A DNA stretch of 64,000 nucleotides from assembly GCA_033675265.1 (NCBI GenBank), contig JAUJYZ010000411.1, forward strand, positions 186,001 to 250,000, in the 5' to 3' direction. The DNA comes from Actinostola sp. cb2023. Taxonomy: Eukaryota; Cnidaria; Anthozoa; Actiniaria; Actinostolidae. Below the pieces are notes generated by a model. That model worked only from the letters and a program-made list of their open reading frames with translations. It had not been told where the DNA came from and did not search any database. A program made the position numbers and the translations under genes. Shown here piece by piece: positions 1 through 64,000 of this stretch. Position 1 is the first letter of the stretch. The number at the start of each line of letters is the position of its first letter.

Positions 1-330
1 AACGAGATCACCAAAGAATTTCTTAAGTCACTTCTCAGGCTTCCAGATCAAGATCCACGTGCCAAAGAAGTTGTGGAAATGCTGTTAGCATTCATTGATA
101 ATGCTACGCAAGAAGTGCTTGGGAAATTTTTATGCTTTGTCACAGGGTCTAGGTCCAGCACAGCAGCACTGAAACCAGGTTGCATTAGAGTGACTGTTGA
201 AGACACACCCAGCATTTATGCATCTACGTGTATCTTACAATTGAAACTGCCATTGCACTTCATTGACCTTGCGCAGTTTGAAGCCAGCCTTTGTGCTGTG
301 ATTGACAGCACAACCTTCACTACTGTCTAG
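1..330 (+). CDS. HECT-type E3 ubiquitin ligase, C-lobe end (partial)
   Basis: Frame 1 is open from the first base of the window to the TAG at 328-330, so this is the 3' end of a gene beginning outside the window. The roughly 109 residues match the C-lobe of HECT ubiquitin ligases: an FVTGS segment, then a loop, then the block IYASTCILQLKLP. In HECT proteins the catalytic cysteine, which takes ubiquitin as a thioester, sits in a TC pair just before an LxLP motif, as here. The domain ends about 30 residues later, the usual HECT distance to the C-terminus. No intron is visible in this part. The N-terminal substrate-recognition region is not in view, so the subfamily (for example G2E3-like) cannot be named. 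Family call seen in sequence plus known motif; function inferred. Confidence 0.75.
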   Translation, partial: NEITKEFLKSLLRLPDQDPRAKEVVEMLLAFIDNATQEVLGKFLCFVTGSRSSTAALKPGCIRVTVEDTPSIYASTCILQLKLPLHFIDLAQFEASLCAVIDSTTFTTV

Positions 331-1443
331 TGAATAACTGCTTAGATTTTAATATGTTGTTGTTCTTTACATGTACATTATTTTACTGTTAAGAAATATA
401 GTACTATACATGTACATGTAGTAAGTGAAGGTGTTTTATCCTTTATTCAGTAGTAAGGTACATCCTTGACTGTTTTAACATTAAAATGATTATAAATGCA
501 TAGTTATATGATGATCGAGTTCAAACGTGTTCACACTATGACTAAACCGCTCGCGAGTGATCTACTTTAGTCTAGCTTAGTTCAATGAAAGGCCAGAATT
601 CCCACCAAAATCCAAGTTGATAGACGCGGCTGTGCAGTGATGTATGTATTCCTTCGCCTTTTTAAAGTTAGGATAATACTAAAGAAAACAACAAAATAAA
701 ACATTGAAACAATTATTGATGATACAAAGTGTATCAATCAATGTTATTGTTGTTATGGATACTCTCATAAAACAGTCCGCTGACCATATTCATATTCCAT
801 ATTCTATGTCGTAGTGTGAACACGGAAACCGCCCGCAATCAATCTTAGTGTGAATATGGCCTAATAGTAACTTGTTGAGTTATAAGGAACATCCAACTGT
901 GCTTATATAGTTAAAGATTCATGTTTGAATACTGAATAAAAAGAATATAGAAAGAAAATATTATAGATCCTGTAATCTGTGACCACCCTCAATGTCTTTG
1001 CATTTTCTGTAACAACAAACACCACATCAAAATCTGACAAACTGTATGTACTATATACAATATGAGCGGCTGATCAGTATGGGATTTACAAACTCTCGCC
1101 TATGGCTCGAGTTTGTAAATCCCATACAGATCAGACGCGAATATTGTATATTACTTATCGAATCCAACGATGTATAAGTGGATGTTTTACTATAATTTTG
1201 ATGATAGGAAACAGTTTGGCCGAAAAAATCCAAGTTAAAGTTGAATGCAAACGAGAACAATTCTGTGTCCGATTTACAGATGTATACTACGCTGATGATT
1301 TCTATTGTATTTCCTCATTAATTATTCATGAATTCGATAAGGAACAATATTCTAGTTATTCATAATCAAAGTGGGAGGGGCCATTGAGAAAATACTGTCA
1401 CATTGATGTAAGGTTACAGAATGACGTTATTGATACATTGAAG
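331..1443. other. Non-coding interval, AT-rich
   Basis: No supported gene. It contains a TGTACATGTA-rich patch near 370-421 just after the HECT stop, probably its 3' UTR, and one hairpin (listed separately). The small open frames at 1051-1365 run through the hairpin on both strands and show no family resemblance. Confidence 0.6.
1077..1127. repeat. Hairpin with CGCCTATGG loop
   Basis: Perfect 19-bp arms (1077-1095 and 1109-1127, GTATGGGATTTACAAACTC) around a 13-base loop containing CGCCTATGGC. It resembles other hairpins in the window whose loops also contain GCCTACGGC-like sequence. Confidence 0.8.
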
Positions 1444-2828
1444 TTACAATGTATATAAAAATGAAAGTGCCTCTTGATATAAATCAATACCAAAACTGTC
1501 TGAGTATCTGAGAGGATCAGAGTTGTTCATTAGCAGGGCCATAGCATTGTCATCAATATCAATATCCACATCTTCAAGTTCAACAATAGATAGCCCATCA
1601 TCATCTGGTCTTGGAGCAGATGGATCAAATCCATACCACTGCAGATCATCACTCTCTGAAATTGTAGAATCTACAAGATCTGAAATACCACATAGTGTAT
1701 GGTTCCTAATATCAAGCATCCCATTGGTCCACATTTGAATGGGAGACCAGTTACGTTCTGTGCGAAATGGGGTGCTGATTCCAAGCAGCAGCAAATGCAT
1801 CAAGGGCTTTGTTTATTCTAGGGAGATAAATATAATGTAGCACAAATATGTGCAGTCTATTGGTGCGCTGCAATATACTGGACTCTTCCATAGCTTGGAA
1901 TGTATAATAGTACATGTGGCACACTGTACAAAATACATCTCGCCAAAGTCGCTCAATTCTCTGATTGTGTACCGAAGAGCCTGCCAGATAACTACCTCTG
2001 TTTGCACCCCTTCTCTCCTCCATCAACTCCCAAACCTTAACATTCTCTCCCCCATGGTCAGTCCTAACCCTTGATGGCCAATGATATTGATTAGTGGCAG
2101 CAAGAAAACACTGCTGTACTGTTTCACTCCGGTTGTTTGTTGAACACCTTAAGAACACTATCAACCTTGAAAATCCATCGATACCACCATGTATAACAAA
2201 GCCCCAATTTACCAAACTGTGATGGCCATCTATATGCCACAAACTATTTGGCCCTGGGACGGAGTAAGATCTTCTGGAAATAGCTACAGCCCATCTTATG
2301 CGTGCATTAGTGGGATCAACACGACCAATGCTTTCTCGTACTCGGTGTCTCTGTATTCTAAGACCAAGTGATTTCAAGTGCCCACTTATAATTGAACAGC
2401 CAACGAGAGAACCATGCTGTCTAATGAACGGTTGAACAACCCCATCTAATTCTCCGTCCGTCATGTTGCTATATCCTGTTACTTCTTTGATACCAAATTC
2501 TGACACACGTCTTCTAATTGTCCACCTTGAAACAAGCAACATTTCGGAAATGGTTTTCCACGTAAACCCAAACGATCGTAATTGAATTAAAATATCCTCA
2601 CTTATGTTCAGCTTAGGTGCCAGGTGCGGCACTTGTTAAGACACCAGGAGAATGAACGGAATATATCGCCACGTTTGTACACTGTGAAGCTGATTCATGT
2701 GTCCTTGACCAGTCCAAAATCAAAATACGGAAATTTCTAAGAAGATTTTCAAGAAATGGAAGGCAATCCAAGCCGCTCGCTGATGTCAAGGATATAACCT
2801 GCTGAAGAGCAACAATTACAGACTCCAT
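1444..2828 (-). pseudogene. DDE integrase-core protein (rve family), frameshifted
   Basis: The main frame (2632 down to 1751) encodes an HTH-like N-terminus and a retroviral-type integrase core. The catalytic triad is visible: D135 in LWHIDGHH, D192 in RVRTDHGGENV and E227 in NQRIERLW. These motifs match a conserved integrase-core family seen in fish and cnidarian genomes, thought to derive from a DNA transposon (IS3EU-like origin is my guess). The C-terminal end, beginning FRTERNWSP and running to the stop at 1444, lies in another frame overlapping at about 1751-1803. The probable N-terminus (2613-2828) is in a third frame. So two frame breaks separate three pieces of one protein. Either this is a pseudogene or there are assembly indels; an intron is less likely, because the family sequence continues without a gap at the 3' break. 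Confidence 0.75.
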
Positions 2829-3725
2829 CCTTATAACAATGTTGTCTGTTGCACAGATGTCCGAAGAAAATCTATAACTCTCATAATCGTCTAATAATTA
2901 TAATAGTGACGCAAAGAATCGCTCCCACGAGTCGTTGTCATCCGCCATCTTGAAGCGAAGAGGGATAACACAGGAATCCCAAGCTTAGTTTTAATCGAAA
3001 GGAATTCTGGGTAGTTGAATACAAATATTATTCTTGAATGTTGAACAAATGTGAACGAGGATACAAAAACATTTATTTTTCTTAAATGTGAATTGATATC
3101 AACCTTGAAGAAAAATAATGACTACTAAAAATAATTACTGTTGAATGTGGATACGTATAGTAATGAATACAAATATTGACCTTAAACGTGAATGAAAACT
3201 TCTTGTGAATGTGAATAAATGTTATCCTTGAATTTTGCACCATTCCGCTTACCATAGTTTATTGTCCTCATTTGCATTATCTTTTAAAACAACACGTTCG
3301 GAGAAAAAATAAGCGCTAGTAGTACATGAATAAGATACTCAATCGTTTTTTTGCCATTTATAGTTTACAATGTATTTGCCATTTACGGCCCTTTTTAACA
3401 ACATTTACAACAAGCATGTTAGCATGCAATTACTACACGTGGTGACCTTGATTGAGTTATAAAGCCTTGAGGTCAGATACTGGCTCTCATATATATCCAG
3501 CGAGTAATGACCTTTAAACCGGGCTTTAAACTCAACAAACATAAACAGGAATGTTTTTTAAATGTAACTACAGTGAAACTCCTAATCGGTTGAATACATT
3601 GCAGAGGCCGAGCAAATCCTAGCTAATACTGACACCGTGCACAGATTTTACACCACGATAATGACGTTGCCACGGTTGTCACGTCATAACCACGCGTCAC
3701 GTGGTACAAATCAACCAACCAGAAG
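2829..3725. other. Non-coding, AT-rich, degenerate TGAATGTGAA repeats
   Basis: No gene seen. From about 3010 to 3235 the sequence is rich in degenerate copies of a TTGAATGTGAATA-like motif. The rest has no recognisable feature. Confidence 0.5.
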
Positions 3726-4069
3726 ATGGGAATTTGTACAAAAATTCTTCTTCATACTGGGCCATTTGTGAAGCCCAGAAATATGATCAGAAAACTGCCT
3801 CAGGGGAGCAAGACTGAAACAGTGGTGGACGAAATGAGGTCCTTACAGGAACTTGGTTATGGCACTCTGCATTGCCGGGGAGCAGTAAAGAAAGTTTTCT
3901 TTAAAGTACTTCCCACCAATTGCCCACAGAAAATCCCCTTCAAGTCGACAGAAAAGAGTACGAACAGCATTTCGTGAAGGAAGATAGTACGCTTCCAAGA
4001 GCCGAAGCAGCTATTTTCCGTGCACTTCATCCAGATGCAAAAGATCTAGAGTTAATACTAAGCTCATAA
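3726..4069 (+). pseudogene. Unknown protein fragment with one frame change
   Basis: Two open segments in different frames read like one protein. The first (3726 to about 3940) includes the stretch FVKPRNMIRKLPQGSKTET. The second (from about 3938 to the TAA at 4067-4069) includes EDSTLPRAEAAIFRALHPD. Composition is protein-like in both and the switch occurs near CCCCTTCAAG at 3935-3944. I do not recognise the family. It could be a fragment of a repeat-borne gene or a decayed exon. A polyadenylation-like AATAAA lies at about 4235. Confidence 0.4.
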
Positions 4070-5407
4070 AACTGAGAAAAACTGCTGTGACTGTACTGGA
4101 ACATGTTTGTTGCCTGTGTCTGTTATGTTCGTATGTATGTGTAACGAGGCAGATTCTTCGTACATTGCATTTATTTGTAAATCAAAAAAGATAAAAAGCC
4201 TACAAATCATACAAAATATATCATAAAAAATACTAAATAAAAGTTTACAATTTGCGGCCGAAACTATGACCGATAGACTTGTTGTCTACTAAACCGAGTG
4301 GTTGAGAGACTTCACAAACTTCACAGCCAAATAGCATAAATAACAAAAGAAAAACTATGCTAATTGATTTTTAAATGTATAGTTATAATATGCCTGGTTC
4401 GTTTGGATGATGATTATATAGCGACAATTAATATGAACTATTCTTGGTGGGCACTGCTGTAAATGCAAGTTCCTCGGCTGTATGTAATAAAACCAATTGA
4501 AGTTCTTCTGAAAGAGAGATAACAAATAAATCAATACTGTACTGCCAACATGGCGGACCAAAATCACGTTAATATTAAGGGGCGTAGCCAGGATTTTTGT
4601 GACGCAAAATTGTGAAATTCACGAAATAAATACACTTCGCCAGAAACTTCTGACTTCACTCAATTTAACACCTACTATTTCTTCTATAATTTCGGTTCGA
4701 TGCAATTGTTGGAAGTGTGAAAGGAAATAATTGTTTTTATTAACTTTTATTGTGATTAATTCCATTCACATAAAACTGGAAGTAAGGATAATAGGGCGTG
4801 GTACTATAGCTGGTCATGTAAAGAGGGCGGTACTCATAAAATATATTGCATTTTATGGAATATCCTTGTTAATGCAACACTCTTATCTAATTTTAAGAGA
4901 AAATTAATTCCACTGCTGTAAAACTGGAAGTAATCATTTTTGGGCGTGGCGCTACATCAGAAATTAGTCAGCATGTGGTCTTCTATCGTTGTGCCAATTT
5001 TCATGCTTGTAGCCAAAAACTGAACAATTCTGTACAATTTGTGCACCATATTCTTGCACTACTATGGACATATATCAAACCTATCGAACGAACTGCCCAA
5101 TAACACTAGGAAATGCAAAACTTTAATTATTCTTAAGAATAAAATTAAGACATTTCTTTAAAAAAAAACTTTTGATACCATCTTTTAAGTGTTAATCATA
5201 TACATTTAGGCATGTATATAGTATTTTATTACACAACTTGTAATCTTACAGTACAAATACGAGTACAAACATGACAGCGTATTACACGTTTTAGAATCCG
5301 GACACGTCAATTTTGCGCGCGCGCTCAGTTTGTTTCTTGTTTTGTCTGGTCGCAAGTAAAAGAAAGAGAAAAAGACGTTTGCTTTTTGTTGTCGTATAAT
5401 AAGCAAT
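4070..5407. other. Non-coding; possible hAT-type terminus
   Basis: No gene seen. At about 4579-4600 the sequence GGGGCGTAGCCAGG resembles a common hAT-type terminal repeat. I found no matching opposite end, so no element is called. Confidence 0.4.
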
Positions 5408-5544
5408 TTATTACACGGGTAGTTGTGTAATACGGCTGGATATTTTTACTCGTCTGTTTGTATTTTGACTCGCCTACGGCTCGTCAAAATACGGCACGGC
5501 TCGTAAAAATATCCAGCCGTATTACACAACTTCCCGTGTAATAA
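5408..5544. repeat. Long nested hairpin (foldback element)
   Basis: Arms of about 43 bp: 5408-5452 (TTATTACACGGG to TATTTTTACTCG) and 5502-5544 in reverse complement. A second inner pair (GTATTTTGACTCG with CGTCAAAATAC) lies around a CGCCTACGGC loop at about 5471-5480. It has no coding potential. Confidence 0.85.
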
Positions 5545-5566
5545 CCTCTATTTATTTATTAACAAG

Positions 5567-5653
5567 TATTATCATCATCATTATTATTATTTTTATTGTA
5601 AGGGGGTATTGGATAATTGTGCTGTATAAATTTATTATTATTATTATTATTAC
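5567..5653. repeat. Imperfect ATT/ATC microsatellite
   Basis: Two ATT-rich tracts (about 5567-5598 and 5630-5653) separated by a short unique spacer. Overlapping minus-strand frames encode only low-complexity polypeptides and are not genes. Confidence 0.7.
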
Positions 5654-7426
5654 CAAGGAATCGCATTTTGAGCGTATAAATGGTGTTTGTGTCCTCGTTA
5701 AGAAACGAACCTTGATGCGCATGCGTAACATTACACAGGAATCCCGTCGACAACAACTGAACAACAACAAATGAAGTTTGACTGAGTTTGATGGTCGTAA
5801 CTATTTATTTCACATATTTCACAGTGGTTTCATTCAGTTCAAAGTTTGTATTATTTATTATGTCGCTAAAAACAAAAAGGACAAGTACAAGTGCGAGTGC
5901 AGAGTTAGCTACCGATCGTTAGTCTTTATACGAGTTGACCGCTGACCGGAGGCCTGGTTGATTTACCGCAGGCCTGGTGGCAAGAGCACTCTCTCGTTGT
6001 TTACCGACAGGAAAGGAACTCTGGAACTGTCCGAATTTTTATTCAGTTGCTGTTTACGACTCGATTCAAACAACCACTCTTTCGTAACGTAAGAATGCCT
6101 CTATACTTTCACAGGTTTTGCAACGAGTACAACAGGTTATATGTCGGTCATGTCGAAATGACTCGACTGCTACATATTACATTACAAATCTTTCAGTTCT
6201 ACGGATTGCTTGGTTCTTTAGGTACGCTACAAAAGAATTTACATGGTTTTAACTCAACGATTTACGCTGTTTTTAACGGTTCTTTTATCATACTTACCAA
6301 GCCGCTCACTCGCCTACGCTGTCAACATGCGAGTGAGGGCTTGGCAGCAGATCACGTGTTCAGTCTCGCTTTCGTGCACGGTCGTTCCGTAACAGTTGCT
6401 TTATGGAGTTCTCGTTAGAGTTAGTATTGGTAATGTTATATTAATATGTTCTTTGAGTATTTTGTCATACCATTGTGTCTATTTTATTCCAGAACGGTCT
6501 CTTCATCGTTGTCAATAAAGTCTATATGAACATCAGGAGGTTGTTTCTTGAGCGTGTAAGACGTGAAGCTGTTTATACCTGATCTTTGCGTCCTATTTTA
6601 AACAATTGCCTCAAATGTTCACTCATACAACAGTAGATATTCAGTATCGGGTAGTTTATTCTCAAGATTTGGAGCTAGATTATGGAGTAAAATACTTAGC
6701 AATCTGCGTAAATTAAATAAGCAAATTGTTAAGCCAAAATTATGTCAAACACTATCCAAATTCCTTTTAACAGAAGATAGTTATGTTGACACTCGCTCAA
6801 TTGTAGTGTTTACTGTGTTTGCTGCCAATATCATGCAACACATTTGTAAGATGTACTTGGTAAATTGGATGATGCACCATCACTTTTTAAGCACTTTTTT
6901 TCTGCACTGTAGTAGGTACTCCTTGCAACATCAAACCCAATCAAAACACATATGCTACTGATTGCTGGGTCAGTAGGAACAACTGGGACAATTGGAATGT
7001 GTTCCAATGAGAAGAAGATAACAATGCAAATTTGTAGTATCTGTAGTAGCTGAAGCAAGTGCCAGCAAATTTCCCAGTTCTCCTATAATGAAAATAATAG
7101 TAATTAAGTAAAGATGGTACAGTATTTGTCACTCAGAAAGAGGTTTGCAAGTAAGTTCCTACACTAGATAACGTCGAGTGTAAATGAAGACTCGTACAAA
7201 TCTCCAGACGGTACATATGAACTTACATACGTCCTTACAAAAATAAGAATTACTTATTATTAAATTACCAGCATTAATGACAATTAACATGATCGAAATT
7301 GAACTCCAAATAATTAAATGCCCTTTTTGAATGAGCAAACCTTAAATTCTAAAAACATCTGCAAAATGGAAATAATTTCAGCAAAATGCAAAATAAATGC
7401 AGGGTTGTTAAGAGAGGATGTCAGTA
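5654..7426. other. Non-coding interval
   Basis: Nothing supported. A 123-codon frame at 6047-6418 has no recognisable motif or splice context and is treated as chance. Confidence 0.5.
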
Positions 7427-7828
7427 AGGACCGAGAATCTCCCGACACCTAAAAAAAAAATCGAATTTAATTTTCTGTTGCCATATAATTCCTTTTGATG
7501 ACCTCTTTTAGGGAAAATTTAGGAGAAATTTGCAGTTTTTAAAAACCTGTCTCACGACTGAAATTTTTCGGCTAAATTATAAGCCAACTTTGAACAGTCG
7601 GTTTGTGTTCACCTCTAGCTCTACAACAACGACATCCAGTAACCGTAATAAACGTTTCTTGGTCTTTTCCACTGTGCTATTTATTTTTCTGTTACTTTTG
7701 TAGGAATTTTTCAAATTTGGTTTTAAACAGGTATGCTGAGCGCCATAAACGGAACGTTAGCTTATAATTTAGCCGAAAATTGTCAGTTGTCAGGTGGGTT
7801 TTTTAGTTGTCGGGAGATTTTCGGTCCT
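7427..7828. mobile_element. MITE with AGGACCGA termini, TA target
   Basis: Terminal inverted repeats of about 22 bp (AGGACCGAGAATCTCCCGAC on the left, its near-complement at 7807-7828) are flanked on both sides by TA (7425-7426 and 7829-7830). The 402-bp interior has no coding frame. TA duplication points to a Tc1/mariner-type non-autonomous element. Confidence 0.75.
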
Positions 7829-7830
7829 TA

Positions 7831-8613
7831 GTCCCTAAACTAATCAAGACATGGGTGTTAATTGAAGTGCAAATATATATTTCATTAATAATTAGAGACA
7901 TTGTATTATTTATGGAGTATGACACTTTGAAAGTGGATGAGTATCATAGACTGAGCAAAATTATCAGTCTAAGCTGTTACGGTGGTAATGAAAAATTTAG
8001 AAGATGAGGCACAGACCCACCTCTTCCGCCCATTGGTCGACAAAGAGGAATATCAACGAAGTATACAAACATATAGGCTTAGACTCGTTGAAAGTTGCTG
8101 CCAGGAAAGAGTTTGTGCGCTACCACGTACGCAAACTGTGTGTACTGAAGAAGGCATACTGAGTTTGAGCTGATGAAATTGAAGAACTGAACACCTTAGA
8201 AGGCTACACAAAGAACAATGCAATATTTATTGTTAATATATATCTACAACATATAAGAAATTATGGGATATCTTAATTCCAATGTATTTTTCTGATAACT
8301 CCTTACCATAGAAGGGAAAAATATATCTCAAACTATCCAAAAAATTATTCATATTTTGTATGAGGTATAGACTTTTAATATGATCACTAAGTGATAATAT
8401 GTAATTGTAGAATAGTACAACTACGTCATCATGGCAAGGGCGTTTAGCGTGGTTCCTTGATTATAGTCACTTTCATTCTTGGTTGTCAAATTAGCTACAG
8501 TGTAATGCACCAGTCAATGTAAATCCCCTTTTCTTTGGATCCCCCAGTTATGGTCAGTATGCTGTACTGTGTTTTACATCTTGTATGTTGTCAGTGTTTT
8601 TATATTTTATTTT
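7831..8613. other. Non-coding interval
   Basis: No supported gene. It contains one copy of an ATGCACCAGTCAATGT motif at about 8505-8520, repeated in inverse orientation near 14501. It ends at the gypsy target site. Confidence 0.5.
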
Positions 8614-8618
8614 GTGAC

Positions 8619-8805
8619 TGTACTGATTTGAACGTTTGTTATTATCGTGTATTGATTGGGCTACCTGTGTTTTCATGTGCCTGCAATTAGTCAGCGGTCA
8701 TTTTAGTTTGCGACAGGCCGCCATGTTTTGTTTATAACATGCAGTTTGAGGTTTATCAGAATAAAGCCTTTGAAACGGCACTCTATCGTCTTATAGTTTA
8801 CTACA
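8619..8805 (+). repeat. 5' LTR of gypsy element
   Basis: 187 bp, TGTACTGATTTG to TTTACTACA, identical by eye to 12409-12595. An AATAAA polyadenylation signal is at about 8760-8765. The R region probably starts at about 8753, judging from the self-complementary primer site. Confidence 0.95.
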
Positions 8806-8806
8806 A

Positions 8807-8819
8807 TTTATTCTGATAA
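8807..8819 (+). promoter_or_regulatory. Primer-binding site, apparently self-priming
   Basis: TTTATTCTGATAA, one base after the 5' LTR, is the exact complement (13 of 13) of TTATCAGAATAAA at 8753-8765 inside the LTR. No TGG-type tRNA primer site is seen. In Tf1/sushi-type elements the transcript's own 5' end folds back and primes minus-strand synthesis; the geometry here fits that. Seen in sequence; mechanism inferred. Confidence 0.65.
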
Positions 8820-8823
8820 CTCA

Positions 8824-9159
8824 ATGGATAAAGTCCTACGTCCCGAACGCCTGGAAACGGATCCAAACAGCGTTGGAGCTTCGAAAGAATGGATCCACTG
8901 GAAGCGAACCTTCGAAAACTTCCTCTCAGTATTAAGCGACAAAGACGTCAACAAATTCGGTGTATTAATCAACTTTATCTCACCCTCGATCTTTCAATAC
9001 GTCGAAGAGTGTACGACCTATGAATATGCCATCGAAGTTCTGCAAAATATCTACGTGAAGCCACGGAATGAGATCTACGCTCGATACATACTCGCCACTC
9101 TCGACGACAGCAATCCAACGAGACTCTCGACGAGTATCTACAAGCTCTTAAGTCCTTGA
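8824..9159 (+). pseudogene. gag N-terminal part of gypsy element
   Basis: The ATG at 8824 starts a 111-codon frame. The start MDKVLRPERL and the segment EWIHWKRTFENFL are typical of invertebrate gypsy gag proteins, which form the particle shell. The frame runs off at about 9123, where a single missing base moves the reading to the next frame; after that the true continuation reads as a helical segment ending KSLSKDCNF. The break therefore lies in the capsid region, not at a usual programmed frameshift site, and no slippery heptamer is obvious. Confidence 0.8.
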
Positions 9160-10862
9160 GCAAAGACTGTAACTTCAAGTCTGTCACGGCTGTTAAATAC
9201 TGCGAGGAAGGTGTTAGAGATGCCTTCATTACGGGACTTCAATCGAACCAAATTCGACAAAGGTTACTGGAAAACAAGACACTTGACTTAAAAACAATGT
9301 TTGACCAGGCTCGTGCTCTAGAGTCTGCTATGCGTACTTCTGAATCCTACATGGCCCCTCAGCCCTCCTTCAACGCTGCAGTCCCTCCTACTCCACCTGA
9401 CCCGGTCCAACTTGACCACAACACCCTGGCCGCTGCTCAACATGAAGAACAAACATGTTTCTTCTGTGGTAACACCAAGCATCCTCGTTCTAAATGCCCA
9501 GCTCGTGATGCCACCTGTAACAAATGTCAAAAAAAAGGGCACTTTGCGAAAGCATGCCGTGGAAAGTCAAGCAAACCCAAAGAGGGATTTTCAGCTGCAA
9601 TCTGGTCCCCAACACTCGCCACCACAGGGACCCCAGAATCCCTCAAGAAGTCATCAGCTACGGTAGAAATTAACGCGGGATGGAAAGTCAAGGCTCTCTT
9701 CGACAGTGGAAGTAGTGAAAGTTTCATCCACCCTAGCCTGGTGGAAGCAGCAGCTATAACCATTCATCCGTCCTCCAGTACTGTCTCCATGGCGACGTCA
9801 GCATTTTCTACAAAAGTGACAGGGTGCTGCATTGTTGACCTCGCCTATCAAGGAAGGGTATACAAAGGTTTTCATCTGTCAGTACTACCAGGACTTTGTG
9901 CAGACCTTATCCTGGGACTCAATTTTCAGTCGCAGCACGAAAGTGTTACTTTCAATTATGGTGGTCCAAAACCATCCTTATCTATCTGTGGTCTATCTAT
10001 ACTGAACATGGATCCACCAGCACCGTTTGCAAACCTGACTGCAGATTGTCATCCTATCATCACTAAGTCAAGACGTTACAGTCAAGAAGATCTGGCCTTC
10101 ATCAATGGAGAAGTGGAGAGGCTACTCAAAGAAGGCATCATAGAGCCGAGTCAATCTCCATGGCGAGCTCAAGTTGTAGTGACTAAAGACGAAAACCACA
10201 AGAAACGACTGGCCATAGACTACTCCCAGACTATCAACCGATTTACACTACTAGATGCCTTCCCATTACCCAGAATCAATGACACTATCAACGACATTGC
10301 TCAGTACCGAGTCTTCAGCACCGTCGACCTGAAGAGCGCATACCACCAAGTGTCCCTCAAAGACGAAGACAGACCATATACCGCTTTCGAAGCTCGAAAT
10401 GGCCTCTTCCAGTTTACACGTCTTCCTTTTGGTGTGACTAATGGAGTGGCGTGCTTCCAAAGGGAGATGATGAAACTTGTGCAAGAAGAAGATCTTAAAG
10501 CGGTATTCCCTTACCTGGACAACATCACCATCTGTGGTAAAAACCAAGAAGACCATGACAAAAACCTGACATGTTTTCTTGAAGCCGCTAAACAAAAGAA
10601 CATAACATACAATGATGATAAGAGCATCTTTTCAACCCGGCGCCTTCCGATCCTGGGATATGTCATCGAAGAAGGAACCATCTGCCCGGATCCTGAACGG
10701 CTACGACCGCTGCGTGAGCTTCCTGTTCCACATGACACCAAGGCCCTCAATAGATGCCTGGGGTTATTCTCTTACTATTCACGATTTGGATCCCGGCATA
10801 CTCTGACCGCATCAAGCCAATCACCAGCGCAAAGTCATTCCCTTTACCTCAAGAGGCTGTAA
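9156..10862 (+). pseudogene. gag nucleocapsid, protease and reverse transcriptase
   Basis: One open frame of 568 codons. Two CCHC zinc knuckles: C101, C104, H109, C114, and C121, C124, H129, C134. The aspartic protease motif LFDSGSS is at about 181-187. Reverse transcriptase motifs follow: the first catalytic aspartate in STVDLKSAYHQ (D391), then RLPFGVTNG, then YLDN at 453-456. The usual motif is YxDD, so the second aspartate is replaced by N. I recall YLDN occurring in some invertebrate gypsy lineages, so this may be a lineage trait rather than damage. Homology ends near 10790, where a small indel shifts the frame into the RNase H-integrase part. The bases upstream of 9156 back to about 9123 also belong to this frame. 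Confidence 0.9.
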
Positions 10863-12397
10863 AGGCATTTCAAGGGATCAAGAAGATAATAGAGGAAGCA
10901 GTTGTTACAGCAATTGACGAGAATACACCATTTGAAGTGGAGACTGATGCCTCAGATGTAGCGTTGGCAGCTACTCTCAACCAAAAGGGAAGACCTGTTG
11001 CCTTCTTCTCAAGGACTCTGCAAGGGAGTGAGCTGAAACATGCGTCAATTGAGAAGGAAGCCCAGGCGATTGTCGAGGCATTGAGACACTGGAAACATTT
11101 CCTGACTGGAAGACATTTCACTCTTACGACTGACCAAAAGTCTGTATCCTACATGTTCGACCAGCGCCACAAAGGCAAAATCAAGAATGACAAGATTATG
11201 CGTTGGAGGATTGAGCTCTCTTGTTACAGTTTCGACATTGTATATCGACCGGGAAAGGACAATATCCCACCGGACACTCTATCACGCGCCACTTGTGCTG
11301 CAGCTACACAAGATTCCCTCTACAAGCTTCACCAGTCACTCTGCCATCCAGGCATAACAAGACTTTGGCATTTCATACGAGCCAAAAACCTCCCATATTC
11401 ACTTGAGGAAGTCAGGCAGATGACGAATTCGTGCCCTGTTTGTTGTGAGTGTAAACCTAAGTTCCACCATCCCGAGGAAACTCATCTCATCAAAGCTACT
11501 CAACCATTTGAAAGGATCAACATCGACTTCAAAGGCCCGTTGCCATCAACTAACAAGAACAGATACTTCCTCAATATAATTGATGAATTCTCCAGATTTC
11601 CATTTGTATTCCCATGTCCTGATGTTTCCACAACGACAGTAATCAAGTGTCTCACCACACTCTTCTCTCTCTTCGGGATGCCAGCGTACGTTCACTCAGA
11701 CCGAGGGGCGTCTTTCATGAGCCATGAGTTACGAGCCTTCCTCACTGAAAAAGGGGTTGCGATGAGCCGTACCACTAGCTACAATCCGGCTGGCAATGGT
11801 CAAGTTGAGAAGTATAATGGTACCATCTGGAAAGCGATTACAATGAGTCTTAAATCCAATAACCTTCCAATAGAGCATTGGCAGGATGTCCTCCCAGACG
11901 TGTTGCACTCAGTCCGTTCACTCTTATGCACCGCAACAAACGAGACACCTCACGAACGTTTCCTTGGGTTCTCACGTCGGTCTTCGGCTGGCAGTTCTGT
12001 TCCTACATGGCTAGCTACTCCTGGTCCGATCTATGTCAAGCGTAATGTCCGGAATAGCAAGACTGACCCTTTGGTGGACGAAGCTGAGTTGCTTCAAGCG
12101 AACCCCCACTATGCACATGTGCGCTACCCAGATGGTAGGGAGACTACTGTGTCTACCAAGAGCCTTGCTCCTAGAGGTCAATCAAAGGAACCACAAACTC
12201 TACCTCAGCCCAGAATGGAAGTACATCCCATTCCAGACTTGACAATATCTACTGAAGATCAAGCCCACAGTGAAGAACAAGCACCATGTAGTGACATCAC
12301 TGAAGAAGTATCTTTACAAGCACCAAGTGAACAATCCCCCATAACACTGCGACGCTCTCAGCGAGCTCGTCGCCCCGTTGATAAGCTTAATATTTAG
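10754..12397 (+). pseudogene. RNase H and integrase of gypsy element
   Basis: Frame of 547 codons; true homology begins at about residue 12 (WIPAYSDRIKPI). RNase H: D65 in EVETDASDVA, E101 and D127. Integrase: an HHCC zinc module (H193, H198, C227, C230) and a DDE core (D258 in INIDFKG, D316 in HSDRGAS, E352 in NGQVEKYNG). The C-terminus is basic and polar and the TAG lies one base before the polypurine tract. All catalytic residues checked are present. The junction with the reverse transcriptase frame near 10790 needs a one- or two-base indel to be read through. Confidence 0.9.
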
Positions 12398-12408
12398 AAG
12401 GGGGAGAA
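12398..12408 (+). promoter_or_regulatory. Polypurine tract
   Basis: AAGGGGGAGAA lies directly before the 3' LTR, where it primes plus-strand DNA synthesis in LTR elements. Confidence 0.85.
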
Positions 12409-12595
12409 TGTACTGATTTGAACGTTTGTTATTATCGTGTATTGATTGGGCTACCTGTGTTTTCATGTGCCTGCAATTAGTCAGCGGTCATTTTAGTTTG
12501 CGACAGGCCGCCATGTTTTGTTTATAACATGCAGTTTGAGGTTTATCAGAATAAAGCCTTTGAAACGGCACTCTATCGTCTTATAGTTTACTACA
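12409..12595 (+). repeat. 3' LTR of gypsy element
   Basis: 187 bp, identical by eye to 8619-8805, followed by target duplication GTGAC. Confidence 0.95.
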
Positions 12596-12636
12596 GTGAC
12601 AACAATTTATTATTGTGCAACCAGTCAAAAATTATA

Positions 12637-12658
12637 CCCCCCCCCCCCCCCCCCCCCC
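12637..12658. repeat. 22-base poly-C tract
   Basis: Uninterrupted C run after the sequence GCAACCAGTCA. A G-rich counterpart in opposite orientation sits near 14466-14491, beside an inverse copy of the CACCAGTCA motif. Confidence 0.85.
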
Positions 12659-12860
12659 TCCCACCACCACATAATTTGGAGCCCTGGTTATAATCATGGG
12701 CTATAAATTTGTGGCATCGTGTTTAGATGGACATGACAAATTATTGTTTGACATGACCTGGCATGAATTATAATAATAACAAATAATTTATATAGTGCCA
12801 TATATTGGCACTAGTATTAAGTCAGAAAGTATTAATGTCACTTTGTTTCTATTTTGATAG

Positions 12861-14261
12861 ATAGCAGAAGACACTTCCAAGAAGGTTATGATAGACCTTG
12901 ATATTTCTAAAATTCGCTGTGACAGCCAGATCTACCCAAACCTTAAGCCAGGATGTTTTCTCTATAACTATCGCACAGCTTTAAATGATGCATCTTTTGA
13001 AATTGCTATGGCAGACCCTTCTCTTTTAAGTAGGAAGGGTGAACTTCAACAGAAAGCCAAAGAGAAAGTTGAGGCTGATGGCTACCAGTTTTCCAAAAAA
13101 AGATATCGATCAAAGACAGACAATAAGCAAGTAAAGACAACACCTAATCTCCGAGCTAAAAGAATAAAAGAGTTAGAAGAAGACCTAGAAGAAGTCAAGA
13201 GTGAAAGCAAGGAATATCAACTGTGATGACAAAGCCACACTTTACACACAAGAAATGGAGCCTGTGAGGAAAAAAAGCGTTTGTTGGAGGAAGAGCTTGA
13301 ATTGTTGCTGAAAAAAGAAGGCAAGTCCCTTCAGCAGAAGAAGAAAAGAATGGAAAGCAAATGTAAAAAGGTGTCTTTAGAACCTGGATTGAAACCTGAA
13401 AAAAGCAAAATTACAAGTTTTTTCAAAAGATCCCAAAGCATCAACAGCATTCACCTCAACAACTCAAGAAGCTACTGACCAAGAAGAAGAGGGTCCCACA
13501 AACCAAGACAAATCAACCACCCAGCCACCACCAGGGACCAGAAAGTCATCTGAAGAAACTTCTTCATGTAGCAGCCTTAAAGACAAAGAAGAGGAAATCT
13601 CTTTTTTATAGATCCAACCTCTTGTGATCCACCCTCTGATAGCAATGACCACAAATATCTGTGCTACTTGAAACATGCTAAAGGAAAGCTAAGTGATTTA
13701 ATGGATTACAAGAGAGATGGCTATTACCAGTCAGTTATAGATGATATATTACTACATTCTTTTCAGGTGACGAACAAGTTCAACATGCGACATCGTGTAT
13801 ATGTGGTCAACAGGATAATGATCAGATGGTTTTGTGTGACGACACTAGTATCTGCAACAAGTGGTATCATTATAATTGTGTGGGGCTGGCAGAGGAGACT
13901 GTACCTGCTGGCCAGTGGTTTTGTCCCAGCTGCATAGGTGAAAAATAATTATAGTTTATTTCCATACATACGCATGGATCTTTGAAATATGATAACAGAC
14001 AAATTATTATGCAAATCCTGGCAGGCACAGTGCCTGCACCAATATCTATGAATTAACAGAATGCATTTGAAACATACAAACATTTTATTAGTAGCAGCAA
14101 TTGATAAAATGTATTTTTCTATCTAAAGCCATTGAAAACTATAACATTCACAATGTTTGCACTTTTCACTCCTTATATATGTACATGTAGTGATCTCTTT
14201 GTAATATTATAATTCACAGGCAAACAAGCAAGGGCCACTGCAAGGAAAAGGAAAAAATGAT
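12861..14261 (+). pseudogene. Decayed PHD-finger gene
   Basis: An acceptor (TTTTGATAG) precedes the exon starting at 12861, whose frame reads through FLYNYRTALNDASFEIA and a lysine- and glutamate-rich coiled region. Two adjacent in-frame TGA codons (13224-13229) interrupt it. The same frame resumes to 13478, shifts frame near 13430, and shifts again near 13600 into a segment containing KHAKGKLSDLMDYKRDG. A PHD zinc finger follows at about 13767-13936: CICG, MVLCDD, C, WYHYNC, WFCPSC, the C4HC3 pattern of chromatin readers. It splices with a GT donor at 13937 to a last exon at about 14220-14261 that ends in a basic tail and TGA. Splice sites are preserved but the frame is not. The family resembles unnamed cnidarian proteins; function unknown. 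The gypsy element may sit in an upstream intron. Confidence 0.65.
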
Positions 14262-14330
14262 GTGTAGACATGTATCTAACTTCTATATTGGAATAAAAGT
14301 TCACATTATACCTTTGGTGTGATAAAATTG

Positions 14331-14519
14331 AATTATTAAAAAGCACCTATGCCCCGGTGTCGAATGCCTGAGCAAAGGATTGTGTTTCTAATACCTCCCC
14401 GCTGGGCAAGGACTTAAACATATTTTTCATAGCTCGAAATCCAAGTCCCCGCTAATCCCCGGCCTGGGGGGGGGGGGGGGAGGGGGGGGGGTGTTGAATA
14501 ACATTGACTGGTGCATAAA
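14331..14519 (-). repeat. Repeat with G-rich tract and ACATTGACTGGTGCAT end
   Basis: Contains G runs at 14466-14491 and the motif ACATTGACTGGTGCAT, the reverse complement of ATGCACCAGTCAATGT at about 8505. Probably a dispersed non-coding repeat; boundaries are approximate. Confidence 0.5.
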
Positions 14520-17500
14520 TCGTCAAGAAATTACGCACATCACATGATTAGATCTACTAGCCCTGACAGTGGCAGTACGGTTTTGGGCCATACATGTCTA
14601 GATGGAAATTGATAATTTCCTGTGACAACGAAGCAGCCGTAACCACAATAAACACTGGCAGATCGCGCGATACATTTATGCAAAAGTGTTGATGGCAAGT
14701 GTGGCTTTTGGCCGCAACTCACGAATTTGAGATACGCTCACAGCACATCGCTGGTATTCACAACACTCGTGGACTATTTATAAAAGCCGATGGCACAAGG
14801 ATTCGACTTTTCAAGAACAATTTCGCGTGTCGTCGGAACGTGATTATTATTTCTCCTTTGGTTGCATTTGACAATCTAGAGTTCATAGCTTTATAATTAT
14901 ATTTTGATATCGCTTTTTGTTTTCTTTTAGACACGACAAGACTACAGAAACTTGGACTACAGGACTTGGATATATTATGTTCCAAGATAATAAGCCTATC
15001 TTATGCAGAATCAACTCACAATAATGCCACCTCTCATTGCCGCATTTCGTCAAGCATACGGCATGCAATCTTTACCGGTGACAGTGAACACGATTGTTCG
15101 TTAAATTGCATATTTAGCCAAACTAGACCGCGCTTACGGTACAATACTTAATCATATGAGTAGTATATGCATCACATCTCAGGTTTCCAGTTAACAAGGG
15201 ATTATTTATTATTATTCACTGCTTGTTTTGTCGATTAATAGTATTGATATTATTATTCTGCTTAGTAGCTGGGTATATTTCCATTCATTAACTATAGCTA
15301 TGGAGAATTATGCTAAACTTTATCGGTCTGCATTTTCTGTTTGTGTGGCTATGGACGGATAGTTGTGTTTTATTCTAGTGTACTATTTAGAAGCAAACAT
15401 ATATGTTTAATAAGGTAATGCGATCGTGCACTTTGTTGTCGAACTAATTGTTAAAACTTGGCACAAATATTGATTTTGAGTGCTAGAGTAGAAAACTGAA
15501 ATAGAAAATGGGGCTCACCGAATCCATTGAGAAGATATAATTTTTCAAAGATGGGGCTTGCGGCCATCTTTTCTGGCAAAAATGGATAATGGAATTACAA
15601 GCTCTTTGTCCGTATAGGGCGGTAATAATAAAAGCAATACTTTCAAATGATACAAATGTTAGCATAATATAATGAAAAAAACGAAATTTGTCATTTTATT
15701 GTGTTGAACAATAAGTTTTCAAAGCCACAATTTCAAAACAATACATGTTGACCATCCTTTTACGATCATATTTTTTGACATTTTGGCGATTTCCTTAACA
15801 TTTAGCTCGAAGACCTACCTTCATTTTTGTAGCTACTGCCTTCTGGGAAGGCGTAGCTACTATGCCATCGAGTGTGTAAGTAAGTATGTCCGTATGTCCG
15901 TAAGTGTCCAAATTTTCGGGTTGACTCGGATTCGTTCGGAAATCCTATTGAAGTGAGTCGAATTACTCGAATGAGAGCGAAGACGAGTGAAGACTAGAAA
16001 ACCTTTTCACGATGATACCAGATGTATTTTTGTTCTATTCTCGTCTCGACCGACGTTTGGTTTGACTACAACTCGCGTCAATAAGCGACTTCTTATCGAT
16101 TGCAACGTTCAAGTTACGCTGTTCTTCCATGTGCTCGATGCCCGCTCGATGTTTACGTTTAATACGAGTGAGGTAAAGTAAGACTCTAGTCTCTATTTAC
16201 AATAATTTTGAGCTTTTCTGCATCAGGAATCAAGCACAGCTTTCAGCTGATGTGTCCAGTGTTTTTTCGTAAATAATTGTTCAGGTTTTTTGACAGTCTT
16301 TATATAATTTCCACCAGGCAAACGATCGCCGAACCTTAGGTGGTTGTTCAGTTGACGATTCACTTGTTTAGCACAGTATTAAAACAGACATTGCTATTTC
16401 AATTAGTTTGTTCTCTCAAATAAATGATTCATGGTTACGATTACCAAATGTTGTTGTTGACTAACTTTTTATTAAGTTATATTTATTATCATTTTTGTTA
16501 CACCACCACAGCATTTTCTTTTCACATTACATTTCTTTTCTCCATAATTTCTTTCCTTCATTTCTCTCCTTTCTCTATCTTTTCTCTTTTCTTATTAAAC
16601 TCATTGTCTATTCTGGCTTCACAGCAGTAGCTACATGCAGTCCTAGACTGCCTATTTTTTTTATATGTTTTCGCTTTCGTAAATACCTACACAGGGCAAA
16701 AATATCAGGGTAGGTCACCGTGTTAGATTTTTAGATATTCGCCGTTGAATATTAAAATGCATGATCCGCCATATTCAAAGAGCTCTGCCACAGGAAGCCC
16801 AACCAATGAAAAGTAGTTCGAAAATGAACCCTTTGTAGATTTACTAAAAAAATAGCTCGAAGACTGTCTTCATTTTTTCATATTTCCTAGCTTTAGTTGA
16901 CCTAGACTTACAGTGGAAAAATTAGGATAGGTCATCGACTTAGATTATTTGATCATCGCCGTTGGATATCATGCGCAGGAAAGATGCGCACGAATGCACG
17001 ATCGCATTACCTTAAGTATCGATCATTTCTAAAATCCGCTGGATCGAGTCCATAGAGGAACAGTGGAATAATGTGCACTGGCTCGTGATCGAGACACGTC
17101 GTAACCAGAAATTTAGATAGTGGATTATGTACTGGCCGTGACCGTGATCGAAGTCATATGGGCATAGTAAGTACAGTGAGGTAAGAACTGAAGCCTTTTG
17201 TATTGCTTGTAGGCACCAAATATGTCAACGAACGTAAGGGAACGCATAAGAAAGCTTGAATGACCAAAAAACAGTGGAGGGAGTTCTTGCGGAAATATAT
17301 TGGCAAAATATGCTTGTAAATCACCCATCTATGTATTACGTAATTACTTGGGGTGTAAGGATTTCACAAAGGTGGTTTCTGAGACGATCGTCATGCGGGT
17401 TTCCATGGGTGCTTTTAGGGTATGATTGTACTTCGATGAAAGTTTTTTAAATCTCTGAATGAGAGACCATCCTTTCACTCTAGACCATTTAATCGATGTT

Positions 17501-17803
17501 GTGGATTCTTAAATAACCAAATGAGACAATAAATCTGTTATGTCTTTACGCGAATCTTTCAAGACGTATGTTGACTTTGGATGGGGAGGATGTTTTGTAT
17601 GTACCACGCTACCATTTGTCTGGAAGCTATCACCATATATATATTATTCTACCGGTTTATCAGCATCAGGTTATTAATATCTCTAGACGTCCCATGCTCG
17701 TTGTCACAGGCATTTATTGCTTAGCATGTAGGAATTTGCTTTAATATGTAATTTAGCTAGTTAAAAGCCAGCGCATGTTGTGAAAGAGAGTAAGTCGGAG
17801 CTA
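14520..17803. other. Non-coding interval
   Basis: No supported gene. A GTAGCTAC-bounded small hairpin lies at about 15828-15861. The phrase TAGCTCGAAGAC followed by CTTCATTTTT occurs twice (about 15805 and 16853), suggesting old repeats. Short open frames here have no family motif. Confidence 0.5.
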
Positions 17804-18051
17804 CAATCCTGGACAAAATTAATTGGGACACTAGTGATTGCACAATATGTTTTAATATAAGCACCTTATCCCCCTCCCCACCCCCCTCCCCCTGCTCCAA
17901 TGTTGTTTCGAACTTTCATTAACGATGGGGGTCGACGTAGGCAATCATCAACATTGTTATGGGGGAGGGGGGGGGGGGGGCAAGTTATATGGATATTTTC
18001 ATGTTGAGATCGATATTAAGCCAGGTGTCCCAATCATTTTGGCCAGGATTG
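17804..18051. mobile_element. Tc1/mariner-like MITE, copy 1
   Basis: 248 bp with terminal repeats CAATCCTGGACAAAATTAAT and a near-complement ending CCAGGATTG. TA lies on the left; the right flank is TC. The core has a pyrimidine-rich tract (about 17870-17891) and a purine-rich tract (about 17961-17980) around CAATGTTG and CAACATTG. A second copy is at 19250-19492. Confidence 0.8.
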
Positions 18052-18676
18052 TCTGAAAAGCGCACCACATCTAAAATGAGTGTTTGTGCACTCATAACCC
18101 TGAAGAATCGTGTCGACTACGACAAATTCATATCCGTATCCAATTTATCTCTTCTGTGGTATATAGGTTTTTTACTTCCGGTTTGCAATGCGAGATGTCA
18201 TTCACACGGTAAACGCAACACTAAACGGTAAACACACCGCTAAAATGTAAGCTCACAACGCTATATTCTTAGAGTACTGTGTGCATTACTGCGTAATCTA
18301 GGCAAATGCAATATATCTTTCTTCCTAACCGATAAACAGATACCAATGCTAACAAACGAATAAAATACAACGGTAAACATATCGATAGTCAGTTTATAAA
18401 GGAAATAGATCATTAACTCTTAATTATTCCAAAAAGGGGTTTTGCAGTGTTGACCGTTGGGATTTCTCAGTTTTGCTTCTATCATGAATCTGTCCTCTCT
18501 TAGGCTGAGTACTTAGTGTTGACAATTAATCTGGGAAGAATAATACGTTGTATGGTACATTATTTCATCTCGTAACGAGGGAATAATCATCTGTTTACCG
18601 TTGGCTTCGTAACTCGATGGACTAATGCCTGATGCGCAGAGCTAATGCAGGGTCAAAGGACACACTGGTTCATGAT
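18052..18676. other. Non-coding interval
   Basis: Nothing recognised. Confidence 0.4.
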
Positions 18677-18798
18677 AGTGTGAATGACATTGAACAGTAT
18701 CGGTCTACGGTCAACAAACGTTACTTAGTTATTATCAAGTCATATCTTTATAAATAAGCGTTGACCGTTGACCGATACTGTTCAATGTCATTCACACT
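18677..18798. repeat. Hairpin with 39-bp arms
   Basis: Arm 18677-18715 (AGTGTGAATGACATTGAACA onward) is the imperfect reverse complement of 18760-18798; the loop is about 44 bp. Confidence 0.8.
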
Positions 18799-18825
18799 GT
18801 CACTGGTTCCAGAGGGGCTTGCAGC

Positions 18826-19095
18826 TAAACGAGCTAAACGAGTCGCGAAGCGACGAGAACCGAGGCGCGAAGCGCCGAGCGCTGAGATTCGAGGAGCGGA
18901 GCTAGCGACTATCATTCGGCTTAACAGCACGCGTTAATAAGAATTTAGAAATGGCCGAGAGTGTACACTTGCCACAAGTCAACCACACTTTTTATTCTGA
19001 TAGCTAGTGACGAAGTCGCGAAAAAGAACGAGCGACGAAGTCGCGAGAATGAGCCGAGCGCCGAAGTCGCGAGAATGAGCGAGCGACGGAAGTCT
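18826..19095. repeat. CGAAGTCGCGAG repeat region
   Basis: Two clusters, 18826-18905 and about 19008-19090, of GC-rich units such as GCGACGAAGTCGCGAGAATG. The second has about three units of 25-26 bp. Each unit holds a tiny CGAC-GAA-GTCG stem. It does not look coding. Confidence 0.6.
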
Positions 19096-19249
19096 ACCGA
19101 CGACGATTTTGTTTTCTGAATGTATCCCCAAAATTTTTACGTGATTGGATTCGCCGCAATCATAGAGTTGAAAATAAATGCATTTGTGGACTATCCTGGC
19201 GCTGCGCAAGTGTCAAAAACTGCATTTTTTATAAAATGTAATTTTCAGA

Positions 19250-19492
19250 CAATCCTGGACAAAATTAATTGGGACACTAGTGATTGCACAATATGTTTTA
19301 ATATAAGCACCTTATCCCCCTCCCCACCCCCCTCCCCCTGCTCCAATGTTGTTTCGAACTTTCATTAACGATGGGGGTCGACGTAGGCAATCATCAACAT
19401 TGTTATGGGGGAGGGGGGCGTCAAGTTATATGGATATTTTCATGTTGAGATCGATATTAAGCCAGGTGTCCCAATCATTTTGGCCAGGATTG
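19250..19492. mobile_element. Tc1/mariner-like MITE, copy 2
   Basis: 243 bp, near-identical to 17804-18051 apart from a shorter G run. The right flank is TA; the left flank is GA, a probable mutated TA. Confidence 0.8.
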
Positions 19493-19837
19493 TAGTTACC
19501 AGAGAAGACGTATTTGCAGTAGAGTTCCAAAAGTTTCAAGTCTACTGAGGAGCTACTAGCTGGACTGTGAAATAATGCACTTCGCCTTTTGAAGTGCAGA
19601 GACAATACTCAGACTCGACACGGAATGAGAGGAATCTGATGACCTTGGAGTGGACTTTGTTTCCGAATGCACAGTTCCCCATTGTGTACATGTGTCACTA
19701 AATTAGACACTTGTCTCAAAGACTCATCCATTTTGCCAAAGAAAATAGAGGATGCGAGAAAAATGTGCTTGGCACTTGAACTAAATTGTCATGCCATTTA
19801 ATAGTGCACAATCGGCTTGCAGTGACTATTAGAATTA

Positions 19838-20272
19838 TTGCAGTCGTCATATGTGATCATGATCCATTGTCCGCAAACAAATAACTTATTTACATCCCAA
19901 GTACATATATATCACCTAATTAAGCCAGCCTGGGAGAATCACTCAGTAGTAGCACTACCCAAGCGGCAGCTTGCAATACTGAGATGGCCGAAATATATAA
20001 TATTGCTCAGACAGCAGTGTCCTACTGATTACAACATCAAATTGAAAATCCTGCTGAGATCCTTTGCCATCTACAGAAGTCTATATGCTTGTGTTGCTAG
20101 CGAAAGCACTACTATTCTTGTTGACAGCGGTAATATATTGTCTACAGCATTTGATGAAATAAAATATATGCCAGTGGATCAGATTTGGAAAACCTCATCA
20201 ATTGGAGTTTATGGTGAAGTATTTTATGAAGCTTTTCATTGTATTTGTCGAACGTTAATCATTAAATTGTAA
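19838..20272 (+). pseudogene. HECT N-lobe fragment (tentative)
   Basis: A 144-codon frame. Residues 88-132 (TTILVDSGNILSTAFDEIK, then IGVYGEVFYEA) resemble the start of the HECT N-lobe, where family members read roughly RDNILxxAFxxI followed by a V.FYGE motif. The glycine pair and the rest of the lobe do not follow, so it is either one exon or a truncated copy. It is on the same strand as the HECT C-lobe at 1-330 but downstream of it, so they are not one gene. The first 80 residues have no recognised domain. Confidence 0.45.
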
Positions 20273-20853
20273 ATATTGTTACAATGTATGTTGCTTGTGA
20301 TTTTTCACCATCAATATAATTCAGGAGTTACAATTATTTTATTTTATCGATCGCGAGGATACTAGCTATCTCACTAGTTTTTATTTTTAATTTTAATTTT
20401 AATAGATTTGTACATATATATTTCATATTCATATTTTATAGAGTAAGAAGATTGTTTTTTGTTTTTTTCTCATTATTATTTTTTATTCTGTAAAGCGCAT
20501 TAGATCATATTTACATGTAATTTTTGCGCTATATAAGTATTAAATTATTATTATTATTTCCTTGACATTTTTAAATGCTAAACGACTAAATTTTTTTGTG
20601 TATGAAAAATAAAAAATAACATCATTTCTTTCTCACTGCTGTACTTTTAGGAAGCTGAAGATTTGGGCGGCCGTCATAAGGATTTTTTTCGTCTTATCCT
20701 TTAATAGCGGAATATACCAAAAGTACTTTGCAAAGGGCCTAAAAGATCACATTACAGAACATTCATGTAATACAAGTGAACAATACATGTAAAACTTGAT
20801 ATATTTCGTTATAATAATTAAGCAATACAACACATTTTCCGTGTTTATATACC
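20273..20853. other. AT-rich non-coding
   Basis: No gene; a CTGTAAAGCGCATTAGATC segment followed by an ATT-rich tail near 20490-20560 looks like the tail of a dispersed repeat. Confidence 0.4.
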
Positions 20854-21030
20854 AGAGTGTTACAAAAACACGACATCAAAGTAGCACACAAACCTGCAAG
20901 ACCATCGCTTCCCTGTTTAAAAGACCCAAAGACACTTCAGAAAAAGGACAAAATCCGCAAGACATATCCGCATCATCCGCAAGGATATTGGCCAGACAAA
21001 GTTGAATTGAATAACAAAGCATCAATTTGA
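20854..21030 (+). pseudogene. Possible Penelope-like/GIY-YIG element remnant
   Basis: The frame from 20854 to the TGA at 21028 reads RVLQKHDIKVAHKPA followed by a K- and P-rich stretch. The phrase IKVAHKP followed by PK resembles the linker ahead of GIY-YIG nuclease domains in Penelope-like retroelements. The nuclease itself is not present. Short and uncertain. Confidence 0.3.
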
Positions 21031-21252
21031 ATGTCGATGATATTAATTATAATATTATTGAAGGTCGATACATTGAATACATTGATATCGAAATAAAAAC
21101 AAGCCATCATGTACACCTTGTAATACTTGTTTTGAAGAACCATTTCAATTGAATTGATGTATCTCCACACATAGCACATCTTAATATAATAATCATGTTT
21201 TAGTCCTGATGAGTATGATAGGGTCATGTAATTGTTACTCAGATGATCAAAC

Positions 21253-21347
21253 CAGACTCGTTCCCAGTCGCTTCTCTTACTCGGAATGTGGGCGCGCGGT
21301 GTTTAGTGGGAAGGGAGAAAGAAAAACGCAAAGCGACTGGCAGATAA
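21253..21347. repeat. Left terminus of 15-kb element
   Basis: Begins with the 18-bp TIR and ends with CGACTGGCAGATAA. The segment between is GC- and purine-rich. CAGTCGCTT near the tip and AAGCGACTGG inward can pair, giving a terminal hairpin of about 70 bp. Confidence 0.75.
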
Positions 21348-23261
21348 TCGAGATTTTCTTGCAAGTTTAGCCAAAATCTTGCAAGCATCCATATTTTAGC
21401 GTTTTATTTAATTTTTCCGATTCTTATGTATTATCTATCATTGATCGACTGTATTGGAAGTGTTCTGGGATGTTTACCTGTTTCGGCTGATTTTTTGGTC
21501 GTGAAATCTAAAATCCAAGATGGCGGAGGGCACAGAAGATTTGGACAAGTCATTCCATGAAATGACTTTGACGGGTTAGTACAAATGCTCCTGCCTTGAT
21601 TTGATCTTAAATTGTTAGTTGAATATATCATGATGTTCAAAAATTGAAGATTAAGTGCTGTTTGTCCATATTATAGATGAAGATCTGGTTCGTACAACAC
21701 CAAAGTCGAAGAGGTCGCTTTTCGCGAAGCATGACCTGACTCCCGATTCAAAGCAGCAGGGTTTGCCACAGTCTAAAGCCAGGAAAAGTGTAGAAGGTAA
21801 GCGCAAGATACTCTGTAAATATAGTACACGAATCTAAATTTGATTCGATCTCACTCGGTGTGAACAACAACAACAAAACAATCTGAGACTGAGAGGGATT
21901 GTAATTGCACTCGCACACTAATGATTACCATTACTATAAATATAACAACTTTATTGAATAAATAATACAATACGTAATATTTTTCCAAAAGGGTTATAAC
22001 AAAGAGGAACCTAAAAAATACTAACAATATTATTTATTCATTTACTTAATTCAGGAGAACACACCTTTTGTGGTAATCTTCAAGAAAGTTTAAAGGACAT
22101 ATGTGTTGAGGAAGAAGGGGGACTGGTTGAGCAAGAACAATTGATGGAAATACTTGAAATTTCTGTTGAAATGGGCTCAAAGAACAGGCTATCAAGAGCT
22201 CTAGCGACTGTTTTTCCTAATTGTGTGAAAAAGCGTGATATCAGGAATAACAAACAAATGTATCCTTTCCACAAATACAATTTACTAGTCAATTTATTAC
22301 AGTTTTAGTTAACTTAACTCAATCTCTGATTTATAAATGATTTGATTGAAACCTTAACATTTAACAAGCACAATATATACAAACATCAAACTGAAGCACC
22401 AGATTGAACTTGAAATAACCTTTGGCAACACAGTGGCCGACAATCTAAAAAGAGAAATCAAAAAGTTAGAAGAAACGATGTTAAGTGTCTGGGAGGATCT
22501 GCACATGGCATTGGAAGAAGAAGTGAGTATTTCATACATGTAGTTTCAAAATGGAAATGTAATGTGATGAGCTGTGATTAGTTTGGGGAGAAACATGGTG
22601 GACTGCTTGGAAAAACAATAGATGGGGCTGTAATCCACCTCCAAGGGATAAAACACTGAAAATGTATATTGTTTCAATTTCAGGATAAAAGAGCAGAGAA
22701 TCTATTGTTGAGATACAGGAAGATAAATGTTGCATGGGATAACTATGTATCTGCCCTGGTTAACATGTACGAGCAGGAGTTTGGCAAAGGTACGCCAGAG
22801 AGATGACACTGTGTCAGCTCAGCAGAAAAGGGCCTTAATCAAAGAAATGGATGTTGTAAAGGATAATTGCAATTTGGGTTATCGCACTGGGCAGCTTAAG
22901 TATGGTGAACAAGAAGTTACAACAAATGTATTTGCTAATTTGGCCACATCTATCACAAATGACTGTCCACTGATCAATGATATTCTGGAGACACTGATTG
23001 GTTCGAAGGAAAAGGATTCAAATAAGATAAAGACACATGACTTTAAGATGCGATGTGCTGGTCATGCACTTTCTGGGCTGGTGACATTAGCCAATCAAAA
23101 ATATGCTAATGACATTCAACTGTTTTTTGGCTTGTTGTGTATGTCATATGGAGCAGGAAAGCAGTTCATAAACATGCTGAATGCAATTGGTTTAAGTCTT
23201 CACTGGGATTCGCTGTGAGTATCTCGCTGTCTACTGAGAATTGTGCATACCGTTTTACCAG

Positions 23262-23425
23262 TATATTAAATAATAAGCAATTATTGGATGAGGTTGAGCA
23301 TGATATCGTAAATTCTCAAGACCGAGGTCTGTGTTATTTGCCGAAGCCGTAGGCTGAGGCAGATAACACAGACTCGAGAGGTCTTGAGAATTTACGATAT
23401 CATGCGAAAACCGAATTCAATAATA
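23262..23425. repeat. Foldback hairpin in intron
   Basis: Arms 23299-23337 and 23363-23404 (CATGATATCGTAAATTCTCA and complement) flank a loop with GCCGAAGCCGTAGGC. Weaker outer complementarity (ATAATAAGCAATTATT) extends it. A second, truncated copy lies at 27914-28005. Confidence 0.85.
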
Positions 23426-25084
23426 ATTGTTTTATTAAACATTTTGTGTAAGTGAGAACACAATTATAATCAGGTCAGTATGCTGCCATGGCCTGCATTG
23501 ACACTGCAAACCTACCGCTCTTTATGACATTGAATCCCGCCTTGAACGAACTTGAACGAACTTGAACTTATCTGTAGCAGATAATAGATTTATCCTGTCA
23601 AGTTCACAGGCTATCAATAATTAATTGCATGCTCTCAGCCAATCAGATGCGAGATTGTGAGTAAAATGTTTAATAATAGCAGTTATATACTATACATGTA
23701 CCACCATAAATATATTTCAGGTTTGTACAGGTAGAACTTTGCTGATATCACAGTTTATATTTTGACTACTCATCAGGCTGCATCAGAATATACAAAATGT
23801 ACTTCAAGATTGATGTGTTCAATTTATATTTTACTGTGTTTCAGGATGAAGCATCTAGATGAAAGACTTGATAATTTCCAGGGCATTATCAATACCAAGT
23901 TCCCTAAATCATCACCAGTCATAATACTGATGGACAACATCAACATGTACAAGGGGAGAAAACGACATTACAGACTATTCAAGACGTTAAGCCCGAAGAT
24001 GTGGAATTTCACAGGTAAATGACATACATGTGCACATCATACAATAGGATTATGGATCCTTCTTCTGGGAGTAACAATTGAACATAAATCATGCTTAAGA
24101 GTGATTGTCTGAGAAAACCAGGCAAAGTTGAAAGATGGGGGTCGGCCGATTAACCTTAAACTTATAGCATTTAATGTCTATCCGAAATGATTAAGAATGG
24201 TGGTATTTAGAGATTTCTCCGGTCTTTCGTTCCATAGTTAGACCACCCCCCCTTGTTTTGGCCTTTGCCGGCCCTGACGTCACACTAAATATATGGCAAG
24301 TTTGACGCTCGATAAAATACATTTCGCTTCATTTTTAGGTACCCATATTAATTCTTTATGTTGTTTGCCATCTATATTACATTCTTCAAGGCCAATATCC
24401 TGAATTTAAATAAACACGAATTTTTCATCGAATTTTGCAATTACCTTGCACGCGCCAAAATATCGTATGCTAATTTTGAGGCAATTTCGAAATGGCTTTT
24501 CTCAGAGGTGCGGCGGTTTATTTAAATCATTTGTTGATATATTGCAAGCCTGACATATTATTTGTCAAAATCAGAAAACTCCAATTTGAGCCGTTAAAAT
24601 CCGTTTGCGTGAGACACGCTCAAAGTTGCTATAATCTGGTATTTTTCCCGCCAAAATTGATGAGTTTTTTTTTATTCAACTGAATAACATTTCCCAACTC
24701 TCATAATATGTTGCGTAACGATAGCCTAAATCAATTCTACACATTATAACACTTCAGGACTACGATCTTATCTATTATTCATTTCATCGAAACTCAAATC
24801 AAACTACGATACGATGTCGAAAAATCAATTGCATTTTCCTGTGGAAATATTAGTCCTACACTGTACTAGGTCTTGATTTCGTTACTTACAAATATTTGAA
24901 CCTCCGTCAGCAATATCCAAAATCTACCAGTCTTCGAATATGCCGGAAAACTCAACTGAATGTTTGACTCTCTTATTTGAAACTATCGGCAAGTTTCTAT
25001 ACGAAATTAACCAATGTTTTGTCACGCATGCAAGGGAGCGTGTTGTTAGTAATTCAAAATAAATAGAGGTTATTTAGCGGATGG

Positions 25085-25174
25085 AAGGTCCTGATAGGGA
25101 AATACTGTCTCCATGGTCTTGAGCATACGTCCGTTTTCAAGGCCGAGGGCACAGTATTTCCCTATCTGGACCTT
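25085..25174. repeat. Hairpin with 24-bp arms
   Basis: AAGGTCCTGATAGGGAAATA at 25085 onward pairs with its complement ending at 25174, one mismatch seen; loop about 42 bp. Confidence 0.8.
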
Positions 25175-25518
25175 ATTTATTTTTGTCCTTTGTTATTTTT
25201 CACTAACTGTCACCCAGTGACTAGTCCTCAAAACGTCAACTGCACACAAAAAAAAAGAAAAGGAAAAAGCACACACAACAAACAAAACAAAAAAGGGAAA
25301 ACTGTTTTTCAATTTGTGTTGTTGAAGTGCTGCCCAGATACCAGGTCGATAGGCGTCGCCCTCACTGTTGATTACACCTGGACCGTGGTCAGATATAGAA
25401 AATTCTGCCCACTTCAACAACCCAGCTTATCTTCATGGACTAGATGACTAGTTGAGTCTTTGGCCGACTACAATCGGATGTTTTGGTGAAGTCATCTGCT
25501 GCATCGAGCGGCCAGGGA

Positions 25519-25667
25519 CAGGGGCGGATCCAGATATTTGGTAAGGAGGAGGTTGGACATTGGTTTCAACCAAATTGTATGTAAATATTTTTTTTGGCAA
25601 CAAAGGTATTCAAATTTCCAAAAGTAGGGTGTGCGCCTCCTTCGCCCCACCCTTAATCCGCCCCTGA
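25519..25667. mobile_element. Short hAT-like MITE
   Basis: 149 bp with ends CAGGGGCGGATCC and TAATCCGCCCCTG. The CAGGGGCG terminus is typical of hAT elements. The flanking 8-mers do not match, so no target duplication is claimed. Confidence 0.55.
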
Positions 25668-26487
25668 GGCAACCTCCGTAACAATGTCGTCGAGAAGAGC
25701 TGTCTGATCTGTTGTGGTGTCCTCCACTCATCTCTTCACAGTCACCATCAACGAATTTGTCATGGTTTTCAAAGACGTACTACTAGATGCTGGTTGAACG
25801 TCCTGGTTGCCGGCGTTACGCACTTCAGCATCTTGGCATTTACCAGTTTCACCCCAAAATACGATTGTAGTCAGCCATAGCCGGCATATGTCAACTTGTC
25901 CATGAAGATAAGCTAAGCTAAGCTACTAAAATGAAATGGAATGAAATATTTAACCTTAAAAATATATGTATATACACTTACAAACAGAGATTTTGAAATT
26001 CCTAGATATGATTTCTAATAACACTGTACAATATGGAAAACATTCTCTCAGGTCCTTTTTGCCGTACATATGGTCCAAATCAAGAAAGATAAGGAAAAAA
26101 ACAAGTTTAGAATATTTTAAGCGTCATGTACGCCATAACTGAGAAACTTGACAAGGCAGTGGAAACAATAATTGTAATAGCTGCCCTAATTAAAGATAGT
26201 GCTTCTGTCAATACTTTTTTTTAGTGCTAAAACTATGTATTCGATTGTTTGTTAATATTATTTATACATACAGTATATAAAGTCCAATATTTAGATTTTA
26301 TTTTAAGAAAACATTTAGCTTGACTACCATATGACTTATTTTCGTGTCAATCCTTAAATTGCCCCCATGGGCTTGTATTTGGGTGGAGGGGGATCTTCTT
26401 ATGGGAATTTTATTTTGATATAAATATTATTACGGAGACTTATTTTAGGAGGCTTAATATATATATATATATTATATATAATAAAAA

Positions 26488-26715
26488 TACAGCAATATGC
26501 AGAAATTAATATTATTCTGATCCATTTGACTAAAATACATATATATCAAAAACCTACTTTAGATTATGGGATGGCTATGCTGATATTTTTTTCTAGTTGT
26601 CTGCTAGCGAGGCTTTATGAAAATAATATCAGCGTAGCCATCCCATAATTTTAAGTAGATATTTGATATATGTGTATTTTAGTCAAAAGGATCAGAATTT
26701 CTGCATATTGCTGTA
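26488..26715. mobile_element. Foldback MITE
   Basis: TACAGCAATATGCAGAAAT and its complement bound a 228-bp hairpin with arms of about 90-100 bp containing GGGATGGCTA. It lies in the loop of the TTAA foldback. Confidence 0.8.
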
Positions 26716-27913
26716 ACAAACACGGTGGTTTAAATACATAAATTTTATCTTGCATGGCACTCATCCGTAAAATATTGTTTTCAACACTCAAAGTCAATAT
26801 TCATATCTTCGCGCCAGCCCACCATGTAATATCCTCTAGATACAAATGGTAAAATTGATATCTCCATTGTACTAACTGTTTTGTGATATCCTATTTTAAC
26901 TACCGCGATGAAAAAGTGTTACATTATTTATTATTTAATTAACAACACGCTCCCTTGCGTGACAAAACATTGGTTGATTTCGTATAGAAACTTGCCGATA
27001 GTTTCAAATAAGAGAGTCAAACATTTGAGTTTTCCATATTAGAAGACTGGTAGATTTTGGATATTGCCGACGGAGGTTCAAATATTTGTAATTCAAATAT
27101 TTGTAAGCAACGAAAACAAGACCTAGTTCACCTAGTACTAGTACAGTGTAGGGCTAATTTCGCGGGAAAATTCAGTTGATTTTTCGACATCGTATCGTAG
27201 TTTGATTTGAGTTTCGATGAAATGAATAATAGATAAGATCGTAGTCCTGAAGTGTATAATAATGTGTAGAATTGATTTAGGCTATCGTTACGCAACATAT
27301 TATGAGAGTTGGGAAATGTTATTCAGTTGAATAAAAAAAAACTCATCAATTTTGGCGGGAAAAATACCAGATTATAGCAACTTTGAGCGTGTCTCACGCA
27401 AACGGATTTTAACGGCTCAAATTGGAGTTTTCTGATTTTGACACATAATATGTCAGGCTTGCAATATATCAACAAATGATTTAAATAAACCGCCGCACCT
27501 CTGAGAAAAGCCATTTCGAAATTGCCTCAAAATTAGCATACGATATTTTGGCGCGTGCAAGGTAATTGCAAAATTCGATGAAAAATTCGTGTTTATTTAA
27601 ATTCAGGATATTGGCCTTGAAGAATGTAATTTAGATGGCAAACAACATAAAGAATTAATATGGGTACCTAAAAATGAAGCGAAATGTATTTTATCGAGCG
27701 TCAAACTTGCCATATATTTAGTGTGACGTCAGGGCCGGCGAAGGCCAAAACAAGGGGGGGGGTGGTCTAACTATGGAACGAAAGACCGGAGAAATCTCTA
27801 AATACCACCATTCTTAATCATTTCGGATAGACATTAAATGCTATAAGTTTAAGGTTAATCGGCCGACCCCCATCTTTCAACTTTGCCTGGTTTTCTCAGA
27901 CAATCACTCTTAA

Positions 27914-28005
27914 AACAATAAGCAATTATTGGACGAGGTTGAGCAAAATATCGTGATTTGTCAGTGGCGAGCAGATTAATTATTTGCCGATGCCGAAGGC
28001 AATGT
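27914..28005. repeat. Truncated copy of the 23262 hairpin
   Basis: ACAATAAGCAATTATTGGAC, GAGGTTGAGCAAAATATCGT and TTTGCCGATGCCGAAGGC match the left half of the hairpin at 23262. It begins beside the TTAA of the large foldback. Confidence 0.65.
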
Positions 28006-28320
28006 TTACTTCGTGTTGTTTTGCTCTTCCTTCAAAAAATGTTTTAATTACCTTTATAGGGCGAGGAGCAATTGTGCCAAATTTGGAGGGTATTGAACAC
28101 CTTCTTCAGTGCTCCAGTACTGCTGTGAATTCTCAAATTGACTTTGAAGACTTGGTGGCAGATAATATTCTCTTAGGTATTGATATACAGTATTTGTACT
28201 TATCTGGGTTTTTTTTTTGCCTGCCAAGAGTACAACACATGTACTTACTTACACTGGGTCCTCTGGTTTTCCTCCCTTCGTTATAAATGAACTGGTGAGG
28301 GATTGTATAGCATATTGAGT

Positions 28321-28433
28321 AAGAGATAAATACCGAGAACGGAGGCAATAAGCCATATAAATCCCGAGGGGCGTAGGCCCAAGGGATTTACAGGCTTATT
28401 GCCGACGTTCGAGGTACATTGTATTTATCTGAC
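28321..28433. repeat. Foldback hairpin with GGCGTAGGCC loop
   Basis: Left arm 28321-28365 and right arm 28383-28433 pair imperfectly (GGCAATAAGCC, ATAAATCCC) around a loop of about 17 bases. In the intron before the long exon. Confidence 0.75.
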
Positions 28434-28555
28434 TTAGTTTAAATTTGACAAGGTTTTTGCACAAAGCAATCTGAGGCATTTTCTGGTATTTTTTGGAGTG
28501 TTATTTAGCATGAATACTAATGAATAGCATGAAGAATAGCATTTCAGTGCTCAAT

Positions 28556-28642
28556 ATGAATTCACCGGGATGTACATGTATCCATATACAACCCAGGGCC
28601 AGTGACCCAGGGCTGTATATGGATACATCCCGGTGAATTCAT
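28556..28642. repeat. Hairpin with ATGAATTCACCGGGATG arms
   Basis: Arms 28556-28594 and 28610-28642 are near-perfect complements around CCAGGGCCAGTGACC. Confidence 0.85.
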
Positions 28643-31404
28643 AATGAGTAATTCAATTCTATTCTATTGTTCAACCAGTCAATACCGGAGATAAAGCCCT
28701 ATAAATAACAAAGAAAACCGTGTCAAATGTAAACTAAATGTAGTTAAAGAGTGCAAGTGAGTGTTTCATAGTGTCCCCAGTTAGTTTTGAAAGCTACATG
28801 TAAATGCATTGACAGTTATATGTCAAATCATGATTATTTTATTAAACATATAGTGAATGTTTTTTTTCTTCATTATTGCAGATGAGATGGATGATCACAA
28901 ACAGCTATGGTCAAGATTTTCAGATGCGTACAGTTTAAAGCTACTTAAATATGCACTAAATCATGTTCCTCCCCATCCACAGCCATTCAAAGAAATGAAT
29001 GAAACTGAATTCAATGCATGGTTAGCAGTCTTGGATTTTGTAGAATTTGAAAAACTGTCCAAAGAGTTTAAAATAACAGAGCCACCATTGTCATCAGTGT
29101 TTTCTATGAGAAATCAAGTGAAAAGAACAGACACGTTGATATTACCCTTATCATTAGAAGACAACGCCACTCTACCTGGAACGGCATCCATTATGGAAGA
29201 GTTTGGGCAAGAGTTTGGTATTCCTTGCAACCATACAGTTAAGTTGCTGGAATTTGATGAGAAGAACCACTCATTCGATTTGAAGGGTGCAAGGATCCAC
29301 TTCGAATTTCTGAAGATTATGCATCTGCACCGAGATGAGATGGCTCTACTTGAAGAGCAGATGCTCGATGCATCAAAACAGCTAGAGCATTCAAATGTAC
29401 ATGTAAATGATGAGAACAGTGATGACGAAGATGAAGATGCATGCAATGAAGAAGATGAAGACTCAGGTACAGCAGGAAGTTCTGCCACCCATATAAAGTC
29501 AAAGTACTTCCAGAAGCAGGATGGCCTGTTCAAGAAATCTTGCAACAAGCTAGAAAGATGGATTTGGGATGCCGTCCATTCAACAAGCTCTGAAACAGCA
29601 CTAGATAATGTGATCAGCCAACTTACTAAAGACAGGTTGTGGGAAACTAAAACAGACCACTTCAACAGGACAGCCATACACTATGCCATTGAATGTCAGA
29701 ATCATACCATGGTTAGAGTACTGCTTGCTGCTGGTGTAAACCCAAACGTCAAAGAAGGCTGTGGTGTAACTCCTCTTCATCTTGCAGTGCTAGGAAAAAG
29801 TACAGAGATGTGCAAAATTTTGGTTGATGGTTTTGCATTAATTGATGGCCTCTCATTTTCATCACTACCTAGTCCGTATGAAATGGCAAAGGCTTTGGAC
29901 TTGAAGGATATTGTTACTTTGTTTGATGTGACATTGAGAGAACAATAAGTGATGGATGAGAAACTGTCACATCTAGCGAGTAAAGGTGAAGAGCAAAGAG
30001 ACATTGAAGAAGTACAAAGTGCAAGCTTGGATGAACGCAATGATGAATTCATCTGTGAGAGATCACAGTTCTGTGGATTTCCTACAGCTGTAGTTGGTGA
30101 CCAAGGTACTTGCAAGAACAACCGAAGTGTCAAGCAGAAGGACCAGTCTGCCTTTGGATGGATTGCTGAAATCCCTGGTGATTTACATGCCAAAGGCCAT
30201 TTGTGTGAAGCAGCATTCAAAGCTCAAGGAAAAGGAGGCTTCCATCATTTGATTACAAAAGTTCTGAATCGAAAAAAAATAGCCGAAGAAGCTTTCCGTA
30301 AGAAGAAATTTCAAGAACAGAATCTAGCACACATCAAGGAAGCTGTAAGAGATGTATCAATAGCATATGGTATGGCTGCTGTGGAAGTGTTCAAAATGTC
30401 TGAATATTTCCCAAGCAAAGAGTCTCTAAAGAAGTGCCTTTTAAAACATGGAAACCACAATCAAATACTGCTAGATTCCTTTAAGCTGTTCTTAAAGGAA
30501 TGCTCCATTGATGCCAATTTTGCATACCATGCAGAGATGTTCACCCTATTTGGCCCTATCCTACAGTTATATAATGATGCTACAAGCTTTGGGAATGGAT
30601 TAGCCAGAGAGGCTGTATGGGTAAAGCTGCTTCCAATATTTGCTCAACTACGATTCAAGAACTATTGGACAGAGGCCCTTGTCCATGTAGTCAACTTTGC
30701 AGCAGTTTGGCCCTTGGCATTCCGAGAAATGATGAAAAATAATTCAACAGTGAATTTGTCTGGCAAAGATGGAACTGATGTGGACCTGGATGAATTTGTG
30801 GAGAGTTATATTGTTCGTCCTCTGAAACAATATTCATCTGGTAAGTGTATTCAAAACATATGCTTTACTTGCGTTAGACTATGATAACTTTATCATTATG
30901 AAAATAGCAAATAGGAGTTAATTATATACAATATAAATATACAAATAAACTATTATTATTATTAAAATAAACTATTCTTATTCTTATTTCTGCTTTTCAG
31001 GTCATTCTTCTGTCAAGACCTGCCAACGTATCATGGCTAATGTGCAGTTCATTGGAAATGTACGTCGTTTATATGCAGACAAGGAGGCTTTTGATGTACA
31101 TCCCCAGCTCAAGCACACAGAACAGAGTGCCTTTCCAGACCAAATTAAGGGAATGTGGTTTAGTCTTAGGGAATGAATGTTTGAATTTGTTAAGGAGAGG
31201 GAGGTTGCCCTTTCAGTACATATTGACCATGCTGACCAGGACCCAAAGCCTGTGTCCAAAGCTCTTGTATCGGTTTATGAAAAGGGGTTAACAAAAGTTA
31301 AGGATAATTTTTATAGGAAATTACATAAATGCTTCCCATCAATGCGAATGGTCACTTTCAACAGGATAGTTGAAACCAGAGAAGAGGATGAAGAAATGGT
31401 GTAA

Positions 31405-32159
31405 GTGATGCAACATGTTAGATAACTTTATTGGGGTTATTAGATCACGTTTACGGCAAATGTCAGATTGACTTTTGAGTTTCACTTTAAAAACGTCAAA
31501 TAAACGGGAATAACTTCCACATGAATACAAATGTACTTAATATGTTTTTAAGAATGAAAACATGACGTTGTTTACGTCTAAAGGATGGAATAACGCAGCA
31601 AAACCATGATCATGTGTACAGTTTTGATGTTTGCCATTCGCCGTAAACGTGATGCTTAATCTAGGAGTGGTAAATGGCTCATCAAACATCAAAAGTGAGC
31701 TCAAAATATTGATTTTGCTAACTATCCACATAGCCTCAATCTTTCAAAATGGCTCCTAGGCTGTTGTAGGTCTTCTTTAAAACCAAGGTATTGATGTCTC
31801 ATTTGCCATTCACCATTAATGTTGTTCAGAATCCACTGTCCTCTAAGATAATAGTAAATGTTATACTTTGAATTTTAGCTGCTAAAGTTGCACACACTGT
31901 ACAAGTTAAAGAATATTGATCTCATTGATTTTTCCAACAGAGTAAGGGAATGGGATATATTTAAAAAACTTTGATCAACTGTATACCGAGTATCTAAAGT
32001 TTAAACAATTTACTTCATTTGAAATTCACCGGTATAGATGAATCTACACAATATTAATATTTATTTTATCAAGCATTCTACACTTGGAATGCATCTCAAA
32101 ATGGTTCCAGTCTGTTACTCAATTGAGAAATCATGGATGTCCCATTTTTCACTTAGATT
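31405..32159. other. Region between convergent genes, with an inverted repeat
   Basis: No gene. ATCACGTTTACGGCAAATG at about 31444 pairs imperfectly with its complement at about 31632-31652, suggesting a small MITE. The two 3' ends meet here; no clear shared terminator or polyadenylation site was identified. Confidence 0.5.
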
Positions 32160-35100
32160 TCATGAGCCATTCTTAACAAGATATGCTTTCTCTGTTAGTG
32201 TCAATAATGGTGCAGTGGTGTTTTCTGTGTGATCCCTCAAGTTTTCTTCAAAGTATCCATTGACAATTAGCAACTGAAATAATCGGATAGCATGACCTTC
32301 AGATTTTAACTTGGCCTTTCCAAGACCATATTGTGGTACAAGATGGAAGTTTTTGTTTAATACATCTTTTTTACTCTTTGATCCCTTTAAGGTGAATGCT
32401 GCTTGCTTCATAGTTACTCTAGCTTGAGTACTCATAGATAACAAACAGTCAAATGCTTGAATGCTTAAGTCAGTATAATCTTTAGGCACTGTCTGTTGTG
32501 GGTTCTGGCAGTTATCGCATGTAATGCCACATGGCTGAGTCATGTCAGTGGTCTCATCAAAATATGACAGCATGAAAGCTCGGCAGCAATGATTTAGCAT
32601 GCAGTATTTCACAATACTATCCAACATATCCTTCTGAAGACGTTTATGATTTAGGTCTTCTGTTCTGCTAATAGAGTTGAGGATTTTAGATCTGTCCTCA
32701 AACCTGTACAAAAGAATACATGTGGATGGTAATCCATCTCGGCCTGCTCGACCTGCTTCTTGAAAATAGTCCTCCATAGATTCAGGAATGGTATGATGAA
32801 TAACAAACCTAACATCCTTCTTATCAATGCCCATTCCAAAGGCTTTTGTGGCACACATCACAAGTGCTTTGCCATCTAACCAGGCACGCGAGTTATGTTC
32901 TTTTTCCATATCGTCAAGTGCTCCATCGTAGTGAACGGCACTGATTCCTTTGACTTTCAATAGGTATGCCATATCCTTTGTATCTCTACGTGTGCTGCAG
33001 TACACAATACCACATTTATTTGTAAAGTCTTCTGTAATTAATTTGACTATGTCATCCTTGGATTTCTGATCAATTTTTGGAATAACCCTAAAAAAGAGAT
33101 TGTTTCTTTCTGATGGCAATTTGACAATAGTTGTTGATGTCATTTGTAATCTCTCTATGATTACCCTCTGAGTTCTTGATGTAGCAGTACCTGTGAATGC
33201 ATGATATGGCTTGTTGAATGCACGTAAGCAGCTAAGTTGTGCATAAGCTGGTCTGAAGCTTGATCCCCATGTGTCCACACAGTGTGCTTCATCAACTATG
33301 ATCCTTCCAAAAACACCTGCTTTATTCATTTCTTGGAAGTGTCTCATCATTCGTTCTGAGACGGCTGCTTCTGGAGCTAAATAAAACAATTTGTAACATG
33401 TATCTTTTTGTGATAGTTCATGAAGGACAGACTCCTTTTCCTCATCGGACATGCTGAACCTTATGTAGCAGGCATTAATTCCTTTCGATCTTAACTTGCT
33501 GACCTGATCACTTAATAATGCCAACAACGGGGTTATAACAATTGTAATACCAGGCATTATCAATGCTGGGATAGCATAACAGATGGTCTTTCCAGATCCT
33601 GTAGGCAACAAGATTAAAGAATCTTGACCGTCAGTGATAGATTTTATGGCTTCCCTTTGCATGGGTCTAAATTCATCAAGGCCAAATACATTTCGTAAAG
33701 CATACAATGGCATATCTTCTGAATCGCCCAATTGAACTTGGAGGCCTTCACTAGGAATGGTGATTTCTTGTAAAGGAGTTGTAGTGTCAGGAACATACTT
33801 CTATTACAGACAAGAAAAACAAAATACAAAACAAGGTTTTATCTTACATTTACTGTCTACCTCAAACCAATCTTACTCCAGATTTCAATCAATATCCCAA
33901 AAAGTATTTTGGGGGGTTGAAAAATCTAGATTAAGATTGTTTCAAAGAAATATGACCCATGTATAATTTATTATCAAACTACCTGGGAGTAAAGGGAGTA
34001 CAGAAGTCAAAATGAATGGGCGACTTGCACTAAGAGGTCACATGACTCCATCCCCTTAAATCGAACAGCAGTGTCAAAATGAACTCGAGAAATGAAAAGA
34101 GCAGCTTGAAATTAGTGAAAGGGCAACAAATATTTTTGCATTGGATGACAAGAGCTTGCATTTTTCTATATGAATCCTAATAAAATTTGTGATTTTATTT
34201 TTAATGTCTTTTCTCCTGTGTCAGACATTATGCGCTGAAACTTTACCCTTTTACTAATTTCGAGCAGCTCTCTTCATTTCTGGAGTTTATACTGCTATTC
34301 GATTTAAGGGGGATGGGGTCAGTTGCTTATTTGATGATGATTAGCCACTGGATTAGCCACTCTGTTCTTGTTTTATGGTAAAAATCCCTTCAATTATTAA
34401 TTCATTATATTAGAAAATTAGAAGAGATTGGTTTCATTAACCCGTGAAACAAAATCTAATAGTCAATGTGTAATACATGCAGTTAAATAGAAAAAAAAGA
34501 AGAAGAAAAACAATTGAATTAAGGTATACTGATTTCAATCGCTCTATAAATATAAATAATAGGACAAGTTTAACTTACTTGTTATTGCAGTCATCCATCA
34601 AAAGCATGTAGCAAAGTTAACTAACAAACAGTAGTATTACTGAAGAGTTTGTCCATATTATTATTATTGTCCTGTGAGTGAATACATGGTAAATAATAAT
34701 TATTATTGAATGTAAGACATCAACTCCCACTGAATAACTCCAAGGTTTTCTTGTTTGTTAGTTAGATAGAGTTGTAATGTTGTGCTTCTTATAGACCATT
34801 TTAATTAATCCCACAATGCATGATTTTCTGCGCTTGACGTCAAATTTATTATTTTGAATTCCATTCATTTTCCTTCATTGTTTTCAGTCTTTGTATATTT
34901 TGAATATAATTCCAAAGAATAAGTTTGACGTCAAGTGCGGAAAATCATGCATTATGGGATTTATTAAAAGGGTGTTATATAGCACATTTTACAACGTGGT
35001 TAATATAAAGTGTTAGTTATGTAAATGGTGGTCAACAGGATTTGCTCTATAATATTATTATAAAATACTAAAAGATTATTGATCTTTTGTGACCCCCTCT

Positions 35101-36061
35101 GGGCTAGTATTACTATTATAATAGTATCTGATTAAACCTGAAGTGCACAATACCTAAAGTTATATGTATACTTGTTTGGGAGTTGAACCCAAGCTTCTTG
35201 ATAAAAATAAATTTACCAAGTGTGCTCCACATACACTAACAAGAATTGACTTACTGGTAATGTGCACTCTGCTTAACAGCAGAGTGCAAACCATATGTCC
35301 GTGAAACAGAATAGCATTAATCAAACAATAATAGAAAACAATAGAGATAACACTATTTAGTACTGTTTCACGGACATCTGAGTTGCACTCTATACTCATT
35401 GATTCTAATGTTAGTATCAGTTTATCATTTGCATACATACCACTTTCACATAAAAAGATTCCACAATAATATCAACTTTACCACTTGATTTCATGTGAAA
35501 CCACGTATTGAATTTCACATTAACAGACAAGGAGTGCACAGTGATTACTTGAGAGGCACTTCCTTTCTCATATGGAGATAGACATCCTTTATGGTAGAGA
35601 TATACACCAAGCTGTTTGGCGGCTTCTTGTGCACTGTTGCAATTAATTGTGAGGGAAAACCCTTTGTGTTCTACTTTGAATTCATGATCACTCGTCTGGG
35701 AAAATATGAAAAATTGACAAAAAGTTATGTGTTTTGAATTCCTACGACTTCTGCAATTAACACAGCACGTACGAATAACATGAAATACCTTTGATTTATA
35801 TTCATCAGAGAGCCTTTTCAAACACAGAAGAGTTTCTTCGGAATGCTTCTCCAACAATATGGCTTTCGCCTTGCTAATATCGATTTGACAGATAGGTACT
35901 TTGTGAATTGTCCTGTAATGGTGGTCAATTCCATCGAGAGAATAACTGCTCAGGCTCTCACTGCATTTGTCATGAGGACAGGGGAGGTTTTTAGCTAAAA
36001 ATGCACGATGAAACGGTCTTTCTTTGTCTACTAAATTTTTGGCGCTAAAACGCGCCGCCAT
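32160..36061 (-). CDS. RecQ-family DNA helicase
   Basis: Three exons: 36061-35789, 35695-35441 and 33800-32160, all with GT-AG sites in phase 0; 722 residues, no internal stop. The start is the ATG in CAAGATGGCGGCG. The N-terminus has a C2H2-like pattern (CPHDKC and HHYRTIH) and a second domain on exon 2. The RecQ core follows: motif 0 FRPMQREAI, Walker A LLPTGSGKT (about 240-248), DEAH (346-349), motif III FTGTAT, motif VI QEAGRAGRDG (about 523-532). After it come the RecQ zinc-binding cysteines (about 582-607, CGITCDNC) and a winged-helix-like RQC region. RecQ helicases unwind DNA 3' to 5'. In this context it may help transposon DNA processing, which is inference. Its start codon lies only 11 bases from the right terminal segment, so the terminus probably carries the promoter. 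Confidence 0.88.
34047..34318. mobile_element. MITE in helicase intron (a)
   Basis: CCATCCCCTTAAATCGAACA onward (34047-34125) matches the reverse complement of about 34245-34318 with some mismatches. Confidence 0.7.
34795..34972. mobile_element. MITE in helicase intron (b)
   Basis: Arms of about 50 bp containing AATGCATGATTTTC and CTTGACGTCAAA, in inverted orientation. Confidence 0.75.
35281..35391. repeat. Hairpin in helicase intron (c)
   Basis: Arms AGAGTGCAAACCATATGTCC onward (35281-35309) and complement at 35363-35391, with a few mismatches and a 53-bp loop. Confidence 0.75.
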
Positions 36062-36071
36062 CTTGAATTTG

Positions 36072-36232
36072 TTATCTGCCAGTCGTTACTTTTTCTCCCT
36101 CCTTCCCGTGCGCCTTTGCGCCCCTCCTTCCCAAGCGCCTTAGCGCGCTTTCCGGTTACTTTCCTTTCCGTTGATCTTTCCGGTCCGGTTACATTCCCTT
36201 TCCACGGTAAGTAACGACTGGGAACGAGTCTG
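36072..36232. repeat. Right terminus of 15-kb element
   Basis: Ends with the 18-bp TIR (36215-36232); its inner edge carries TTATCTGCCAGTCG, the inverse of the motif at the left end. The interior holds repeated CCTTCCC and AAGCGCCTTAGCGCGCTTTC-like GC-rich runs. The helicase start codon is immediately inside. Confidence 0.75.
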
Positions 36233-36772
36233 TGATCAAACCATGACATGCAAACATTGCAAGATAACCACCTTGTCAACAACGTGCAACCAGAAACTTG
36301 TCTGTCAAATGATGGTGAAATGAAAAACTGGCAAATTGCAAAATTACACATACTTTAATGATGCTATCCAAAGGTGTTTTTTTTTTTATAGCTAGCATCA
36401 TTACTGATGTTAATGATATCGCACTTGACGATTTACAAAAGCTCATACTTCAAGCTGGTACGAAACATATGATTGTTGATAATTTATGTTTTAGTCATCA
36501 CAAACAACAAAGTTAGAGTTCAGTTAGAGTTATATGGTGTGATAAACATTTTATATTTACATTACAGTACATATTGAAAAATTATACAGTCGTCCTATTA
36601 ATTTCAATTTAGTCAGAATGTATGCCTAGGTGAACTCGTTATGGTGAGTAAGTTTTATTTGAATCGGGTAATTATTTTAGGAGAACGGTGCCGATATTCG
36701 ATTTTCAGTATCACTTCCGGTTTTGAGAGGTGAAGGTACTTGAAAATATATTCGAAAAAGTCGTCTAAATGT

Positions 36773-37562
36773 CATTCTCGTTTCCAGAGCTCCTCGGTTT
36801 CGGTCCTCTCCCGAGAAGGCTCTGGTCGCAGCCATTTGAGGCTCGATGCTGATTGCACGAAATATAACGCATGCGCATTTGAAAACATATATCAAGAACA
36901 ATCAAGAACAATGAGCCCAAAGGTAACCCAAACGTAGAATCAGTGGGCCGTGACGTTGTTGAATATTCGTTTGACCGTTGGATTTTCGAATGGTCAGGAA
37001 TGAGCTCTTAGAAAGCCTTTAAAGGGTATGAGATTCTCAAAAATGTCTTCACAACAGTAGTCTGATAATTAAAGAACACTTTGGTGTAGAAATCTGAGCA
37101 AGAAATTGTATTTTTGAGTGGTTTTGAGCGATTCGAAAATTTTACTCATTTCGAACATACCGTATAACTAGGAAAGGTTTGCAACTCCGGCCACCAAATG
37201 TTTACGACAACTGTCGCTAGCTCCAAAAGTATCCAAACACTCAAATAGCTTAAATAATCACACATTCTCATATAAATTCTCTTTTAAATAAGTTTTTAGT
37301 CACATTTTTTTGTCCACTCTATCCGGAGAAATAATTTTTTGAAGGTCGACAAGTCGGCTAAAAATCTGCCGTGTCCATCCGCAGGCGTTTGCTTTGCAGT
37401 TACCTGGGTTACCTTTGGGTTCATTGTTCTTGATTGTTCTTGATATATGTTTTCAAATGCGCATGCGTTATATTTCGTCCAATCAGCATGGAGCCTCAAA
37501 TGGCTGCGACCAGAGCCTTCTCGGGAGAGGATCGAAACCCAGGAGCTCTGGGAACGAGAATG
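36773..37562. mobile_element. 790-bp MULE-like MITE, 9-bp target duplication
   Basis: Termini CATTCTCGTTTCCAGAG and its near-complement open inverted repeats of about 165 bp. The 9-bp repeat TCTAAATGT flanks it at 36764-36772 and 37563-37571. No transposase. The CTCGTTYCCAG tip resembles the tip of the neighbouring 15-kb element. Confidence 0.85.
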
Positions 37563-37879
37563 TCTAAATGTTAGACATTATTAGCCTCCTCCGCAGGCAA
37601 CCTTAGGAACGGGGAACGACGGCCGAGTGGGATCCCTGCGACGCCGGCGGCCAAGGGGGACTTGGTCCCCAAAGAGAGAAGAGAAGGGGTTGCCTGCCAA
37701 ATATCGATATGCTCGAGAGTTCTGCGCATGTCTGCGTACGCATGACAAATATAATTCAGGGGGGAGGTTAGTGTTAAAAGTTCAACAATAATTTTTTAAT
37801 AGGGGAGGGTAAAATATGCTATTTGGTTCGTTTCAACAAAAGACGGCGTTGTTTGAGAAGATTGTTGAAGCTCTCGAGA

Positions 37880-39659
37880 AAATGGCGACTATACGTTGTA
37901 ATAACGAAGATATCAATACCACATTTATCGCTAAGGGGTCTTCAATTGAAACACAAGTAGAAGCAAGTTCTAGTTTTGAAACTGCCGTGAAAATGGGCCA
38001 TGTATTATATGATTTGAAGCTTTTAAAACCTTCAACTCTTGTCGAAGTCACAGACAACAAAGAAGCAAAATATTTCTATGATGTGTCATAAGGATCTAAA
38101 CCATCCTGCAGGATTACAGTACAGCTAAATATAGTTATTTTGAAGAACTTTCCAGTCGATGGAATGCAAAATGCAAATCCCGCGCAGACTCCTGACAGAG
38201 ATGTTGAAAACCGCTCGACTAACACAACGCCAACGGCCGATACAACGGATACAACTATGGACGGAGAGGGCGACGAAGAGACAAACGAGTTGGTAACCAC
38301 TTCAACAGGATACTATTTTATCTACTATGAATGGTCGAAGCGTTTTGACCATCACTGGTTGCTTTCTTCAAAGCCACCATTAGTGCTTTGTTCGATAAAA
38401 TCTCTAATAGATATTTCTTCTCCATCGGTGTTCTGATTTGGGCATCAATGATTGTAAATTTACGGGTGATCTTTCCCAGGATGATAAAGAGGAACAGCTG
38501 AACGTCTTGCCTGAGCATAAAATCATATTTTGTACTCCCGAGGTACTCGAAGAAGGAGCACTGCGAAAGAAAATGGAGGAGCTGGAGCTGGAGCGTATTG
38601 TTTCGCCCAGTTTACAAAGCAGTATGCAGTGAACTTGCCAAGCTTCAATGCCCTAAACTTCTTTTAAGTGCAACTATACCACTGATAATGGAGAACAGTT
38701 TGAGAGGAGCTCTTTGGGGATTTTGATGTATATAGAAACTCTATTTTCAGAGATAATTTAACATTAGAAGTAGTAGAACGTAGCTCAAAAGTCTATAATG
38801 AATTGGCATCATTTATTGGAGAAAGACCTGGACAGTGTGGTGTCGTTTATTGTGTTCTGCCTTATGATGTTGCAAAGATCCATGCTGAACTACTAAAAAG
38901 AGACATCAGTGTGGTAAAATACCATGGTCAATTATCAGAGCATGTCAAGGCCTCTAGTCAATTCAAGTGGTTGTCTGGAGAGGTGCAGGTGATCGTTGCA
39001 AATTCCTCATTTGGAATGGTTATCGACAAACCTCATGTGAGATTCATCCTTCACGCACGACTACCTACAAGTGTAGATGAATATTACCAGCAGTAATGAT
39101 TACCAGTAGATGAATATTTCCAGCCACATGTCGATTGTTCTATAGCTTTTCCGACAAGTCAACCCTGTATAAACTCTTTGGCAAACAAGACGTCGAGTTT
39201 GGTTCACAGTTCGCTCAAGTCAATGATTTAATTTACATATTGGAGAATCCTGTCAAGTGTAGACATGCTGAGATAATGGCGTATTTTGGAGATGTACGTG
39301 AGAGCTTTTCCTGTCAGACTGGTTGTGGCAATTGTAAAAACCGTGGTCATTACCAGATTACAGATGGCACCTCTGATGGACTGAAAGGTGTTCAGGCCAT
39401 TGTAGAGCTAACCGGAAAGTTATTCCTTGCTGGGAGCAGGCAGAAATCCATCATTGCATCTGGACTGGATGCTTATACTAATTTTGGTGTCTTTTCCAAA
39501 AGGAATTTATTTTTGCATTTGCTTATCAACAACAACATCTTAGCTGAAAATATTCAGAAGAAGGGTAAAGGTTTTGCTATTTATTTCACATTGGGTGCTA
39601 AGGCTCATGATTTGCTAGGACTTAATACTAGTGTTATTAAGTATGATAAGGTAAAATAA
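37880..39659 (+). pseudogene. Second RecQ-like helicase, decayed
   Basis: A start-like AAAATGGCG at 37879-37885 opens a frame whose product (KGSSIETQVEASSSFETA, then VLYDLKLL) loosely resembles the exon-2 domain of the helicase at 32160-36061. Helicase pieces then appear in several frames: a VLCSIKSLID motif (about 38390), IIFCTPEVLEEGAL (about 38525), a SAT-type motif (LLLSATIP, near 38665), and a long RecA2 part (38725-39094) ending DEYYQQ. The AGRAGRDG arginine-finger motif that should follow is absent, replaced by stops. A zinc-type CQTGCGNC and an RQC-like tail run to 39659. At least three frame breaks: not functional as a helicase. Confidence 0.75.
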
Positions 39660-39747
39660 TGTTTCTATTTTGTTTTGTTTCGTATAAACAGTTCAAATCT
39701 GACACAAGAATTACTGAGCACATTCACATTAGGGCTTTCTAGCTACA

Positions 39748-40008
39748 ATCGTTTGCAAAATACCTTGACACACTTTGAGAAATTCGGACATTTTTTTTGC
39801 GTGCACGAATTTGGGTTGTCCTCCCCCACTCCCCCTTTCAATGTTGATTGAGAGCGATGTCGAACTACTGCGTCGTGTTCACCACTCAACATTGTAGTGG
39901 GTGAAGGGGGGTTGAGAGTTCTAAGAATATTATTTCAGGCGCAGCGTCACATTTCTGAAATATCGGTATAAAAAAGACTATTTGTGTCAACTATTTTGCA
40001 AATGACTG
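39748..40008. mobile_element. Tc1/mariner-like MITE, TA target
   Basis: 261 bp; tips CAATCGTTTGCAAAATACC and the complement of a CAGTCATTTGCAAAATAGTT-type end; TA on both sides (39746-39747, 40009-40010). The core has CCCCCACTCCCCC and GGTGAAGGGGGG around CAATGTTG and CAACATTG, the same plan as the MITEs at 17804 and 19250. Confidence 0.8.
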
Positions 40009-40159
40009 TAGCTACCGGTTTAGCTACCTAAGTACGATAACCCCAGTGTGAACACGTTATTTTTGTGCTAGCTAAAACATAGCTCATTATCTCCATTCAC
40101 ATTGGTAATTTTGACTGGAAACAGGCTAATTTCACACCATTTTGGGAGATGGTTAGACC

Positions 40160-40298
40160 TGGTCCTCACTAGCGACATAAGCACAAGTAACATACGCAGA
40201 CTCGGGACACCATTTATGTGACAAAAGACCAGCACTGTTAATGAGCAATGCATTACTGAGTCTGTGTATGTTGCTTGTGCTTAAGTCACTGAGGACCA
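40160..40298. mobile_element. Short MITE with TGGTCCTCA termini
   Basis: 139 bp; arms of about 45 bp (TGGTCCTCACTAGCGACATA and complement), including GTAACATACGCAGACTC. No clear target duplication. Confidence 0.7.
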
Positions 40299-41032
40299 TG
40301 CAGGCTTAATGGTGTTCGTTTTGACATATTTATTTTTATATTTATATTTGCTTATGTCAATCACACGCTCTGAGGTTGAGGTTCACATTGCAGTTGGGTT
40401 TTGTTCGTGTTTGCCCAAACTTTGTTTCTACTCTTTTCATTGTTTAAAATTTGTTACATTTGTGTCCTTATATCTTTTGTCACTCATTGCTTACTAGACT
40501 TGGATCAATCAAGAAATCAGAAAAGTTAGTTGATTAAAATTTAAAATAACAATGTGAACATGCAAAAAGGTTAATTAGCTGCCTATCACCCTTATGTTTT
40601 TATTTTAGAAATCATTTCAATATGAAGTGAATATTGGGGTGGTTCAGTGTTATGTGATTTGAGCTTCGCATTTCTGAGTTATGAATTGGAAGTATGCAAT
40701 GAAAACTAATAAAAGTTTCTACAATCATTTGCACTAGGGTGTTTTTGTATAATAAATGATGCCTTCCGATACATCACTTTATTTGCATTTTGAGATTACA
40801 AACCCTTATACTCCAAATCACGAATTATCAAATCCTGTGACTATTCACCTTAATAATGCACCTTATTTCACGAGGGAATACAGTTATTCACCTTACATAG
40901 AATACATTTTCATGATAACAGTAATAAGGGTGATATGCACTTTAATCTTCAAATAATAATAATGACATATGACATATGAATAAACATGTACATGAGCTGA
41001 GCTAGCTAACTTTCGCTGTAGTAGGGGTAGCA

Positions 41033-41237
41033 CAGGGATGTCGAATGGTCCCCGCAAAAAGTCAAAGTCTCACAACATTTCAGTCAAATTTCGTGGGTCT
41101 CAAAGTCTCGTTTTTTCGCAAAAAGCGTCTCTGAGTCTCGAATTTTGAAAACAAAGGGAATCGGGTAAAAGCCTCTCGGGCTGGTAAAAGTATGCCTTGT
41201 CTCGCAAAGTATCGCCTTGACCATTCGACACCCCTTG
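41033..41237. mobile_element. hAT-like MITE
   Basis: 205 bp with tips CAGGGATGTCGAATGGTC and GACCATTCGACACCCCTTG. The tip style is hAT-like, but the flanking 8-mers do not match. Confidence 0.6.
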
Positions 41238-41910
41238 TAGTCTGAACACACTAACTAATGTCAAATTGCCTTTCCAATGTGTAAGATAAACAATAAAGTC
41301 TGTTGTTTTTAATAATAAACCTTTGAATGTCTCAAGTCATAAACAAATACACATTTATATTGCTGTATGACTTCCAATCTCTCCCCACAATTTAGGCTTT
41401 TATGCAGGTAACTCTATATAAAAGGAGAGACATTAATGATATACATATTTAAAAGTAACTAGTTACAGGGCTCACAATAATTATGGAGCAATCAATATGT
41501 TATGCTAGAGGATCCTGGTTGGTCATTTATGAGAGGTGGTTGCTTACGAGAGTGGTCGCAACCAGAGGTTCATCTGTATCATGTCAAACATAACAATAAA
41601 TAAGCTAATAACTTGTTATTGCATATCATTAGGGAATTTCCTTTGCAAGAAATATTGGAATTCCTTTTCTGCTTTCTTGTCACCTTTAGCTAAAGCATTA
41701 ACATACCTTTCAGCAATCTTGTTCTCAAAAGAACTACAACCTTGCCTCAAGCTCCCTTCTCTTTTCATCTTCCATTTCCCTCCCCATTCTTCTTCCTTCA
41801 TTTCCACTTCCATCACCCACCATCACATCCGCCCTATCTCTTTCCTTCATGACCCTCTCCCCTACTTTTACCTTTCAAATTAACATTTCATTAGTTTTTC
41901 TTTTTTTATT

Positions 41911-41981
41911 ACCTGTACCGAGACTTGAACCACAGAGCGTCTGATTGCTAGACCAAAGCATCACCACTATACCAGCGCGGA
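41911..41981 (-). ncRNA. tRNA-like sequence, probable SINE head
   Basis: On the minus strand, TGGTATAGTGGTGATGC matches a Pol III A box and GTGGTTCAAGTCT a B box at normal spacing. The acceptor and T stems do not pair properly and the anticodon loop lacks the usual T, so this is not a working tRNA. An A-rich tail follows. Confidence 0.45.
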
Positions 41982-43109
41982 TTTCGATGTGAGATTAGCA
42001 CTACATTTGCATTTTATTAATGTTTTTCAATTCCACTTACGTCATTGTAGAGATTAACAAGACATGGGCTTCCTGTGGTAATGTTATTTTTATAATTCGC
42101 TAATGTGCAATGAGGCGACGGAGACAGAAGCGTGTGTGAAGAATGAACAAATTTATCGTCAGTTAGACGATCTTAAAGGAAATCAAAATCATAGCTAACT
42201 TTCTTTATTGAGGACTATTTCTATGACAACGTACATCAATGCAACAAATACCAATATAACGCCAGCACAGCTCACAGCTCAGAAAGGAATGGACATTAAG
42301 TTTAAATAAAAACAATGATATTCTCACCGACGATAAAAAAATCGTTGTTACCAAAATAAAAATACTGAGAAACAAGTCAACAAGTGGTGTCCGTATGTTC
42401 ACAAAGCAGCATACACAATCAATATTTCATTTCATAGAGCCATAAACATGTATCCACACAAGGTTTTTTATGGCATGAAGCTAAGCCACACAGAGAATGC
42501 GTGCCCTGCACAACAACAAGTGACTTCCAATGATGGCATAGAGAAAAGACAAAGTAAGCGGCTGAAAATAAATGAAAGACAAGAAAAATACAACTCGAGC
42601 ATGATTCAACAAACTCACAAAGCCCAAAGCAAGACTTCCATGTTTTACTTTAAACACGCGAAATATTATACCAAGAGAAAAAAATACATATCGAAACCAT
42701 TTAATCAACATGAACAATACACATTATTTAATACGAAATTGGTTTTTAAAACGACTTATTCAACAACATAATACTACCATTTGCAACTGAGCAACCGCAT
42801 AGCCTAAACTGTTTTGTCTGTTTTAGCTACAAGTTTATAACGTCTAGTTAGTCTAGTTGACTGTCATCTTGTTCCTGTTTGCATATAAATAAGTTTGATT
42901 TTCTAGAAAAAAATTAATGTTGTTGATACCGCTTTCGTGAAATTTAATGCTCTTTTTTCATTTTCTCTTATCGAAACCGCGAAAGTAATGCCTCGCGAAA
43001 TGCTGTCTTAACAAAATCGCAAAATTAAGTACGCGCAAAATTAAGTACTAATAAGGTATATATCAGTTATCGTTATTCTATCGAAATTTCAAAAATTCAT
43101 ATATTTGGA

Positions 43110-43859
43110 CATGCTCGAGAATCCAGCGGTGCTCTTCGGCGCTGGCTTGGATGAGACATCGCCCCGCCAGAGAAACGCTGGAGAACTTGCCTGCTAGAAC
43201 GACTTCTAGGGCGTGATACGCACTCTAGCGCATCAAGGCTGGAAGGAGAAATAATCTCATTAAGGTTTGACAGCTTCTACTTCGAAAGTCTTCTTTTGAC
43301 CTCCTCTCCCTCTCTCAGGAGGTCAAAAGAAGACTCTGCTCGCAGAATTAGGCAACGTACTCGTCTCCAACCAAAATACTTCCGTTCTTTCAAACGAAAT
43401 CTGGACATATAGTTTGCCATTCAGGATTTATCTGTCGTCTACTAGGCAATGTCAGTGGATATTCCGATCTTCGATAGATATTCAAACCCTGTCGGCAACT
43501 GTGCAAAAACATCGGCTTCGATTTTCTATGAACGTCTGACTATGAACTGTTCAGGGAATGACTGAAGTGCATAAATATCTTGTAAACAACTTTGGTCTCT
43601 TGGATCCATCTTTCAACAGTTCTTTCAACAACTGTCAACACTGACTTTTGCCCACAGCGTCCGTTTGAATGAATGAAAATATGGCTGAGCTCTGATTGGC
43701 CCTATTTTTTTGTGGCAAAAAATAGGGTCAATCAGAAGCCAGCATTGACGTCTCACGCCCCAGAAGTCGTTCTAGCAGGTAAGTTCTCCAGCGGTTCTCT
43801 GGCGGGGCGATGTTTCATCCGAGCCCGCGCCGAAGAGCACCGCTGGATTCTCGAGCATG
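43110..43859. mobile_element. 750-bp MULE-like MITE, 9-bp target duplication
   Basis: Tips CATGCTCGAGAATCCAGCGG and complement, with inverted repeats of about 105 bp. Direct repeat ATATTTGGA at 43101-43109 and 43860-43868. An internal AGTCTTCTTTTGACCTCCT hairpin lies near 43280-43335. No coding capacity. Confidence 0.88.
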
Positions 43860-43868
43860 ATATTTGGA

Positions 43869-46269
43869 TTGATCAAATTAGTATAGTTTTGAATTTCAAC
43901 ATTTGTGGGTTTGTTCATGACGTCATTTTCCCGCCAAAAAATGAATAAAATTAAAAAAAAAAACACAGATACGATTTGCCTTACCATGTACTGTCAAGTT
44001 GTCAAGTTTCACTTTGATCGGATTAAAACTGTAGAAGCTTAATCTCAGCTGCCGATTTCGGGCCCGTTTTTTCATGTATCCCATAATCCTTTGCGGCAAA
44101 CCATATTATCAACCGACCGCATAACGTAATCAATCATTCCAGTATGGAAGCGTTGGAAGAACGATGTGTGAACTCCGACATCTTTCACGAAAACACAACG
44201 ATTTACCTCCATTGCTGCACAGTTTTCCATTATTTTGAAGTGACAGTCCCAAGTTTGCCATTTCTAACTTTAAAGATGTGCATTGCCACTTCAGTTTTAT
44301 GAATTCGCTCGCACAAAGGAGAATGTGTGCAATTCCACACTGCGAGAAGCTACTGAAGAAGTTAGGAGTTCTCAAGTCTCCTTGTGCAATAGAAGTCTTG
44401 TCTAGTGTTTTATTTGAGGTAATAAATATTTCTTTCATTTGGTAGTTTTCAAGCAAGGTATTTCCGATCATCGCTATCTATGACAGTAGTCAAACGAATC
44501 AAACTTCATGATCCCCGTTGTCTAGAAATCTATGACAGTAGTCAGACGAATCAAACTTCATGATCTGCGTTGTCTAGAAATCATATAATCCTACGTTTAT
44601 TTATATCTAGATGGATTCTGCATGAAGAAGTGGAAGAACTTGGGGCGTCCGAACGCTAGTCACTTCATCAGTTGGAACACACTGGATTCCCGAAGGAAAT
44701 CTTGAAAAAATATCGTTCTTGGCAAAGTCTGTCGGCCGAATTCCACACAACTTCTTTGAGATCACGTATCAGAACTTATCAGGGCACAAAGAAGGTCCAA
44801 CCACCCTGATAATTTGGTCGTCCCACGAACACATCCCATCGAAAGTATATCGAAGCAGGCTCAATCTCAAATGACCACGTCAAGTAAAACATCGTGATTT
44901 GCAATTCAAGTTTGGCGCCCAAGTAAAGTATTACAAATTAGTTCTTTGAAAATATTACTTTTTGTCACCATCGCACGTCAATCGTACATTTGCAAACAAC
45001 ATCATCAGAGCAATGACAACAAGGCGATGTGGATTGGGACCGAGGTTTATGCAAAACCACAGGTATCCCAAGCTGGCAAAACTGTTCAAAATGGCATTGT
45101 ATAGATCGCGCATTAACTCGATCGACTTCCCTAATTCGAACTATTTTAATTTTTCCCCATTGGCTTATATTTAACTATTAAACTCGAACCGTTTTCCGTG
45201 AATTTTACTGAATGCTCGTGACGCGTTATCTGCTCAATCAGAGGACCGTGATTCGTCATTTTCACGGTCAAACTTTCGGCGGCCTTAGTTCATTATGTCT
45301 TTGGACTATCTGTCAGCATATCCATGCCTCGGTTACTTATGTGATTCGGGAATTTGAGAAATAATTGGCGCGGGATTCGTGATCCAGAACCTGGTTTCTG
45401 GTTTCGTACTCTGGGTTTCGTATAAGGGTATAAATATAAGCAGGACGCCATTTCGGAATTAACTGTATTCAATCTATGAATTATTAGATCGATCAACAGC
45501 TAGGAGCTAAATTATCGTCGTATTACTTTTATTTGAACATCAGGTTATGAGGCAGTAGAAAGTTCGAACATAAAGATCTGAGGGAGTCGTAGTTGAAACC
45601 GAAAGCAGTTTATGGTTTCAAACTCAGTAGAGCTAGCTTAAAGAGCAAATAGTTTTTAGACATCAGTTCTATTCGTAGCGATGTTTATTTATTTTATTTA
45701 CTGACCAAAGTAGTAAATTGACCTAAATTGACATTGCTTGTACTTTTAACACTTGGGGATTAACACCCACATAATACAATGATTGGCATACTATGGCACC
45801 TCAGGAGACCTCATGCAAAGTTTTTTTATTCGGGGCTAAGCTCCTCATGTGAGAAGGACATTGAGATGTCAACAAGCAAATTCATTTTCAAAGTTAATGC
45901 GTAAACGTTTGATAAATGATATTCCCCAACGCTATCTTAGTCCACAAGGATTCGAGAATTGGAAACAGGTGAATATGGACTTGAAAAAACTGGAAAAGTA
46001 TTTTAAAGGCAAAATTCCAGCGGAAGAGACCGGCCGCTAATGAATGTCTCATTATTCCCGTCCCGGTCGTAACCGGCCGATAAAACCATGCTTGTTTTGA
46101 TATTCTTTCACCTCCCCTGTAAGGCTAGTATTGTTCAACAATGAGTTCCCTATTGTTCTTGAGATATTAACCAATGAAATCCCACGTACTGCGCATAATT
46201 AAAGTAATTCCCGAGGGAGCTATGGCGCGACAAATTTTGAGTGTTTAAAAATTTGAAGTGTAAAGCGAA
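43869..46269. other. Non-coding interval
   Basis: No supported gene. A 63-codon frame ending at 46040 (SFSKLMRKRLINDIPQRYL) looks protein-like but is unassigned. Promoter elements for the downstream piggyBac gene were not identified. Confidence 0.45.
44476..44582. repeat. 52-bp tandem duplication
   Basis: Two adjacent 52-bp units beginning ATCTATGACAGTAGTC, three mismatches seen. Confidence 0.9.
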
Positions 46270-47945
46270 ATGGCGTATGAGAATGAGCAAGAAGTTAGAG
46301 ATATATTTGGAGATTCAGATTGGATGGAAACGATTCCCACATTGATTTTGAAGGATTTCCGCTGGTAGAGAGAGAAGAAGGATTACAAGAAGAACGTCTC
46401 GAAAGTGAGGACGAGAGCGAAGAAAACAGCGGCAGCGAGGGGGAAGAGGACGAAGAAGAATGGACGTTTGAACTCTCTAATTTTCATATTAGTGAGTTTT
46501 CTGGTCAGCCAGGGCTCCTTATAGGCTTCGGGGATGAGCCTAAAGCTGACCACTTTTTTCTGAGAGTATTTGGGGAGGCTACTTTAGACCGTATAGTTGA
46601 AGAAACAAACCGCTATGCTCTTCAATCGGTGGCAAACAATCCTCGCCGTTCAGCGATTTGGAAAGACGTGACGAAGCCCGAGATGAAGTCCTACTTTGGC
46701 ATTTGTGTCATTATGGGGGTGAATGTTCTACCTAAAGTCGCTGATTATTGGAAGGATGATCCTTTCTTGGGAAACGAGGGGATAAAGCGAGTCATGACAA
46801 GAAACCGATATCAAGAAATCTCTCAGTTTTTGCACTTCGCCGACTCCACACTCACTCCAGCACGTGGCGATGTAGGCTACGATCGCCTTTATAAAGTTCG
46901 GCCAATACTGAATGCCGTTTTGGAGAACATTCAGATGTGTTATTATCCAAGCAAAAACATTGCTGTGGATGAAGGAATAATTGCCTTCAAGGGGAGACTT
47001 GGCTTTCGGCGATATATGCCGGCTAAGCCGACAAAATACGGCATCAAAGTTTGGATGGCCGCCGACTCATCAAACGGCTATGTTCTAAACTTTGATGTCT
47101 ATCTTGGCAGCGAAGAAGGAAAACAACGAATCCATGGTCTTGGCTACGATGTAGTAATGAACATGGTAAAACCATTCATGAACAAGAACCATCATGTTTA
47201 TTTAGACAACTGTTTTTCCAGCCCAAAGCTGTTAAAACACTTAACACTGCAAGACACATATGCATGTTCAACAGTACGCAGCAACAGGAATGGTTTGCCG
47301 CCATGCGCTACAAATAAGCTCACTCGACCAGGAGAGCTTATACAAGTCCAGAAAGGCAACATGCTATTTACTAAATGGCATGATAAAAGGGATGTTGCCT
47401 TTCTGTCCACAAATGTTTCGCCAGGAGAGGCCTCCCGTGCAATTGAGCGGCGCGTTCGCGGACAAAACATTGAGATCTTGAAACCCCGAGTTTCTGATGT
47501 TTACACGGCCAACATGGGTGGTGTAGATCGAGCAGACCAACTTCGCTCCTATTATTATGTAGGCAGGCAGTCCAGAAAGTGGTACAAATATCTGTTTTGG
47601 TACGCGTTTAATCTGTCTGTTTGTAATGCCCATATTTTGGAGTCTGTACAGCGCCGAAACAAGCGTCCTCAAGATGAGTTTAGGATTGAATTGGGCAAGC
47701 GTCTTATCGGGGATTTCAACTCCAGAAAGCGCCCAGCAAACACTACATCTCCTTCACCGTTACAGCCCTCTGGACCCCACAATATCACTCCTATCGTGGG
47801 CCGAAAGAAACAGTGTGTTTATTGCAAGACAGCAGGCAGGAAAACCCCCAAAGGCTATCCCGTAGAAAGCAAAACAAAATGCGCCCAGTGCGATGTCGCG
47901 CTATGCAAAGATGTATGCTTCCGTGACTACCACACCAGCAACTGA
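46270..47945 (+). CDS. piggyBac transposase (DDE_Tnp_1_7)
   Basis: A 541-codon frame (46320-47945) with an acidic N-terminus, the piggyBac core, and a C-terminal cysteine-rich zinc domain (C499, C502, C521, C524, C529, C533). The catalytic aspartates are visible: D217 in IAVDEGIIAFKGR, D296 in VYLDNCFSS and D403 in MGGVDRADQ. These cut and rejoin DNA at TTAA. The natural start is probably the ATG at 46270 (MAYENEQEVRDIFGDSD), which is in another frame; one base appears to be missing near 46319. So the protein is intact except for a one-base break near its N-terminus, or is translated from a downstream start. I could not find matching TTAA-flanked inverted ends around it, so the element limits are unknown, and domestication cannot be excluded. 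Confidence 0.9.
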
Positions 47946-48056
47946 AATCTCTGTTGTCCTTGTTTCAAGACAATTTTAACTAAGATCTGTGTGTGCCTGA
48001 GGGCTGTAAATTAAAATAAACTCGTAAATAGCATTGTATAACATTTTGAAGCCATA

Positions 48057-48480
48057 AATTAGCCACTATCAAATCGAGCAGGGGACTGGGAACGAGTTTA
48101 TTAGAATTAATGCAATTACGAAATTAAGTTCATGACATGAAAGAGCATCTTGAAATTGGCATCTGTGCAAAGTTTGATGTAATTTGGACGAATTCTGTCG
48201 GAATTATTAACTTTTGAAACTGTGTTGTCCAGCCAAAATTTTACAGTGAATGTATGGTTTGGATGGACAACCTCAAAAATTTACAGAGTTTGTATGGGAA
48301 AATATACATCTTTGATGCTCTCTAGCATCATCAATATTAAGCCGAAGTTCACCAAACTTTGCAGACTAGCTAAGTTTGATCTGCTCTCTCCGAAAATGAT
48401 GCCCAATTTTACTAGTATCAAATTGAATTAGTTTTACGGACTTGGTACCAGTCCCCTGCTCGATTTGGAAGTGGCTAATT
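48057..48480. mobile_element. MITE with AATTAGCCAC termini
   Basis: 424 bp; left AATTAGCCACTATCAAATCG and right complement share about 35 bp including GAGCAGGGGACTGG. No coding potential; target duplication unclear. Confidence 0.7.
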
Positions 48481-48807
48481 GTAAATATTTTCATCACTCA
48501 TGCGAATTTTTCGTGGCTAATGAAAGCAGCCACTAAGCAGCGAGTGACATGCAATGGCGGCAAATTTGAATTTTTTAGTAAACTCAACTTCACAAGCTGT
48601 ATTAGAATTTAAATGTTATATCCTTGTACATAGAAACAGTCACATGAGATAAAACCATATTCCTGCTTTATCTTTGTGTGATTAGTAGCTTTTAAAAAGG
48701 CCCCATATTCTGCTGAGCATATATGTTTTGAATTGAACTGGACATTTTGATTAACCCTCCTACAACAGGAAGTTATGCAAATTAGCCTGTGGGACTGAAA
48801 GGGTTAA
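48481..48807. other. Short interval with a TTAACCC...GGGTTAA segment
   Basis: No gene. From 48752 to 48807 a 56-bp stretch begins TTAACCCT and ends AGGGTTAA, a piggyBac-like end pattern; its last TTAA is the left target of the large foldback. Confidence 0.4.
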
Positions 48808-49508
48808 GTGTCGTTTCCTGATAGAGTGTTCCAGACTCTGGAAATGGGGGTCCACCGATTTTGATAAAATTTACTGCAGAAGTTGGTCTTGATGGGATAT
48901 TCCAAAATCCAATTTGGTTTGGTTTTCTGACTTATAGTTCAAAAGTTTCAGGGGGGTGCAATTTTGGACCTCCAGATCATTGAAAATCCTGTGTTTCAAG
49001 GGGTAAGTTTGAACTGCTGCAAAACCAAACACATAAAACCTATTCACTAATCAATTGTATGGTGTGATTCTGATATAAAGGTACTTTCAATTCATATGTA
49101 CTGAGACTACACAGAAGCTTCTGACTGAGTGGGGCCTGGGATGAGTTCGGGCCAAATTTTGAGTGACTGAGCACTCAAAATTGCCAAACTTTAGAAATTA
49201 ATATTGGCTAACTGCATACTTATTCTAAATTGATACTTATATCAGGAGTTACCCCAATATAAGTAGAATGAAAATCCATCGAGAAAAAATTGGCCCATTT
49301 AATTTTGAGGCACTTTAAAGACTTATTTTACAGCACACTCTAACAAAATTTACATATTGGCAAAAGTCATAATTGGACACCCAAACTATATTTATTTGTA
49401 TTTAAACACCTCAGTGTACTTTGTGGAGGCCTTAAATACTTAAAACAATTGTGATAAGCAGTCATTTTGTGAGTAAATACTAACTTAGAATTTTAAATTG
49501 TCTAGAAT

Positions 49509-49718
49509 CACAGGGAGCCCAAGCATAAATTCAGTAAAAAAATAATTTCGAAATAAAGTATTTTTTCCCCCTATACATCTTTGTTGTCTGTTAACTTAAC
49601 CTACCTGGTGATTTTTTTTACCAGGCAGGTTAAGTTAACAGACAACAAAGATGTATAGGGGGAAAAATACTTTATTTCGATTTTTTGTTTTACTGAATTT
49701 ATGCTTGGGCTCCCTGTG
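49509..49718. repeat. Long hairpin with about 100-bp arms
   Basis: CACAGGGAGCCCAAGCATAA onward (49509-49608) pairs almost perfectly with 49621-49718; the central turn is about 12 bases. Nested in the TTAA foldback. Confidence 0.9.
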
Positions 49719-50810
49719 GTGCTTCCGGGAGCAAAGAGAGCAGTAGTGTGGTAAGAAATCAAAACAACCACGAGAAATCCATGGCAGAGAACAATCTTAG
49801 TTTGCTATAGAAAGCCAAGCGTGTAGAAACAAGTTTGTTTACTGCTTTTTCCAGTAATTCACGATATTATTGATAATTTTCATTTAAAATATCTAAAATA
49901 TGTTCAGTGTTGAATTAAAAGTTATCTGTTAAATAAAGGATAAAGGCGGAATCAGTATATGTGTATACAGTATATATATGACAGATTGCGAAATAACTTG
50001 TCGATTGTCGATTTCATTGGCTGGCGAAGGACAAAAATGCCGATAAAATCGCCCATGCGCACGGGAAAATGGAATATATTTGTTAAATAATATATAGCAT
50101 TTCTTCTATTGTACTTGAATTTACTTGTGGGCAAAATTAGAAACCAGTCTGTTTGTACTCACTGAATTTGCCACCCACATGAAATAAAGTATATTTATGT
50201 ATGTATGTTTCGGCACGATCACGGTCACTACATGGAATTTCGAATGTTTCCATATGCGGCACGAAACGGCACCATCATACAAAATCTACTCTAATTATAA
50301 TAAACTTTATTTCCAGAAGGTAACATTGGACACTCTTACAGTTTGCACTAATAAATACATATAAATATGAAACGAGCGCTTAGAGGAACTAAATTGATGT
50401 GAAGCTATTGTCCGTGCTGCTAGCAATTGCAAATGTAAAGAGTCAGAGTATCGCACTGGTTTTCTATCCTATATGTTGCAATGCTAAATGCTTAGCGGAA
50501 ATCTATTGGCCGCCCTATATCTCGTGAAATGCGGTTTAGTTGCTCAACATACAGGCGGACTTTGCGCTCACTGCCTACCCCCGTTCAGCTGTCCTAGAGT
50601 GCCACGGTTTAGATTTATATTAACGAGATTAATATTCACATAAATTCACGACCCTGGAGAATGCATATAAATATATATAAATATATAAATCCTATAAATT
50701 ACACCTATATATCTTTATCTTCTAAAAATCCAAATCCTAAAAATCCTAGTATAAATATAATCGGTGGTGACTAAATTATATCATTATGCATTCAGTAACA
50801 TCACATTGAA
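49719..50810. other. Loop of foldback element, non-coding
   Basis: No gene; AT-rich, with a TATAAATATA-rich patch near 50665-50750. Confidence 0.45.
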
Positions 50811-50972
50811 ACATTAAAACATGTTCTAATTAGTTGTCCAAAACATGTTTGAAAGCCAGTTTGATCAGACAGTTCCGCACTGAGGATGTCGTGAAATTTA
50901 CAAACGTCGTAGATTTAAGGCTTTCAAACATACATGCATGTTTGGGCAACTAATTAGAACATGTTTTAATGT
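50811..50972. mobile_element. MITE with ACATTAAAACATG arms
   Basis: 162 bp; arms of about 30 bp (ACATTAAAACATGTTCTAAT and complement). Confidence 0.8.
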
Positions 50973-51945
50973 CATGTGTTAACGCTTAGATGCAAACGAC
51001 GATATTCTACAGCACCACATGATCGTTGTTTTCAGCACGAGAAACTGATTTGTCTGCTAATATTTGCAGTAGAGAACTGAAATCCCCTCAAAGTCAGAAA
51101 GGACCTTTAAATTATAATCAGATGTAAGTTGAAGTGAGCAAGATCTAAGTGTTATATAATTACTCGTGCCGAAGGCCGGGGCCGGGGCAGGAGTCTTAAA
51201 TAGCATGCAGATCGTCTTCTTTTTTTTTTGTCTGTCCGGTTATGAAATGGAAGGTGGAGACATGAAGTCTCATCACAAGAGAGAGTACAAATCACAAACC
51301 AATCAGGAGGCACCGGAGGTCAAGCAGGGGCAAGTTCAGTTGTCAGTTGTCAGAATCTATCACGAAAATATATTTAGTTCTGAATGGCTTGAGTTTCCTT
51401 GCCAGGATTGTCCTTTTTCCAAAGTGGCTCTACTAGGAGACTAGAAATCTGACAGCCAAACACTGAGTTGATAACTATAATCGTTCTCAGATCTAAACAT
51501 AGATAAATGTTTAAGCAGTGAATACACATATCACTCAACAAGTAACCAAACACTGATTTGATCCGACTATAATCGTTATCTCAGATCTAAATATAGAGAA
51601 ATATTTTAAGCAGTGAATACAACTTTGATGACTAAGCACAATCTGCAATTGAGTGGGTCTGGGAACGAGATCACTAAAAGCTGATCTATGAGGATTTATC
51701 GACAGTCGACCTCTTTCTTCACAAACCTTGTTTATGTCGTCTTGTGATCGTCAGAAAAAAAGATTTGAAGGAAGTATGTCTAATACGCTTATCTCACATA
51801 CAAATGCACACACTGTTAGCGGTATATACAGTATACTTCTTTCATGCTACAATGCATCCCAGTGCTCAAACGCTCCAGGGCACGAGTGAACGCTTATTTT
51901 AAAAAGCGTCTAGTTAGTACATAATGTATTTATCTATTTCAGTCT

Positions 51946-52126
51946 GCGAACTGTCCCTCCTTTTCCCTCAGACTCAGTGAAGACGAGTTTTTAGAATCCC
52001 GTGGACGCGAGGAGAATGGGGAACCTAAACTCTCCCCAATCCTCGCACTTCCAGGATCGGTTTTTCCCGAGATTGGTTTTTCTCTCGTTCGACTGAGTCT
52101 GGATGACAAAGAGGGACTGTTCACAC
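51946..52126. mobile_element. MITE with GTGAACAGTCCCTC-type arms
   Basis: Imperfect inverted repeats of about 35 bp with CTCAGACTCAGT near the inner edge. The outer end resembles GAGTGTGAACTGG at the start of the IS630-like copy near 53840. Confidence 0.6.
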
Positions 52127-52927
52127 TCTATCTACATTGTATTTCAGATCTACATAGCTATATTGTATATATTTATGCTTTGAAATGGAACAAAATATGG
52201 GTTGTGAATATAATTTTTTCTAATTCTAAGGCAATTTAAAATTCTAAGTTAGTGTTTACTCACAAAATGACTGCTTATCACAATTGTTTTAAGTATTTAA
52301 GGCCTCCACAAAGTACACTGAGGTGTTTAAATACAAATAAATATAGTTTGGGTGTCCAATTATGACTTTTGCCAATATGTAAATTTTGTTAGAGTGTGCT
52401 GTAAAATAAGTCTTTAAAGTGCCTCAAAATTAAATGGGCCAATTTTTTCTCGATGGATGTTCATTCTACTTATATTGGGGTAACTCCTGATATAAGTATC
52501 AATTTAGAATAAGTATGCAGTTAGCCAATATTAATTTCTAAAGTTTGGCAATTTTGAGTGATGCTCAGTCACTCAAAATTTGGCCCGAACTCATCCCAGG
52601 CCCCACTCAGTCAGAAGCTTCTGTGTAGTCTCAGTACATATGAATTGAAAGTACCTTTATATCAGAATCACACCATACAATTGATTAGTGAATAGGTTTT
52701 ATGTGTTTGGTTTTGCAGCAGTTCAAACTTACCCCTTGAAACACAGGATTTTCAATGATCTGGAGGTCCAAAATTGCACCCCCCTGAAACTTTTGAACTA
52801 TAAGTCAGAAAACCAAACCAAATTGGATTTTGGAATATCCCATCAAGACCAACTTCTGCAGTAAATTTTATCAAAATCGGTGGACCCCCATTTCCAGAGT
52901 CTGGAACACTCTATCAGGAAACGACAC

Positions 52928-53857
52928 TTAAGTGCAGCGCAATTATCGAGAATAATATAGTCACCGAATTCTATTGCTGGATTTCCATAGTCGCTTCTCG
53001 CTTGTCCTGCTTCGCCAAATAAATTCAGAAAATTCATAGAGACTGAAGACCCTTCTATAGTATTCGCATAAAGCACTCCCTCCAAGCCACAGAGTAAGCT
53101 AAGAGTTATTTTCGCACCCTTTTTATTTCTTGATATTTCAATGGCAGGAGTTCCACGTAAGGAGTGTCCGTACACAGGATCACCAGTCTCTGTATTAATC
53201 CCAGCTTCGTCGAAGAATTTCAGTTTGTCAGGAGGCAAGGAGCTAATTACATCTAGGAAATGTTGACAATGATTCAAGTTTGTGAAAGTATTTTTTTCCG
53301 AGGATGGTTTAGTTAGTCGCTTTCTTGTAAATTTTCCATCTGAGAGTTTGTTTCTTACAACAGTTCCGATTGCCGCCAAGGACGTCCAACCTTGTAACAT
53401 ACAGTAGTTATCGATATCTTCTTTGATAGACTTGTAAGTCTTAGAAGGCTTTTCTACTTTAAGAAACTCGACAAGTTCAACATCCTCTGGTTTCAGATGG
53501 GGCGGGTTTCCTGAATTATTTTTCGGAGGCATGTGCTCCCCAGTGTTACAGACTTGTTTCCACAGCTTTGCAACAAATGATGCCGAGACACGGTACCTAT
53601 GTGCAATGTCCTTGTATGGCCTGGAAATAACCCAGAAGCGAGGTCTCCTCCTTCGACCGCTAATAATTACGTCTATGATATTTGTCCTTAGATCTTCGTC
53701 AAGACACTGTCCTCGCCAATACCCGCCTTTTTCTGTTGCTACCTTAGGAATTTGAACACGTGAGTTCAGGAATGCGAAGTTCAACGTATATCATGTGACG
53801 TAAATTTGAGTGTTTTTTTCTCGAGCCCAGTTCACACTCTACCTGTTTTGGTAGTAT
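52928..53857 (-). pseudogene. IS630/Tc1-like transposase, 3' truncated
   Basis: The minus-strand frame from 53784 encodes an HTH-type N-terminus (SASFVAKLWKQV) and a DDE_3 core: KFFDEAGINTETGDPVYGHS with the first aspartate, a GVLYANTIEGS strand, and YIILDNCA with the second aspartate. Right after DNCA the frame runs into the arm of the TTAA foldback, so the third catalytic residue is lost. The other side of the foldback does not continue the transposase, so sequence was also deleted. Its 5' side at about 53855 abuts a BEL/Pao frame at a TA dinucleotide, the expected target of this superfamily. No ATG precedes the family start in frame. Confidence 0.75.
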
Positions 53858-54711
53858 CAAATCTGGGCCTTGGACGAGTTGGTCATTTAAAGAAGTACCT
53901 TGAAATTTTGCTGCAGCGTCGAATACGACACGTACCTTGCCTGGCTTATTAGGATTTAGTACAGGATGGTGGGGGAGATACCACGTTACATCAGACCTTT
54001 CAGCTGCCTCCTCATTGCTCATCTTTTTCGCGTATCCCTTGGCAACGTAGTCGTCGATGACAGCTTTGTAATTGATTCTGAGTTCTTCGTCGCGCTTTAG
54101 TCTACCTTTCAAGTGTTGTAATCTTGCTTCAGCAAGGGGTCTATTGTATGGCAATTGTACAGCGGATTCACGCCAAAGTAGTCCCATCTGGTAGTGACCA
54201 TCAACCTTGGACAATGTGTCTTCAATGATTTTCAGTGCGTCACGATCTTCAACAGACATAGGTTTAAATGCTGTCTTCTCGATACCATGAGACTCGATTT
54301 CCCAAAATCTTCGCAGGTTTTCTTCCAGTGTAGAATCATGTTTACAAACACAGTTCACGTTGACATTTGACCTTGCATTATCAGTTCCTCCAAGGATGCT
54401 CCAGCCAAGAATGGACTTAATGGCCAGCGGTTGATTTGGATGTCCCTTTCGAACTTCAATAGGAATGAAAGCTTCTTGAACATTTGTCCCCAACAAAACT
54501 GATATCTTAGATCTTCTACTTGAGGAAATGGTATAGCCTGGAGATGCGGCAAGGTGTGTACTTTCTTGTTTAGATGTTTCAATGGGATGGTAAGATCCTT
54601 CACTGCCCAAGCTATTGGGACCTCGATCAGGTTACTATCATGGTAGTCTACTGAAGAAACTCTAACATTCACTCTTGACGATGTTTCTTGGATGTTTCTA
54701 TGCAACGCCAA
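53858..54711 (-). pseudogene. BEL/Pao polyprotein fragment (protease and RT start)
   Basis: The frame begins with a segment containing [11 protein letters not shown], shifts by one base at about 54500, then reads [20 protein letters not shown], the A17-type aspartic protease region of BEL/Pao elements. It continues through [12 protein letters not shown] and [10 protein letters not shown] to [12 protein letters not shown] and ends at LVQGPDL in the early reverse transcriptase. There the IS630-like copy starts. It encoded particle-maturation and replication functions of a retrotransposon and is now dead: truncated at both ends and frameshifted. Confidence 0.85.
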
Positions 54712-54921
54712 AAGTGGATTTTTCAGAAGAGAGATTTACATGTTAATGATCTGGTTCTACTTGTCGATGAATGTCTACCACGAGGACGGTGGCTGCTTGG
54801 ACGTGTCCAAAGGGTTTTCCCTGGTCCAGATCATCGTGTACGATCAGCAGAAGTAAAAACCAAGAATTCAACAATTGTTCGCCCAATAACTAAGTTATGC
54901 TTACTCGAGGAATCCCCATAA
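54694..54921 (+). pseudogene. BEL/Pao integrase C-terminal end (DUF5641-like)
   Basis: On the plus strand, head to head with the previous fragment: residues [19 protein letters not shown], then [12 protein letters not shown], then [11 protein letters not shown] match the C-terminal domain of BEL/Pao integrases. The switch of strand occurs at about 54700 without a spacer, so an inversion or junction of two copies is implied. The stop at 54919-54921 is followed by about 220 bp and an LTR-like start. Confidence 0.8.
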
Positions 54922-55143
54922 AGATCAAGCTCAAGCTATGAACAATGAAAAGGAACACTTAATGACAAAGAACACAAGAAAGAATCAATGGACTTTAAAG
55001 ACTTGAACACTGTCACCATTTACTACGAACAATGAACTTTGCCAGCAACCATAATACTGTTGTAACTTTAATTTAGATTAGTTTTATTTTCTTATTAGAT
55101 AGAATGCGTTGTTCAAGTTTCCGCATCTTCGGGGGCCCCAGGA

Positions 55144-55470
55144 TGTTGAGGCTTCTTCAACAGCTTATAGAATAATGTTTCCGTGTGCATTTGCTTACGT
55201 ACGTTCTCCAGGGATGTAATTGTTCTTATATATGTAAATTATTCGTTTTATTGGCTGTTGTTGTTAAGGAGTGCTAGAATCAGAACAACCTCTCATCATG
55301 GCTAGCTAGAATTTCTCTTACAGCTTCCGCTCGTAAGTTCGTTTACATTATTACTTTTCCTGTATGTATGTATGTATGTATGTATGTATTTACTTGTATG
55401 TTTATTTGTTTCAGGAATTCACTTTTCCTTCCTTTTTTGTACTAAATAAATCAAGAATAAAGTAGAATCA
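55144..55470 (+). repeat. Probable BEL/Pao 3' LTR
   Basis: Starts TGTTGAGGCTTC just after a purine/GC-rich GGGGGCCCCAGGA and could end TAGAATCA at 55470 with AATAAA sites before it. No second LTR is present in the window for comparison. A TGTA repeat lies at 55363-55391. Confidence 0.45.
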
Positions 55471-55832
55471 GTGGCGGAAATATGCATGGTCTTGAATTAT
55501 CTTCACAGGGTAACACTAAGGAGTATATATATATATTATATATCAAAAACTGAGATTTGCTTGATGAATTCAAAAATAGAAACGTCGTACAATGACATGG
55601 TTGACAGGCAATAATTAGCCCTTCAATATCAGCCAAGACATATTTATTTCAACACTATTTAATATGGCGTCTTCTGAGCTGAAATCAGTAATACAAACTA
55701 TTTGAAACGGTCAACGTCAAAGTACGGAAGTATCACAAGAGCGAAGCGTGAGTGATGACCTCATAGGTCAGAAAATGCTAATTTTCAACTGATTTCAAAA
55801 CACCCTCGCGTTACGCTAATTCATTTGCCCAG

Positions 55833-56028
55833 GTACATCTCTCCAGCATTTGATGTGTGCCTAATGGCCTGTGACTTTTCTTCGGAAGCCCTGAGAACAA
55901 GTCCTGATGGATATCTTTATGCTATGAAATTTGATTTCCACTGTTACATTACTTCATCATTCATGTGGGGTATTTTTCAGTTTGCAAGACGAGCGACGAA
56001 AATAAACCTCTGTCCTCTTGTCAATGAG
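55833..56028 (+). CDS. Putative exon of an unknown gene
   Basis: Bounded by TTTGCCCAG and GTACAT, with an open frame of about 65 codons (FDVCLMACDFSSEALRTSPD, then FQFARRATKINLC). It has good splice context and protein-like composition but no recognised domain. It may belong with the exon at 58522 on the same strand; the connecting phase cannot be verified. Confidence 0.35.
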
Positions 56029-56249
56029 GTACATATAATGATAATTAATTTATTATGATTATTATGATTATTATTAATTGAATGGGTCCCTGCTAGAACA
56101 GAGTAAGTGCCAGTTATAATCAAAACCCAAATTCTCCTTTGAAATTCAAATAATCTCGATAATAATTTAGTTTTTGATCAGAGATCACTTACATTGTTTT
56201 TGCATGGAGCCCTTTAATTGCACTGTACATGTACATGGATTAATTATTA

Positions 56250-56388
56250 TTAAAGGGCAAAATTACTGATCGAGTGCTGATTGGCTCATGAAGGAGGGCT
56301 TTTTTCCTCATACGCTATCATGACGCCATTTTGAATCAAATCAGCAAGGACGCGCGCGCTATATTTTGATTGAATTTTGCCCTTTATT
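56250..56388. mobile_element. MITE with AAAGGGCAAAATT termini
   Basis: ATTAAAGGGCAAAATT and AATTTTGCCCTTTAT bound about 139 bp; no coding frame. Confidence 0.6.
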
Positions 56389-56576
56389 TTATAAACAAGT
56401 AATCGCATTTTTGGCGCTTTTTGGCGCTCGCCACAGGGTCTCCCGCAAATAAGCATCTGCGTTGTCAGTGCATAATTCCTGTACTGTGACCTTTGAGGGC
56501 ATGACAGTTTTAGGTGTCCCCTATTAGTAGAGGGATTTTCCCCTCAGCTATTACATTTGACGCATAAATAAAGTTA

Positions 56577-57130
<554 letters not shown>

Positions 57131-57165
57131 ATCTCGTGTTGTAAATCTGATATAACACAGCCGCT

Positions 57166-58107
57166 CATTCTCGTCCCCAGACCCTTCTTAGCTTTCTAAC
57201 GAAAAATCGTAGGCTCTGGTAAGAGACGTCTCAAGCCTCAATTTGATTGGTCGAAATAATTCCATGCTTAATTAGCGACACATATGCACAACTACAATAA
57301 TATGCAAAGAGAATACGAATGTTGGCACTTTTCAAGTCTTCCGTAATTTTTAAGTCATATTTCATCCTTAACACAGCACATTACATGGGATTCCTGTATT
57401 TGCCAATTTGGATATCTGCTCCTCCATTATCGTAGTGTTTAATAAGTGGCGAAATTACTATGATCATTTCCAAGACCACTCAAAAACCAACCGCTAAGCT
57501 TTTAATTTGATGGATCAAATATTTGCCGTATCCTGTGGGAAGAATACTAAATCAATATTTGTTTATGTTCGTCAAACTCATTGTAGAGTTTCAGTGATGT
57601 GAAAGGTAAAAAACGAACCTAATTACATGTAATTATTATTCAAAACAAGCACTTTTTGCCGTCGGATCAGTCTGTTCTTGTTCGTTGAGTGACTAAATGC
57701 TTTATTTGTGTATTAAATGCTTTATTTGCAATTGGAATGGTTGTAGAGGAGATATCCAGCGCAAGCGTCAGAAGATCTAGCTAAATATATTTTTGATTTT
57801 ATATTTACCGTGATTAAAATTATATTTTGAACATTTCACTGTAATTCAGTTAATACACGCACTTGGTGGCTGTAGAATGAACTCGAAATTATTCATACTA
57901 TGTATGCCGCTGTAGAATAAGTCGGTTTCTAGAGCATCGTACTTCGCTGAAGTCCGACAATTCTGATCAATTCTGTCACCGGAAGTTATAAAATATTGAG
58001 CATGCGCATATCTGACGAACTAGAATCTGGGTCTTCCGGTTTGTCTCCAGTTACCAGAGCCTACGATTTTTCGTTAGAAAGCTGAGAAGGGTCTGGGGAC
58101 GAGAATG
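57166..58107. mobile_element. 942-bp MULE-like MITE, 9-10 bp duplication
   Basis: Tips CATTCTCGTCCCCAGACCC and complement, inverted repeats of about 57 bp containing CGTAGGCTCTGGTAA. Direct repeat CACAGCCGCT at 57156-57165 and 58108-58117 (10 bp as drawn; 9 bp if one terminal base belongs to the element). No transposase. Confidence 0.85.
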
Positions 58108-58521
58108 CACAGCCGCTCATATTGTGAACACTGCTTCCCAACGGGCTGAGTTTGTTGATTCGGCAATCAAAATTATTGTAGAACATGATTTTATTCATCT
58201 GTGCATATGATAAGTCCGATACAATCGCCCGCAGCTCTACATTGTAATATTTTGTTCTGGTCGTTCTCGATTCAGTGAGTGTAATTTATGCAAATAATGC
58301 GACCAATCAGCTTATTTGACCAGAATCGGGTCAAAAATGACGTACAGTACAGGAATTCTGCACTGATAACGCAGACGCTTCTTTGCGGGAGACCCAGTGG
58401 TGAGCGCCAAAAAGTGGCTGTATTCGCAGGCTAAGTAAAATTAAGGATTTTCAAATTTCACTTGTGTTTTCAAAGTTTCCAAATTGCCCGAGTCGCGAAT
58501 ACTTATATGATCTTCCAACAG

Positions 58522-58593
58522 GTTCTTGATGATGGCGCACGCTTAAAAAGGTTGAAAAAGAAAAATGAAATTCTAAGGCAACAGATCCATAAG
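58522..58593 (+). CDS. Putative coiled-coil exon
   Basis: Acceptor TTCCAACAG and donor GTACAT bound 24 codons in phase 0, GARLKRLKKKNEILRQQIHK, a leucine-spaced basic helix typical of coiled coils. Gene unknown; perhaps the next exon after 55833-56028. Confidence 0.35.
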
Positions 58594-58719
58594 GTACATG
58601 TACATGTATGTTATTATGATGCAGCATGTGTTATAAACATTATTCATACCTCATATATATTCATTCAATTTGGATCGAATATACAGTCAATGTCAGTCCA
58701 CTACTAAACAGTAGTTTAC

Positions 58720-58938
58720 GAGTTATGAGCTATGAGTTATGAGCTATGAGCTATGAGCTATGAGTTATGAGCTATAAGCTATGAGCTATGAGCTATGAGC
58801 TATGAGCTATGAGCTATGAGCTATGAGTTATGACTTATGAGTTAGAGTTATGAGCTATGAGTTATGAGCTATGAGTTATGAGTTATGCGCTATGCGCTAT
58901 GAGCTATGAGCTATGAGCTATGAGTTATGCGCTATGAG
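58720..58938. repeat. GAGCTAT heptamer satellite
   Basis: About 31 imperfect units of GAGYTAT (GAGCTAT and GAGTTAT variants, a few GCGCTAT). Confidence 0.95.
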
Positions 58939-59921
58939 TGACGACCCTTTTCCACCATGAATACAGGCCTAACAAGGACAAGCGCTAGCACAAGAACAAC
59001 AAGCAATATTTTCCCGGTTTTGTGCTTGCATCGGACCCGTTTTCACTATTTGACCCGCAAGACCTAAGTTCAATGACCGAAGTTCTTATAATTATGCTTG
59101 CGTCGAGCGACGCGTCGAGCCCGTTTTCATATGACGCTGTAAGTTCTTATATATGCTTGCGCTTATACGATTTGCTCATAGAAAAAAAAATGGCTTTTCT
59201 TAATAATAATAATAATTAACTATTCTTATTTTTAACATTCCTCAGCCGAAATGGACTCTCATCCGTTAAGGAAACCTATATAGCTAGATTGTGAGATGGC
59301 ACGTTTTATTTGTTTAGGCGTTTCACCATACCTGAACAATAAATGTCGTAGTTTTCCATTGTTCTTTCTATAAAAAACGCTTATTGTTCAAATGGAAAAA
59401 AGTGAATGAAAAAGTGTAGACTAACCAGCTAGTGCCTCGATCAATGCAGAGGTGAAACTAATTGTCCAAGGAAAATGCACGCGCTGTTTATACCTCAGAA
59501 AAATGTTGGAAATTTTTAATGTAAGGTTGTATCATCATGCTGTCTCGTTTGTATTAAGAGGATAATTTTTATGAACGCGCGTATTGAGCGCCAAAAACCA
59601 ATATGTTGGAGAATACGTTTTGTACAATACTAAAACAGCTATTTTTAACAAAGAGTTCAAGTTATTTGTGATGGTTTTTCGACCGGTAAAAGTGAAATTA
59701 AAGAGTTAATCCAAAGTGAATCAAACCTGTTCACATGGGCTGGATCTGCAAGTATATATATTTACCATCAGTTTATTATTGCTAATATTTCCCCAGCTCA
59801 TATTTGACAGACATTTTACTTTGTTTTTGTTGTTGTTGTTGTTGATAGTTTAATAAAAATAGAGTATTAATCCAAAGCGAACTGTTTTTGGCGCTTTTGG
59901 CGAATACCTCGAGTATGTTAA
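58939..59921. other. Non-coding interval
   Basis: No supported gene. CTTGCGTCGAGC-type short repeats occur at 59020-59160. Confidence 0.45.
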
Positions 59922-60055
59922 GTAATATATCAACATCGAGTGCGAGTGTTTTATCAGGGGTTCAAAAAACTAATGAAAGCACTTGAGTGCTTTTATTGTT
60001 TCGAGGTGTTTTGAATCCCCTGATGAAACACGAAGCACGAGTTTTTGATATTGCT
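59922..60055. repeat. Foldback hairpin with TATCAGGGGTTCAAA arms
   Basis: 59922-59970 pairs imperfectly with 60004-60055 (AATATATCAAC, GTGCGAGTGTTTTATCAGGG and complements). Confidence 0.75.
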
Positions 60056-60204
60056 TCTCAAACGAATTAATAATGAATGATTATCTGAATTGTTCTTGAG
60101 TCTCCTGAGAAAAGAACATAATAATTGCTTTTGTGTCTTGGCCTAATGAGTCACCTCGCAAGTATTATGTTTGTTAAAAAGAGCTTCAAAATCGAACAAG
60201 CAGT

Positions 60205-60270
60205 CATGTAGTCTAATGGCTAAGTAGTGAGCGTAATGAGCGAGGGGTCAGTGATTCAACTCTGGTTGAT
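60205..60270 (+). ncRNA. tRNA-like remnant
   Basis: TGGCTAAGTAGTG (A-box-like) is followed at about 34 bp by GTGATTCAACTC (B-box-like). No cloverleaf closes; probably a SINE or tRNA pseudogene. Confidence 0.3.
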
Positions 60271-60692
60271 GATTTATCACTAGATTTTTTTCATGATAAG
60301 AAAGAGGCAGTAAGTCTACTAAGTTAAAGGTAAGTAACATAATGGTAAATATACAAAAATTTCAGTGTCTTGATCAGTGTCTTGATCAGTTCTTCCTCCG
60401 GTATCAAAATACATCCACCTGACTCGAATCGTGAGAGCTGATTGGTTATTGAGCTAATGAATTATTAATGAGTTTGAGAAGACTGTTTAAAAGGCCTAGT
60501 CAAAAACCCGTAAATTGGTGAAACACGTTTTTACTCTGGCCCTTCCGAAGGAAGCCCGAGTTATAAAATGGACATTCTTTTTATTATATATATATATATT
60601 TTTAATGTTTTTGGTAGGCCACGGAATGCGAAGTATTTGATCATATCGGTACACACAATGTGAAGTATGTGACCTTCTCGAGTTTTGCCATG

Positions 60693-60953
60693 CGAGCCGG
60701 CTTCGCCAGATCATAGTCTGAATCGTGTTTTTTTGGGGGGGCGTCAGTTGTGCAATATCCGGTCACATGTCACATCGAGACCAAATATACCGAGGCTAGG
60801 CCTAGTATGTCCATTAGATATAAGTGTATTGGAACCATTTATATACAAACATTTATCTTTCTCGCAATCGATGTGATCCAAAATCTCGCACATGCGCAAT
60901 GTGTTATATAGGCGTCGTGATTCCCGAGCCGGCTTCGCCAGATCATAGTCTGC
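60693..60953. repeat. 27-bp direct repeat, 230 bp apart
   Basis: GAGCCGGCTTCGCCAGATCA followed by TAGTCTG occurs at about 60694-60720 and again at about 60927-60953. Confidence 0.85.
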
Positions 60954-62078
60954 ATGGATGTTATATTATGGGACTCATGAATGATCGAGTTTGAATTGAG
61001 TTAAAGATTTTATCAAAGTAAATTTCAACGAATTCACGATATATACGTTATGTCGAAGAACGAATACGGACCATAACTCGAACCGTAACTCGAACTCGAA
61101 TTCGATTCCAAACTCGACGTTTCGGCATTCCCTTATACGAAACACATTTCTCAGATATATATAATGATGGATGTTTATTTTTATTCGATGTTCGAACCGT
61201 AACTCGAACCCGAACTCGAACTCGATTCCAAACTCAACGTTTCGGGATCTAGAGAGCGAGGGTTTGATTATCCAGTATATTTTGTTTTGATAGCTAATCT
61301 CGCTTTGCGTGACGAGAGAGATTATTTGTGTCGATGAGCATCGATAAAGATCTCCGACTGTTCGGGTACGTATATGGTACATCTTTAAACGTACTTGAGG
61401 TCACTTGAGGTTGCATATTCATGGCGCCACAAACGGGTCGAATATTTTCCGAATGCCTATCGAACTAAATCCGAAAGTATGATTCGCTCAATAAACGGAT
61501 CAAATAGTTTCCGAGCGTATATCGAACTAAATCCGAAGTATTCTTCGCTCAGGGCAGATACTGAGATAGTGCTAAGTCATGGTCTTCGACGACTAGATGT
61601 GAAAGAAGCAGTTGACCTGTGCAGAAGAGAAATTATGTTGTATCCAAGGCAAGCCATCCATCAGTTCCTCTTTTAAAAATACGCTCTCACATACAAACGC
61701 ATACGCCGATTCGTGTGGGCCAACTCTAAAAGATGTTGAGCGTTTTCGACAGGGCCTTTACACGAACTCATCAAAATCAAATCAATTGAACTCAAAGTCA
61801 AAAGGTAATCAAATGAACTCAAAGTCAAAAGCAAATCAAATGAACTCGACACATATATACATAGTCTCCCTCGTCACGCAACTGTCAGTCATTGTCAGGT
61901 CTCTCCTCACGCAACTGACATTGTCCTTGTCATAAGCCCGAGTGTACGCTCATTGAGCGTCTTGTTAAATTATACATTTGACCTACAAGCTACATTGGAT
62001 TGAAAATGCTGGTCGTAAAATCGGAAAGTTTCGGTGAAAGTTTCAACTATCTTACCTTCTTTCATAATTTGTTTCCAG
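60954..62078. other. Non-coding, short-duplication region
   Basis: Direct repeats: CGAACCGTAACTCGAAC to AACGTTTCGG near 61078-61122 and 61194-61244; ATCGAACTAAATCCGAA near 61459 and 61519; AATCAAATGAACTCAAAGTC units at 61765-61850. Open frames over these are repeat artefacts. Confidence 0.6.
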
Positions 62079-63510
62079 GTTTTCAAAAACACTCTTCCAA
62101 ATGTCAGATGCTTGTGGCGTTTCTACGCTGAAGTACGGACCAAGGAAGACGCAGAATATAGTAGATCAACTTTGTTGGGTATGCGAAATGCTTTGGAGAG
62201 GCACCTGTACACGAAAGATCGACACTTAAAAATTGCCAGAAATCCAGTCTTTAAACGTAGCAACAAGATGATTACCCTGGTTCCAGAGGCTACTATTGGG
62301 GGGCGAGACTGGGGAGGAGAGGAAAAGTAGCCTCTGGGCTCATAGAACGCAAACCTCACTTCCATGAGGACAGAATTTGTCCTAACGTTTTGATTGGGTA
62401 ATAGCAATCACGTGTTCTATTTTCGCCTGTGATTGGCTAGAATGTTTACACGGGAAAACCGGTTGTTGATGTTGATATTTGATACTTTGGCGGTTATAAA
62501 CAACTTACTATTCTGATTTCTTTATTGGTCCAAGTAAGCGATATGAAGAATGAATCCGAGTGAATAAAATATATGTTACACATTTAAAACAATGAAGAGA
62601 TGAGAAATAGAGTTAGGAACAGCTAGCTTGGGCTGTTTTCAAACACGAATAAAACCCAACTGAAATGTGAACTTCCGGCTCTGTACGCGTGATTCCCTAA
62701 GCATGACCTAAGCAAATATAAATCTGTGAAAACCAACACCATTAGCGAGTTTCCAGAGTTTAATATTTCAGCATGGAAGTGAGACAGACGCCACGTTAGC
62801 CCAGAGTCTCGTTCTTCTTCGGACTTGTCCTTCGGACTCGCTCTCTCTCGTCCTTCGGACTTGGAGACTCTGGAACCAGGGTACAAGATGATCGAATCAA
62901 AGTTAAAGGCCTAACGAAAATTTACATATTCAGAAAATCCCCAAGGTCTCCTTCGTAGAGTGTGGTTTTTCGTCACTGTATTGGTGCCGCCGAGGATGTG
63001 AGGAACAGCGATTTCTTTGGCGCGACAGTTTTACCTTCGATAAAGATACAGAGGGTCAAGAATATGTCTTGATGACCCACCAAGCAGCATCAAAGAACCA
63101 CCAAGGATGGTTTGAAGACAGGCCAAGTGATAAAAATATGACAAGGTTGTATACCAGACGAAGAGGAGATGCATTTTGGTGCCTTACGTTATATTTCACA
63201 AAGCAGAACCCGAAGCAAGAAGCCTTTTTTCAAAGACCAAGGCCATCTTTCCAAGCTACTGATACAATATGGTACCAGAACAAGCCCATAGGGGCAAACA
63301 AATTGTCTTCAATGTTGAAAGAAATTTCGGTTGGAGCAAAGTTGTCCAAAGTTTATACAAATTACAGCGTCGGCTATCACTCTTCTCTCCAACAACAATG
63401 TACCATCGAGGCATATGATGTCCATTTCTGGCCATACAAATGAGCAGAGTTTATCCAGTTATAATTCCAGGCCATCCACAGCACAGTGCGACCTCAAATT
63501 ACGCCTCTAA
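62079..63510 (+). pseudogene. Crypton-like tyrosine recombinase gene (DUF3504/KIAA1958-type), broken
   Basis: After an acceptor (GTTTCCAG), the first part reads LWRFYAEVRTKEDAEYSRST and LERHLYTKDRHLKIARNP, the start of the DUF3504 domain found in KIAA1958, QRICH1 and ZMYM proteins and derived from Crypton recombinases. At SNKM it is cut by the 611-bp MITE. After it come GLLRRVWFFVT, a frame change, then RRGCEEQRFLWRDSFTF and SKNHQGWFEDRPSD, and near 63375 another frame change, then RHMMSISGHTNEQSLSSYN with the histidine and tyrosine region of the recombinase fold, and TAA at 63508-63510. The arginine expected before ATAITLL falls in the damaged segment. Non-functional as it stands; part of a multi-exon gene or an old copy. 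Confidence 0.8.
62273..62883. mobile_element. 611-bp MITE, 9-bp target duplication, in coding exon
   Basis: Ends TACCCTGGTTCCAGAG and CTCTGGAACCAGGGTA. Direct repeat CAAGATGAT at 62264-62272 and 62884-62892. The interior has TCCTTCGGACT repeats and no transposase. It splits the recombinase-like exon. Confidence 0.88.
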
Positions 63511-64000
63511 CAGCCTCTCTTGGATCGGATAAATAAATTGTCCAATCATGTAACATAGGCCAGGCTCAAGTTTTTGTTTTTCAGTCAAATAAGTAAAGAA
63601 ACTTTGACTTTTTACAGGTGCAAATAAACTACACATGTAGTGAAATTGTGTTTGTTCGCCGCTTTGTCAAAACATTTAAATGGTTTACTTGTCAAATTTG
63701 AGCCAATAAAAATCAATATATTTTTTGTTTACAACTGTGTGAACCAATCAGAAAGCGAGAAAATTATGATAGCCTCACTCGATGATTGATTTTTGGGAAA
63801 AGAAAGTCCAGCGCGTTTCCTTTTGTTGTTGTAAAACAAGTAATTTAACAGTCATATGGCCCAAATAGATAGCGAGAAAATTATAACCGGGTGATGTTTT
63901 TTCTCGAAAATCAGAGTCCAAAAATCGCCACTTTTAGCCGCAATTATGTTGTTATTGTGGTAAAAAAAAAAGTTACGATGGTTAGCCGTTGTATGTATGT
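63511..64000. other. Non-coding interval
   Basis: No gene seen; AT-rich with two similar phrases (TAGCGAGAAAATTAT near 63870 and AAGCGAGAAAATTATGATAG near 63753), suggesting an old duplication. Confidence 0.45.

Follow-up and report, generated by a model that had tools for sequence, protein, structure and literature searches.

What kind of genetic unit holds a RecQ helicase gene and a gene for a large unnamed protein between two short inverted repeats is the question raised by a 15-kb segment in the genome of the sea anemone Actinostola sp. cb2023. The segment lies in a 64-kb stretch of contig JAUJYZ010000411.1, which was analysed as a whole and is called the window here. Within the window, the terminus CAGACTCGTTCCCAGTCG occurred once on the + strand (21253) and its reverse complement once (36215), giving an exact 18-bp match, and the 9-bp direct repeat TGATCAAAC abutted both terminal inverted repeats (TIRs) on the outside, again without mismatch. 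By chance alone, about 5e-7 such arrangements (an 18-bp inverted pair plus a 9-bp direct flank) would be expected in 64 kb. Two genes converge between these ends, each starting near its own end of the element (+ strand from 21520, - strand from 36061). The structural features of the element are:

21244..21252, no strand: left 9-bp target-site duplication (TSD) TGATCAAAC, sequence match
21253..21270, + strand: left 18-bp TIR, putative transposase end, sequence match
21334..21347, + strand: subterminal CGACTGGCAGATAA, which repeats the TIR inner half (CCAGTCG) in inverted orientation, read from sequence
24099..27909, no strand: nested insert acquired later, its inverted arms long and TTAA on either side (24095-24098 and 27910-27913), from sequence
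36072..36085, - strand: subterminal CGACTGGCAGATAA, counterpart at the helicase end, read from sequence
36215..36232, - strand: right 18-bp TIR, helicase end, sequence match
36233..36241, no strand: right 9-bp TSD TGATCAAAC, sequence match

A third TGATCAAAC in the window, at 50859 on the opposite strand, is unrelated. The nested TTAA insert accounts for 3.8 kb of the 15 kb and, judged by its sequence, is foreign to the original unit, which would thus have measured about 11.2 kb, inside the 10.6-12.2 kb range of the other both-gene copies described below. The subterminal motif CGACTGGCAGATAA is a candidate second transposase-binding site; a near-identical motif was present at the transposase end of one of these copies (C304).

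Three further independent insertions (four copies) were found in the same genome, with both genes facing each other and a perfect 9-bp TSD in each:

C304 and C522: one shared site, GGTGAAAAG, treated as a single insertion, perfect 9-bp TSD
C1178: TSD ACACTGTGG, perfect over 9 bp, both genes facing
C7: TSD TCAGTTTAG, perfect over 9 bp, both genes facing, ends diverged

The TSD was perfect in all four both-gene insertions, the window included. The TIRs agreed over all 18 bp in the window and in C304, C522, and C1178 but were diverged in C7, and RecQ was found in C304, C522, C1178, and, in diverged form, C7. C304 and C522 were rejected as separate insertions because their flanks are identical. 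Two other regions were left uncounted: the C482 end, for which no partner end turned up when as many as 4 mismatches were allowed and no coding match was seen within 20 kb, and the C506 region, a related sequence, diverged and decayed, that has a single end-like site. The element has inserted repeatedly with 9-bp duplications, and its two genes are paired across several copies. A preliminary description had read the locus as one inserted mobile unit with perfect 18-bp inverted termini, a perfect 9-bp direct repeat, and two convergent genes from opposite ends. This reading was upheld: both kinds of repeat are exact in the window, the + strand pieces span about 21520 to 31173, the - strand exons run from 36061 down and from 33800 to 32160, and the further insertions have the same or diverged ends, the genes, and 9-bp TSDs. 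The search it had proposed for copies with different 9-bp flanks yielded the three additional insertions, and the outcome of no second copy did not occur.

The genome also has short non-autonomous derivatives. Among 45 matches to the window's left end, 26 short ones were read and counted; the remaining 19 comprised the match of the window itself, that of C482, six within the C871 array, and 11 unread ones. Both ends were present in 21 of the 26 places (L006, L057, L061, L063, and L068 were unpaired), a count made after spurious pairings in L007 and L071 (site with 5 mismatches) had been excluded. The TSDs of these two-ended copies were exact over 9 bp in 11, carried one mismatch in six, and were not recognisable in four. 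In all 21, picked by the window's left end, the second end was helicase-end sequence, the match spanning only 27-30 bases in L065 and L067. L058 and L073 have most of one flank in common and may be one duplicated insertion.

The exon pieces of the + strand gene, with junctions of the 5' exons read off the sequence under the guidance of deposited model P0011 (QZH41_016246), are:

21520..23215, + strand: 5' exons of the putative transposase, start ATG at 21520, frame changes near 22790; from the deposited model and homology; pieces at about 21520-21574, 21677-21796, 22055-22260, 22370-22522, and 22681-22791, with 22792-23215 by homology
23846..24016, + strand: exon encoding the first of the conserved aspartates (LMDNIN, codon 23933-23935), comparison with relatives
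28056..28175, + strand: exon (RGAIVPNLEGIEHLLQ...)
28881..30842, + strand: large exon with in-frame stop 29946-29948, Pfam and alignment of relatives
about 29649-29828, + strand: ankyrin repeats inside the large exon
30099-30101, + strand: codon of the second conserved aspartate (VVGDQGT), large exon
30573-30812, + strand: best DUF6589 stretch, large exon
30609-30611 and 30672-30674, + strand: codons of the conserved glutamates in REAVW and NYWTE, respectively, large exon
30997..31173, + strand: C-terminal exon, followed by a frame change

The gene is damaged in the window by the in-frame stop and by the frame changes near 22790 and near 31173, and the reading frame is broken alike in the window, C304/C522, and C1178. 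Pfam searches with the unnamed protein returned DUF6589 (54 bits) and Ank_5 (54 bits). The preliminary description had matched this protein to no transposase that it could name. The ankyrin repeats sit between two conserved aspartates of the DUF6589 protein. When 36 relatives were compared, the D of GD[QVNG] and the D of PGD were each conserved without exception in the 33 rows that had a letter there, the E of REx in 31 of 31, and the E of NYxxE in 29 of 30. Seven rows had a letter at the first D; four of them carried D, and in three the letter was a stranded residue from the start of the protein. In a second, diverged family, QDN occupied this position in both of the copies that were read. 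In fold searches, the full-length model matched ankyrin proteins only, among the matches listed; the DUF6589 piece alone gave nothing significant, and an RNase H match was found with neither query. The protein, in which conserved residues follow one another as D, D, and E, is most likely a DDE-type transposase.

The - strand gene was assigned from two exons:

32160..33800, - strand: RecQ helicase exon, open for 546 aa, Pfam DEAD, Helicase_C, RecQ_Zn_bind, and RQC
35417..36061, - strand: first exon, start ATG at 36061, frame open to 35417, donor site within

The RecQ exon contains the motifs GSGKT, DEAH, and GRAGRDG, and human BLM is the closest solved relative of its product; the first exon (214 aa) matched no Pfam family at E 0.1. 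By its sequence the gene is a BLM-like RecQ helicase; the preliminary description had also recognised a RecQ helicase. Comparison of RecQ between the window and C304 gave dN 0.022 and dS 0.128 (dN/dS about 0.17), which indicates that the helicase has been under purifying selection when lineages are compared. No helicase selection was seen in the young pair C304/C1178 (RecQ dN 0.020, dS 0.021; exon 1 0.021 and 0.022), and RecQ is interrupted in C304 (by a frame change) and in C1178.

The two halves of the window copy differ in their distance from the other 18-bp-end copies. For the transposase, pS against C304, C522, and C1178 was 0.73-0.77 (saturated), compared with a dS of 0.13 for RecQ and 0.27-0.29 for helicase exon 1. 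DNA identity to these copies changes across one stretch:

31386..32086, no strand: apparent lineage-switch stretch, DNA identity to other 18-bp-end copies

Identity was 67-83% in the coding pieces to its left and 90-97% in the RecQ exon to its right, and the termini followed suit, with 88-89% over the outermost 0.8 kb on the helicase side and 73% over the outermost 0.17 kb on the transposase side. Similarity is uneven over the helicase half, two non-coding stretches (33968-34256 and 34451-34783) being only 73-80% identical. In each of the five segments, synonymous divergence between C304 and C1178 was 0.01-0.02; compared with C7, the window copy was saturated at synonymous sites in both halves. 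On these comparisons the window copy looks chimeric, with halves from two element lineages, which is a new observation here. The helicase half (gene and right end) would have been derived from, or exchanged with, the C304/C1178 lineage, and the transposase half would represent another lineage; template switching in gap repair or gene conversion in place would be likely routes. An assembly misjoin was rejected as the source, since identical TSDs at both outer ends argue against a misjoined contig; these TSDs fit a chimera that moved and a chimera made in place equally. Stronger selection or a lower mutation rate could also have kept the helicase half more alike without any exchange, and the low RecQ dN/dS and the two poorly conserved non-coding stretches would agree with this. 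We consider it very unlikely, however, because the contrast falls at synonymous sites (saturated versus 0.13) and extends to the termini; in addition, the C304/C1178 pair lacks such a contrast, and both halves are equally saturated against C7.

The window copy is best explained, with good confidence, as a chimeric-looking sea-anemone copy, no longer autonomous, of an AcademH-type DNA transposon with TIRs, AcademH being compared by description only. Its TIRs, its RecQ gene besides the transposase gene, and its 9-bp TSDs agree with AcademH, whose likeness (a DNA transposon with a helicase and TSDs of 9 or 10 bp) is taken from citing papers. There, a RecQ helicase is mentioned for Academ (PMC3627910), and AcademH with its 9 or 10 bp is distinguished from AcademX of the same superfamily, which has 3 or 4 bp and, in place of a helicase, a nuclease (PMC10045372). 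The earlier objection that Academ elements with helicases have shorter target duplications therefore dissolves, the short ones being those of AcademX. An undescribed superfamily, which the preliminary description had considered possible, was dropped as first choice on the same published points. Such a superfamily, in which a DUF6589 and ankyrin transposase unrelated to Academ reached RecQ and 9-bp TSDs by convergence with AcademH, is improbable, all the more as Kojima 2020 (Mob DNA 11:15) names animals and fungi as AcademH hosts in its title. It would be in keeping with the Pfam label of DUF6589 as a domain of unknown function, with the absence of DUF6589 from the literature searched, with a search on ankyrin-bearing Academ transposases in sea anemones that returned no such element by title, and with the uptake of RecQ by Kolobok as well (PMC9587614). 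Mutator-like elements share 9-bp TSDs with this element; no MULE/MuDR Pfam family was among the matches of five window transposase pieces and of relatives P0093, P0097, and P0085, although a distant match could escape.

Kolobok elements have TTAA as their TSD. An element with a Kolobok transposase and RecQ (KolobokH) would be expected to show TTAA duplications, but varied 9-bp ones were found instead, and the TTAA-flanked insert within the element is a separate nested one. According to PMC9587614, KolobokH is a DDD/E transposon that also has a RecQ helicase, and RecQ lies on the complementary strand in one red-algal Kolobok, as here, but KolobokH is reported from fungi only; we give this assignment almost no weight. 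Zisupton, Dileera, and Kyakuja (KDZ) elements are likewise large DNA transposons with accessory genes, but PMC12730594 gives TSDs of 8 bp for Zisupton and the described Dileera family and 7 bp for Kyakuja, compared with 9 bp here, and no KDZ Pfam family was among the matches of the window transposase pieces and of relatives P0093, P0097, and P0085.

For the AcademH-like element we propose that the putative DDE-type transposase, a DUF6589 protein whose ankyrin domain separates the first and second of its predicted catalytic aspartates, would bind the 18-bp ends as well as the inverted CCAGTCG motif near them, excise the element, and insert it at a 9-bp staggered cut, and that RecQ, encoded from the other end, may unwind DNA at the transposon ends or in donor-gap repair. 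Inference extends to catalysis and fold, to what the helicase does, and to movement by cut-and-paste rather than copying. In a broader reading, on which our judgement is evenly balanced, transposase plus left end and RecQ plus right end would be two exchangeable modules, the latter swapped between saturated transposase lineages; RecQ would be a lineage-independent, general-purpose transposition factor, and the DUF6589 transposase with ankyrin repeats inside its catalytic core an undescribed branch. Under that reading the mixed pairing would have been mobile, since the second end was of the helicase type in every two-ended short derivative.

DUF6589, a Pfam domain of unknown function, can thereby be identified as the probable transposase of DNA transposons that carry RecQ, its ankyrin domain flanked by two conserved aspartates. 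The apparent chimera would provide evidence from nature that the transposase and the helicase can be separated, so that the role of the helicase in such transposons could be tested with mixed pairs.

The perfect 18-bp inverted ends and the flanking 9-bp direct repeat reported in the preliminary description were recovered from the window sequence at exactly the positions claimed (21244-36241), and about 5e-7 nested pairs of this kind would be expected by chance within the window. The two genes said to face each other were likewise present, the left one damaged by frame changes and by a stop codon within the frame. Inside the element, 24099-27909 is a later addition, an insert bounded by TTAA that has long inverted arms and in which no long conserved reading frame was noticed (24095-27913):

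24095-27913, nested insert with flanks, inverted arms of roughly 0.9 kb, TTAA on both sides

Six stretches of the deposited Actinostola sp. cb2023 protein P0011 (QZH41_016246) map to the window with 97-100% identity, one further stretch with 88%, and two short ones, spanning splice joints, with 56-63%.

In a Pfam profile search, the exons of the unnamed left gene matched Ank_5 (ankyrin repeats) and, downstream of it, DUF6589, each at 54 bits. Relatives were found in the cnidarians Nematostella and Paramuricea, in amphioxus (P0097, 37% identical across the searched region), and on many further contigs. When 36 relatives were aligned and only rows with a letter at the position were counted, the aspartate of the GD[QVNG] motif and both the aspartate and the histidine of PGDxH were each conserved in 33 of 33 rows, the glutamate following the arginine in REx in 31 of 31, and the glutamate of NYxxE in 29 of 30. 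Four of the seven rows with a letter have the first aspartate (window sequence LMDNIN); the letters of the other three, P0086, P0087, and P0099, are stranded starts of proteins. In the predicted structure of the relative P0093, the first aspartate (387) was located inside a strand and the second (841) shortly after one, with the ankyrin domain in between; RNase H cores have this order, and confidence was moderate for both aspartates (block pLDDT 67 and 77). Among the matches listed, structure searches found no solved transposase. We infer that the product of the unnamed gene is a DDE transposase interrupted by an ankyrin domain, its RNase H fold being putative. Most of the weaker matches in the ankyrin-exon search of the same genome (loci L017-L038) belong to a second, diverged DUF6589 and ankyrin transposase family; open exons in the six that were read span 551-715 aa. 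These six long frames keep GD[QV], GDFH, and NYRDE, GDFH itself being invariant in all six and the residue preceding it variable; QDN was present in both copies inspected.

The 546-aa exon of the right gene contains DEAD, Helicase_C, RecQ_Zn_bind, and RQC domains (Pfam) and the motifs GSGKT, DEAH, and GRAGRDG, and its best solved relative is human BLM (309 bits). The 214-aa first exon matched no Pfam family at E 0.1.

Further copies, which the preliminary description had proposed to look for, came from a host-genome search in which the ankyrin exon was the query. Four more contain both genes, and the facing arrangement is kept in all four:

C304:23252-33852, both genes facing, flank GGTGAAAAG
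C522:71512-82120, both genes facing, flank GGTGAAAAG, as in C304
C1178:102802-115040, both genes facing, TSD ACACTGTGG
C7:266363-278288, both genes facing, ends diverged, TSD TCAGTTTAG

Because a single flank is common to C304 and C522, these two were considered alleles or a duplication and counted as one insertion.

Comparison with the copies on C304, C522, and C1178 suggests that the window element is a chimera. In the transposase exons, 73-77% of synonymous sites differ (saturated); in the helicase half, dS is 0.13 for RecQ and 0.27-0.29 for helicase exon 1. Each of the five segments gives a synonymous divergence of 0.01-0.02 between C304 and C1178; in the comparison with C7, saturation is seen in both halves. 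The termini agree with their halves (left, 73% identity over 0.17 kb; right, 88-89% over 0.8 kb), and the apparent switch of lineage lies at about 31386-32086, in the stretch separating the ends of the two genes, where nothing was alignable at the thresholds used. Similarity within the helicase half is uneven, two other non-coding stretches being only 73-80% identical, so the exchange may comprise more than one event. A tree built from 32 DUF6589 rows placed the window transposase and the C304 group on separate supported branches, both inside one supported ten-row group whose inner order is without resolution. One transposase fragment of the C304 type, P0006, differs little from the anemone copies in this tree but was deposited as a Gammaproteobacteria MAG protein; it is likely animal DNA binned with bacteria.

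That the same TSD stands outside either half speaks against misassembly; it fits a swap before insertion and a conversion in place alike. As the mechanism, we favor template switching during gap repair, by which the chimera would have arisen. In the comparison of the window with C304, dN is 0.022 and dS 0.128 for the RecQ exon, a ratio pointing to selection that would have acted on this exon while the lineages moved. The young pair C304/C1178 showed no visible selection on RecQ (dN 0.020, dS 0.021), as expected for decaying copies; the RecQ exon is frame-shifted in C304 and fragmented in C1178 but unbroken in C522.

The left 300 bp of the element matched at least 45 places in the genome, the window's own included, a lower bound with 40 of 157 candidates scored, and most matches were limited to the outer 60-90 bases. 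Both ends could be paired in 21 of the 26 short matches read, giving copies of 154-224 bp with an exact 9-bp TSD (11 of 21), one mismatch (6), or none (4); two of the loci, L058 and L073, have most of one flank in common. The second end matched helicase-end sequence in all 21, although over only 27-30 bases in L065 and L067, and the window-type left end is there by construction, the sample having been picked by it. Six of the 45 matches lie in tandem at C871:74778-75429, approximately 115 bp apart, as if a short derivative had turned into a satellite array.

To the right of the element, remnants were found that probably represent a further element of this kind, now decayed:

38411-39656 (+), second RecQ gene remnants, just right of the element
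41613-41724 (-), resembles the C-terminus of the second, diverged DUF6589 family, facing the RecQ remnant

The RecQ remnant is 34% identical to the element's RecQ over 117 aa (38748-39092) and has a RecQ_Zn_bind match at 39114-39656. The window also contains an open 548-aa piggyBac-type transposase (46299-47942; DDE_Tnp_1_7, zf-Tnp_2), a retroelement with protease and reverse transcriptase (9072-12397), its integrase seen by eye only in a second overlapping frame, and a frame, open over 1754-2635 (-), that encodes an integrase core domain (rva_4, rve).

The preliminary description held that helicase-bearing Academ elements have shorter TSDs; this has to be corrected, since one source gives 9 or 10 bp for AcademH and 3 or 4 bp for AcademX, a difference its author linked to helicase versus nuclease (PMC10045372). 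Another notes that Kapitonov et al. reported a RecQ helicase in Academ (PMC3627910). KolobokH shares RecQ but is fungal (PMC9587614), whereas this element is from a sea anemone, and TSDs of 8 bp in Zisupton and the described Dileera family and 7 bp in Kyakuja (PMC12730594) differ from its 9 bp. No description of the ankyrin insert or of chimerism was found in the literature passages searched, which did not include the key AcademH paper. In three features (9-bp TSDs, a RecQ helicase, and terminal inverted repeats) the element agrees with AcademH, a lineage defined by transposase kinship, and on these three it is a probable new member of it.
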